DNA from: Hydractinia symbiolongicarpus
Lineage: Eukaryota > Cnidaria > Hydrozoa > Anthoathecata > Hydractiniidae
Reading direction: 5' to 3'
DNA length: 64,000 nt
Assembly: GCF_029227915.1 (NCBI RefSeq)
Contig: NC_079879.1
Location: 22,088,501 to 22,152,500, forward strand
Both the position numbers and the translations under genes were made by a program. The notes beneath the pieces were generated by a model. It ran no database searches, was not told the origin of the DNA, and saw only the letters and a program-made list of their open reading frames with translations. The first letter of the stretch is position 1, and each line of letters begins with the position of its first letter. This document shows, one piece after another, positions 1 to 64,000 of this stretch.

Positions 1-811
1 AATTACACACACTCCGCTATACACTTGCCTACTCATATACTCAAACATTTGCATATTTCATATAGAAATATGCAAATGTTTGAGTAAATTTTCTACAATT
101 TATTGGTTTTCTAACTTTTCAAATAAGTATTTTTTAAATAAAAAACCTAAGGCAATTATGTAGATATTATAGAGGTAAGTTGAATAACATGAAAAATTAT
201 GCTAAGATACCACTCCTTTTGATGGTCCTAAGCCTTTTAAATGTTTGCTGATGATGCACCAACTTAGGATCTACATATCAGTTTGCAATCACATTTGTGA
301 GTGAACAATAGGGTCTATACAAGCTTGTTTTGATTTGTTGACTACTGAGACAAAATCGGATATTAAGGTTTGCAAAAAAATCGAAAGACACCTTTTGAAC
401 TGATATAAGAAATGATTTCAGATGTTACCATAGGCTGTAATGTAAGTTTGATAAAGCTGTTGTAATCTGTCATTTTTTGTTTAACTTTAAAAATTTACTT
501 TAGCGCTGTTGCACAATTTTTTACAGCCAAAAAGAGATTGACGACGTCATATACAAAGCCGAAACGAGTAAAACAAATTTTTTTGTTTTTGTGATTAACA
601 AAATATTATCTGCAGGAAATATGTCAGCCTGCACTAAAACGCTTTTTTCTATTCTCTCTTTATTTTCTAAATTTCTAAGGCTTTCTTGAAAAGAGTTCTA
701 TTTGTTAGCAAATTGCAAATTGCATATTTGTTTTTATATTATTATTTTAGTGATAATCAACGTTTTATGTTTAGTTTCATCTATTTAAATTTGAATGTTC
801 GTCTTCTTCAG
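1..811. other. Intron or unresolved upstream part of the Sec8 gene
   Basis: AT-rich sequence with no open frame that I can connect to the Sec8 exons. It is most likely intron between exons left of the window and the exon at 812. Bases 52-84 contain a short inverted repeat (TTTGCATATTTC facing GAAATATGCAAA). Confidence 0.5.
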
Positions 812-3800
812 AAGCTTTACATAGTTACATGAGAGAACAAGACCTTGCATCAAGTGTAAGTGGAGCTATATTTGTTGCTATTTTTTTCTTTTTCTTGTCT
901 ATTTTGGAAAGCAGGGAAGAGTGTCAAATTAATTGATATAAATATTCAACACCTTTAAATACAATTTCTTGTGGGGTTTTTTAATTTTAATTCCAAACCA
1001 AACCAGCCCCAATGTTGCAAAACAAAAAGGATTTTGTTGATATAACTTCAATGACGGGTTACCTTGTATTTAAATTTAGTTACCAGAAGACACCTATGCA
1101 GATTTTATTGTGTGGAATGCACCTCAGTTGCTTTGCAAACCACAAGCTAAAAATATTACAGGTATAAAATTGTTGGAACCTACAGGTCCTAATATTTTTC
1201 TAGTGCTAATTCAACAATTACAATAGAGATAATAATAATGCTTCATAAATTTAGAATAATTTTTTTTAGTTAACATATCTCGTTTTTTGTCTATCTGGAA
1301 GTGTAATTTTTAAAAAAAATCTTATATTTAATGGTTTTGATTTAGCTGTCTTTATTCCTGTGATGGAATTTGTGAAGGAAATAGACCGAAAGACGTCTTC
1401 GACTTTAGGGTAAGCGCCTTTTAACTTTGTAAAATACCAGCAAGGCTTACATCATATATATATAACGTGTTCTTGCTTAACCATCACTTCATTATGTTTG
1501 TTATGATGTTAGGTACCTTTTAGATACTGAATGTTTAGCTTTTTCAGAGTTTGTCATTTTCTTTCTTCTAGAACCACCGGCGTATTACACCATTTTGTTG
1601 GAGATTTTGTTCAAAAAGTATTTTTAGATCAAATTCTGTATGAGGTTTCTGAAAAAGCAAGTGCTGTTACCAAAGGTCATGATGCATTGCGGAATTTGTG
1701 TGATAGTAACACACAGAAAGATTTAATTTTACCAAGGCCGCTATTAAAGGTAATGTTGTCTCTTATAAGTTTCGTTGCAGGTAATATACCTGTCTACACG
1801 TTAAGATAAAATGTATAGGTTTTTTTTAAAAAACTCTCTTTTTACAATTAATACCAAAGAAAAAACACGTAAATCTTCTGTTGCGGGTATTGTTATAGCA
1901 GCAGCAGGGTAAATGTTGAAAGAAAAAAAGCGGTTATGATTAGAAATTGAAATAATATGCTCAAATTTCAATAGAAGAAACTTAATTGAAACTAGATGGA
2001 CATTTGGAACATTGAACAAAAACAATACAACGTATTGACAACGTTTCGGGTGTTCATACACCCATACACCCAGAAAATTTATACATCCAGAAAAAACTTA
2101 GCAAAAGTTAAACATGTCCAATTTTAAAAAAAAACGTAACCGAAAAAAAGTTGTACATCTTTGCTGTTTACACAGTAAGTTTTTTTATCTGACATTTAAA
2201 CGGTCCGTTTAAACTTACCGTGTATTTGTTCAGCAACTACAGCAATGCATCTCCCAATCTTACTAAATGTCAAAGCTTCAAGTTAGAAAATTTACATTTT
2301 TGATTAACCTATCAGTCTCTGGGTTGAATAATAATAATAAGTTAAATTTAGCTGTCAGATCATCTCAGAAATTTAAGGAAATATCAGAGACTTGATTGTA
2401 ATTGTACTTCTTGTGAGAGGATTCCGGTGATGCCATGAACTTGTTTTATTTTTATTTAGAGTGCAATTGTTATCTACCACATCACGGAAGATTTACTCTT
2501 ACTAATCAAGAAACTACCGCAATATTGCAATGACTTCTTAGACATTATCATTCGAACATTGAACGAGTATTTAGATTCATGCAATCTACAGTATAAAAGT
2601 AGGTATAAGTTAGTTGACATTGAAAAAGTGTTTTTTCATAAAACATCTGCTTTCTTATCAATATTGAAACATTAGCAAAATATATACGTTGGATTTGTCA
2701 TTCAAGGGGAAGAGTTGTTAACTTCCCTTGCCTATTTTGCATGAATAAGCAATCAAAATATTGAATTGCGATAGGTATCCACGTGGTCGATTTAATGGAA
2801 ATCTGAATCATTGCTTTTTCATTTCCTGTGTAATATTTAATGATTTTTCACAACCTATAACGTGCATCAAAAGGTCTTTTTTTCTTTTTAGGCTTGGTCC
2901 TACGTGAGGGAGACGGGAAAGTTTCACGGATTATTAGTGCAAATTGGGTCCGTGATGAAGACATCAGTAGGTTGCTCATGTCACTACCTAACTGGGCGAG
3001 TCTCCAGGCAGGAAATAAACAGGTCAGATTTTAAGAAAAATATTTTTTGCATATATACTGTTACCACGGCTCAGTTTTTAATGTTTGTTATTTACAGGGA
3101 GAAATAGAAGATGAGGCTACGTTGCAAGCAATTCATGATCGGGTAGGATAAATCTCTTGTTTGATAGTAGTATTCTACCGCCGTTGTAATGCTTTATTTA
3201 AACAGATCAGCGAATATGGTGAACTGTATTTTATGTTATTAATTAGTACTGCAATACAACTTTCTTTTCATTTAATTTAAATCTACATAGATAATGGAAA
3301 AACTTCTAATTTTTTGAAAAATGCAAGCAAGTAAAATCAGCCTAAAAATGTCAAATTTCTAAAAATAATAACAGTCTGGTTTGTCATATATTTTCTTAGC
3401 ACATGGATTAAGACAAGCATCGTGGAAACTCATGATCCATAGATTTGTAGCATAACCTGTTGACGGAATATACTGTGACGTTATTAATATGTTTAAAAGG
3501 GGACAACCGTCGTGTAAGATGGATGGAAGGATGTTCTCAAAATTTTTCTTACATTGATGTAATTCTATTGTTTGTAGGAAGCTTCGCTACTTATTAATAA
3601 TTTGGAAAAAGCTGAAATTGAGAAGAACCAAGTCATCTTGGACAGTTTGGATTTGAAATCACTTGCTAACCTGCAAGAGAGTTTAGTAAGTTCATTCTTA
3701 ATTGTAGCTAGCTAGCAAAACAATATTTTTTAAAGTATTTAGGGAAGATGTGCACAAAAACATTGTGTTTGTGATCATGATTTGTAGGTTTTTTAAAGTT

Positions 3801-6800
3801 GGTTTTATTTATCATTAGGAATGGCTATCTGATAATATTCGAACATTTGTAATCAATATTGCAGCTCAATCCACTGGAATCAATGTCTCAAGTTTGGATA
3901 GTACAGATAATATTATGCCTGTAAGTATATTAGTGTCACCAAAAATCATGTTCTAAGATGAAATAGGAACTGATAAAATGTTATTGTTGCTGCTCATAAA
4001 GTAGAAATTGTAGAAATTTTATTTTACGTCGCTTTGTTGTGCAACATATGTTTCCAAAAAGTTGTAACAGTGACTGTCGGTTGCTCGAAAATTTCTATAC
4101 TTTAGTTTACGATCCTAGTAAATAAGAGAGCGATGCCAACAAATTTTTGCTTTCCTTTTTTTTGTTCACGCGTCTCATCCCCACATGTTATTGTTATGAT
4201 GGTAGATGCGTCTTCTACAATAAATAGAAAAAGACACGGTGGGGGAGATTTGTTTTCTACTTGCAGCAAGTAGAAAAATCAGCCTATTGCTTGATTTCAC
4301 GTTACATGCAATAATTACCCCGTATTTGTTGTATAGACATTTTTTCAGTATTAACACAGTTACTTTGCCTGTACAATTAGTCAAAGAGATATGCTGTTGT
4401 ATTTAAGTTGTTAATTAAGCTTTCCACAATACCCTACTTGCATGCTATATTTAATATTTAACGTGTAAACTGAATGTGGTGAAACAATGAAAAGAATTTC
4501 TTTGTTATATTTCAGCCACAAATACATCCTTCATCAGACGATTCTATAAGGTATGATTGACATTTTTTATCTACGTTGTTTTTGCGTATACCTTTTGTTG
4601 AACGAAAAATGCTGAAATTAACCAGAGGCGACAAATCTATTACCTTACATCTAACAAAAATTTTGTCCAAAAATTTAAAAATTTTAAAGCCTACCTACTA
4701 TTAGTGGGAAACGAATTGACGAGTTGATTGTTGTCCTTCTTCTAATATATTTTTTATTATAAAAATATCAATTACTTGCACTATGTGTGGTATGAGGTTT
4801 GTACATCCGAAATGCTTGAAATATATCCCCGGTAAAATTATAATTACAGTGTACATTTGTTAATCCCAATCCACAAAGGACCAATGTTTTGTCAGATATA
4901 GAGAATGTTCGAATTGTTAGAAGTCTAGGAAGAAAATAAGAATCATAATAATAAAATTTATTTCCAATACAACTTTTTTAAAATAATTGTTTTGCCTATG
5001 TTAAATGCTGGTCAATTATGTATTTGTTTGCAACAATTTGAAAAAGTTCATTTTGGCCAAGACACTCCATAGATTTATCTTTAATTTTAAATGCACCGAC
5101 ATCATTAACATCATTAACATCGTCAGTGTCCTACAAATCAGCTATAATTTCAGCGTCTAGCCTCAGCATCAACATCGGATAAGAAGTGAAAGTTTAAAAT
5201 GAGTAACAAAAAGTTCGTATTTAGGGCGTTGTCAGATCTTGCTGAAAAGTTTAAAGAGCTGTCAAATAATTGTATTTTGTTGCTTCACCTTGAAATACGT
5301 TGTCACTGTTTTTATTATTTGGGTAAAGCCACGCGTGAGGTTAGTTAGTTTGGTTGTTTTGTTTTGTTCTTGCTAATTTTTTTTTATTTTTGGACCTACC
5401 TGATGCAGTCGAGGTCTTATAATTGAAACGTGTCCACTCGTACGTCCTATATCTGATTTTCTCAGAATTGGATCATTACTTTTTTCTGATTTTTTGCACA
5501 ATGACGGGAACAATAGACCCTCAGTTTTTTGAGAAAAAAATTTTCAGGCAAAAAATGTGAACAAAATGAGTTAGAACGGTACAAAAAATGGATTTTAGAA
5601 TTTCAACTGTGATTTATGTTGTTTTAATCTACAAAATTTTTGATAATAACTAGCACTGACGTGGATTGTGTTATTGAAAACTTAGTTCAAAATATTTCGA
5701 ATAAGTCCCGCCAAAATGAAAACAATTGTTAGCAAGCTATATTAAGTACAACTAGAATCGCAAAAGTTTTGACTGTTCAGATTCGAAAAGTCTTTTTCTC
5801 TATTCTTTTGAGAAAATTCTTATCAGCGATAATTTAGGACCGGAATTTAAAATCGCATTATTTTCTTAATTTTATCTCCGTTAAAGTTTTATTTTGGGAG
5901 TGAAATAAAAAATTTTCTTGCTCTTTCGTTTGGGTTTAGTAAATGTTACCTTGAACCTTGGGTTCTAGCGAGGTAGAGTTTCACCCCTCCCTCCACAACC
6001 AACCCGTAGCTACTGCATCAAAATTTCTCGTCTGTGATACAAGAACTGACTGTGAAACAAGAAAATTTGGCTGTAAGAAATTAATTTCAAGTAGTCGATT
6101 TTACATTTTTACCATTTTACAGAAAGAATACACAATATGAATTTTAACGTTTCGTAATTTTGTCGTTATTTTGTATTAAATTTATAATTAATTTGAATAC
6201 ATTTTCGTTTCTCTGTTGCCATGAAATTCGAAAATCTGAGCGGAATTATATGTAGAGACAATTCTTAACGTGCGTCATGTGTCAATTGAATCAAAAATCG
6301 GTACACATTGTCAGGAGTTTGATTAGACATTTTTTAAAACTAAAAGCCTTAAAAAAAACACATGAACATGATTGTGGAAGGTTTTGGGTTTGAAATGTAC
6401 TAAACTTACCTGGCAAGATTTTTTCTGTCCACACTATTTTGCTAATTTACCGGACTATCATTTTTCAGTCAAGTTTCGTGTGCCACATGGATTCCATAGA
6501 AATTGATGTACAAATACCACAAATGGTGAAAGATTTAAGAGATATCGAAGATTTATGTGTCAGCGCCCTTGTCCCAAGAAAAATAAGGTGAGATGATATT
6601 CACGGTATATGAAAGGTCTTCCTATTTGTCAGCAATGACTTAAAGTCAAAAACATTTTGAAGATTGCACTCTCCGCTTGTGTATCTGTTATCATTAGTTT
6701 TCTTTCTTCATCCTTTTTTGCTTAATCTCAATGTTTTACACAAATTATTAGGTTAAAAAGTACTAGCTTTTAAACATACAACCCTCTTTAATTACACTGT

Positions 6801-7781
6801 ATGACAACATCAAGCGATGTAAAGCACTTTTAACTAACGCGTAAAACATAAAAATATATTGGTGTGAATCAAAAAAAGTCTGGCTCCCTTACCATGATTT
6901 AAACTGTAGAGACCTGTTTATGTATTGTTTTTTATAGATATTTATTTGATGGTTTGGGTTACCTCCTCGCGTCTATCATTATTTCAAGTACAAGTTATAT
7001 CAAGAAAATTAACAGGAATGGCGTAAAGAAAATGTGGGTTTTACTTTTTAAATATTTTCGCTTTTTTTTTTTTGTTTTTGTTTTTTGTTCTGGTGTAAAT
7101 GTAGATATCGATAGAATATGTTAACGTTCTCGTATAAGGGTAGTTTGAGGGCAGTGTGTTGCTAGCTATATAGCAGAAAAAATACTTCGTGGATTTTATC
7201 AATAAATTAAGTCACGTCTTTCCTTCGTTAATGAAGGTTATGAAGTCTTGGTATACTGTTTCTAGTTTTCTTAAGGCTGTAACTATTTACAATTTCAGTT
7301 TATGTTTTTTAAGTTATTTCACGTTTAAAGATTTCTTAAAGATCAACATTTAACGATCTATCAATGCTGTTGTGTTTTTCTTTAGGTGTCAAAACATATT
7401 TACCATCCAACAAGAATTAGCAAATATTATGGCGCGAAGAGAAATTAATTTAGATTTAGCAAGACAATATTTCGAATTGCTGTTTCTAACACCGGACGTA
7501 AGTTTTCCACCAAGTTAGCCATCATAATACAAGATAAACCAAGTTGCCGATGTAACAGTAATTCTCTTTGACCAGCACTGTTTATCTCGCTTATTACGTT
7601 TTCTTTATAGGAAATATTAAATATGATTCATGAACAAGGGAGTCGATTTAAAGAACAGGACTATTCAAATGCGTTAGAATTATTAAGTCGAAGCGAAGTT
7701 CCCTTCAACAAAGATTTATGGAAAGTTCGTCGGAGTAAGTTAAGCGAAATTCTAAAAGAAATCGAGAAGAAGAAAACCTGA
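812..7781 (+). CDS. EXOC4: Exocyst complex component 4 (Sec8), 3' part of the gene
   Basis: Subunit of the octameric exocyst, which tethers secretory vesicles to the plasma membrane before SNARE fusion. Exons read: 812-855, 1080-1161, 1346-1409, 1572-1749, 2460-2598, 2892-3022, 3098-3142, 3578-3685, 3819-3920, 4516-4550, 5225-5339, 6469-6587, 6938-7033, 7386-7497, 7611-7781 (TGA). All junctions are GT-AG with matching phase. The translation aligns in order with what I know of animal Sec8: LLCKPQAKNIT, then LVLREGDGK before DEDISRLLMSLPNW, ALSDLAEKFKELSNNC followed by LLHLEIRCHCFYYL, YLFDGLGYLLASIII, QNIFTIQQELANI and DLARQYFELLF near the C-terminus. The 5' exons lie left of the window. The first listed exon (14 residues) is the least certain because it is short and has no strong family match. 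At 2598 I chose donor A|GTAGGT over a later GT because only it keeps the frame. Confidence 0.93.
1975..2070. repeat. Dispersed repeat with ACGTTTCGG-type motif (Penelope-like remnant?)
   Basis: Contains GACAACGTTTCGGGTGTTCA followed by ACACCC. A related segment lies at 55265-55340 (GACGTTTCGGATGTTCACAC, then ACCC). Read on the minus strand both give a short stem followed by CCGAAACGT, which resembles the degenerate hammerhead motif known in Penelope-like element LTRs. The similarity between the two sites is visible; family membership is inference. It sits in a Sec8 intron. Confidence 0.4.
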
Positions 7782-7799
7782 AAAAAATTTTGTTATATA

Positions 7800-7805
7800 A
7801 ATAAA
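7800..7805 (+). promoter_or_regulatory. Polyadenylation signal of EXOC4
   Basis: AATAAA 19 bases after the TGA of the Sec8 gene, followed by AT-rich sequence. The canonical hexamer is seen directly; use as the cleavage signal is inferred from position. It would give a very short 3' UTR. Confidence 0.6.
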
Positions 7806-8980
7806 TAGTAATTGTATATAAATATATGCGAATTATTTTTTAATACTCTGCCAGCGAAGAGAATTAATTTTACAAGTTTTAAAAGAAAAAGCTAGTAGCA
7901 TAAACTGTCTCGGCGTTGCCTAATGTTTTGCAAAATGCTTGTTTCTTTCTGCATAGAATCAAATCATCAGAAATTTTAAATATGATTTAAAATTTAAACT
8001 GCAGTTTCCAGTGTTTGACATTTAAACATGCGCATTATAATTTTTTGGTCGCAGCTCTATTATTTTGGTAGCGTTTATAACTTGAGACAAGTTAACATCC
8101 AGGCGTTTTCAGATATCTTATTCAACAACCAATAAGAATACCGTATACGCTGCCATCTTTAGTGTAATGGAGATTGAGCAGATTGAGTGACGATGTCCAA
8201 GTGCTTGGAGCTATGACAAGGCTTTAAAAGGCGCCCTCAAAAAAATTTATTAATCACGAAATCGTCAACGGTTATGTTGGAGCTAAGAGAATTTTCTTGT
8301 TGGACGTAAGCAAAGCTATTTTATTTGAAGATGTGTTTATTCAGTTGTGTGATTTTAAAATAAGTAGCGATTTTCACATAATTTAAAGTCATTTAATTAT
8401 TTAGCCTGGCTTGTTGCTTGATTGACGGTTACTTTGTCAACGTTTGAAACATCATACTTACATACGATTTCCTACCTGCTACTAGAAACCTTGTAAAAAA
8501 AGGATAATATTTTCTATCTTCCCAGAAAAGATTAAATTAATGGCTAATAAATTTTAATGCATAAAATGTGTGTGTCGTTGACCAAACATGGGAAGACTAT
8601 TTATAGTTTTTGCGTTTCTTCTTAGAGCTTGATATCTTGTATCGATTTTGCAGTAGAGCAACGAATACCTTATTCGTACTAATTCCCGCGCATTGTCGCA
8701 AAAAAGTTTATTATTGCGCGAAATTAAGTACAGAAATTCTGCGTAAAACCGTTTACGCAAAAAAGCCAGGAAATATAATTCAGCAGTCTAAATGAAAGAA
8801 ATATATCTGTATAACTTATATAGATACAATTATAACATTTTTTCTTTGTTACTTGTGGGAGAATTTAAACTAGGGCAAAAACTAATTCGAATTATTTTCG
8901 CGAAATACGTATTTTAATTCTTCCCGCTTGTCATCTGTGGAAACAGGACAAAACCATGAGAAGATTCCGACAGAATATTA
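7806..8980. other. Intergenic sequence, no feature recognised
   Basis: Between the Sec8 polyadenylation signal and the foldback element at 8981. Small open frames here (about 60 residues) have no coding character that I can see and no recognisable similarity. Confidence 0.4.
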
Positions 8981-9372
8981 AAGCTTACCTTCCCCATGAA
9001 AACAAATTAACAAATTTCTGAAAATTCCTAATTGCTTTACAAGATTTTGGACTCAGAAGTTCCACTATTTATGCAAAATTATGACATCATCTTCCTGATG
9101 CTGAAAAGCAATCGCTGTTATCAATAATGATTGTAATGATTAAATATTAACATTCATTTCAATATGCTTCAAATATCAATCTAAATAGATAAAAACATGT
9201 ATACATCATCATATCTTGGTAAAACCGCAAATACAACACATCACTTGGACCCGGGAGATGATGTCAATCAGTGGAACTTTTACGTCTAAAATCTTGAGAA
9301 CCAAAAAAGGTCCTAAGACTTTCCAAGCTCTTTGATATGAAATCAACTTGTTTTCATGTGGGAGGTAAGCTT
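8981..9372. repeat. Imperfect foldback (inverted-repeat) element
   Basis: The left arm begins AAGCTTACCTTCCCCATGAA. The right arm ends with its imperfect complement (TTCATGTGGGAGGTAAGCTT, finishing at 9372). Similarity continues inward through AAGATTTTGGACTCAGAAGT on the left and its counterpart at about 9265-9295. About 100-bp arms surround about 190 bp. No coding sequence. It looks like a MITE or foldback element; no clear target-site duplication was found. Confidence 0.6.
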
Positions 9373-9693
9373 TGAGGTAAGAACTAGGAGCTACAATCAC
9401 GAAAATAATTAGTGCTACTTTTCACACGCGTAGGTCAGGGCCCACAAAGGCCCCGAAATTTAAGAAAAATGTCTGCGCTGACGAACATTTGAAAAGTTGA
9501 GATCCAATCAAATAACTTAGCCCTAGGTTTGCTGTGAACATTCAAAAATTCAATCTGCGTTAATCATGTCATAGTTACAAAAACCCCTTCTCTTGTAACT
9601 ATGATATAGTATGCGTCTATTTTACGTTTTTTGTTTTTACAATCAAATAATGACTGAGGCAAGTGGAATATATACTTTGTCTTATCATCAAGC

Positions 9694-9738
9694 AGGCAGA
9701 CAGACAGACAGACAGATAGACAGACAGACAGACAGACA
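9694..9738 (+). repeat. (CAGA)n tetranucleotide microsatellite
   Basis: About eleven units of CAGA with one GATA interruption, followed by ACCCACGG. The same tetranucleotide is the core of the hairpin-headed short repeats at 10430-10748, 43508-43620 and 44622-44764, so this may be the core of another diverged copy. Confidence 0.85.
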
Positions 9739-10429
9739 ACCCACGGAAATTAGCCGACGTAATTATTTCGCGCACCTGTTATAAAATTATTTCGCGCAAC
9801 TGTTATGAGATTACTCTGTGGTAGCCATGGTTCCTGGAAATATACACTTATAAGCACGGAAGCAGTGTAAACTACACCTTTTTTATATAGTATAGATTAT
9901 CGGAAGTAGTGTTACGCCGCTTTCTCGTAAAATTCATATATTTAACAAAAACTGACGCATTTTTACGACCAGATTGAGGTTAAAAAAGAGGCCTTTCTTG
10001 CAAATAGCTTTTAAAAAACCAAATTTGACTTTTTCTTACATTTTTTGTTCAGTTAAAAACATAATAAGTTTCGGCAAAAAAAATTAAGCACATTCAGCTT
10101 TATTGTTTCAAAAAAATAAAAATGGTTGAAGATGAAAATAATATTCAAATTCATGTTTAGAAGAAGCAAAAATTCACTTACTAAATTCTTCTAAACTTGT
10201 TTTTGTTAATTTCCTTTCAAAGGCGCGAATAAAGCTTCTTCAATGAAATAGACAACGCAATATTAATTGTCCGCAACTTTGTTTACCCGTGTAGTTATTT
10301 ATAACAAAGAAACTGCATCGAAGGAACAATAAAAGTTAATTAACCATGAATTTTGTATAAAAAACTTCTGAATTAAACTTTTGGACTACGCAAAAAACAA
10401 AATAAAAATAAACGTAGCGAAAAGATCAG

Positions 10430-10748
10430 AGAGCTGCGCGCAATTTCGTGCGTGGTTATCAGAAGTCGCTTTTGACGCACGAACACAGACAGACGGAATA
10501 CGGCTATTATTATAGAGACCAGTTGTTAGCTCGTGAAAAAATCCACGGGTTCGCCCGTCCTTTAAATTTACCCGTCGCAACAAAGTGCACAAAAATATAT
10601 CGCATTTGGTATTGGTGCGAATTTTAAAATTTTCGTGTTTCCGTTACGGGACGCGGCTTTCGCGGACACAGACAAAATATTTTCTAACTCAGCGGGGTTT
10701 CGCGCAGAGACAGACAGACAGACGGAATACGGCTATTATTATAGAGAC
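10430..10748 (+). repeat. Two head-to-tail hairpin-headed short repeats (HINE-like)
   Basis: The first copy (5' truncated) ends at about 10518 with ACAGACAGACGGAATACGGC and TATTATTATAGAGAC. A second copy starts at once with GTTAGCTCGTGAAAAAATCC and ACGGGTTCGCCCGTCC and ends at 10748 with the same tail, preceded by (GACA)n. The structure is a 5' hairpin, a tetranucleotide microsatellite core and a conserved AT-rich tail. That resembles non-autonomous Helentron-associated (HINE/DINE-like) families, which often form tandems. Family assignment is inference. Confidence 0.55.
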
Positions 10749-11135
10749 AAAAGCAAAACTAAAGAAATGATCTCGAAAATTACACTCGCTTATTAGGTAT
10801 TTCGAGCCCAATAAGATTACAAGTTTACCGGCAGACTATGTTAGAAATCACACAACTCTGGTATTAGTGGATAGGTTTTGACAAAAGTATTTTTGTAAAA
10901 TTTCTAAAAGTTTTTTTTACTTCTTTTTATCTCAGTTAAGTTACCTTTACAGTGAAAATGCATATACCAGTGGCGGCGGCACGGCTGGAACTGCGTTCTT
11001 TACATTAAATTTTTTATTAAGTTTTTATTTTGGATGATCATTATTCTTAATTCTCTATTGTTCTGAACGGTAAACCTATTGTTTTTAACCAGAAATCCCA
11101 ATCAGAAATATTAATTTTAAAAAGCGTGTAATATA

Positions 11136-12143
11136 CAGTAGACCCTCGATATAACGAACCCCCATGGGGGATGGAAAAAAGTTCGTTATATCGAGAGTTC
11201 GTTATATCGAGGGATCACAAAAAATAGAAATCTTTCCCCAATTTTCCTGAAGTCGCTTAAATCTTTGTCCATTAGAAAAAAACCCTTTTGATTTTTATTT
11301 CACTATAGAACACCGTCAAATATACGTAGAATTAAATTAAGTTGAATCACACAAAATTTGAATAAAATATGTTCGTTTTTGTTTACAAAAAGCAATGCAA
11401 AGACTTCTATCATAAAATCATTTGGTTGGTTGTTGTGTAGACACAATTTTCATTTTTTCCAAAAATGGCTATAAGTTTGATTTACCAAACTGTTTTGCAG
11501 GAAGAATCGCCTATTTTTGTGACAGTCGAAATGTCACTTAAGATAAATATAAAAGGACATCATGTTGATAATGACATATGGTCGCCAAAATTGAGTGAAA
11601 ACTTGAAAGTCCAATGCGAGCCTCAAAATCCAATTTTTGCGTTTTGTTTACACTTAGGAGCTGGTCATATGAACACATTTTTATTTTTATATGCGTTTCT
11701 TAAGAACAGCGAGGTCCCGCCTGACCGAGATCTCGGTACAAACAAGCGAGATCTTGGCAAGGTGGGCTGACTTGGTTATCATATGAATACATTTTTATTT
11801 TTTATGTGTTTCTTAATAGCAGCGATATCCCGCTCAGCCGAGCCAGTCCGGTCAACTGGGCCAGCCCGCCTCCATATGAACAGCCCCTTAGTGTTTAGAT
11901 TTGAACGTCGAATGTTATGGGTCGAATCACTCAATTTGGATGACATTGCATTGCTTTTTTTTCTGTACGTAAAGCGCTATCTACACGTGGTGTTAAGATA
12001 TCGAGGGTTCGTTATATCGGGGGTTCGCTATACAGAGGGAATTTATAAAAGTTTCTTAAGGCAGAATCCAAGGGGAATGAACTTTGGTTCGTTAAATCGA
12101 GGTGTTCGGTAAATTTGGGGTTCGTTATATCGAGGGTCTACTG
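11136..12143. mobile_element. 1-kb TIR DNA element (pogo/Tigger-like ends), TA duplication
   Basis: Starts CAGTAGACCCTCGATATAAC and ends with its complement (GTTATATCGAGGGTCTACTG). It is flanked by TA on both sides (11134-11135, 12144-12145), as for Tc1/mariner-pogo elements. Several degenerate internal repeats of the motif GTTCGTTATATCGAGGG occur near both ends. No transposase frame is visible; open frames at 11465-12112 are low complexity and unrelated to any transposase I recognise. It therefore looks non-autonomous. About 11661-11883 holds a tandem pair of a different repeat (each beginning around CATATGAA..ACATTTTTAT), probably nested. Confidence 0.8.
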
Positions 12144-12481
12144 TACACGTTTTTCATTTATGCACAGTGGGGCTAACTATGTATGGTCAAAACGTGTCGC
12201 GTGCAACACAGAACTTTTTTTTAATGGGAAGTTGTCAGCATTGTGCCAACCATCACTTTAGCATTTTGATGTATTCATTGTCGTTTTATCAAAGAATTCT
12301 AGGGACAGGGTATGATTTATCCCAGGGGACTTATTTCTTAAATTACTGACCATCCAACCTCGTCCCCAGGGTATCTTGTGACCATCCCCGCGCCCTGAAC
12401 CCCGAAAGAGTATTCCGTTTTCCCGATTCAGCGTAACACGACCCAGTCCTCTTTCATACTTCTTGTTCACATGCGAAATGG

Positions 12482-12517
12482 CAGCTCTTTTTGACACCGA
12501 AGGCTAAACACGGGGAC
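12482..12517 (+). promoter_or_regulatory. Pyrimidine-rich start region of RPL26 (possible 5' TOP)
   Basis: CTCTTTTTGACACC lies about 30 bases before the RPL26 ATG. Ribosomal-protein mRNAs in animals typically begin with C followed by a pyrimidine tract (TOP motif). Sequence and position fit; the true cap site cannot be seen here. Confidence 0.4.
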
Positions 12518-15500
12518 ATGAAGAAGAACGGTGCTGTATCTTCGTCTAGAAGAAAATGCCGTAAGGCTCACTTTTCTGCCCCAAGTAGTGTCCGTAGAAA
12601 GTTAATGAGTGCTCCACTATCTAAAGAACTTAGACAAAAATACGCAGTGAGATCTATTCCAGTTAGAAAAGACGATGAAGTACTCGTAACTCGAGGCCCT
12701 TTCAAAAGTGCTCAAGCTGGTAAAGTGATCAGCGTATATAGAAAAAAATGGGTATTACATATTGAAAGAGTACAGAGAGAAAAAGCAAATGGTGCTACTG
12801 TTAGCGTTGGTATTCACCCAAGCAAGGTATGTAGCTAGCTAGCTATATGTAACTTCTATATTTCTTTTTAGAAAAAAAATCTTACACCAACATTTAATTG
12901 TATGGACGTCACAAATATATGGGATTACTCAGTCACCCAAAACAAGGGGGAGGACTCACCGTAAAACGAAAAAAAGCGTGGAGGCCTTTTGAGTAATTTC
13001 AAATTTCACGGAAATGCTCTGAGAGTAAAAAAAGTAACAAAAAGCATTAATGCTTTATTTTAGAAAAACCTTTATTTGATACAATTTGAATGATAAATAT
13101 ATAGTTAAATTTACAAAATTCTGAAATACCTCAAAGGTTGCCTTCTTTGGTAGCCATGTCAACGAAAATGAAAGCATTGTTTGCATTTCGAAATAATTCA
13201 GGAGAGTTCGGAAGTTATCAGGCAAAAAGGGCAACTTTTATAGACCTTTTTGAATGTTTACTCTGTCTAACAACTGTGTGGCAGGCAGAAAGATACAGAA
13301 ACTTGCTGAAGAAAGGTCTAATTCTGCCCATTTCTTTCTACGGAAACCTTTAAACTATTATTGAGTGTAGATAGATAACTTCTGATTGACATATTCTTGT
13401 AAAGCTGTAATGATCCCTTCGTGCAAAGAGGCAGACTAAAAAGGACCATACTTCACCTAGTGCCCGCATCTTTTTGCCTGCCAAACAATTGTTAAAGCCT
13501 GAGAAAAAGTTCTATTAAAAAAGCTCGCCCTCATATATATGCGCATTTTTAGCAAATCGAAACCTGGCTGACCACAAGGGGGCTCACTTGTGAAAACAGT
13601 GTGAAGTTTACAGGAGCCTTTAAAACTAGTTTAACGCTTTAAAGCAAAATTAAAATTTTGCCCAATAAAGCTTGTATCCATTTTAAGATTAAAAATTAAA
13701 AGCTACTACAAAAGAAAAATATGAGGAAAAATCAGGAAAAGGGTTGTACATTTTCAGGTAAGAGTTTTAAAAGGCAGTGCTAACTCGGTGCGATAGATCA
13801 CACGCGTGCCATCAAAAGAAATAAATTTTTTGCAAAAACATTTCCTTTACCCCTGTACACCGGGGCTGCTGTTTTGGCGTAAGGAACATACAAAGTGCAA
13901 GTTCCAACAATGTACGCCAAGGAATTTCAACCCAAATACGAAGAAGTCGTAAGCAGACTCGTTAATTAAACTTTGTTATTACTTGTGGGGCAAACAGATA
14001 TTTAAATTAAATTAAATTACGGAAAGTCGAACGGCCACTAATATAATATTTAATAAACCTTATGTTCGATGAATCATAAAAATTATTATCTAAACGAATA
14101 TTTCGTTATTAAGGAAGTTTTTTTTTTCTTATTAATTATATTATCTTTTAGTTATTTCAACTTAAATAATGCTGAATTTCTTTTAAATTCTCCAAAAGGC
14201 GACCTTACAAAGATTAAAATATTGTTGCATTTTTTTGTAAAATCATTAAAATGAAACTCGCAAAGCCTTAATATAGCCTGAATTCACATTATCAACATTT
14301 GGTAAAGACTGCTCACGTGCGATCTATTGTGAGTTCAGTAAAAGAATTATCGTTTATTTTTAGAGTTCAGTAAAAGAATGATCGTTTATATTTAAGGTTT
14401 ATTTAATAAATTTTCTTTGTTATAAATACAATAATTTTTAATTACAACAACGATGAATCGCACGCCTAAACAAATCTGCACATGTGTGGGGGCGTGCGCG
14501 TGCGATCGCACGCCTCTCACGAAATGGCCTGCTTAGGTAAAACAGTGCAACCTGGACAAAAAGGAAAACAAAAAGAATTTCAGTTTTGTATATGCTAAGG
14601 TTTGCAACAAACAGGGAGATGCATGAAAGGATTGAAATTGACAGGCCATGTGCAGTGGCTGATTTATTTCACGATCATTGTTTAGGGTAAAATCAAAGGA
14701 GACAAGAGAAACTTTAGTATTTTAGATTTTATATGTGAAGAAAGTACATGAATCTATTCTTTGGTGTTGTTAGTAACTAAAAAATTATATCATTTAATTT
14801 CTTAATTCTCTTTTTCTTGATTCTAACTTTGTCTCGCCATACTGAAATTGGGTTCAAAATTGGCTTGTTCAGGATCACAAAACCTGGGTCTGAGTAAAAG
14901 TTTGGTTTCTCTGTGGAATTTTAATCAAACAAAATGAACTTTTATTATCAATAAGCAAATCAATTCTTTTTTTGCCTATGATTTTGCACTGTGCATTGAC
15001 TGCAGAATAACAGAGTTTATAATTGGATAGCCCTGTAACATAAATATTGACATAGCCTCAAAAGTCACATGATTCTGTGTACTTCAAAGGTTGTCTTTTG
15101 TTGTTAAGTCGACGGAAAAAAAATGCTGTTTAGCATATAGAGAATAATATGAACCCTTGTATTTTTTGATGCAGTTTTTACAATAGAAGAATAAAAATTG
15201 TTATTTTGATTTCTTTTGACAAGACAGTCCTATCATTGTCAGCTTAGCACCTTTTAGGTTTTCTAGTTTGGGTGGCATTTTCATCTACTTGTGTGGTCAT
15301 ATTATAATCCATTAAATTAAAATTCTCTTAGTTTATCATTAACACAAAAAAACATTTTCAATGTGATTGGCTTAAAGCTGAGACACAATATATTATTATT
15401 AATATGAGTGCAAAATTTCCAGGAGTCTGGGTTTTGACAGAGAAAACAGCAAATGTTTAACAGAAAGTATTCAGATTTAAAAGTAATTTTTAATGTTACA

Positions 15501-16700
15501 AGAAGTCCTGGGGGCTCTAAGAATTTCCGCTCGTGCATGACGCTCTGAAGATAAAGCACACAAGTGACATTATATCTTTCAACAAACGCAAACAAAAAGA
15601 AACGTGTCATAATAAACTCACATTTTAAAAAAAAATTGCTAACATAAATTACAGCCTATCATTCATGGTTGAAAGTCTTGTAATTTTGATGTCACCATCA
15701 TGTTCAGCATACTTTTTTTATTAACTATGCCAATTTTTGTCAAAAATAAAGTATTTTTAATTTTTGGACCAATTTTGGCTGAAAATGACATTTATGTAAC
15801 AAAAAATCAAAATTTTGATGTCACCATCATGTTCGGCATACTTTTTTTGTTAACTGTGCCAAATTTTGTCGAAAATAAAGTAGTTTTAATTTTTGGACTA
15901 ATTTTGGCTTAAAGTTAGCAGTGGGAAACCAATGCTATCCTCCTGTCAGAGGAACGTGAAATCCCAGGGTCGATTTTTTCTCAAAAAATGCTCCAAAAGA
16001 AAAAACGACGGTGTTAAAGACTTTCCTGCGCCTTCGGGCGCGAAAATTCAGTAAAAAAACAAAGTTCTCATATGTGATTTTATTGTGTGCAATTTCTATG
16101 ACGACGGCTATTAAACATCTCTATAGAAATGTTCCATATTTTATAAAACTAAATATTCAAATTTATTATGTAATATTCACGGTAAATAAACATTTAATGC
16201 TTATTTTTACTGAATTAAAAAATATTGATTATTCTCGCCTTTGATTGAAATTAACAACAAATTTTATTTCGCATTTCGTTTCATTGAAATGGGGTTACCC
16301 CTGGTTCTTTTAATTCACATCCCTCAGTTCAACTTCCATCATATTTTGAACAGAAATGGTTGTTACACTGAATGATTTTTTCAAGAATAAAACTCCATAC
16401 CATTCTTTGTACTAGTTACGCACTGTACAGAGTGCAATGGCATATATTTTTCCAGTTCTGATAGTTTTTCTGGTTATCTTCCTACACTAAAATCATAAAA
16501 ATTGTGAAATGGCAACAGTAAGAATCCCCATCGAAATTTACTTAAAATTTGAGTTCTTTATGCTTAAGGTTGAAGTTGTACGTTTAAAAATGGACAGAGA
16601 TCGAAAGAAGATTCTCGACAGAAAAAACCGTGTCAAGTTACAAGAAAAAGCCAAGGGAAAGCATACAGAAGAGGATGTTGCAATGGCCACTGCGGAATAA
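12518..16700 (+). CDS. RPL26: 60S ribosomal protein L26 (uL24)
   Basis: Structural protein of the large ribosomal subunit, near the peptide exit tunnel. Exon 1 is 12518-12826 (103 codons) and exon 2 is 16569-16700 (44 codons, TAA), giving 146 residues against 145 in human. The read contains [20 protein letters not shown], then [47 protein letters not shown], then across the junction [17 protein letters not shown] chose ATG at 12518 over the upstream in-frame ATG at 12491 because [19 protein letters not shown] matches the family's length. The intron (12827-16568) is unusually long for a ribosomal protein gene and is full of repeats. Confidence 0.95.
13850..14530. repeat. Dispersed repeat, copy 1 (related copy at 54765-56015)
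   Basis: Shares ordered segments with 54765-56015: a CTTGTGGG(A/G)CAA block followed by AAATTAAA..TA, a TTTAGTTAT block before TTCTCCAAAA, and a terminal block ending GATCGCACG with CTCTCACGAAATGG. Order and spacing suggest two diverged copies of one longer element. No terminal structure was identified. Confidence 0.5.
15682..15912 (+). repeat. Tandem duplication, ~129-bp unit, two copies
   Basis: AATTTTGATGTCACCATCAT at 15682 recurs at 15811. Both copies continue through a similar TTTTTT..TTAACT(A/G)TGCC segment to ATTTTTGGAC(C/T)AATTTTGG. The second copy ends near 15912. It lies in the RPL26 intron. Confidence 0.8.
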
Positions 16701-18002
16701 GGTAATTTTTAATTTTATGTTTAATATTTATTATTCTCTGGAGAAAAACCTTGAAATATCATTACTTTCAACATTTCTGTCTAGTTTTGATGCGTTGTCT
16801 CTCGTTGCGTTTGCTGTTTTACGGTCTGCGTGGTTAAAGTGTTAGGGATTTGTCTCTGTGGTTAAGAACTTTAAAGGAAAAAAATGTAGCAAAAAAACTG
16901 GGTCAAAAAAGATGTTAAAAAATTTAGCACATCAGCGGACTTTGCGTGTATAAAAACTATTAGCGGTATTGTTTCATTCTTTCCTTAATTTTATTTCTTG
17001 AATATTTTTTTTTAGGTGATACAAGACTTAGACAGAATTAAACAACAACAACGACAACAACAGTCTTTTTGCTTCTTTTCCCACTACCCTTAAACCGTTT
17101 TAAATTCGAGAGAAATTTAACGGAACACAGATAAATCTGGCAGCGAATAAGAATGAGTGCATTAATTGTGCATTTCATCTACTGTATATAATCGGAGTAA
17201 GACATTCCGCAGGATTTAAGGTTAACACGGTTTGCTATACTATTTTTACATCAGTTGTTGGTCAACATTAATTTTTTAATAAATTTTGGTCAGCATTGTT
17301 GATATATTTTGCATGTTAATAAATTTTGGTCAGCATTGTTGATATATTTTGCATGTTGCTATGATTTGGCTCCACCAGCATGCTGGCCATCATTTTAAAA
17401 TTTCGGACGTTTTAAAGCCTTTCTCACACTTGCAAATGGTAAGTTTGAACGTATGTGATGTATGTAGGACAAAATGTTTTTAATGATATTAATTTAAATG
17501 GTATAGCAAATCGTAGCAACATGTCTCGGTTTGCGGATGCCTCCTTTGATTCGAGTTACCGACCGGCATCTTTAAAGCGCCTCTCTGGAATTTTAAGGGT
17601 AGAAAAAGAACGGAAACTACTTACAGCGTTTTGACCGTGTCCAATTATTTGAATTAGGGCGATTGGTGCGAACCGGCAAGGTAGCTCTTCCAGTGAACTA
17701 AACTAGTCATTTCCCCCTTTTGATATTTTTGATAGAGAAGGGGAAAGAGAGCGCCCTAAAAGTGGTAGGATGACAGACACCATAGTGCGAGAGAGCAGAA
17801 ATGGATATCTTGTCAAGATAAAAGTTGCTATTTCATTGGGAAAAGTTGAATTTCTTGCGTCAGTATTTAAGCAATTGTAAATCCAAGTCACGTTTTTGTT
17901 TTGAGAGTGTAGTAAATTATTACTACTATTATTCAGAAAGAAAGCTCGCACATGGAGTATCTGCTGAGTATATAGAATGGTTTAATCTTCCCTTTTTTTA
18001 AC
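16701..18002. other. Sequence between RPL26 and the 16.6-kb element
   Basis: Holds an exact tandem duplication of a 40-bp unit at 17276-17355 (TTAATAAATTTTGGTCAGCA and the rest of the unit). AAG|GTAATT just after the RPL26 stop and TTTTTTTAG|GTGATA at about 17016 could be a 3'-UTR intron, which is weak evidence. Nothing else recognised. Confidence 0.5.
17994..18002 (+). repeat. Left 9-bp target-site duplication
   Basis: TTTTTTAAC lies immediately before the left terminal inverted repeat. The identical 9 bases follow the right terminal inverted repeat directly at 34641-34649, in the same genomic orientation. Confidence 0.6.
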
Positions 18003-18092
18003 GGCATATCGGAAAAGTGGGACTCGGGACGCGGGACCCTGTTGAGTCGGGACCCGGGACACGGGATCCTGATATCGAGACGTGGGACGCAA
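18003..18092 (+). repeat. Left terminal inverted repeat with GC-rich subterminal units
   Basis: GGCATATCGGAAAAGTGGGA followed by tandem degenerate units of the form (A/T)CGGGAC and GCGGGACCCTGTTGAGTCGG. The right arm lacks one 6-bp ACTCGG-type unit but otherwise matches for about 60 bp. Repeated subterminal motifs are common transposase-binding arrangements; binding here is speculation. Confidence 0.65.
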
Positions 18093-18752
18093 TGCGGCAA
18101 AATTTAGATGATACAAAATACTGACCCACGCTATAATAGAAAAGATCATAAAGTGAGCATTTTTTATAATTTTTGTTCTATTAAAAAGTATTCCTACTGT
18201 GAGTGTGGGTGCTGTGAAAAGGTGATTTAAAAACACCTAACATTTACAAGATTATATACACATAGTAGATCTTTAAAATGCTTAAGAAGTAAGATATTTT
18301 ATTAAAAAAAAAAGATGAAAGAGATGAATATGCTATTAGCACCGTTATGTCACGAGCCGACATTTTGCTGCACCAGCTATATGTCTCCCCAGGGTATTTA
18401 TCACACACACGTGTCTCTATTATTCACGGTTGTAGCGAAGTGGAGATCCGTGTTTCAAATCCAAGCTTCTGTGCGACTACGCTCTTCGCAGTTTTGGGAG
18501 TTTAGAACACAGTGTAAGTGACTCACGAAATTTGCTATGCGGAAACCATGGACAGACGCTGAGCTATATTTGAATGCGTCTATTTTACAGAATTTATTTT
18601 CATCGAATAGACCATGATTTCTCAAAGAACTACACGACGAAGTCAGATTGACCAAGTCAAATTACAGATTTTTTAGTTTTAAAATTTTCCCTCACAATAT
18701 ATCGTCGAATAATCAGCGGTAATTTACTCAGTGCTTGTTGTTCTTTTCTTTA

Positions 18753-18923
18753 GCTAGTGCAGCTTTGTGGCACCATAAAAGCTAGTGCAGCTTTGTTGCA
18801 CCATAAAAGCTAGTGCAGCTTTGTTGTACCATAAAAAGCTAGTGCAGCTTTGTCGCACCATAAAAAGCTAGTGCAGCTTTGTCGCACCATAAAAGCTAGT
18901 GCAGCTTTGTTGCACCATAAAAG
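18753..18923 (+). repeat. 28-29-bp minisatellite, six copies
   Basis: Unit GCTAGTGCAGCTTTGTNGCA plus CCATAAAA, repeated six times with few substitutions and occasional extra A. It ends about 85 bases before the start codon of the 2027-residue frame. Its place directly upstream suggests a promoter-proximal or subterminal function, which is unproven. Confidence 0.95.
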
Positions 18924-18957
18924 TACAATTATTATAATTAATATATATGTTATATTA

Positions 18958-18966
18958 TATATAAAA
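18958..18966 (+). promoter_or_regulatory. TATA-like box before the Rep-helicase gene
   Basis: TATATAAAA about 40 bases before the ATG at 19007, between the minisatellite and the gene. The distance would allow a very short 5' leader. The match is to a generic TATA consensus in an AT-rich genome, so it is modest evidence. Confidence 0.4.
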
Positions 18967-19006
18967 AACTGCTACTGTGCTAGAGGTACATGTGGTGTGA
19001 ACTGGA

Positions 19007-22000
19007 TTGAAATGTAAGATGTCTCTCCTGAAAATTACTCATGGATCGTTTAATCAATCCCATTCTATGTTCGGCGAAAGTGCTGGAAAACAGTGTGCAT
19101 GTTGTAGCTTGTATGCAGTTTCTTTTTCAACTAGAGTAAAGTCCCCAGGTAATTGGAATGTTAATGATATTGATTTTATCATTACAGAAGCAGATAAACT
19201 ATACAAATCTCTCAATAAAAACACATACCTTACGGTACCTGATCTACCAAACAGTGTGCCTATATTTGGATCTAATGTTACAATTACTTATTTAGATAAA
19301 GAATATGGTCTTTTAAGTAGCTATTCTATTCCGCGCTTTTTGTCAAATTTGAATAACTCAATTGGAGACGGGTTACTTTTTTTCGTGAAATTTATTTGTG
19401 TTGCGATACTCCCTAAAAAGAACTGTGTCTACTTGTTTGATTCTCATAGCAGAAATAACTGCGGTCAGCCAACACCTGATGGTTTTTCTTCTTTAATGAA
19501 ATTCCAAAGAAAGAGAGATTTAGAAATATACCTTCATACAACCTACATTGATCTAACGACAGTTGATGAGCCATATGAATTACAATACATAAGTATTGAT
19601 TCAGATGAAGAAGTAAGTCTTTCTCGACTATATTCTAACAAAGTCAATAGAGAAAAGAGTCGTTTACGCATGGCAACGGAAGCCAACAAGGAAAAATGTA
19701 AAATAAGACATGCAACTGATACCAACAAGGAGAAAGCTAAAAAGCAGCATGCAACTGAGGAGAATAAGCAAAAAGCTAAAAAACAGCAAGCAACAGAACA
19801 CAGCAGGGATCAATCTAGAAAACGAAAGGCAACTGTTTCCAATAAGGAGAAAGCAAATACATATAACAATGCTGATGCTAAGCGCAAACAAAAAAGTGCT
19901 AAAACAATAAATGATTGCATTTTAAATTTCCAGAAAGCTATTCAGAATGGCCCCTACTATGTCTGCATAGTTTGTAATAGGAGCCTTTACAAGAAAACTG
20001 TAAAATTATTTAGCAAAAACAATTATGAAGTAAGTTTATACTATGTGTTTACAGATGTTCTATGCTTTGATTCTCATGCTTACATTTGCATAACTTGCGA
20101 TAAGTATTTAAAAAAAGCTGAGATACCCCCGCAGGCTGTTTGGAATAAGTTAAATATTGTTGATCTTCCTAATGAAATTCAATGTTTAAACAGACTTGAG
20201 CAAATTCTGATTTCAAAAAGAATATTATTTAAAAAAATAGCTGTTATGCCTAAAGGTCAACAACAAAAGATAAAAGGTGCTATTTGCAATGTTCCTATTC
20301 AAGTAGAAGCCGTTAATAACTGTCTTCCTCAGGGTATAGATAGTAGTGGTGTATTGTTTGTTAAACTGAAGAGAAAATTGGCTTATCGAGGCCATGTTGT
20401 GTTTCAAAGTGTACGTCCTGAGCTTTTAAACGAAGCCCTACAATATTTGAAAAATTTCAATTCCTTTTACTCAGATGTGCTGATAAGAATGGATAATATA
20501 ACCCAGGAATTTTTAAGTTTATGTGATACAGATGCTATGGTTGACACAAATGAATTTTCAGTAACAGTTGACATTGATGATGACAATTTAGAAGCTGAAA
20601 ACCCCCTAAGTATGAATTGTGCAAGTAGTGATGAAATGTGTGTTATACCAAATTTCCAAAATCCAGATGATGAGGTTTTAGATATTGCTCCTGGTGAGAA
20701 TAAACAACCACAATCTTTTTTTTCTGACCAATACTGTGAGGAGCTTGCATTTCCCTTTTTATTTCCCACTGGAAAATTTGGGTATAAGGTTGCTAGACCA
20801 GTGTACTTGACAGCGACAAAATATTTCAACCAGCGTTTGTTAAATTTTTCCCAGCGCTTTTCTTCAAATGCTGATTATATATTTTTTGCTCATTATGTAA
20901 TGCAACAGTCAAATTTGTTTAATCAAATAAATATTGCAACGAAAAAGGTAAAGGGCACAATAACGGCTGGGCAGTTGCAAATTAATTTTCATGAAACAGT
21001 TCGTTCTTTTATTTGTGAAGGTCAAGGTTACCAATTTATGAACTCTATTAAAGGAACACCTGCTTATTGGAAACATTTTCTTTACGATGTTTTAGCAATG
21101 GTTAAACAGTTAGGATTGCCATCATACTTCCTTACTCTGTCATGTGCAGATTTGAGATGGGATGAACTGGTAGTGATAATAGGAAAATTGAATAACATTG
21201 ATGTTAGCAGTAACGAATTGGATTATTTTAGACGTTGTAGTATTCTTAATCAAAACCCAGTTTTAACTGCAAGGCACTTTCAATACAGAGTAGAGAATTT
21301 CTTTAGAGAAATTTTGCTTCATAAGAGTAGTCCTATTGGCCAAGTAGCTAATTATGCTATTAAAGTCGAATTTCAGTTTAGAGGTTCACCCCACATCCAT
21401 GCTTTTCTTTGGTTGTTAGATTCACCAACTCTTACAAACGAAACCACAGACAGTTACACATCTTTTGTTGATAATACAATACGCGCAGACCTCCCTGATC
21501 CATTAATTGAGCCTGAATTACACAACCTTGTCTCTCAATATCAAATCCACTCTCATTCAAATTCTTGTCGCAAATACAAGAACATTCCATGTCGTTTTAA
21601 TTATGGACGTTTCTTTACTGATCGAACAGTTATAGCCAGTCCATTACCAGAGAATATGTCTGATTCTGAAAAATTGAGTTTATTATCAGAAAGAACTAAA
21701 GTATTAAAGAAAGTCAAATTATTTATCGATGAAAATTTAGACCCTAGTAAGCCTAACTACTTGAGCGACAGCTGCAAGTCCATACCAGAGATTTTATTGG
21801 AACTTCACATATCAGAAGTTGACTATTATAGGGTTTTAGCAATATCTCCAAATCAAGACTTTGAAATATACTATCATCGACCACCAAATTCATGTTTTGT
21901 AAATAATTACTTTGCAGCAGGACTTTTAGCTTGGAAAGCCAATTTGGACTTGCAGCCTGTGTTCAATTATTATAAAGCAGTGTCATATATGTGTTCTTAT

Positions 22001-25000
22001 TTCTCTAAATCGGAAAATGAGTCATCTCTTGCAATGAAAAAGGCAGCTGAAGAGTCTGAAAATTTAAACTTGCCAGATCGTATGAGAAAATTAGCCTTAG
22101 CATTTTTATCACACCGCCAATGTTCATTACAGGAAGCTGTTTATCAGGTATTGCCAGAGTTATGGTTACGTAAATGTTTCCCAGGAATTGTGTTTGCTAA
22201 TACAAATTTGCCTGATAAAAGATACAGAGTTTGTAAATCTGAAGAAGAATTAGAAGAATTGCCTCCAGATAGTACAGATGTTTTTAAGCGCAATAGTTTA
22301 GATCGATACATGGATCGACCCAATGTTACATTTAAGCGTGGTCAATATTATATGATTAACAATTTATGTTTTGCTGAATTTCTTGCGTATTATGTGCTGG
22401 ACACAAGTAAAAAGCTTGACATAGTAAATGATTATCAACCAGAGGTTCTTTTAGATGATGATGAAATTTGTAATCCCTTATTGCGTTTACCTAAGTCTGT
22501 TCCTCTGATGTCTTCCAAAGAAAAATTGAAACGGAGAAATAAAAAGCGTGTTGTCCGTTATCATACTCCTAATCCAGTTAATAAAGCGGAAGAGTATGCC
22601 CACCATTTGTTGATGTTATTTTACCCCTTCAGAAAGGAATCTGATTTACTTAGCGAAGTTGGAAATTCTTATGTTGTTAAACTTAATGATCCTGAGGTTC
22701 TGAGCATTGTTAATGAGAACAAGGCTAGATTTGAACCATGGGGTGATATGGTAAATAATGTTTTAATGAATGCTGATTTTTCACCTCGAACTGATCAATT
22801 TGCGCAACAAGAGAATGACAATGTTGAGGAAAATGTAGTTAGGGATAATGAATATCAAGGTGAACAAGCTCAAGGTTTAAATGCTGCAGCTTCTTCGAAT
22901 GCAGGGCACACATCAACACAGATTAATTTAATGTCAGATGATAGTATTAATGAATTAATACGTAGTTTAAACGAAAAACAACGTTTTCTTTTTGACGTAA
23001 TTAATAGATGGGCCCGAAGGCATGTTAAAAATTTATCAGCTGAAGAAGTTACAGAAAATCCTCCTTTGCATTTATTTGTTACAGGTGGTGCAGGAACAGG
23101 CAAATCCCATTTGATCAAAACTATAAGTGCATCAGTTTCAAAAACTTTATGTTATAGGTCTTCATGCATTGAAAAACCAAATTTGCTTTTGCTTGCACCG
23201 ACAGGTGTTGCAGCAGTGAATATCAATGGAACCACAATACATTCAGCTTTAGGAATTTCTGTAGAGTCTCGTGGGTTAACCCTTCACAAGCTTCCAGATA
23301 AAAAGAGATGTAAATTAAGGCAAGAGCTATCAGATGTTAAAGGTATCATTATTGATGAAATATCTATGGTATCCAATAAGTTACTGTTGTATGTGCATCA
23401 AAGGTTAATAGAAATATTTGGATGTGTTTCTGATTTTTCAAAACCATTTGCTGGCTTAACAATAATTTTAGTGGGTGATTTGCATCAATTACCCCCCGTA
23501 ATGCAAAAACCAATTTATGCAGAATTCAGCGATGAATTGTATAACATTTATCCACTATGGCGAAACTTTCAGATGTGTGAATTGACTGAAGTTATGAGAC
23601 AACGGGGTGATACTGTTCTAATTGACCTACTAAATAATGTTAGGCTAGGAACTCTATCTTCACAGGATGAACATCTCATCCGTTCACGATTCATTGATGA
23701 AAATAGTAAACACTACCCAATAAATGCATTGCATATTTATGCAGAAAATGAGCCAGCTAGAGTTCATAATGCAAGATTGTTAAATAGTTTAAACAGCGCT
23801 TTGATAACAATAGATGCCATTGATCAAGTTCCGAAAGAAGTCCCTTCTCATGTTTATGAAAGAATTCAAAACTTAAGCCAATCAAGAACTGGTGGATTAG
23901 CTTTCCAGTTATCTTTAAAGATAGGTGCTAAGGCAATGTTGACATCTAATATTGACATTCCTGATAAGCTAATAAATGGTCAAATTGGTACAATAGTCCA
24001 TGTTGTAGCGCAAAATGATTCAATTAAAACCATTTATGTTGAATTTGACAATCTAAATGTTGGAACAAGTAAAATACGTTCAGACAGACTTGCACAACAA
24101 TTAAATGCAGTACCAATTGATCGAGTGACTACCGAAATAAGAACAAACGAGAAAAAACTTTCCTCTCCGGTCATTAAACGTACCCAATTTCCTTTAATGT
24201 TATCATGGGCTTGTACTGTACACAAAGTTCAAGGCCTAAGTTTACAAGAGGTTGTCATTAGTTTTAATTTGCTGAAACAGAGATCATTCAATAATGGACA
24301 GATGTATGTAGCTCTCAGCCGTGTAACGTCTTTGCAAGGGCTCCACTTAATAGGGGTGTTCAAGTCCAGTGCCATCAATGTTGACGACAAAGCTAAAAAA
24401 GAATATCAGTATTTAAGAGAAAATCAAAGTTTAAGTTTTACAACAGATTTGGTGGCAAAGGAATCTGAACATAGCATATTGTCTTTAGTTGTTTGTAATG
24501 TAAGATCATTGCGTAAGCATTGCAAAGATTTATCTTGTGATAAAACACTTTCATCTAGTGATATTATTCTCTGCACTGAAACGCAACTGACAAATACTGA
24601 AAATTTAACAGATATCATGATTGATGGTTTTAAATTGACGTGTAATAATGATAATGAACACAGATTTTCTAGCTTAGCAATGTATTACAAAAACAAAATT
24701 GAATTACTAGATCATTTCAAAATTAATGGTTTTTCTGTTTTAGAAGTTTTAAATAGCCATAATCTTCCATTGAAAATTAAAATATTGTTATTGTACAAAA
24801 AAAAAGATATGCTAGTTGGACAATTTTTAGAAACTCTAGGCTACCTTTCTGTGTCTATGAACATTGATATTGTTGTTGGTGATTTTAATCTAAAACCAAA
24901 TGCACTGCTAGAACAAACGCTTAATGGTTATGAACAGGTTGTTTCAGAACCAACGCATTTAGGGGGGTCGATACTAGATCATGTATACATAAAAAAATCG

Positions 25001-25090
25001 TTATTAGAACAGTTTCTTGTTTATGTGAGTGTAAAAAGTTTGTTCTTTACTGACCATGAGGCCATTACAATTTCTCTTAGAAATAAATAG
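19007..25090 (+). CDS. Helentron-type Rep-helicase with N-terminal cysteine-protease-like domain and C-terminal endonuclease
   Basis: Single intronless frame of 2027 residues, no breaks. Domains in order: (1) residues ~22-185, papain-fold protease of OTU/C76 type with GKQCACCSLYAV (Cys near 30-33) and LFDSHSRN (Asp145, His147); (2) ~205-290, Lys-rich 14-residue repeats like ATEENKQKAKKQ; (3) ~300-370, CxxC...CxxC zinc-binding region; (4) Helitron-like N domain and HUH Rep, SPHIHAFLWL with His796/His798, and Y2 motif KAVSYMCSYFSK with Tyr994/Tyr998; (5) Pif1-type helicase, Walker A GGAGTGKS (Lys1366), Walker B IIIDEIS, VGDLHQLPP and YVALSRV; (6) ~1825-2027 EEP nuclease, VCNVRSL, TETQL, VGDFNLKP, ILDHVYI, FTDHEAI. 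In known Helentrons Rep nicks and joins single strands, the helicase unwinds, and the AP-endonuclease-like domain is the diagnostic extra. All key residues appear intact. Confidence 0.93.
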   Translation: MKCKMSLLKITHGSFNQSHSMFGESAGKQCACCSLYAVSFSTRVKSPGNWNVNDIDFIITEADKLYKSLNKNTYLTVPDLPNSVPIFGSNVTITYLDKEYGLLSSYSIPRFLSNLNNSIGDGLLFFVKFICVAILPKKNCVYLFDSHSRNNCGQPTPDGFSSLMKFQRKRDLEIYLHTTYIDLTTVDEPYELQYISIDSDEEVSLSRLYSNKVNREKSRLRMATEANKEKCKIRHATDTNKEKAKKQHATEENKQKAKKQQATEHSRDQSRKRKATVSNKEKANTYNNADAKRKQKSAKTINDCILNFQKAIQNGPYYVCIVCNRSLYKKTVKLFSKNNYEVSLYYVFTDVLCFDSHAYICITCDKYLKKAEIPPQAVWNKLNIVDLPNEIQCLNRLEQILISKRILFKKIAVMPKGQQQKIKGAICNVPIQVEAVNNCLPQGIDSSGVLFVKLKRKLAYRGHVVFQSVRPELLNEALQYLKNFNSFYSDVLIRMDNITQEFLSLCDTDAMVDTNEFSVTVDIDDDNLEAENPLSMNCASSDEMCVIPNFQNPDDEVLDIAPGENKQPQSFFSDQYCEELAFPFLFPTGKFGYKVARPVYLTATKYFNQRLLNFSQRFSSNADYIFFAHYVMQQSNLFNQINIATKKVKGTITAGQLQINFHETVRSFICEGQGYQFMNSIKGTPAYWKHFLYDVLAMVKQLGLPSYFLTLSCADLRWDELVVIIGKLNNIDVSSNELDYFRRCSILNQNPVLTARHFQYRVENFFREILLHKSSPIGQVANYAIKVEFQFRGSPHIHAFLWLLDSPTLTNETTDSYTSFVDNTIRADLPDPLIEPELHNLVSQYQIHSHSNSCRKYKNIPCRFNYGRFFTDRTVIASPLPENMSDSEKLSLLSERTKVLKKVKLFIDENLDPSKPNYLSDSCKSIPEILLELHISEVDYYRVLAISPNQDFEIYYHRPPNSCFVNNYFAAGLLAWKANLDLQPVFNYYKAVSYMCSYFSKSENESSLAMKKAAEESENLNLPDRMRKLALAFLSHRQCSLQEAVYQVLPELWLRKCFPGIVFANTNLPDKRYRVCKSEEELEELPPDSTDVFKRNSLDRYMDRPNVTFKRGQYYMINNLCFAEFLAYYVLDTSKKLDIVNDYQPEVLLDDDEICNPLLRLPKSVPLMSSKEKLKRRNKKRVVRYHTPNPVNKAEEYAHHLLMLFYPFRKESDLLSEVGNSYVVKLNDPEVLSIVNENKARFEPWGDMVNNVLMNADFSPRTDQFAQQENDNVEENVVRDNEYQGEQAQGLNAAASSNAGHTSTQINLMSDDSINELIRSLNEKQRFLFDVINRWARRHVKNLSAEEVTENPPLHLFVTGGAGTGKSHLIKTISASVSKTLCYRSSCIEKPNLLLLAPTGVAAVNINGTTIHSALGISVESRGLTLHKLPDKKRCKLRQELSDVKGIIIDEISMVSNKLLLYVHQRLIEIFGCVSDFSKPFAGLTIILVGDLHQLPPVMQKPIYAEFSDELYNIYPLWRNFQMCELTEVMRQRGDTVLIDLLNNVRLGTLSSQDEHLIRSRFIDENSKHYPINALHIYAENEPARVHNARLLNSLNSALITIDAIDQVPKEVPSHVYERIQNLSQSRTGGLAFQLSLKIGAKAMLTSNIDIPDKLINGQIGTIVHVVAQNDSIKTIYVEFDNLNVGTSKIRSDRLAQQLNAVPIDRVTTEIRTNEKKLSSPVIKRTQFPLMLSWACTVHKVQGLSLQEVVISFNLLKQRSFNNGQMYVALSRVTSLQGLHLIGVFKSSAINVDDKAKKEYQYLRENQSLSFTTDLVAKESEHSILSLVVCNVRSLRKHCKDLSCDKTLSSSDIILCTETQLTNTENLTDIMIDGFKLTCNNDNEHRFSSLAMYYKNKIELLDHFKINGFSVLEVLNSHNLPLKIKILLLYKKKDMLVGQFLETLGYLSVSMNIDIVVGDFNLKPNALLEQTLNGYEQVVSEPTHLGGSILDHVYIKKSLLEQFLVYVSVKSLFFTDHEAITISLRNK

Positions 25091-25162
25091 ATTTACAAGA
25101 TTCTGGGGGAGGGTGTTGTGGGATGGTGGTTTTGAGTTTAGGTTTTGCACTGACAATTACAT

Positions 25163-25324
25163 AGGGCTTAAAATAACGGGCGGTCGTCACTGCAAAGAAG
25201 AGGCTTTTCAGAGCATTTTCAGTCCACAAGATGGCCTCGCCTTTTTGGAAATGCTCTGAAAAGTGAAATGCTCTGAAAAGTCTTTTCTCCACAGTGATGA
25301 CGTCCTGTTATTTTAATAAGCCCT
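25163..25324. mobile_element. 162-bp MITE
   Basis: Begins AGGGCTTAAAATAACGGGCG and ends with an imperfect complement, GTCCTGTTATTTTAATAAGCCCT (last 23 bases of the span). Internal ATGCTCTGAAAAGT repeats occur. It lies 72 bases after the Rep-helicase stop, inside the 16.6-kb element. No coding capacity. Confidence 0.65.
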
Positions 25325-25347
25325 GAAGTAGTCAAGTAAGGATTCGA

Positions 25348-25353
25348 AATAAA
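25348..25353 (+). promoter_or_regulatory. Possible polyadenylation signal of the Rep-helicase gene
   Basis: AATAAATAAATAA begins at 25348, about 260 bases after the stop and just beyond the MITE. It is the first clear canonical hexamer downstream. Position suggests but does not prove use. Confidence 0.35.
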
Positions 25354-27969
25354 TAAATAATATGATGTGATTGTGGAAATAAGAGTGAGTGTCTGCTCAA
25401 CACTTTTTGAGACATTGATTTCAAAGCACTTTTTTGTTTTACCACCACCTACAATGAGAGGCTACTTACTTTATATGTGTAGAGATATGCATGGCATTGA
25501 TAAAAATAATGCTAATGTTGATTTTATTTTGTGATACTGTATAGTTCATTGTAATGTTTATTCTCTTTCTAATTTAAAGTAAGTAATAAGCCTTCTAATT
25601 GTTTTTACAATAATTATGTATTTTTCGTTTATAAAACTCTCGATAACTAGAACTCTGAAGGAGTATTTGGGTTATTGAGAGGGAGTTGCACTGTGGGACC
25701 ATCCATTTAGTACGTACGCATCTAAGTGGGGAGGGGATCTGATAAATGCGTACATCTATTGTTTGAATGACATCACTTCTATTATTTTCTGCGTACTATG
25801 GGGGGAGGGTTTTTTTTTGCGTATATACTTTGTGGATGCTCCTTATATTAAATTACTTTTTAGTATATGTATTTGAATGTTATTAGAAAATCTTTGTAGA
25901 AATTCTCCAACGATATACAAATCTAATAGACAATTGAAATAATAATAACATTCACTTCGAAATGGCAATAGACTTTTAACTCACGTATCTCAAAGAATTG
26001 GATAACGAAACTTAAAACTGAAATCCACTTTGAAATAAATGTTGCTGGTTTTCAAATTGAAACTGTTGAAATTGTCAAATTGAAAGTGCTGTTTCGAATT
26101 AAAAGATTTTGTTATATGGATATACCTACACAATGTTGTCATTGGATAACCATACCTTACACAAAGCAATGTTTCCTGTAAGTACCATATACTTCACCAA
26201 TTCGCGAAATATAAAAAATCCCAAAATTTCGATTCACAAAATTTTTTCTCCCAACAATTTATTCCTTTAAAATACCACATTTTTGTCAAAAAGTTGATTT
26301 TGGAAAATACTTTTAATGCAATGGCTTTGAAAACAATGAAAATTTTGAAAAAGCTGTTTCCGTTCTTAATATAGCTTAGTTTAAAGTTTATGTAGTTTGC
26401 AAAATACAGGTATGTATTTTGTATAGGTTATAAAAAAATTTGTAATGACACCCATTTTCTTAATAAATTATTATAAAGCCAAGACAAAAAGCTAGTGAAC
26501 GAATTATATAAAATTTCGGCAGATTACGATGTTTCAATCAGAAGTTATAGCCCTGTCAGCCCAGAGAACTTGGGAACAAAAACAGCTTTTTCAAAAGCCT
26601 ATATGAACCCATTGTTTTCAATTTGGAATCCCTCAAATCTTTATTATTTGCTTCTTTTGTTTATATCTCACCCCCGGATATGCGTATATGCGTATATATT
26701 CTCTTTTTCTCGTTTGTTGAATAATTTATCAAAATAAGTTTAAAAACGATTGCTTTTACTTTTTTAGAGTTAAAGATATGATTAATCAATAATACAAAAA
26801 CAAGTATTCCAGCTCTGTGTGATAGCTAAACGAAGCCACCATCTTCATAATTCTACCTGCCAAGTGGTTTATGTATTGTTTCATTGATACCTGGTGAAGA
26901 AGGTCTATGTGATATTTATTATAGTAGAAGATGTCATTAAGACGACAACGCTTCGTTTTATTTCGTGAGTTGATGAAAAGAGAAATTTACCGCAGCAATT
27001 TTATACAAAATAAACGTACTCGGGAGTAAAATATAAAGCATACACTACTTCCATATAATCTATTTACTGGAAATCAGACTGTTTTGTCCGGCAATTTTTC
27101 CTATGCCAAATTCAATTAAAGCTCAAGGAAATGCAAGAGAAAGGAATCGGCAAGGAGTCTGTTCTCACTGTTTTATTTTCATGTTTAAATTTTATTCTTA
27201 CGAAAACCTATGAACAATTGTAATTGCGTTTTCTTTTGTTAAATCTATGAAAGCTAAAATCCGCACAACACGTGTTTTGATCCCTTCACCTGATTTGATG
27301 TAGATAATGACAGTTGCCATAAATACCCTAGAATCATGGATAGACGCCAGTGTCTGTATGCGGATAAGGCGTTTGGAATTAGAATTAGAATTCACCTGTA
27401 AGATTAATATATTAGATCGTTTATATTCACGAATAATCGATTCTACTCTATGCATTCAAAAAAATAATTTAGCCTTGCCTTGCGATTACTAATATTCTTT
27501 TTCCATAAAAAGGCTAAGTGTTGAGTAACTTGTAGAAAGATCATAAAATAGCTGCTCAAAGTCAGAACGTTGGAGGGTGTTTTTGTTATGGCTTTATTGA
27601 GGAAAATTTGATTGGCTTATTTTAAAATTAATATTTTTCGGGATTAATTTAGTGGCGAATTTATATTTGCGACTGCCAGCCATTCCAGACTGTACTTTAC
27701 GGATCTTATTTCAGCGATTTGGGGGCAAAACCGGAACAATTTAATGTCCGCTAAAACTTATGCCCTTAAGATAAGATAATAATACTCATGTCACTAAAGA
27801 ACTCTGGAAAGCTATTATGAAACGGGATGCCTCGCAATGGATTGATTTCAGACACAATACAATAATATTCCTAGTCAAAGATTTCCGTCTCTCCCATACG
27901 CATGGATATAAAGCTGGTTCTTCGCGCGAGACAAAAAAATCCTGGGAGCTAGAGGCAGGTTTAATAATA
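25354..27969. other. Non-coding interior of the 16.6-kb element
   Basis: AT-rich sequence with no supported gene. Short open frames (60-85 residues) show no recognisable domain. In particular I see no DDE/D transposase pieces here. Confidence 0.5.
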
Positions 27970-28323
27970 CTTTAATGAGATCAAATTTCGCGGTAATTAA
28001 ATTTCATTGAGATTTTGGCTTTATTCGGCAAATTACGCGAAATTTTATCCTTTCAAAAATTCAAGAAGAAGGGACCATCTGCGAAATTTAGCGTTACCAA
28101 AGTTTTAATTTGCTGTACGATCTAAAAAGATAGCGTTATTTCATTGGAAAACAACAAACAGGGCTTTTCGAATGAGAAAAAATGCTACTAAAGTAAAACT
28201 TCATAAAACGCGAAATTAAATCCCCGCGAAATATTTATGGATAATTTATCCGCGAAATTAAATCCCCGCGAAATATTTAAATTTCGCAGAAGAGTTCATC
28301 CGCGAAGTTTTATCCCATTAAAG
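27970..28323. mobile_element. ~354-bp MITE rich in CGCGAAAT motifs
   Basis: The left end CTTTAATGAGATCAAATTTC with GCGG pairs with the right end, whose complement reads CTTTAATGGGATAAAACTTC with GCGG. Inside, a ~28-bp unit GCGAAATTAAATCCCCGCGA plus AATATTTA occurs twice (from about 28210 and 28251). No coding sequence. Confidence 0.6.
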
Positions 28324-28699
28324 ACCAACCTCTTCCCCAGGGCTTTTTCTCTCGAAATTTCACTCGTTATCTACAGTCTCGCCCTTGTTTTCCGCTGGGC
28401 CATCTCAGGGCGTGGTTCCGCAGTCACATAACTATAACAGGGTGTTACTTATGTAATTAGATATTTGCACTGATCAATTCTTTACGAAAAAAAAATACTG
28501 TTTTACAAAAAAATGTCATCAGAAAGTTATTTAATTATTTAATTCTCATTCCATTTTTATAAAATCAGGCTATGGATATTCGTTTTTTTAAAAACATTTC
28601 TCCATACCTTCTCACAGTGCCCCCTTCATTGCATTCTCTACCCCCCACGACGAAGTAGCCAGATTGCTGGCTCTGTGCCACGTTTTTACCCTTTCAAAA

Positions 28700-30628
28700 A
28701 TGGACTCCAGCAAGAAGAGCAGTCAAAGTGGGAAAAGAGGGGCAAAAGACTCCTCCTCCAGTAGTAAAGACTCCTCCTCCAGTAGTAAAGACTCCTCCTC
28801 CAGTAGTAAAGACTCCTCCTCGAGTAGTTCGAGCGACGGTACGTTTAATCTTTTTTGATTTTATTATAAATTTCCCATATTACAAGACTATTGTCTTTAC
28901 CAAAAAAAACCTGTTCAAATTACCTCACGCCACCACCCACGTGTTTTGTTGCTCCACACGAGTTCTTACGTATGTCATTACTACTTTTTTAGTTTATTTC
29001 TGATAGATTTTAGCTGCTTAGTTTTTACCTTGCTTCGCATGTTTTTTTTCCTAAGAATCTGCTTTGGCCACCATCAAAAATATGTTATGTTCGCGTCCTG
29101 AAGACCCGGCAAAAATGAGTCGGTCGGTCGGTCGGGCGTATTTTTTCCCGGGATTTTCAGATGGGGGAAAAATTCGTTCCCAGGGCCAAAAAACAGTATA
29201 GCGCCACTCGACAGACCCTTTTTTCGCCGCCCTGTCTGTAAACTTGCCATGAGTACCCTAAAGATATTAATTTTTACGGGAATTAATTTTCGCGAGTTTT
29301 TGTCAATTTTGGGAAAATTAGTTCTCACAAATTTTTTTTTTCAAATATATATCGTTTGGATCAAAAAGTTTTTTCTGGGTTTTTTCCGACTTACCGACTC
29401 GGGTTTTTATTGCCAAAAGTGAGTCGGTCGGAGGACGCGAACATAACATATTTTTGATGGCGGCCTTTTAGAAAACTTTGCAAAAACAAAAACTTAAGCA
29501 AGGGGGTTTAAGGACATGTTAATTTCCTGGGATGAGGTATATTATAAAAGGTATTAGTAAAAATAAGCTTGACTTTTTCCCAAATTTGGAACCAGTGAAT
29601 CAGTTACCTTTTTCTTCTTAAATTCAGGTGCCTTGACATGTTACCTCCATGATCTCAGTCCAGTCAAAAGGGCAAGAAATAGCAGTGTTGGTTATTACAA
29701 TTTCACTGTCCAAACTGATGAAACTGTTCACCGTGGTGTGTCATTTCGAATGGATTTGAGGGATAAGATAGAAAAAGCAGCTGAATCGAAGAGTCCCGTA
29801 AAGTTGGTTAATTATAAACGCAAAGCGAACTGGAAAGATAACAGCCTCCAGGACATTGAAGTCAATAGAAACACCAGATTGGAGGAGTGTAAAGCTGGTT
29901 TCGCTCACAAAAACATCAAAAAGGATGTTGCCAAACGTCAAAAAATCAAAACTGTGCTTGATAGTGGTTATGATAAACAGATGGTTACTATAATAGGATA
30001 TATTGACATTGATAATGTGGCTATTTCAACTATGGATTCGTCTGCAAAAAGAACTGATACATTCGTTAACGATGACAGTGGGATTGTTTTGGTTTCCTTT
30101 TGGAATGAAATCGCAAATCAGCTGAGCACGAGTGGTACCTATGAATTACAAAATCTTTCCGTACGGGAGTTAAATTCAACCCCTGTTGAAACTGTTCTCA
30201 CTACAACCAGCGAATCATTGATCTTGCCCTGGACGAAAGGTAATGCAATAAAACAATCGTCTCCACCATATCAGCTAAAGAAGTCCTTGCATTTTCCCAT
30301 AAAAAGTGTTTCAATCAGCCAGAAGGTATATAAATGTCCTCGGTGTTTTACTCAAATTGAAGAATCTACGCTTGGACAAGATTTTTTTCGTTGCGCCAAA
30401 TGTAAAAATAGTACAAAATTTTCTTCGTTGTCATCAAATGTTACGATCCAGTTAATAACGAATGAAGGACAAGAAGTGGTTATGTATAGCACTCAGCTTA
30501 ACCAATATCTCCTAGCGAAAAGGGAAAGTGTTGAAGTTGACGATGAAGACCAAGTATGCAAGGTTTTGCTGTTGGATGAAAAATCTGTGATTTCTGTTAA
30601 TCACCGTAATGTTGTCATTGACTTCTAA
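28700..30628 (+). CDS. RPA-like OB-fold protein with C4 zinc ribbon
   Basis: Two exons, 28700-28838 and 29628-30628 (TAA), phase-matched at GACG|GT...AG|GTGCC; 379 residues. Residues 1-46 are Ser/Lys-rich with a DSSSSSK repeat encoded by a 21-bp tandem unit. The rest resembles RPA70 OB-fold segments: an N-terminal region (YLHDLSPVKR..YYNFTVQTD), a second with MVTIIGYIDIDNVAI and GIVLVSFWNEIA, then a zinc ribbon CPRC-x15-CAKC matching the layout of the RPA70 C-terminal DNA-binding domain. Likely role: binding single-stranded DNA. Plant Helitrons carry RPA70-like genes, so a partner role for the Rep-helicase 3.6 kb upstream is plausible inference. A 400-bp MITE lies in its intron. The exon-1 ATG has good context (AAAATGG). 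Confidence 0.75.
28748..28830 (+). repeat. 21-bp coding tandem repeat (Ser-rich leader)
   Basis: GACTCCTCCTCCAGTAGTAA plus A, about four units, encoding DSSSSSK in exon 1 of the RPA-like gene. The near-identical units suggest recent slippage expansion. Confidence 0.9.
29066..29465. mobile_element. 400-bp MITE in the RPA-like gene's intron
   Basis: The left end GGCCACCATCAAAAATATGT continues TATGTTCGCGTCC. The right end is its near-perfect complement, GGACGCGAACATAACATATT then TTTGATGGCGGCC. The inner part has GAGTCGGTCGG repeats in inverted orientation. Non-coding. Confidence 0.85.
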
Positions 30629-30636
30629 ACTTTAAA

Positions 30637-30642
30637 AATAAA
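30637..30642 (+). promoter_or_regulatory. Polyadenylation signal of the RPA-like gene
   Basis: AATAAA 9 bases after the stop codon of the RPA-like gene. A close canonical hexamer supports the gene end called at 30628. Confidence 0.5.
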
Positions 30643-32141
30643 CATTGCTTTTAAATTTCGATGCACTGCAAGCTTTGAAATTAACTATTGTACACCACAT
30701 ATATGTAGTACATTCTGTATAGTTGATAGATATGAACTGGAAGTTATAGATACACAGAAAGATCAGTTATTTCAAGTCTTGCAGTGCATATGCATGTTAC
30801 TGGTTAGCATTGCATTTTGTTACATTTTGTTACTTTTTTTTTCTGTTCATACATATGAACAAGCCTGGAGAAAGTTCAGTCCTTCATGGTTGATGTCTGA
30901 CGAATATTCAAGGCTTGTTCATAATGTATATAACTATAGTTTCACGACTTGCTTTGTTTTGTTTACTCCTTGCACCTGTGATTGAGTGTACTTTTTCTGT
31001 ATATAGTTTCCAGCCCAGACAAGTGATGTCTAACAGTTATTTCAAGGCTTATTTAAAGTAGTAAATGTGGAGCAGTAACTAACAAACAAAGTAACAAGAC
31101 ATGCTTTTGGCTTGCTTTGTATTAAGCCGTGAATATATTTGTTTTATGCTATACATATATACTAGTTATATAAGTGAAATAATCATCAATCATCACTGTT
31201 GGGGAGAGATTTTTCGAAGCATTTTTATCCTCCATATTTGGCTGGAAATTTCTCCTCAGTGATTATCAACAGTTATTTCAAGCCATCCATCTTTTTGGCA
31301 TATTTTCTGTATATAACCTTCAGCTGTAAAGCATTTTCTTGACAAAAACAGCTATATTTTTACTAGAAGTCATAATTCTAAACCCTATACAAATTTGACT
31401 GTTCCAGTCTAGCTCCAACAAGTCAGTCTGTAAATTTAAAACCCGATTTTCCCGGTTTTGATAGTTCGGCAAAACCTCTGAATCACGTCTGGGCTTTTAG
31501 ATGTCACAATGCTAACGCCTATACAAAATTGGTTGTCCTGGTCTGGCTCTAACATAAGTCGGTCCGTAAATTTAAAACTGGATTTGATAGCCACGCCCGG
31601 GGCTTTTATTTATCACACACAATTGCTCGGGCAAATCTTACCCAGGTCATCTATGACGTTTTTCAAAATTTAATCCAAATGTCCAAAAATGGTCACACGC
31701 ACGATAAACACTTCTGCAGCCTTATTGTGCGCATGACCATTTTTGGACAAGTGCACTAACTTTTTGCGAATGCACAAATTAAATTTTTGCCGTGTTTTGC
31801 TCAGATTAAATTTCGGCGGATCTGGATATTTTGGAAGTTTGCGTGAATTCGTTTTCGCGAATATGTGCAATGCATTATCACTTGCGTAGGCACATAAGTT
31901 CAAAATTTTTCGACACACTGCGATTTTGGTGAAAAATTATACCAAATGCTGAACGGGCCAAAGAAGATCATGTGCGTGCTGCAACCGTGTTCGCGCCATA
32001 AGGCTCTTGTTTAGGTGTTGAAATAATCAAATGACTTTTTTAAGCTATGAATCCAGGTGTGTTAAGTTTGCAAGTTAGTTGTAGCAGATTAAAGAGATTG
32101 TTTTAGAGTTATTAATAGCGAACATTTAAATTAAAGAAAAA
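30643..32141. repeat. Repeat-bearing spacer: ~130-bp direct repeat and a 70-bp inverted repeat
   Basis: About 31370-31450 and 31500-31580 are imperfect direct copies (CTATACAAATTTGACTGTTC against CTATACAAAATTGGTTGTCC, both leading to GT(C/G)CGTAAATTTAAAAC-type sequence). At 31680-31748, TGTCCAAAAATGGTCA faces ATGACCATTTTTGGACA. No gene recognised. Confidence 0.6.
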
Positions 32142-33914
32142 ATGAACATGTCACGGTAAGTGTTTTACATATCCTTTTTTTATTAGAACCATTTTACAAC
32201 AACAATGAGGCTGAAATTTTATGAAAAAAATAAGAACAGAATAAGAACAATGGCAAGGCATTCTCGTCCCCAGAGCTCTTTGAGATAAACTCGAAAGTTT
32301 ATCTCAAAGATAAACCTCATATATTCTTAATAATATTCTTAGCATGACTACACATGAAAACATATAATCAGCTTTAATATAATAAAATTGCTATAATTTT
32401 GTAGAGTATATTTTACTACAACGGACACATTACGTTGTTGCGGATAAAGAAGTTTAGTTTACTTGATATGAAAAAGTAGAGCCTGGACATCTTAGGATAT
32501 TCTTATTTTTTGATCCGTTTTTGTTATAAATGTTAAAAATGTAAAAAGCGTGTACACGCAATTTTATAAGAATTTACTTATAAGAATATATTTTATAGTC
32601 TCAACTTTTTGTTCTAAATAAGAAATTTTTATGATGCACACAATTTGATTAGAAATTTTTTAATGCATATATTTAAACTGAACTTCTTTATTTGTGTTCT
32701 TAAGATGATCTTAAAACGGTGTATTGTTCTTATTTTGTTCCTATTTTTCAACCATTCGCAGCCTCGTTTTCCTTTAAAAAAATGACATTTTTTTTTTTTC
32801 ATTTTCCACTTTTAGTTCTTTCGTCGTGTATGCGATCAAAGAGGACGACGTTAAGGTACACGCGATAAAAGGGGATGGACATTGCTGTTGTATGCCATAA
32901 AATTTGCGATGCAGATGAAAGGCATGCTCGCCATTCCATCCATACAAGGAATAATTGATATGATCCGATTTGAACTATTGAAAAATATCGATTTCTACGC
33001 TGAATTCATCGGAGATATCGACATACTACATCAGTTTGATGAATTTGCGCACTAAAAACGATACGATAGTGATATTGTGGACATGGTTCTACATGCTGCA
33101 AGTAACTGCTTCCGTTTAGCAATCAATGTTTACGTAAAGTACGGCGAGGAATATGTTCTACTAAACTTAAATAAAATAGTGCCAAGGAGAACGCAGTCAA
33201 ATGAGACCATCAACATTTTGAAATATAGAGATCACTATGATTTTTTAGAATTTGGTAAATTCTTTGAATATTTTCTGCAACCTAGATTCTAGATCTTTTT
33301 TCAAGCAGAAAATCAAAAATGAAACACGAACGTAAAATTTTAAAAACCTGGGAACGAGGTTGTATATCATGCTTTATTGCTTTTTATTTTATGGTTGTTG
33401 CAGTTACATTAAACCAAGCAATTGAAAGTGATGAGGCAGGTGAGTATTTGTACAAAGTTGCAACAGCAAAAAAGCAAAAATAAATATCCTAGCAGATTTT
33501 AACAAGGAAGCTAATCCGGGACGGAAGAAATCAAAATCCACTCGAAGAAGAAGGGTCCTGCTAATTTGAAATCAAACGCCAATGCAGTTTTACGTCAATC
33601 CAGTGCAAGTAAATTCAACTACTAATGGTGGCGCATCAACAACAACAACTACTACAACTGCAACTTCAGCAACTACCACATCTACTCCTACAGCAGCGAA
33701 AATATCTGCGAGTACAAATACACCTACAACTACAGGTATCACAAAGAATTTAGTAAATCAGCCTTCTGAACCAGATCCTGCTCCACACTGTTACCAGCTG
33801 ACATTGCTAAAATGTTGTCACAAGAACGTAACATGCTGTTATGGTTGTGGTGGACGATACGGAAAGCCTGAAGAACCAAATGATTTGATTTTAGTCCGAA
33901 GTCGAAGGAGTTAA
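32142..33914 (+). pseudogene. Broken OTU-domain gene with Cys-rich C-terminal motif
   Basis: A short first exon, 32142-32155 (MNMSR), splices in phase to 32816. The frame reads SFVVYAIKEDDVK then AIKGDGHC, the OTU catalytic-cysteine signature. One base is missing after the Cys codon, shifting the frame; the next frame continues LLYAIKFAMQMKG, then RFELLKNIDFYAEFIGD. An in-frame TAA at 33052 follows, then KRYDSDIVDMVLHAASNCFR and ILKYRDHYDFLEF, stop near 33292. Farther on, 33582-33914 encodes a Thr-rich stretch then LLKCCHKNVTCCYGCGG and PNDLILVRSRR, a Cys-rich motif I associate with OTU-fused proteins of mobile elements. The breaks suggest an inactive cargo gene. Joining the two halves as one gene is inference. 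Confidence 0.6.
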
Positions 33915-34559
33915 CTCAATTGGCCGACTTTACGCGCGTGTATTATCATCTAAAACAGTCTTGGTTTTCGAAATATGATAATTTTTTTCACGTTTCGTCA
34001 ATATTAGTACCGGATGACTTACGGCACATCTAAGTGCAAGGCACAAAACTCTTTGAAAATCAATCGGCATACTTTATATATTATTACATTTAAACTTTAA
34101 AATCTTTTGTTTACTTTTTATGCATATACTTTACACTCTTTTGTTCACAAGATGAAGAACTTTAACTTTATAAAAACCCTAACACTGTTTGCCAGTGTGA
34201 TATCAACAAAAAATACTGCATTCAGATTCTCCTCTTCGTTTAAAAAATGGTGTTCATGATTCGTGACACAACGCTTTGTGTATGATATCGATTTTACCTT
34301 TCTTTTTTTTACAATTTTTAATATTCTTTTTTACAGTTTCTGTTATATTCTTTGTTCAACGTGTTTATATTTTTGAAATACGCCTTGTGTATGAATTTTA
34401 TTTTTCATCTTTTTTTTAGAAATTCTGTTCATTCTTTGTTCAAACGTGTATATAACACACATTGGGGAATGACTACCATCGACTTATCATATTTTCCATC
34501 CAAACGGTCCTGATTTTACACATCCGATACACAGTCCCGCGAAACTCATAAAATATTCA

Positions 34560-34640
34560 TTTTCCAGGGTCCCGCGTCCCAGATCCCGAGTCCCGCATCC
34601 CGACTCAACAGGGTCCCGCGTCCCACTTTTCCGATATGCC
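34560..34640 (-). repeat. Right terminal inverted repeat of the 16.6-kb element
   Basis: Read on the minus strand from 34640: GGCATATCGGAAAAGTGGGA, then CGCGGGACCCTGTTGAGTCG and further GCGGGAC/TCGGGAT units, matching the arm at 18003-18092. Directly followed on the plus strand by TTTTTTAAC. Confidence 0.65.
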
Positions 34641-34649
34641 TTTTTTAAC
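34641..34649 (+). repeat. Right 9-bp target-site duplication
   Basis: TTTTTTAAC begins exactly at the last base of the right inverted repeat plus one, and is identical to 17994-18002. It is T-rich, so chance is less negligible than for a mixed sequence, but its exact abutment on both arms favours a true duplication. Confidence 0.6.
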
Positions 34650-35148
34650 TGGTGCTATAATTGATTTCGTATTGACAGTGAAGGATTTATTAGTGCGTGG
34701 CGCGAATTTCTATTTACCGGCCGTTTTTACGGAATTATTAAGTGAGGCTTTTACCGAAATTTAGACTCAATGTAACAGATTGCAAACTCGTTCTAATGTT
34801 TAATGAATTTAATAGCGGCCAAAAATTATTGGCCAGGAGAACCTGTTATAGTGCTTGTTAAATGCTTTCTTTCCTCTCTTTATTGTCGTATCACCATCAT
34901 GATGTCAGATATGATACAGACAGAAGGGTAAATGGAAATGAATTCGTGCTAACCTGAGGACAACTAGTCGATAAGCCTGTGGATAAACCACTTAAGCATA
35001 GGAACAAACAAAATCAACAGTGCATAAACAAAAAATTTATTTTGAGAAATTTGTTTACCCGTTGCCTCTTATGTATAGAGCTTAAAACGCGGATAATGAA
35101 AGTGTATAGGCTTCTCACCAAGCCATACCAAATTTGTATACCCGTTGC

Positions 35149-35230
35149 CTCAACCTCGACCCCAGGGCCTGTAGCGTGTTTTCATATGAGAATGACAAAA
35201 AACGCTCCAGGCCCTGGGTTCGAGGTTGCA
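35149..35230. repeat. 80-bp hairpin repeat
   Basis: CAACCTCGACCCCAGGGCCT and the right-hand AGGCCCTGGGTTCGAGGTTG are near-perfect complements, with GTAGCGT facing ACGCTCC around an internal CATATGAGAATG. Looks like a very short palindromic MITE. No RNA-gene signature. Confidence 0.75.
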
Positions 35231-35697
35231 GATAACCTAAGTCCGCTGTAAACATCAACAAGTGACCTCTAACAAGTTCAAATTTTGGGAACCTAGTATA
35301 ATTTTGCGAGTTTAGCACGACTTATAAAATGGTCTTAAAGGCTAAAACATACTTCAAATTCCGAAATATTGCGCTCGAAAGCCTTTTCAAAACGCAAATT
35401 ACATATAGAAATATAGAAACGATATATTTTCAAAATAAGCAATGTAACATTGAAGCAATGCAGAAAAAGGTTATAGTATATGACAACTACCAGTCCCTAT
35501 TCTCTGAGTGCTCGCTTTCTGTTGTCGTCCGATTGAACAAATGCGTTGGCAATTTTGATCAGGTATTAGAAACAACACTTGTATAATTGTAGCAAACACA
35601 GAGCATATGTATATGTTGATCAATTATTAATTGAAACACATGATACACTTGTAAAAACATTCCCCTTCTTGGCACAAATGTGGGGAAGGAGCTATAG

Positions 35698-35712
35698 CCC
35701 CCCCCCCCCCCC
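35698..35712 (+). repeat. Poly-C tract
   Basis: Fifteen consecutive C, an outlier in this AT-rich sequence and prone to length variation or assembly error. Confidence 0.9.
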
Positions 35713-35809
35713 AGCCCCTCTTTTTTTGCCAAGATATTGAACGGGTTATCACGCGCTGATTGTGTTGGATGTTAAAATTATTTTGACTTTTTAAGAGCAC
35801 TGCAGTGTA

Positions 35810-36138
35810 CAGTCAACACTCCAACTCGCAGACACCTTCGGTGAAGAGTTTTGTCCGTTAATTAGAAGTGTCCGCTATTTAGAAAAACGATTTTCTTTTT
35901 GCTTAATTTTAGCCTTAAAATGATCACTAGTTTCCTTGAGCACAGAATTCAATCGAGTGGTTGAAGGCCGTACGGCGAGAACTTAAATTAAACTATGATA
36001 CGAATAAGTGTTTAAAATAAAGTAACGTGTCCTGTTTTTTTGGTTTATTTTTTACCTGCCCGCTAATTGGAAAGAAATTTTTAGGGTAAGTTCATTTCGT
36101 GCAAATAAAATTGTCCGCTAAATTGGAGACTTTGACTG
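35810..36138. mobile_element. 329-bp MITE with TA duplication (Tc1/mariner-type ends)
   Basis: Left CAGTCAACACTCCAACTCGC and right (ending GGAGACTTTGACTG) form terminal inverted repeats. TA flanks both sides (35808-35809, 36139-36140). Inside, GTCCG(C/T)TAATT-type motifs recur. Non-autonomous; a different family from the element at 11136. Confidence 0.7.
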
Positions 36139-36878
36139 TATAATGACGTAACTTTGCATTTCTCTGCACATATAGCTTATATATAGCGCCCTTATTACGT
36201 GATTATCAAAATTATGAAAAATTTGTCACTACAAGCGCTTTACTCCTGCCCAGACTGCGCTGTATGAAAGTCAGTAACTCATAGGTTTTTTATATTTAAC
36301 AGAATTTTGATCGGATTTTTTTACAAGAGCATATTTTTGATGACGCTACCAGAATGTTTCTTTTTTGCGATTGATGGCATGTGGAGTTTGAATAACGCAT
36401 GAAAACATAGCGCCCACTCGTTTTCAAAAAAGTCCGAGCGAACTTTAACAACAAATACATTTAGAAAGATTTTTTCCAGTTTTGTATGAAGTGGAGATGT
36501 TCCGTTTCCAGGAGCACCCAATCATACCCTTTCCCCTACTTTTTCATAATTTCAAACAAAAACAGCCATAGCAGTTTAAGACCTATATTTTACATTTTTC
36601 TTCCTCTTTAGGCTAGTGTCCATTTGATTGCATATTTTCCGCTATAGCGAAAAAAGTTCAATAGTTTTTTCTTAACGCGTGGTACTTATTGATTGAGAAA
36701 AAAAACATCAAAACTACGTTGTAACTTTCGAGTGTTTTATTCTTACCACATTTAAGCTATATTATAAAGTAAAAAAAACTTTTAACAAATCACACTTCAT
36801 TACGGTCTTTTTCCACTAAATTATTTTTCGCTATTTGAGATTCCTTTCACAGCTATTTGTATAACCACTGGCTTTCAG

Positions 36879-36996
36879 AGCAAGATAATTTAACGACTTT
36901 CAAGATTCGAATTGAGCGACTAGTCCCAGAAGTTAGTGATAAAGCAGTTCGAACTCTTGACTCGTTGCACTTAAGTAATTGTACGACTTCAATGAG
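36879..36996 (+). CDS. Isolated putative exon, function unknown
   Basis: Acceptor TTTCAG| before 36879 and donor ATGAG|GTAAGA after 36996 enclose an open frame reading QDNLTTFKIRIERLVPEVSD then KAVRTLDSLHLSNCTTSMR, with amphipathic coding-like composition. No partner exon was identified on either side and I do not recognise the protein. It could be a remnant or chance. Confidence 0.25.
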
Positions 36997-37380
36997 GTAA
37001 GACGCTAAGTATAAGCCGTTGTATTTTCCTGGATTAAAAAGGTATTAAGAAGATGGATTATAATGAGAAAAAGAAGGTATAGATCATTATGCCACATACT
37101 CACCTAAAACTTACCAATATGTTTTTGATATACTACGCATCTAGCAACAATAACCATACACCTACCTGAAATCTATTCTCAACAAGAACTTCCCCTAAAG
37201 CTATGATTAATTACCATATAAAAGTAAAACACAAGCTCAAAAATTAATTCCCCTAAATTTTTCCGAAATTAATTCGATACGTTCAGTGAAAGGAAGGGCA
37301 AAAATAACAAAATGACTGGATAATAAAATACAGCTATTGCATGTTTTACTGCTAGTTGAGGTCAAATTTAGCACAATTAC

Positions 37381-37710
37381 CGTAATGCTTCGAATTGACG
37401 GCCCTCCTTTTCAGTCATTTTTTAAATAAACGCCCTCCCTTATAAGGGGAGTTTATGTGAGGCGATTGTAAAAGTATACTTACTTACTCCTTTCATAAAA
37501 TTTAGATTTAAGGTCGGAAATTTAACTTTTGGCTTTTGAAGTTCATTCTCTAAAACATGTGAAAATCTTTTATTTTCTGTTGTGAAGATATATATTATAG
37601 GTATCTTTAAAAACTGCAAAATAGACGAAATAACCACCCCCTCGAATAGAAGCACCCCAAAATGTCAAAAAATTTAATAAACGCCCCGGGCGTTTATTCA
37701 AAGCATTACG
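37381..37710. mobile_element. 330-bp MITE
   Basis: CGTAATGCTTCGAATTGACG at the left and (complement) CGTAATGCTTTGAATAAACG at the right. Inner inverted motifs TAAACGCC/GGCGTTTA occur. No coding sequence. Confidence 0.65.
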
Positions 37711-37805
37711 TGAAACTTTTTATTTTCTCAAAAACCCACAAAGTTTCCTAGGCAACTTAGAATTACTCATAAATCAAGGAGGGGTCGCTTAACCTCTTAA
37801 CTTAT

Positions 37806-38003
37806 ATTTATTTTAGCAATATATTTCGAAGTATTACTTCATCATCAGGCTATAATTAACACTTTTTTACTTGTGTATAGTGCATGTAGGTAGATGTTGA
37901 TATGTGATGTGAATACTTTTTATTTAGCAGTTTTACTGTTTATATACTTTTACTTATAGCCTGATGATGAAGTAATACTTCGAAATATATTGCTAAAATA
38001 AAT
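37806..38003. mobile_element. 198-bp element with perfect 50-bp inverted arms
   Basis: Left arm 37806-37855 and right arm 37954-38003 are exact reverse complements, 50 of 50. Each arm, read inside-out, contains CTGATGATGAAGTAATACTT then CGAAAT: a CTGATGA box, a small GAAGT/ACTTC stem and a GAAA box, i.e. a hammerhead-like core. The 98-bp centre is AT-rich. Perfect identity implies recent origin or arm conversion. Confidence 0.8.
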
Positions 38004-38480
38004 GCGTTACATTGCTGTCTTGCATACTACATAAATTAAAACTCCCAAATGTAATCTAAATATTTTAAAATTGAAATTAGTTTTTCAATGGCTGATATTC
38101 TTGACCTTTTAACAATTAATTTGAAAATTCCTGACAGGGTGTAGACACCGAATTTAGATTTCATAATTTAGTAGTCCAGAACGTTAGGACAGAAAGAAGA
38201 TTGGTCCAATTAGTTTTTATGAATCAATATTTTGGGTCTGAATAAGTTACTTACAAACACGCAAACATAATTTTCTCATGTTCATTTTTTAATTGCCATA
38301 TGCATGAAAATTTAAACTCAAAATTTTCTTGACTCACAAAACTAGTATATAGCATATTTGGTGTATGTACACGTCTTAACAATTTTAAAAAAACACATAT
38401 ATATTTGATGCCGTACAAGAGTACAAGAGAAGTAGTTTTTAAACAAGAATATAGCTAGTTTTTGAAAAATGCTTACCCCT

Positions 38481-39794
38481 TTAATATGGCTGAAATCTTC
38501 CACCACCTCGACCACTTCTTGCAGGCCCATAACCATATCCTGCTCCATAATAATCATATCCTGTACCATACCCACCATACCCGCCGTATCCACCATAACC
38601 ATAATAACCATCATAACCAGTCCAGTCACCCCATCCACCTTGGCCATAATGACCACCCCTTCCACCTCTAAATCGACCCTGAACAGCACCTAAAAAAAAA
38701 GTAGTTACACCATCACACAGACCTCATTAAAATAATCTCTGTTTGCAGGTGAAAACTAAAACCTTCTGTTTTATTTTTAGATTTGAATAGACGCACATAT
38801 CACTTTTTAAAACAAGCTTATAGCAGACGTTCAGATTAACAGCTTTTGAAATAGGAGATGTGCAGTGTAGCTATAGCAAATGTTGAAAACGCCAAAAACA
38901 CAAAACACGATCATAAAATTTAACTTTAAATAGCTACATCTAAAAAATTACGTAACTTTTATATTTCTTACCATCAGGATTTCTTGGTTTCGCTTTGCTT
39001 ATACGCATCATATGACCATCAAGGGTAAATTTAGTTTCAGCAATAGCAATACGATCTGCAAAATCTTCTGTGGAAACTGTTATGAAACCAAATCCACGGT
39101 TTTTATCGGTAGGATTTCCTTGTTCATCCTTTGCCTTCAACAAATTTATTTGTTCAAAGTTACCATACTTAGCAGGGTGTCTAGCTTTTAAGTATTTCTT
39201 AAGTTGTTTTTCTGTAAAATCTGCAGGGACATTTGCAACATGCAACTTTTTAACTTTAAAGTGCCCAGTGGAATCATCTTGTCCTCTTGGAACTGCCCTT
39301 TTAACATCTAATTCTTTATCCTTATATTTATGTGGTCTTGCCAATAAACACTCCTCCAACTCGTCGCATTTAGAAAATGTAATGAAACCAAATAATCTAT
39401 CAGATTTATTACTTTCTTTTCGTATTACTAAAGAATCACTTATTTCACCAAAAGTACTGAACAGTGCCTTAAAATCTTCGTCCTGAGTTTCCTTATCAAG
39501 ACCACCTACAAACATTTTCCTCATTTCCTCTCGCTCATCAAACTCTGGTGGGCAAACATACTCTATTTCCTCATCATCCGACTCAGGTTCGGGTTCAGGT
39601 TTGGGTTCAGTTTTAGGTTCCTCTTTTGTTTCAGTGCTTGGGGCAGTTTCAGTGCTTGGGACAGTTTCAGTGCTTGGGACAGTTTCCCCTTCGTTTGTGT
39701 CGATTGGAGCAGCTTCTTCAGGAACTGGTTTTTGTTCCTCCGTTTCCTGCTGCTCAGAAACAATTGTGTTTTCAGTCGAAACTTCGTCAGACAT
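38481..39794 (-). CDS. hnRNP A/B-type RNA-binding protein, two RRMs and Gly/Tyr-rich tail
   Basis: Nuclear RNA-binding protein of the hnRNP A/B (2xRBD-Gly) class, acting in pre-mRNA processing and mRNA transport. Exons: 38972-39794 (start ATG at 39794) and 38481-38689 (stop TAA), GAT G|GTAAGA to TAG|GT GCT in phase; 343 residues. Residues 1-85 are acidic with a STET(V/A)P repeat and Glu/Pro stretches. RRM1 ~92-168 has RNP2 MFVGGL and RNP1 RLFGFITF; the linker ARPHKYKDKELDVKRAVPRG is characteristic of hnRNP A/B. RRM2 ~178-265 has LHVANV and RGFGFITV. The tail is RGG plus GYGGYGGYG-type repeats ending RGGGRFQPY. I cannot separate A/B, D-like and squid-type orthologs by eye. Further 5' UTR exons are likely upstream. 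Confidence 0.9.
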
Positions 39795-41672
39795 GTTCTT
39801 CTAGGACACAAATATACAAGGAATAAACCACCTGAAAATAAAAACTTATACAGAAAATATAAACACTTTAGCAACTTACATTTTTCACTCTTCCTACAAG
39901 TAAACACCAACCCAACGGGAGAGGTACTGTGAACGAAAGAGGATTAATGCGAAGGGGTCTGGACATTAGGATAGGGAGTCAAAAGTTGCGCGCGCGATTA
40001 GTTTCCAGGGAAATTTTGAAATATGTACGGCGATCCCGCCTTTAAATTTTGCACGAACGGACTTAATAGTAACGAAAAATAAAATCCATAGCCAGTACAA
40101 TTTCAGTTCCAATTTCAGGACAATTACAGTTTTAAAAATACGAAAGAACCTACCCCTTCCGTATTTTTAAAACCAAAAAAAGGCCCCGGGGAAGTGTTTG
40201 AGTGCAAAGTTTTATTTTCAGATTTCCATCAAATGTATTATACTACGTTTATAAAGTTTATGGATAATCTTCTAAAACTGTGAATTGTTGCTAACTCTTA
40301 ACAATTAAATGTTGGATCCTTTTTATCTTTTCTTCGAGCTCAATCCCGAGTGTACAAGTTATTTTTGTGATAATTCGTCCGAGGAGTATATAAAAATAAA
40401 CTGCCGTCTTTAAAGTACCACAAGACACAATATAGTTTGCTTGAAACCTATTTTCGGCGGATGGGGCGTGCTGACGTATAAATAACCTAAAATTCCTTTG
40501 ATTGAAAAGCGAAATATCTGTTTATCACTACCACGAAAATTATTGCCGCTGTAGAGTGCAATTTTCAATATTCGGAGCGTAAAATCTTAATATTCCGAGT
40601 GAACAATATTGACAAACTTTTCATAATGGCGGGAACTGTTGTTGTGTTTGTTCATTCTTTTTATTCATTGTAGAAGATACACTTATAGCTTCAAATGGTG
40701 ATAAAAATTTGATGGAAACAGGTGAAAACAAACACTCGAAGAAATCAACTACTACAGCAAAACTATTTTTTGAACGCGAAACTCAACTTATCGTCAAATT
40801 CTTTACCCAGGATGTACTCTTCAGTTCCTATTTTTACCGCAATCAAAGGGTTTTGCATTTAAGGATCCCGTTTACACATGCAATGCAAGAAAAGCAATCG
40901 TTCAACTCAGACAACCGCCTAAGATATCAATTCTATTCTTATGCTGAATGCTAAGCAGAAAAGGATCGATTCACACTTTTGAACCCCAAGACCTTTGGTT
41001 TAAAAGGACATTTTATATAACAAAAAAATTGATGTTAAATTGACAAAAATTTAAATAGAAAATTCAATATGCGCATTGTTTTAAAATCGAAACTTGTTTA
41101 ACACTACAAAAATATAAATATACAAAAACTACAATTACAAAAAAATGAAAAAATAAATATAAAAAATATAGAAACGATTTAAAAAAAACAGTTATCATTT
41201 GTCTAGGTATACTATTGTAACAACCCAAAGATCAGAATCAAAGCAAAATGTAGCGATTTGTTGCCCCTTTTTTTTCATGAGTAAGCAATAAGGTATCTCT
41301 ATCACTCAGCAAATCCTTACAATGCTGATACGAAGACGATCCGCTACTACGCATGTGCAAGGTCCTGTAAATATTTGCTACATTTATCTGATCTTTAGAT
41401 GATGCTTTAACATACAAAAATAGATTTATAAATAAATATTACAATATAAATCAACCCCGAGCTCAGTCCCCTTATATTTAGCGCTTTAATAAAACACCAG
41501 TTGTGAGGCGTGAAAAAACGCACGTCAAACGCGCCCATCTCTCAGCTTCCAGGAAGCATTTTGGCTCACCAACAGACAGGGAGCATTAACAATAGTACCG
41601 ATTTTCATGTGGCTAAGCTCGTGGTTTAATAATTAATTTAAAGCAAAAAATAAAAATAACAAACTAACGGAA
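39795..41672. other. Intergenic region between hnRNP and receptor genes
   Basis: Should contain the hnRNP promoter and 5' UTR near 39800-40000 (locally GC-richer, with GCGCGCGCG at about 39990) and the receptor's 3' UTR on the minus strand near 41600. The 81-codon open frame at 40709 has no recognisable features. Confidence 0.4.
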
Positions 41673-44600
41673 TTACATTAAAGTTCCACTAGAAAAACCA
41701 CTATCCTTATCGTACGGATAATGATTTTGGCGATATCGGTTATTCCGATATCCGTAATAAATATCTTCGGGTTCAGTTTCACTGTCTGTTTGTAACTCTA
41801 ACATGTTATCATAAAGCGGGTTGTAATAATCTTCCTCTATATCGTCATCCAATCCCATGGCTGCAATGACGTCATAATAGGGGTTTTCAAACGCCAGAAT
41901 GTGAGTGTTCTTGGTTGGTAACATTGGCATCTCGATTTCTTTTGGATCTTGTTTAATTTTCGTAAACAGTGAAGGATATTGAACTCTTTTAGTGCAGCGT
42001 ATGATCAAGCCAATGATAAATATGACGAGAAGTCCACCAAATACTACAGAATTCAATCACAATTACAAGTCAAAACATGGAAGTTGAAAATTGGACACTA
42101 TTTTTTAAATGGAAGCAAAACAACAAGTTGGGAAATAATAATAATAATAATAATAAAGATAGATTAACAACAACTAAGTTAATAAAATTGCTTTCCTCCA
42201 CTCGGAAAGTTTTTGTGGAGAGAAACATAAGAATGAGTAGTAGTAAGTAAAGATCAGGCAAGCACGATAAAAAACATTCTTAAAAAAGATATCATCTTAC
42301 CAGAAGATCCGATAATAATGTTTTTCATTTTCCCCTCGTGCCACGGTTTACTTTGTTTTGATGGAGTTAGCACTTCTCCTGTATAATATGTATGCTTCAA
42401 AAATATAGAAAGATTATCAGCACCAATAAATTTCAACACTTTCTCAACAACACCGCCATCTACTGGTGTCGAGTTTCTGAACAACGAAAGTTGAACGGAA
42501 GACACATCCTCGCCGTCTTTAGAATGCATTTTAGTTATTTTAACAATCCGGGCAAAATATTGATTTTGAAAATTACCGGCATCATTCCATAAATTCCCTG
42601 GTCTATCGAGGCGACACATTCCAAGTAGCGTCAAATTCCCTGTAGGGTATTTTACCACGCGTGTCCTATATTTGCCCATGCACAGAAACATCAGGTACGC
42701 TACGTTTTTCTTTAAGTAGTCTCTTGCTTTCGCTTCTGAAAAAATATCTGCGCTAACAAGCAAATGAATATCGAAAGAATACTTCGTTGCATTGAAACAA
42801 CTTCCATCGACATTGTTGCATAACTGTTCATTCTTACAGCTACATGTCTGTTGACATTTTGGACCATAATTTGACCAATCACAATCGGTGGCGCAGGATC
42901 TACCGGTAAAACCAGAAGTACATATGCAATTTCCTGTTACCTTGTTGCACGGTTGTTTCGAGTGATGGCATGAGCATTGTGAAGCACAGTGTTGACCATA
43001 AAGACCATCCACACATTCCTTAGGATTCAGTGTAAAAACAACAACAACTTGAACAGAAATTAGCTAAAAATTCCTTTAAATGGACCCTTTGTATCAACTA
43101 AACGCTACCAAATTATATACAAAAAGATTCTCACCTTTTCACAAAATTCTCCTTGATAGCCAGGCCGGCATAAGCAAGAACCATTAACGGGATCACAAAT
43201 AGATGTCTGGTTTCTCAGGCATGCGCATTGCTTGACACAATTCAAGCCATAAAAACCACGAGGACAAGTCAGCTCGCAGAAGTCACCCGTAAATCCAGCC
43301 GTACATTCACACTTTCCATTGACACTATGATAGAGATGTTATTCAGGTTAGTATAGTAAACACGTGACACATTAGTTATCTCGTTCAAATTATAGGTTTC
43401 ACGTTTAGCGCAAAAAAATGATGATATTTTATTCTGTCCTGATAATTCAACAAAAAGCTTTCTATTTTTCTACAGTAATCTTATAGCCGTTAAACAAATT
43501 TTATAAACTAGTCATTAGCACTTGGAAAAATCCACGGGTTCGTCCATCGCAGCTAAGCTACCATTTTGCGTGGCAGACGGACGGACGGACAGACGTATAT
43601 GGGCATTATAATATAGATAGAGAATCTAATAAAAAATACATTTATGGTATAGTGTAATAATACGAACAATTCTTGAAAGGTATTAATAAAAATCGAATGC
43701 CACAACAACATTTGACATTAAGGCTTTAAAACTTTTTGTGACCGACCATTCAACTTTACTTTTACGCAATAGCTACTTGACGTATACGAGAAATTAGACA
43801 ATTTATAACAGCTTGAATTTCTAAATGTCTTTTCGAGGTTAAAACAATACGTGCCTTACAAAATTTTATTAACTAATATTTTTTTAAATCAGATTAAATT
43901 TTGTTATCCCTCCCCCTACCAACAACCACCTAAGCATTTTTGTTGATTTTGCAAAATTTCCTTAAGTTGCTGATCGAACGGGTTATATAAAAAGTAATTG
44001 AGTAAAAACCTAGTAAAACGCGATGTTAAAGCAGAAAGCAAAGAACGACTAACTTGTAACAGTAGGCTTCGTTTTTACATTGACAAATATTCGCACAGTG
44101 CTTCCCATATCGTCCTTCGTCACACTCCTCTTCACAATAAAGACCTTGAAATCCATCGCGGCAATAACAAAAGCCACTACGATGGTCACACAGGGCGCCA
44201 TACCAACATTTACAATTCTCAAGACAGTTCTTACCCCAGTGATTTTGATCGCACTTTCGTTGGCAACGCTCGCCATGATATCCTAAGAATAATATGACCC
44301 TAACATTATGTGACAGGTATGTCATTTTATGCAACAGTTTTTGGTCTTCAGGAATTAATCTAATTGTAAACAACTATGGTTATCCCTTCAGCCAAAAATG
44401 AGCAACCAAAGAAAGGGATTTATAATTATGAAACGTTTTTTAGAAACCTCGGATTACTCGACTATAAGGGGTGGATAACCCCGATTTTAGAGTAGGGTAA
44501 GTTTATTATGAACAAAGGTAAATTTGCAGACCAGCTGAAACTTGTCAAGCGAACGTATGCATTACTGAACAAGCAAAAATTCTTACAAAGGCACGTTTGC

Positions 44601-47600
44601 AGAATCATTAGCATTTATTAAAACTAGTCGTTAGCCCGTGGAAAATCCACGGGTTCGCCCGTCCTTTTTATACCGCATTGCGTGCTTCTCGATATTGCCC
44701 AGCTAAGCTACCCTTTTGCGTGAAAGACAAACAGACAGACGTATACGGGTATTATAATATAGACTATTTGCTAGTATTTAATCTGTTTTGCGACAAAAGA
44801 CTTTAAAAATGTTCTACCTGGTTTGCAACTACAAACTCCCATCTCAGGTAAACAATGCTCAGTGTGTTTTTGGATACAACTGCAGTTGTGTGCACAGTCT
44901 TTACCATAACGAAACTCCTCACATTTTCTTTCACAATACGTTCCAACATAGCCATCTAAACACGTGCAGGCCCCTGATTTGCCATCACATATTGCGTCGT
45001 GTTTGCATTTGCACTGATGTACACAATTCGGTCCCCACATGTTCTCACATGGCTCCTCACACCTATATAAAAATTGAAGATTTCCACAACGTTGTTGGTA
45101 GAATTTTATCAAATATTCTCATACCTTATCTAAATTTTTCTTAATAAGCATTTTAAAATTTTAAGTAAAAACCCATGTATTACAAATCACTATGAAATCA
45201 CAACATCGTGAAAAAACAGTAAACTAGTATATAATCTAGGTAAATAATTACTAAATTGGTCATGGCAATCGCGTTTTTTCAACATATGAAAAACAACAAC
45301 ATAATTTGCTGAACAAAGTTCCTGTTCTCTATAGTAAGAATCGACTTCCATCCCTTAATCTAGCTTTCATTCTCACCACAACCGCCCAAATTTGGTACTC
45401 CCTATTTCGTTTTAGGTCCCATTCTATCCCATCATTATATAGCCGCATGCGACCAAAAATGAGAGAGTGTGAAAATAAGGGGGCCGATTTTGCCTGCTTC
45501 TAAGCAAAATTGTTCACAACTGAGTCCAATTTATCAAGACAAGCGTATGACGAGGTCAGTTTTGATTATAGTTCTCTACAATGGTAATCTGTTTTACACA
45601 CAAACCTTTAGCATTATTTATAAATATTATACGTCAAGAGGAAATCCTCTACTACAACAATACATACCTTTCTCCTTGATAACCAGCATTGCATATACAT
45701 TCGCCAGTTTGTATATCACATCTGTCAGTGTGATTCATAAAACACTTGCATTCACTTTCACAGTTCTTTCCAAATTTACCCTCGACACAGCGTTGTTCAC
45801 AATGAAGACCAGTATAGCCAGCTATGCACGTGTAGTGACCAGTAACTGCATCACATGTGGATTTCTTAGGATTATGACAATACTCCTTGCAGTTACTTCC
45901 ATATCTTCCTTGTTGGCATTTAAAATCACATGCTGGTCCCATCCACCCACTGTCGCAAAAGCAGAACCCATCTGTAGCATTACACACTCCATGAACACAG
46001 GAACAACTATGAGCAGGGTAAATAAAGAGATATTTCATTTTAACTGATTTTGATATTAAGGCAAAAATAAATTTACATTTATTTACTCATAAATCTTCAT
46101 TATTTTAAAAGGCAAAATACGAATTTTTCCTCGTTTTTTTTCAAACTATGCTTACGACCATAAATGCAAAGTTGAAATTAGTGAGAATATTTTGGCCTGT
46201 GAGCGGGTCCAAAAATATGTGGCGATTAGCCATTATTCAAGCAATCAATGTTTTGGTTTAACAGAATTCGAAATATCACGTGGCATTGTACACTTACTTC
46301 TGACTACAATTAAAGCCATAAGTTCCTGGCAAACATTTGTTCGTGCAAGCATTACCATAATACCCTGCTTCACACTGACACTTGCCTGTCACATGATCAC
46401 AAAGCATGAATTTCTCACATGCACATGTTTGCTCACAACCTTGTCCATACGTGTTGTTAGCACATGGTGTCTTGCAATCATTACCATGGTAACCAGGGAA
46501 ACAAGAGCAACCACCACTGCCTGGGTGACAATATTCTCTCTCAGGACATTTACATTTGTGTTTGCAGTTAATACCATAAGTGCCTGGAAGAAAAATATGT
46601 AAATGATATACAAATACATAACTGATATAACTGAGAAACAATGTGTATACTGAGAGGCAGAAGCAAGGTTTTAATTTTAAAATTTTCAAAAATACTATAC
46701 GCTGTGAGAAATAAATGAATAAATTTAAAGGATTTTTAAGGATATTAAAGGGCTTTTTTCATTCTTTGAGACGGATTTTGATAAACACTCAACAAATGAT
46801 CTTAAAGAATTGCAAAAAGCAGGAGCGGCTGTAATTGGTTTAAATCAGAACAATGGAAAAGAAGATTCATCAGGCACAAATGTATGAATTTTTAAATAAT
46901 CTGTTCATAATAAAAAATAGGCTTTTTTTAAAATAGTTATCCTAATTTTAAAACATGCAAAGAATTTTTTGGTCACAGGGTTTTAAAGGACCCATGGCCG
47001 CCCTAAAATGAAAACAAAAAACACCAGAAAACAACGTTGAGCAGGAAAATAACTACAAATATTTTAACACTTCACTTAACCTACCACTTGGACATGGAAC
47101 TTCACAATAGCGTCCCTTAAAACCTGGCTTACATGCACAGGTAAAACTCGTCTCATCTCCAAAGCATGTTGCATTATTTTTGCATGGATCAGGATAGCAG
47201 CCAACCAACTCACATTTTTCTCCATGAAAACTCTTCTTGCAAGTACACTCAGATTTGTTTAAACCTTAAAACAATGTTATAAATAATACTCCCAACTATA
47301 TTATAGTTTTTATTAAACAGGTATATGAATTCACAAGCTACAGAACACCTTAAATTATTACCATTTTGTAGAGCCTAAAATTTGGAAAAACGGACATTTC
47401 GTATAATGACTAGGCCGACATCGTTTTGATTGTGTCCAACTGAGGGGCAAAAAAATTGGAAATTTTTATATTGTTCAAAAACAATGCAATTTAGGTATTA
47501 TAACATGACATTGTTAGTTGTGGTATTTGAAAAAAAAAAAGTAAAGTAATTCCATTTTTTAACTGCTGACTAGTGTTGGTTAACATTTAAAACAATTATT

Positions 47601-50600
47601 GCAACATTAACCAAAAAAACATCATATCACAAGTGTGATAGAGATTTTGAGTCATAAATGTTAGTGTTTTTACTGCAATATTTTTACATCCCTCTTACCT
47701 TCATTCAGCGCACATACAGCATTTTTATATCTACAATCACCATCCCCGAAGCATGTTTTATTTCGTACTTTTGTATCCATTTGAGGGCACATCTCTGGTG
47801 TTATGTAGTAACCATACAATTCAATGCGCAAACAACTGCGTAGATCAAATTTGAAGGGGTAGAATCGAATCGCTTTGGCTACAACGGCATAGTGAAGGGT
47901 GTGTTCTTTCACTTCATTAGGAGCTGAAACAGAAATGATACATCTGTATTATACCTTTTTTCTTAGGTATGTACTACAAATTTAAAAAGGCAGTATAGGT
48001 CAAAAACAGTTCTTTGTTTCAAAATTAGATTAGGATTAATATAAGGTTAAGAAAATTAGTAAAAAAGTGGTTAGTCAACTAACAGCCGGTGTTGCCAGTA
48101 AAAACGTACACATCATCTAATGAACTAATTCGATAATACACAAAGCTTGTGCCATCCAATGAAAATTTGACTTTGTAACTAGAAAGGAAAGACATTAGAT
48201 TTTACTCACTTAGTCACAAAATACAGTAAGAACAAAACTTGGTATTTCTTAATACAACTTTTTAAACATACGTATAGCAAGAATGCATCAGATATGCTAA
48301 GACTGCAGTAAGGTGTGTTGCCTTGGTTAATTTTTCATGAAGTTTTTCATGTGGTATAGATTATTTTACATATGTTTGAGCATGTAGGTGCACTATCTCA
48401 TGCATCTTCTAATGTTACAAAAGTTATTCAATGATTCTCAACAAAGCAAAAATATTATACTCACAGATCAGTTTGACAGAATCTTGAAAATTCTTCAAAT
48501 GACTTGCCACCCTGAGTTGCTACCTTATTGATAATTGCCAACTCAGGCAGTATAATTTGAAGATAATTTCTACCCGGGTTTTCTCGTGATATCCAAGCTC
48601 CTGAAAAAATTATTAATCCATAAACCTACAACAACACCTGTATAAAGCAGGGTGCAGCAAATTTTATTTTGATGCAGCCCACAGTCTGTAACAAAATAGG
48701 AGGGAATTTTTCGTAAAATATATATAAATAATGACATTTATTACCTTCCCAACAAAAAAAGTAGATGTTTAATTTTTGAAAATACAAGTGGTTAAGTTTG
48801 AAAGTTATTCATATTGGGTTTTGAAGGTGACTGTAGTTTGACCTTATTATATTCTGTGACCCTTTATATGTCAATATATGCCATTTTACGATCACCGTAT
48901 ATGCTTCGACTGAGTCCCCCTGCTTACAGAATGACTGCCTCTCTCCCTTTCGATGGACCATTAATGATCATTATTAATGATTTCCTTCCTCAAACACTTT
49001 AATAATGCCAAGAAATAGAACCTATTTAGTATGCAGGACTGTCTTATTCTGTAAGGTCAGGAAAATAGGAAGTTGTTGTAAAAACGATGGGGTTGCTCCA
49101 TATCCCAAAGTAAATAAGACAGATCATTTAATTTAGCCTTAAAACAGCAATTGCTCATTTTTTTATTGTTTTAGTTTGCAGCCAGTTTCTATTTCTATCT
49201 GCATTACATATCCGTTACAGGATGAAAATAATAGTTTGACCTCAAAATAAATACTCCTAAAATAAAAAGAGTGGGGTTTGTAATGATACAGGGGGGGTGT
49301 TTTAAATATAGGAAGGGGGGAGCTTCGTACCCCTTGCAGTCATTAGGGTAAATACTTTAATAGTATGTGCACTAGGTACGCACCTAGCTTAGCTTAAAGC
49401 TGAAGAGGCAATACATGGCTTTTCCTGATTCCCCATTATCCTTTTGTTGACACATAGGACGCTATTTGTATTTTAGACCTAGCATCATTTTTCAAAACTC
49501 TTTTTTACAGGACATGCAAGTATATTGCAAAAATATATATGCCACCTGCGTAAAAGTGTATTCGAAAATTTAACAAGTTGCTCTTCACTCAGGATGCATG
49601 TGCATACGCAGTATAAAATTTAACAAGTTGCTCCCAACTCACCTAATCCATTCAACCTAGAATATACATAGTATACTGCACTACTTCCACCAAGTGTACT
49701 AAAACTACTATCAGGAATATATCTGCTTTGCATGCCCAAGTCGGTCCATGCACTTATATATTTAGGTGCTATCATGATATTTCTGTAGCGAAAGTATTTT
49801 TCTTTTAAATACAAGTGAACGTAGTAGGTACCAGCTTGAAGTTCGAAAGTCTAAAAAAGTAAGATTTGTAAGTAAAACTTAGAGATACACAACAAAAATT
49901 TTTTAAAAGTTTGAAGAAGCTTTAAATTTCTCTTTCACTTTGATGAATTTAAAAAGGTGTATAATTAGAAAATAGAAAAATAAGGTATGTAGCATTTGAA
50001 AGTAAAAAGACATGTTTTTCGATAAGCTTTCAGCTTTTTTCAAGCCATGATCACATCAGTATAGAAAAACATTTCTTTTTACTTTCAAAATAGATATAGC
50101 TTTTATATTTTCTCACGCCAAAACTGGACAAACTGAGGATAAGGTTAAAAAAGAAGAAAAGTTTGTAAAAAATGCAATAATACTAAAAAAACATTTTTGA
50201 TTAGACATTTTGTATATTAGCACATATATGGATATTGTAATTATAAATAATCTAATAATCTAATTCTTTTGAAACTGACTGGCAGTATCATCAAAAAAAC
50301 AAAAGAATAAATCTCAAAAATAAAATTCAATGTACTTAGTGCAACCAGTAATTGATAAATCATTCTTGACTTACCACACTAAACGGAAACCATAAGGCAT
50401 GTTGTCTAGTAAAAATCAAATTACTACTAGTTTTATCTCCATCTTGCATCTGAACTGTGATACCATTATCACTCGTACTGTTGGCAAATGAGTCCAACCA
50501 TAGATTATATGATCCACTCTTCAACACATGAAATTTATAGGTGGCTATCAAATCATCTTTTTCACCAACTGCAGTAACAAAAAGACCAAGGTTCTTCTTT

Positions 50601-53600
50601 TTATCATCAACTACAACAAAAGTGTGATTGATAGACCATGCAGGACCTGAAAGAAACAAACATAAATATCATATTCTCATTAAATATGAAATTAAAACGA
50701 AATCCAAAGTTGTATACCATAAAACTAGAAGGAAACATCATTTATATTGATACTAAAGTAACATGGTGTCTGTAACACGTAAAGTGGATGTGTTCTTTTT
50801 ACTTTAGGATGGCCGAAATATGTTTTATTTGTTAATGTAAATTTTTTTGTTGCAGTGTGACATCAATGCATTAGACTCAATACATTAAATAAATTTCAGA
50901 GACCATCACTTTTAATAACTGATATCAATTCTTGCCTGCGTCACTAGGAATTACTTGGAACCACGATTTTTTAAGGATGGGCAAATTGCACTTTTTATAA
51001 TCTACAGGTTGATGTTGCAACAGACTATTCAACTATACTAATACTCTACTTCCATTTGTCTGTTGTAATTTTTACAAAGTGAATGTTATCATGTCTCGTT
51101 TCTTAAACAACACATTAGTTTTTCGACGTTAGTACATTAGTTTGACGAGAGTAACTTATCAAGCTCAACATAAGAGATTTATTGCATTTTTGAGGAAAAA
51201 TAATTTGGAAATAGGTGAAAATAACTGATGTCATCTCCCAAACAAGTAAATAAAAACAATCTAGGACCAAAGTTTGGCCAAATATTATTACCAATGTTTA
51301 CAGGATTAATATAATTTAGTTCCTAGCACAACTGCTCTTCCCAAAAGCTGGGTTGACACACCCATTCTTTAAACACATAATATATCTTTAATCAAAAGCA
51401 TATGATCCTATACATTTAGCACTTTAAGATCCACATAGCAGAGGCAATGTGAAATATATTTGGCATATGGACAGACTATTGATGATACCTTTTTTGCATT
51501 GGGGTAGGTTATAAAATAGTTGTGACAAATTCTTTTTATACTACCTTTTCTGAATGGTTTAAAAACATCAAACAAACAAGTTGGCAGAACATCTTCTTTC
51601 TTTTTGCACTGCTCACTTGATATGATGTGCGAGTCAGGTTTAACACACTTCAAAGTGATGTCGGTCAAAGATATTGGATGACATTCATCTGGACATGCAC
51701 CTGATTGCATTTTTAGTTGCTGCACAAACATAAACCTTTTTATTGGTTTATTAGAAGTGTCGCCAAAATTTATGTAAGCTGATCGCCAAACTCCCTTCAT
51801 TACCTCATCATCTAACATGTACCAAACATCTATAAAAGTGGATGATGATGTTATTTTGTCAGAATTTGGTCATTCTTCATATCCATTTTAAATTTTTGAA
51901 AAAATAATGCAAATCAGTACATCACAGAGTAAATTGATTCAAATATTATTAAATTTCAAATCCTATAATCCAGTCTTTATTAAGTAATTCATAACTTACA
52001 TATTTTTTCTTATAATTTTGTCATTACTTTATCTTACCTTCAATGAGTTTTCCATCTTCTCTTAACAGATTTACTTTTAATGTACCAAAATATGACTCTG
52101 ATAAGTATTTAAATGAAAGAATACACTTCTCTCCATTGCTTATCTCTTTACTTATAAGACTTCCTACAAATAAAATAAAAAATATCTAGAAAAATTTATG
52201 TTTGATGAATGTTTCTATAAAAAAGTTGGATAACATTTCAGCAAATAATAACGCTTGTTGTTTTAAGTGGGTCCTATATATTTGGGGTCATAAAGGATAA
52301 GCAGTAAAAAAGCAATAAAAGAAGAATACATGAAAAATATTCGTTACATGCTTTAAGAAATTACATAAGAATATTTTATTGCTGTAGGAAATACCTTTTT
52401 CTCCAGGTTTGGCTTGACTTGTATTTGAGTAAATAAAATTCATTCCTTTTATTGGACCTTGGGATGGTATTTGCAGAGTACTGGAGGCTTGCCAGTCGGA
52501 GACTCCACTTGTAACAGTCCAAGTAAATCCATCACCTTTAAATCCACAAGAGCCATTATCAAAGTTACATCTAATAACAGTTTGCAGCCTTTTACCACTG
52601 CAACCTATAAATAACAAATGTAAAATTAAATAAATGAGATATCAACCTCAACACTGGTGTAAACAAAAGATAGCAAAAAAAAGAACAACAAAAAAAAAAC
52701 AATACAGAAATCGTTCCTAGAATATCAAAAAATACATTCAATGTTTATTATTCAAATTTGTGTCAAAAGACTGCATTTACACAATTATTTTGCAAAAAAG
52801 AAACATGCTCAAAGTATTTTAGATCAGATGATAACAAAAAAAAAAACTTTCTGGCATAGCCTACAAAAGCCTGTTGTGCTATGCCATGTCACATCATAAT
52901 CAACAACATAAATAGAAAGCAGCTTTATTTTTTGTTCAGTAATGGTGGTGAATATAAATGAAATTGTGGCTTTTCTGGATGAAATTTAGCCAATAAAAAC
53001 AAGGTAACGCAAAAGAAATTTATGCCATATTGTTTTTCCTTTATTTTTAAAAATGCTATTACCTCAAAAATCATTTATGTGGCATGGTTTGGAATTATAA
53101 ACAAATTTCAAAGCATTTTATTTAACTACCATAAAACAACACTCTCATTATCAATTGATAAAAAATATATATAAGAAAAATTGTAGACATTATATATACA
53201 TACTTTTCACATTCCGATGCTTTGTACCTTCACCACATGGGTTGGAGCACTTCTCCCATAATCCCATCATTTGTGTTAACGCAGTATCAGTAGCGTCTCT
53301 ACAATAACCTTGTGCATCAATTACATCTGCCTCTCGAAAACATCTGTTAGCATAAATTTGAATGCGAATGTTTGCCAATGCAGAGGAAATGGTAACGTTT
53401 TTACTACCCCAACCATCACCCACAAAAATAATGTACGCCTGATCAGGCTTGTTACTTGTAGGTAACCACAACCTGACACTATCCCTACTGTAGGCATAAA
53501 GGATACCACCATATTTGTAACTACTAAGTGGTGTTGTTTGCGCCGAACCAAAACCTTCATATATCAGGGCATCAGGTTTGTTTTCTGCACGATATTGAAC

Positions 53601-54500
53601 TTTAACAAACGATGGTAATATTTTTAAGTCATGTTTTATCTCCACATATGAAGCCTTGTGTTTGTTGGCATGATGAGGTATCCAATCAGTTTGAAATAAA
53701 GGTGGAGGAAATGAATTTACCCATAATCTAATGTGCAATGTGCAATTTTGAATAGATCTTGCAGCATATTTACCATTCCCCCACCTTTTTCCAATGTTTA
53801 TGCATCCTGTTTTACTTTTATTAGGAGTCCATAGCACAATCTTGTTATGGTTGTATGCAAAAATAACTCCACCAAAAGACCGTGATTGTGACGAAGTCTG
53901 CGCAGAGCCAATAGCATTAAAGAAAAAATCACCCTCTTTCCTATTTGATGATGTCACTCTAACACTTATAATTTCAGGTATTTGTCGTAATGGATGTTGT
54001 AATTCAATCTTATCAGTTCTCTTACTGTGAATTTGTAAAACCTTCTGAAAAGAGGGACTAGGTCCATTCTTCCAAACTTGAACAGTTACAAATGCTTCAG
54101 TTGAACTTTGTGAGTTCATATTGCCACCCCAGCCTTCTCCAACAAATATGACACGACCCATTTTGGTTGGAGCCCAGAGGCGCACAGTACTTTTATTATA
54201 GGCAAATAATATGCCTCCAAATCCAACTGATCCTTGACCATCGTTTTGACAAGAACCAACTCCTTCGAACAAATAATTGGCATTGTCCCCATCTTTTGAA
54301 AATGCATAGACTTGAACGTGAAATGGTATGATTCCAAAGTTATGGTTCACTTCTGCAAATGCATGATACCCTCTGCTGGTAAGCCTAATAGTTTTGGTGA
54401 AATCAGGAGAAGGGAAATCTCCCAACCTTGCTCCAGACAATGAGGTACTGCATAATTTAATAAATAAGCTGAAAGTTATTCCATACCACAATGTGGACAT
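41673..54500 (-). CDS. Single-pass receptor: lectin-like repeats, TSP1, MAM, F5/8C, multi-EGF, NPxY tail
   Basis: Seventeen phase-consistent exons (minus): 53204-54500, 52395-52604, 52038-52163, 51545-51829, 50375-50646, 49643-49850, 48465-48600, 48084-48178, 47699-47923, 47085-47264, 46298-46583, 45668-46006, 44818-45062, 44054-44282, 43135-43324, 42301-43018, 41673-42043; 1803 residues. Signal peptide 1-23. Three ~120-residue repeats (30-400) sharing FGGxxxAYN..VRLW and VGxGWG. TSP1-like 412-450 (WEKCSNPCGEG). MAM ~450-625. Beta-sandwich, possibly CBM-like, 640-790. F5/8C (discoidin) ~790-930 (INKVATQGG, IRFYPFKFD). EGF modules 950-1514. Unknown juxtamembrane region 1515-1680. TM ~1681-1695. 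Tail with NPYY 1734-1737, NPLY 1755-1758 overlapping YDNM, and C-terminal TLM. The EGF array plus NPxY tail recalls CED-1/Draper/MEGF10 engulfment receptors, and F5/8C domains can bind phosphatidylserine. An engulfment or adhesion role is inference. Confidence 0.88.
42134..42157 (+). repeat. (AAT)n microsatellite
   Basis: About eight AAT units in the last intron of the receptor gene, between the juxtamembrane exon and the transmembrane exon. Confidence 0.9.
43508..43620 (+). repeat. Hairpin-headed short repeat (HINE-like), copy in receptor intron
   Basis: ACTAGTCATTAGCACTTGGA with TCCACGGGTTCG at the head, a GACGGACGGACGGACAGACG core, and GGGCATTATAATATAGAT at the tail. Same family as 10430-10748 and 44622-44764. 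Confidence 0.65.
44622..44764 (+). repeat. Hairpin-headed short repeat (HINE-like), best-preserved copy
   Basis: The head ACTAGTCGTTAGCCCGTGGA continues into AAATCCACGGG, so CCCGTGGA and TCCACGGG form a perfect 8-bp stem with an AAA loop. Then TTCGCCCGTCC, a short body, (CAGA)-type core and tail GTATACGGGTATTATAATAT. Lies in a receptor-gene intron. Confidence 0.7.
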
Positions 54501-54764
54501 AATATTTAATTAACAGTAATTAAATTCATGTTGTCCTTTAATAAAAATTTAAACAAATATTTTTACATGTAACAGCATGATCAATGCTATAAGATATATA
54601 AAAAGGAGGACAATTTTCTTTCTTTTTATTGGTTAGTGGAAACATGCACAAATATTGTGGTTCCAAAGTTATGATTCATTTCTGTAAACGCATGAAACCA
54701 GGACATTTTGTAAGATTTTAAAAAAACAAATTTTTAAGAAGCAAAAGTAAGAACAAAATTCCTT

Positions 54765-56015
54765 TATCCCCACACACAGCATAGGGGACTTTTGTTTCGG
54801 CATGGAAAACATACCAGGAATGCCAGGAATTTAAAACCATGGTAAGAAAAATTGTGAGTAAAGTTATTAATTAACCTTTTTAACTGCTTGTGGGACAAGC
54901 AATATTTAATGTAAATTAAACTATGTAAAGTTGAAGGAGGCTAATAACGATATTTAACATTACTGCTGAGGAGGGATCATGAAATTCCTTTGATACTATC
55001 AAAGATTTTTTTGTTTTTTACTTATTTTGTTTTAGTTATAGTTAAACTTTATTTCTCCAAAAAGCAATTATAACGAAACAGAACATATATATGGCAGGCT
55101 TTTTAATATTTGCCGTATTTCTTTCACAAATAACACCAATTTAATCCAAACAAATTTTTTTAAAAAAAACAAACAATTATGATCTTTATTTACTCATGTG
55201 CTTTATTGTTGTCTCTCAATAACAATTTTCTTACTAAATACAATGATGAAGAATCATCGCGCTAGTAAATTGACAACAAAAAAAACTACATTATTCGCGA
55301 CGTTTCGGATGTTCACACACCCATTTTCAAGCAATCAAAAACGTACAACGTACAATCACATTGGGCATATTGAAATGATTTGCTTCTGGTAATGGAGCAG
55401 TATGACACGTTTTAGTTTTAGACACCTTGCCATGTATTTCACAAGCTAGTGCCCAGGACTAAATTAATATGCTGGTAAAAGCAGTAAAAAAATGTTAAAA
55501 TTAAGTTTGGATGATATTTTTTAAACTAGCTATTTTCAAAGGAAAAAAATAAAAAATACAATTGATAAGCACATGAAACTTTGCCTCCCCTGCTACTGCC
55601 ACTCATTTTATTATACACACTATAATTGCTAAGATGAATATGGATAATAAAATAACATGAGAAAAGAATCTTCGGTACTTAGTGGCATCTCTTACTTTCT
55701 TGTTATTAATTTATTTTTTTATTTTTTTTTATTTCGTAGGATCTCTTTAAATTAAAAGAATTAGTAAATTTATAAAAATATGTATTTAACTATGCAGTTT
55801 TCTACATATATATAAAAAAGATTTAAGTTAATGCAAAGCCTTTTTGAATCATTCTTTTACTTCATATTTTGTAATTTTGATAATCCCAAAAAGCTATCGC
55901 AGACATAAAGAAAACAAGATTTGCATGTGTGATTAATCGCATACTTAAATCGCACACCTAAATCGCACACCTGCATGTGTGATCGCACGACTCTCACGAA
56001 ATGGTCTGTAATACC
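54765..56015. repeat. Dispersed repeat, copy 2, with internal insertion
   Basis: Ordered similarity to 13850-14530 (blocks listed there), but about 570 bp longer. The extra part includes the ACGTTTCGGATG segment at 55265-55340 that also resembles 1975-2070, so a second repeat appears to have inserted into this copy. Confidence 0.5.
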
Positions 56016-57067
56016 CTCTGCTGATAAGCCTAATAGTTGGTGGTCTTACAATAATTAGGATATCATTTTTAGGATGTCAAGGATTGTTACATCATACATC
56101 CATCTGACGTATAAAATAATGTTAAAGGATATTGTATGTGTGCGAATGAAATAACTACATTTTTTGTAAAACCAAAACGCTAAAAAATTGTTATAAAACT
56201 GTTAAAAAGCAATTGCCTACACATTTCATGTTTTAAATGTCAATGATTAAACTCCAAGTTTATTAAAGTTCTTTTACATTACAGCAACATATATTATAGA
56301 ATACTGCTGAATAGTGCTCACAATACATCACCAAACGGCTTGTTGTTGTTTTAATTATCAAATTCTTTTGTTTTAATTTTACACCACTGGAACCTACTTG
56401 AATAAAAAACAAAAGAAGTTCTACTGTGATATTTTTTTAAATCACACCAAGTTTAATTTATATTAAATGTTGCAGAATACTAACATTTGTGTCATATCTT
56501 GTTATGAATGTATTGTATAAATTAAACCTTTAATCAGGACAGTAATCGCCATCGGTTGTGTAATACTTTATGCTTTACATAAGCTGAGTATGTGTGAACC
56601 AGACAACAATGAAAAATGTGTTATAATTGCATCCTGGGACTGACCCAAACACAATCTTTTTGTTTTTACAGCCATCATATTGCTTTGTTTTGCTTCCTTA
56701 TCCAGCAATCAATTTTTAGTGGTTGCCAAGCTTGTTGTATGGTCCTGATAACAAATTTACTTTTACTAATCGGGAAATCCAACCAACCAACTGATCAACT
56801 TATTTTCACAAGGACCTCAGTTTCCAAAAAAAACATATTTTAAAGGTGGACAAATGGACTCTAATTTAAGTACAAATTTTTGGCATACTCTTTTAAAAAA
56901 GTATGTATTTTTGGAGAATTTTAGCTACTACACTCAATCTTATCATGGTCAGGAGCCAGTACATATGTTGTTTTTTCAAAATCCAGCTCAACCAGAACAA
57001 AATTGAGTGTGGGAATTTTTTGAATAATTTCTTTTTAGCTAGCTAATCAGTCTCTGCGTTGAACGTT

Positions 57068-57121
57068 CGTTTTCTTATTCGCATAGAAGGGGTTCCAACC
57101 CCTTCTATGCCAATAAAAAAC
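57068..57121. repeat. Near-perfect palindrome
   Basis: GCATAGAAGGGGTT (57081-57094), CC, then AACCCCTTCTATGC (57097-57110): a 14-bp perfect stem around two bases. Outer arms CGTTTTCTTATT and AATAAAAAACG extend it with one mismatch and one bulge. Too tight a loop for a microRNA precursor; could be a cruciform-forming site or a tiny palindromic element. Confidence 0.8.
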
Positions 57122-58510
57122 GAAAATTTTTTTGTCGACAGTCTTGAAGCTTTGATATATTACATACAAATTAAAGCCTAAGGTATAAGAAGTAAAAAAA
57201 TAATAAAAAAATGAATAAATAAAATAATGACAGGATCTCTTTCTGTCTTCTTGCCTTTAGGTTTGTTTTGTTTTGACTGACTTGCGGCATTGTTCATACT
57301 GCAGGATCAGTGGGCATTCTATGTCTGGCTTTCCGCACTTTCTGAGGAGTTATACTATGGATTCCTCAGGGCCGTAGACTACACGGATTTCCCCTAAAAT
57401 TTTCGTATTCTGGTTTCCCCTAGACTTTAAGTGCAAAAGAGACATTGCAAAAGAGAAGCCAACGTTTTAGCCAATCCAGGGAATTAAAAATTTTTTTGAC
57501 TTGTTACTTAGCCTAAACATCATGCAGCCTCTTAAAATGGTAAATTATTAACTCCACACCCCTTAAAAGAAGATTAAACAAGTGCGGACCTTAAATTTCT
57601 AAGATTGTGGCACACGGCACATGGAAAAAAATGCGTAACGCTAATACTTTTGGCAGCCAGCTGGCTTCGCTCTACCACACCAGCATTCCTAATATTGAGA
57701 AAACTTTCTTGTCAATATTGTAATGCATCCATTTAAGACCTACCTAGAATAAGCAATGTTGTTAATGAACAAATTTAAGCACTTTCTTAAAAAAGCTCAA
57801 AATAAAGACTTAGTCCAAATAAATTCATCTGTACTCAATACTCAAAGCAACTAGATAAAAGGTTTTTATAAAAAGCTATATTTCGTACAACAACGTATAT
57901 ATCTTTCGGGCAACTAAAAATCTATTAACAAGGTTCGCTTAAAAAGACAGTAAAAGTGATAAATTGGTCAATTAGTAACGAAATATAAAAGAAAATAAAA
58001 AAAAGATCCCTGGAGGCTTTCAATCCGTTATTAAGAAGAGGCCTATACTTTTTAGTATACAGTGCTTCTGTCAGTAATAAGTTTCTTACTTTATTAGTTA
58101 AAATTATCAGCTGGTTATGGTTTTTTATATAGACACTGGACACTTGAATTACAATCTGGAGAAATCAATATTTTTGTGAAAAATAAAAACTTTTAGCATG
58201 TGACCAGACAGTTAGAAATATTGGAGATGATTTAACTTTGTCCTTACCACTTGTTTTAAGTACTAAGGCGGCACAAGATAAGATGGTTGCTTTATAAAAA
58301 GAGTTTCATTTAACCTTAACACCAAACAAACAGCAAGATATTTTACACAGGAATAACAAAGAGAAAAAACATTACGTGATTTTAATTTTTTTACAAAAAA
58401 AATTTGAACGCATACAAACAAAGAGCGTTATTAAAAGAAAAGTAATCTAGGTCCCAGTTTCTTTTCACTTGTATAAATATGAACTAGGAGGTAGACTGTG
58501 TTATTTAAAA

Positions 58511-58582
58511 GACTAAAATGTTAACGTAGACTAAAATGTTAACGTAGACTAAAATGTTAACGTAGACTAAAATGTTAACGTA
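58511..58582 (+). repeat. 18-bp tandem repeat, four copies
   Basis: GACTAAAATGTTAACGTA repeated four times without substitutions. Non-coding intergenic minisatellite; identity suggests recent expansion. Confidence 0.95.
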
Positions 58583-59137
58583 GTAGAAGCAGAGTCATGT
58601 TAATAGCATACCGAAGCGAAATAGGACAGTAACTGAAATTGAGAGTCATATAAATGGCAATGAGGAATATATCATCATATTTGAAATTTAAGCGACAAAT
58701 AATACTCAACTACGCGCTTGACAAAAAAAGGTGGTTATACTACGAATTGTCGGCTATTGCACATATAAATTCAACGTAGTACCGGCGTTTACTCATTTAT
58801 TTAATAAAAATAAATTAAAAAAGGTGCATGTGATAATTACAACAAACAAACAAAGCAAATATTTCCCTTACCATATATCAATAGGCTTACAAATCTTGAA
58901 TAAATTTAACGTTGAAACAAGTTAAAAAAAACCCATGGTTATACAAAACCACACCCATTGTGATAATAATAAAAAAACTATCTAGGTGCGTTATCTTTTT
59001 TTCAAAATAAACAAAAAACTAAAACTAACTTGCTTAGAAGAGTTTAACTCTTGGTGCTCACGACAACACGAAGTAGCCAGCGTCTTGGTACTCGTGTTGT
59101 TGTGATTATAATTATCTACACTGCTCAACATGACTGA

Positions 59138-62100
59138 TTAGTAGGTTTTACTTGTGGATGATCGTAAACCGTATCTTCTTCTGTAATTTTCCGTTAGCGC
59201 ACTTCTACCACCCAAATATAAACCGCCATCTGCCGAATCGTAATCATATCCCAAAGTCTGGAATAAAGATAGAAAACAAGTTTACATAAGAAAAAATATA
59301 TACGTCCTTTTCATGGGTTTTCGAGGCTTGCAGGAAAATATATATCAAGTTATGAACATTTTTAATCATTATAGTGATTATTTAGCAAATTATAGTTTTT
59401 AGTTATTATAGTACAGGGTTCCCACTCATTTTACAAGTAACTTTTTTAGGAGATTTAGAAGAATTTAGAAGGATTTAACTGTCTTTTAGGATATTTTTTC
59501 AATAAGCGGGGAAAAAATACAAAAGTTTAGGAGATTTTAGCAGAATTTAAATTATTGACAAGGGTAACTTAGCAAAGTTTGAAGATATTTAAGGAAGCAA
59601 AGTATAAGTCCCAGAAAACAGATTCTCAGACAGAAGATTTAATTAGATTAATAAGTTATAAAATTAGGAGATGTAAAGTTTTATTTACGAAAAGCTTCGT
59701 GAATTTTATTGTAAATTTCATATGTTCTTTTATATAATAATCCTACTATGGCGAAGAAAACAATTATAATTTTTTTCTCTCGCTTAAAATATATTTTGTG
59801 ACCGCCACATGTCATACGACAAACAATATAGGACCTCAGTTAACAACAAGAATAAACTCTACTTATTAATAATAATATACACTACTAAAGCACATCTTTC
59901 TATTAAGATTACCAGGAAAAGTTTCCAGGATTATTTCTGTTAAAAACTGTACATGTTTGAATAATCCATGAAACTAAAAAAAGTACAGAGGATCGATGCC
60001 AGCCGAACAATGCGTCAGTAACATACCAGTTAGGTGTGAAGTCAGTATGTCTTTTTGTCAGCGTTAGTACGACGAGGCCTAGATGTTCTGTTTGCTGGCA
60101 TTGTCTATGAAAAAAAGAGTGTGAACGCAATGCATAGACTGTCATACCGTCATACTTAGTTCCTACACCGAGATACAACGATTTAAGGAACATGTGTGTG
60201 GGAGGGTGTGCGTGTGTGTATGAAAGGTAGTATTAGAGATTAAGGGGAAAGGTATAGTATTAAGGATTAAGGGGCAAGCTTCTGCTGTACCAGCAAGGTT
60301 TCTGTGTGAAAATAAGCTTTGTATTCAATGTTGACACAGGGAGGGGGTGGCTATTCTCTACATTCTAGCACAATAAAAGTTTTAAAATTTGAATAGCACT
60401 CTAGCTAACTAGATATTATTTCAAAACTTTTCTAGGGTAGCCATAACGTTGGTGGGGCTCTCCTACTTCATATCAGTTTATAATTAAAAAGCTTACGCCA
60501 GTAGTCCTGTGCATTGTCCTTCCTATTATATTTCAAAGTTTACTACTTACAAAGTTTACTACTACGTAAAATAAAACAAGACTTCTTTCACACTAAGTTT
60601 TACAAACCTCATATATCGGTTTCTTTTGTTTTCTCGATCTCGGTAAAGTACTGGCAGCATATGTGTAGTTGTAATCAACAGGTTCAGAAGAAGCTGGCCT
60701 AGTGTCTCTAATATTTACGTCGTCGCTAATATCTACGTCATTTACTCTGTCACTGATGATGGGATCACTTTTTGGTCGGTCGCTACTGAAAGCATCGTGT
60801 GACAAATTCCTACATTAGAGAAAATAAAAACGTTTCGATCAAAGAAAAAACAATTTCAATACTGGGGTACTTTAAGTAATATGACATTTTAACAATAAAT
60901 GCATCCTATATCTTAATACCATTAACTCATATGTCTCAGTACATCTAATGTTTTTGATTTGAAAATTGAAAACTTTGTAGAATAAACGTTAAAATCATCA
61001 CTGATTAAAAAAAAAATAGTTCCACAAAAATTAATATGGCAAGAACACAAGTGAATAGCACAGCAGACTTACAGATCTGATTGACTACGCTGTATTTCAT
61101 TTCGTTCAAAGATGTCCTCTTCTCGAATAAAACCTTCTCTCGATTGAGGTCTGTATTGTCTTTGTAGAACCTCAACATCATTTTCTGGATTGTAATTACG
61201 ATCACTAGCTCTATTCTTGTCACCATACCATGTCGAACGCTTTGATTGGCCAGCATCAACGTCATCACCAGTAGTGCGTAGTTCTTGCATACTGTTGTAT
61301 TTTTTCATTGTTTGAATAAACTGATATTGACCCTGATAGGGAAAAAACGGAATTAAAATAAAGATTCAAAACAATAAGCAGCAGGTAAATGACACATAAT
61401 ATACCGTAGCAAATACAACAACAAAAACAACGGCATCGAATACACACTGGTCAAAAACTTTTTCATATTCTGAGAGAGACAAAGAGAAACATTGTAAGAT
61501 ATGATTTATAGTCGCAAGAAAATGTCTATTACTCAGGTCATGTCATTAAAGATATTAAACTTCGGTTTAACAAAAAAAAACACCTTACCGTCACGGCTGT
61601 TTTGACTAATGTATCTGTCGCAACGTTTAGACCTTTTCGTCCAACGTCCATCAATGTTGCATAACTGTTTTTTTGAGCTTTTGATATATACTTATCAATG
61701 GCCTGTAAATAAGACACAAAGGTAGAATAAGTTTACTTATTTATTATTATAAGTTTACAGGATCATACTGATAAAAAAATTGTCGTGCTGAAAACCTGAT
61801 GTGAAAAATGATATAAAAAACTGCAAAATAGTTACACTAAATAAAATGTTATACGACTGTGTACAGGGAAAAGCTTATAATTTTTTTTGTTTGAGCACTG
61901 TAATTAATTAATATAACTGAAGACGATCAGCTACTGAATGTACATGTTTTTTAGACTTAAGTTCTCTTTTAGCTCACATTCTGTTTCGACAAGGTTCCAT
62001 AAGTGTAGGGATCTTATGACTTTTGGCCGAGCAATGTTTTGGCCTTTAAATTAAGCACAGCTGCAGACATTTGGAATAAATCAACGTGAAAAGTTGGCTG

Positions 62101-63907
62101 ATATTTAAATTTTTTATGTGATGTCATCATAAAATTTCTTAATAATGGTTAAAAATACATGCAATATGTATTTTAACATTAAAATTTAAATCTTCTTGTG
62201 ATTTCTTGTAAATCAAAATTTTAAACTCTGGCCATTCAATAAATTGAATATCTTGAAAAATAGTTATTCTGAGGAATAATGTTGCCATACCAACATATGT
62301 ACCTCTCCTCCTCCCATTTTACCAATCCTGTCAAATTAACAAGCAGGCTACAATCCGAGCTAAACATATAGGGCACTGTTTCTAATACAATGGGGTGTTT
62401 GCCTTTATTTTATGCAATTTGCATTGAAATGTCTTTCTTAATTAATTTATTATCAAGTTTATCACTCCATATGCCATATAAAAAAAAATAGTGAAATTAT
62501 CTAACTATTTAAGGAACAAAATAACACCTTTACACCAAAACGCTACTTTTAATTAGTAGCTACACACTTCTTGTATTCATTCAAGTGATCTATTTACATT
62601 ACACCTTGTACACTTGCTAAATTAGAATTTAGATCATAACAACTTACCCGTTCATGCTTTAATAAGCGTGGATGGACAAACTTTCTATAAAGAATACTTG
62701 AACCCTAAAAAATAATCAAAACAATGCTTAAACACAATGCTGTATGCTCCATCCACTTGACAGTCTCTGCTTATATCAATGGCATTTAACATGGTGCATG
62801 CAACCAGGTAGTTTATGAGAAGTGTTGTTATACACACTGTTGCCACAAACAAGATACAAAAAAACAGATGCAAGGAAGTAAAAACATTAAAAAGCACTAT
62901 AAAGGTGTTCAATAGATAGAAAAACAATTGTGATAAGACATCTGTGAGACAATATTTCATTTATTTACTGTTACTTACTTTGTACTTAAAATTTTAGAAT
63001 AAATACTTTATGTACTTTTTCTATTTTATGTCATTAGGAATTTAAATATAATCATTTTGATCCTTAGATCCATATTTTTTATTAGGCATTTAATGACAAT
63101 GTAATGTGGCATTGACAAGTGTTGTCTGTTACAAAACATTATTGCTGTGAAGAAAATAAAAATTAAGGTACACAGGTAAAAAACATAAATAAGGTACACA
63201 TGTAAATTAAGTATACTAAATCTGATACCTTTGTTGCAGGAGATAGCAACCAAATAATGAAAACTATTTTTATTTCATAATACAGTGGGAGCCTAAAACA
63301 TAAGTATTTACAAATAATATACTCATCCACAAGTTCACACAAACGATATGACAATCAATATCAAGATCCTTATGGTGCATATGTGATCTATATAAACTTA
63401 CCACTAGCTTAAGCAGGATGAAAATGTTTCAACTTTACAACAAATGAAATAAAAAATAATGTCTCACCATGAAATAAAGATGTCTGCAAATGTTTCGCAT
63501 GTAATAAATAATGCAAATATTATCCAGTACATCATCCACTTTACCTAGATAGTAAACAAATAAAATAACATCATTACATGGAGATTAAAAGAGTCAGTTA
63601 CCACATAGTAGCAGTCCAAGATACTCATGCTGCACTTGGGAAGAGTTGCAACACAAATAAAAAATTTATACCAACAACCAAACTAATTGCATACTAAGAT
63701 ATTGTAAACAAACAGAATGTTTACAAAAAAAGATTTCTCCACTGTTAATAAGCCTCAAAAATTTTTCTGGCAACTCCTATATTAGGTCTGAAAGATTCTA
63801 ATGAAGTATTGTAAATATTCTGTTAATCACTTACATATTCTTTCACATCTTTATTTTTTATAGCTTTATATGATCTATATGCTGGATATAAGGTTCCAAA
63901 CACTAAC
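59138..63907 (-). CDS. REEP: REEP1-4-type receptor expression-enhancing protein (TB2/DP1/HVA22), 3' part
   Basis: ER membrane-shaping protein with hairpin membrane segments; REEP1-4 also contact microtubules. Exons in window (minus): 63835-63907, 63468-63544, 63229-63292, 62648-62704, 61589-61702, 61073-61332, 60608-60809, 59138-59257 (TAA), all phase-consistent. Translation: [20 protein letters not shown] then [95 protein letters not shown], then [16 protein letters not shown], which parallels the short conserved SMQDL motif after the TB2 domain in REEP1-4. The C-terminal ~160 residues are polar, Arg/Asp/Ser-rich and end in RSSTSKTY. First exon(s) with the start codon lie beyond 64000. Paralog (1, 2, 3 or 4) not resolvable by eye. 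Confidence 0.92.
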
Positions 63908-64000
63908 CTGAAATATATAAAAGTAATGTAAATTACTTAGATTTCGCCAAAGCTTTTGACAAAGTTATTTTTGATGGTGGGCTGAATAAAATAAAGAGCC
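63908..64000 (-). other. Intron and right edge of the window, REEP gene continues
   Basis: Acceptor TTTCAG| on the minus strand lies just above 63907. No further exon could be placed with confidence before the edge; 63930-64000 contains an open stretch ([10 protein letters not shown]-like on the plus strand) too short to assign. Confidence 0.3.

Follow-up and report, generated by a model that had tools for sequence, protein, structure and literature searches.

A 16.6-kb unit of Hydractinia symbiolongicarpus read as a Helentron nested within a non-autonomous Mutator-like element

Helentrons combine an HUH Rep with a PIF1-type helicase, have subterminal inverted repeats of 12-15 bp, and insert at TT without target-site duplication. 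They are Helitron-like elements that encode an endonuclease, of AP type and C-terminal, and they have a short palindrome close to the 3' end. Their second Rep motif reads (V/I)ExQxRG(S/L)(P/L)HxH, with an S between G and P (PMC4067079). An RPA-like second gene is frequent in Helentrons, although not universal, and VTD domains have been described in them in excerpts of PMC9741609. Mutator-like elements (MULEs) are bounded by terminal inverted repeats, and excerpts of the survey PMC6446971 report target-site duplications of 8-11 bp for them.

In the window analysed here (the whole stretch of 64,000 nucleotides from H. symbiolongicarpus), a 16.6-kb unit extends from 18003 to 34640. This unit consists, almost beyond doubt, of two unrelated DNA transposons, with a Helentron nested inside a MULE. 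The MULE ends and their duplication, the Helentron ends, the empty sites in siblings, and the single genomic place of the left junction were all observed directly. The outer MULE, 3,051 bp long and non-autonomous, has the following features.

17994..18002, + strand: left copy of the MULE target-site duplication, TTTTTTAAC, abutting 18003 from outside
18003..18068, + strand: MULE left terminal inverted repeat with GGGAC-type subterminal motifs
18003..18424, + strand: MULE left part, with long matches (~75-94%) to sibling copies
32012..34640, + strand: MULE right part, with the OTU-like remnant, the putative transposase C-terminal piece, and the right end
32855..33292, + strand: what remains of the MULE's OTU-like cysteine protease exon(s), divided between two frames
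33570..33914, + strand: putative C-terminal piece of the MULE transposase gene, co-linear with ORF L012:1138-1836 (minus strand) of a copy on C7
34582..34640, - strand: MULE right terminal inverted repeat
34641..34649, + strand: right copy of the MULE target-site duplication, TTTTTTAAC, abutting 34640 from outside

The inverted pair at 18003/34640 and the exact 9-bp TTTTTTAAC duplication, both reported in the first-pass annotation, were confirmed by a sequence check and BLASTN. Within the window, GGCATATCGG at 18003 occurs once on the + strand, and CCGATATGCC at 34631-34640 occurs once. A 100-bp query from the left arm recovered the right arm in inverted orientation (66 columns, 84.8%, E 3.5e-17), together with an additional 16-bp block. 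An identical 9-mer was found in 0 of 200,000 random position pairs taken 10-20 kb apart in this window. This result and the genomic matches of the arm, several of which are inverted and have 9-bp duplications of their own, exclude chance for the TTTTTTAAC pair.

The genome-wide BLASTN of the arms that had been proposed gave at least 45 matches (40 candidates), the window's two ends included, and the family was found to have the ends GGCATATCGGAAAAGTGGGAC and an element length of about 3 kb. For the sibling survey, 29 other arm places were fetched (30 pieces). Inverted pairs with perfect 9-bp duplications were present at six of the 29 places, three further places scored 8/9, and one scored 7/9. 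The remaining 19 showed no pair with at least 7 duplicated bp within the stretch fetched, as would be expected if the arms were independent short elements that face each other by chance. However, three of these 19 (L016, L024, and L025) do hold a facing arm less than 4 kb away, with the outermost 23 bases unmatched, and the window without its inner block aligns with sibling elements over nearly the whole length. The right part matched L016 at 95.6% over 2,305 columns, L012 at 85.7% over 1,340 columns, and L013 at 91.9% over 1,167 columns. Independent facing arms were rejected on the basis of the exact duplication and this near-full alignment, and their probability is close to nil. Divergence among the siblings was ~4-19%, counting gaps, over the longer aligned blocks. 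The joined 103-bp flank of the MULE insertion matched only the window's own two flanks, with no empty site in this assembly.

The transposase of the family was sought in its coding relatives. The C7 copy (L012), which is related to the window MULE, contains transposase-like ORFs at 2463-3687. By themselves, these ORFs and the L012 query gave no Pfam MULE match; in their ORF family, 11 of 31 members matched Pfam MULE (PF10551; best E 5.5e-6), which supports a DDE transposase of the MULE family in the coding relatives. Of the DDE sources suggested previously (MULE, hAT, or Zisupton/KDZ), these matches narrow the choice to MULE. The report that no DDE transposase lies inside the unit holds for the window copy, whose matches in the C7 copy are confined to L012:393-1726 and the end of that element, leaving the region of the transposase-like ORFs without a counterpart. 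The window MULE lacks a transposase and is left with the putative C-terminal piece alone, as in a deletion derivative; ORF L012:1138-1836, with which this piece is co-linear, is probably part of the transposase gene. The window MULE was classed as a non-autonomous member, for which a transposase of its own is not required. Related transposase frames free of stops were found. A 12.4-kb arm pair on C7, considered as a second giant element, was rejected, given that its middle holds retrotransposon-like ORFs, which we take to belong to a BEL-type LTR retrotransposon from their motifs.

The OTU gene of the first-pass annotation was recovered only in part, as an OTU-like remnant owned by the MULE. 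The sibling ORF L013:2296-2646 matched Pfam OTU below the cut-off (E 7.6e-4, 20.4 bits against 23.3), and window positions 33113-33262 matched residues 2-51 of P0004 (40%, E 1.1e-4); the two OTU-like pieces of the window themselves matched no Pfam family.

The inner element has the following features.

18425..32011, + strand: complete Helentron of 13,587 bp at a TT target, with no target-site duplication (from empty sites, shared ends, and a full copy)
18425..18436, + strand: 5' subterminal repeat CACGGTTGTAGC
18752..18923, + strand: 28-bp minisatellite, 6.1 copies, within the Helentron
19007..25090, + strand: Rep/helicase/endonuclease ORF of the Helentron, 2,027 aa
19046..19465, + strand: tegument-type deubiquitinase domain (Herpes_teg_N / VTD), E 7e-6
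20822..21406, + strand: HUH Rep domain (Helitron_like_N), E 4.6e-29
23024..23668, + strand: PIF1-type helicase domain, E 8.1e-32
24815..25057, + strand: weak match to a C-terminal endonuclease/exonuclease/phosphatase domain (Exo_endo_phos), E 0.0036, 17.5 bits, cut-off 24.5
28700..30628, + strand: RPA/SSB-like gene, with an inferred first exon near 28700-28838 and a main exon at about 29630-30628
31978..31989, - strand: 3' subterminal inverted repeat GCTGCAACCGTG, 22 nt from the 3' terminus

The Helentron-type protein noted earlier is encoded by an open frame that combines the HUH Rep and the PIF1-type helicase. Residues 664-865 also align with the solved structure of Helraiser, 7lcc (E 1.7e-10), and VEFQFRGSPHIH has the S between G and P of the second Rep motif. 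For the second signature near motif 2, (F/Y)(w/l/y/k)R, the ORF has NFFREI on the upstream side of that motif; the F and the R agree with the pattern, whereas the middle F falls outside the listed letters (PMC4067079). PF03372 or PF14529 is precomputed on some listed relatives, e.g. P0040, P0052, P0063, and P0087. The Rep region has 235 relatives at E<=1e-3; among the best 120 of these, those with names come from Hydractinia, Clytia, corals, and a sea anemone.

The predicted protein P0031 (LOC130614240) connects both exon stretches of the RPA-like gene. An Ssb-like OB was found in three of six family members (best E 5.6e-5). The structure model of the protein had low confidence (pLDDT 60.7, pTM 0.41) and matched RPA structures (4gop_C, E 3.2e-12; 1jmc_A, E 4.1e-9) as well as HIN domains, whereas the sequence gave nothing significant against solved structures (best E 0.39; single-stranded DNA-binding proteins 0.58). 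The RPA-like gene reported in the first-pass annotation is retained as an RPA-like second gene of the Helentron, with OB-fold evidence from the family members and the low-confidence model and weak sequence support. RPA and OTU are not parts of one gene set: the Rep/helicase and RPA-like genes are those of the Helentron, and the MULE is the owner of the OTU-like remnant.

The two ends of the inner block identify it as an element in its own right. CACGGTTGTAGC and GCTGCAACCGTG match at 11 of 12 positions, and nine further places in the genome carry both ends of the element. One other copy, fetched whole, differs by 5 mismatches and 0 gaps over 13,587 bp (99.96% identical). TTC[A/G]CGG was present at 11/11 other left ends read (of 18 other left-end matches) and CTTGTT at 13/13 other right ends read (of 14 other right-end matches). 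Left ends for which the searches gave no partner lie on C1 (31.17 Mb), C4 (10.42 and 1.84 Mb), and C12 (20.66 Mb), and such right ends lie on C7 (14.45 and 18.45 Mb). The 3' palindrome search gave no significant hairpin, only a 3-bp GCC-ATAA-GGC stem (z 0.36).

The insertion site was examined in the MULE siblings. The 40-bp uninterrupted site was found in 8 of the 30 pieces at <=6 edits, and sequence from the 18424 side was joined straight to that from the 32012 side in nine sibling pieces. In L016 and L021, the 40-bp site had 2 substitutions and 0 indels and the empty site TATTATT|TAGG was intact, which indicates that the Helentron entered at TT without duplication; the constant left and right ends of the other copies agree with this. 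Of the 29 matches to a query laid out over the left junction, one (the window) spanned it, 16 covered the Helentron side only, and 12 the MULE side only; none was a second copy of the composite junction.

These data bear on the proposal of a single new 16.6-kb transposon with its own Rep/helicase/endonuclease, RPA, and OTU genes, TIR ends, and 9-bp duplications. The intact inverted repeats and the exact duplication around the Helentron genes are what such an element would display. However, the inner 13.6 kb is absent, at one exact point, from siblings that have the same ends, the inner block recurs elsewhere with its own ends, and the left composite junction has no second copy. The empty sites refute this giant element, to which we assign practically no probability. 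The other option offered in the first-pass annotation, a Helentron captured by a large non-autonomous TIR element, was essentially correct in placing a Helentron inside a non-autonomous TIR element; the outer element, however, is small, and the Helentron inserted itself.

In the preferred reading of a Helentron nested in a MULE, a MULE deletion derivative of ~3 kb inserted by cut-and-paste, duplicating TTTTTTAAC, with coding relatives probably supplying the missing transposase in trans. An autonomous-looking Helentron, presumably moved in rolling-circle fashion by its own HUH Rep/helicase protein, entered the MULE between two T's with its full 13,587 bp, leaving the target unduplicated. Its arrival probably followed the settling of the MULE at this place, although an arrival before the last hop is possible. 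In that case, the MULE ends would have carried the composite here in at least one hop as a 16.6-kb unit. The intact MULE ends and duplication, the stop-free related transposase frames, and the undated succession of Helentron insertion and last MULE hop would allow it. Against this, the left junction is spanned at one place only, and the 99.96% identity to another Helentron copy, compared with the ~4-19% divergence of the MULE siblings, argues for a recent insertion with little time for a later hop; we consider such a hop very unlikely. That the composite is itself mobile, with intact MULE ends moving a 16.6-kb package that holds an intact, recently active Helentron, is very unlikely indeed; it would be a transposon shipping a second, autonomous transposon of another class.

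A preference of the Helentron for MULEs was also considered. In a comparison of four MULE sequences with 24 flanks from other Helentron copies, matches below 1e-5 were obtained in L043 alone (63 bp of MULE interior, E 2e-10). The 2.8 kb on each side of L043 contained a short shared repeat and one weak 15-mer (<=4 substitutions), with no recognisable MULE ends; the flanks of L040 and L058 gave short matches (~2e-4) in AT-rich sequence. The preference was rejected on these grounds.

The analysis disposes of a spurious candidate for a new class of transposon, one that would have joined rolling-circle genes to cut-and-paste ends. For a complete Helentron of a hydroid cnidarian, it yields as by-products the ends, the target preference, and the recent activity, and it also describes a MULE family that has an OTU-like exon. 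Both are useful for annotating a genome in which unclassified repeats abound (48.11% of the sequence, as given in an excerpt of PMC10411563).

Compared with Pack-MULEs, as characterised in excerpts of PMC6431247, the locus is alike in having foreign genes between MULE ends and differs in that the insert is a whole, self-inserted transposon. The space between the window MULE ends showed no fragments of host genes, the left-junction query found no second copy of the composite, and transduplication does not apply because what fills the inner block is a complete Helentron that has ends of its own. The outer element resembles the MULEs treated in excerpts of PMC6446971 in its terminal inverted repeats, its 9-bp duplications, its family's Pfam MULE transposase matches, and its non-autonomous derivation. 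It differs in that an OTU-like protease exon accompanies the transposase gene of its family; the main text of that survey uses neither the word OTU nor the word protease. The inner element resembles Helentrons such as the mite Helentron-Mo (PMC4067079) in the HUH Rep and PIF1 helicase of one long ORF, the weak C-terminal endonuclease match, the RPA-like second gene, the subterminal inverted repeats, the TT insertion, and the S in VEFQFRGSPHIH, and it shares the VTD deubiquitinase domain with Helentrons described in excerpts of PMC9741609. It differs in the spacing of the subterminal repeats, of which the 3' one is 22 nt away from the terminus, compared with about 38-60 in the mite, and the 5' one is at the very end, compared with 2-4 nt inside; the endonuclease and RPA are weak by sequence, and the 3' palindrome is not significant. 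There is no categorical difference between the window element and a Helentron.

The stretch 18003..34640, which the first-pass annotation read as either one 16.6-kb TIR element or a Helentron inside a non-autonomous TIR element, is an unremarkable nest of two transposons, both of known kinds. A sequence check of the window confirmed that both inverted arms, and an exact duplication of 9 bp outside them, lie at the claimed positions. The arms align to each other over 66 columns (84.8%), with an additional 16-bp block, and an identical 9-mer was found in none of 200,000 random position pairs within the window. The MULE contains a stretch with 26-bp inverted arms (32226-32748), and a repeat related to this part is host to another Helentron copy at C12:17.55-17.57 Mb (genomic pieces L065/L066).

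The genome searched comprised 480.9 Mb in 76 contigs, with the window at G000:C5:22088501-22152500; the available text of PMC10411563 describes the published Hydractinia symbiolongicarpus assembly as 483 Mb in 15 chromosomes, with a largest scaffold of 42.6 Mb. The left-arm query gave at least 45 matches, from 40 scored candidates; these include the two ends of the window element, and some places contribute two matches. Thirty pieces were fetched, representing 29 places other than the window, and pairs were accepted when facing ends had at most 2 substitutions per 10 bases and at least 7/9 flank bases matched. Perfect 9/9 duplications flanked six pairs (L009, L010, L011, L015, L020, and L021), 8/9 flank bases matched in L019 and L035, and 7/9 in L038. 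The C7 pair L012/L013 lies on two separate pieces, whose flanks matched at 8/9. The pairs matching at 8/9 or 9/9 are 0.8-12.4 kb long. The other 19 of the 29 places showed no such pair within the fetched sequence (up to ~10 kb, mostly on one side), and three of these (L016, L024, and L025) have a facing arm less than 4 kb away with its outermost 23 bases unmatched. The arm-bearing copies form one family of TIR elements that duplicate 9 bp, whose members diverge by ~4-19%, gaps counted, in the longer aligned blocks. The distant loci L024 and L025 (C2) have the same 14 flank bases, and 14 are shared in opposite orientation by L030 and L031 (C7/C4), which suggests either segmental duplication or duplicates in the assembly. 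When the two flanks of the window MULE were joined and used as a query, this assembly yielded no empty site for its insertion.

The second large pair of the family, L012/L013 (G000:C7:12211691-12224051, 12.4 kb), contains multiple ORFs on the minus strand. Those mid-way resemble, judged by motifs, a BEL-type LTR retrotransposon, and this pair is probably another nest. A 253-aa ORF of the C7 copy matched 30 proteins, including its own record, P0001. The alignment of this ORF family has LGVDPTFN and LKAFGTDGE regions in common, followed by C-x(2)-H, which we take to be the MULE catalytic region. When each was scanned singly, 11 of the 31 family members matched Pfam MULE (best E 5.5e-6); the C7 ORF itself had no such match. 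An OTU-like ORF of the C7 copy (L013:2296-2646) remained under the Pfam cut-off (E 7.6e-4). In the predicted Hydractinia protein P0004, a segment aligning to the OTU-like remnant of the window precedes the transposase; stop-free genomic matches to P0004 include C1:6753563-6754531 and C5:7330551-7331384, and the match at the C7 place has one stop. The window copy retains both ends, the OTU-like remnant (32855-33292), and a segment that is putatively the C-terminal part of the transposase gene; the C7 stretch with the remaining transposase-like ORFs was unmatched in it. Judged from its sequence, the window MULE is a deletion derivative. PMC6446971 describes MULEs as having TIRs and 8-11-bp duplications, and the words OTU and protease do not occur in its main text. 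The literature listings searched, with most subscription papers and Repbase outside their scope, yielded no description of the OTU-like exon of this MULE family, and this exon may deserve note. Deubiquitinase-like domains may be present in two unrelated transposon families here, as OTU in the MULE and as VTD in the Helentron.

In siblings of the MULE, the site that the inner element occupies in the window is uninterrupted. In L010, L013, L014, L015, L016, L018, L020, and L021, the match runs to window 18424-18430 and resumes at 32004-32013 at the same sibling position; in L009, a small deletion ends the left match at 18377, and matching resumes at 32013. Alignment of these nine siblings placed the breakpoint at TATTATT|TAGG; since T's flank both sides, the Helentron ends could shift by 1-2 T's. 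Deleting the inner block 18425-32011 (13,587 bp) leaves a 3,051-bp MULE. Eight of the 30 pieces carry the 40-bp empty site so created at a distance of at most 6 edits; L016 and L021 differ from it by 2 substitutions and no indel.

The Helentron also occurs elsewhere in the genome, with 19 left-end and 15 right-end matches (each count including the window). Both ends lie in the correct order at nine other places, on C12 (three), C11 (two), C9, C5, C1, and C10, eight of which span 12.9-17.0 kb; in the C10 copy, the main left match starts at query base 41 (span 14.7 kb), with the first 47 bases matched 3 kb farther out. At two C6 places (G000:C6:31219849-31222191 and C6:18032157-18034455) the ends are just ~2.3 kb apart, as would fit non-autonomous derivatives, which these short copies likely are. 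No base differs between their 3' flanks in the part compared, and the two may be one duplicated locus. These end searches found no partner for left ends on C1 (31.17 Mb), C4 (10.42 and 1.84 Mb), and C12 (20.66 Mb), or for right ends on C7 (14.45 and 18.45 Mb). Among the end sequences read (11 of 18 other left-end and 13 of 14 other right-end matches), left ends had TTCACGG in 10 and TTCGCGG in one, and all 13 right ends had CTTGTT, with T as the next base in 11. Flanks are unlike one another at most places. The left flanks of the C4 pair resemble each other, as do the right flanks of the C6 pair, and L045 and L049 have a similar stretch in common. The C12:24.72-24.74 Mb copy, fetched as two pieces, differs from the window Helentron by 5 mismatches and no gaps, with the 351-aa ORF intact and the long ORF open over 2,011 residues to the piece border. 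By this near-identity the nested copy is young, against the ~4-19% divergence of the MULE siblings.

The 2,027-aa ORF of the Helentron has tegument-type deubiquitinase, DUF6570, HUH Rep, and PIF1 helicase domains, and a weak endonuclease match at its C terminus. Its Rep part matches the solved structure of the Helitron transposase Helraiser, and P0036 (2,023 aa, same genome) is 100% identical across the searched residues 560-1060. The second ORF matched five proteins, among them the identical P0031, which as a predicted protein indicates an upstream exon near 28700. OB-fold matches of this ORF were weak by sequence. The best matches of its low-confidence structure model include RPA structures; the top-ranked was a nucleotide-excision-repair complex chain, and many were HIN domains, another kind of OB fold. 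Sequence and model together support a putative RPA-like protein.

Host-type coding stretches elsewhere in the window
38940-39800, 42254-43063, 46294-46758, 53190-54509, minus strand: host-type coding, including an RNA-binding protein with RRM domains
42254-43063, minus strand: EGF-like by eye, without Pfam match
46294-46758, minus strand: laminin-EGF
Among these stretches, minus strand: 439-aa ORF whose end matches thrombospondin type 1 weakly

A 160-bp left-junction query gave 29 genome matches, 16 on the Helentron side only, 12 on the MULE side only, and one, the window itself, spanning both; no second composite was seen. The two end sets are independent and follow their own target rules (a 9-bp duplication for the MULE, TT and no duplication for the Helentron), and siblings of the outer element show the target site of the inner one still empty. 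Insertion of the Helentron into the MULE is well supported. The MULE would have moved by cut-and-paste with transposase supplied in trans, and the Helentron by rolling-circle transposition; the Helentron may have arrived either before or after the last MULE hop. Nested insertions into MULEs are the topic of PMC3903597, as far as its available text indicates. The 3' palindrome and C-terminal endonuclease traits of Helentrons gave weak signals in the window element, and of the two Rep signatures in the accessible criteria of PMC4067079, one fits clearly and the second only partially. The ORF domains, the RPA-like gene, the TT targets, and the subterminal inverted repeats are as described for Helentrons in the available portions of PMC4067079 and PMC9741609.
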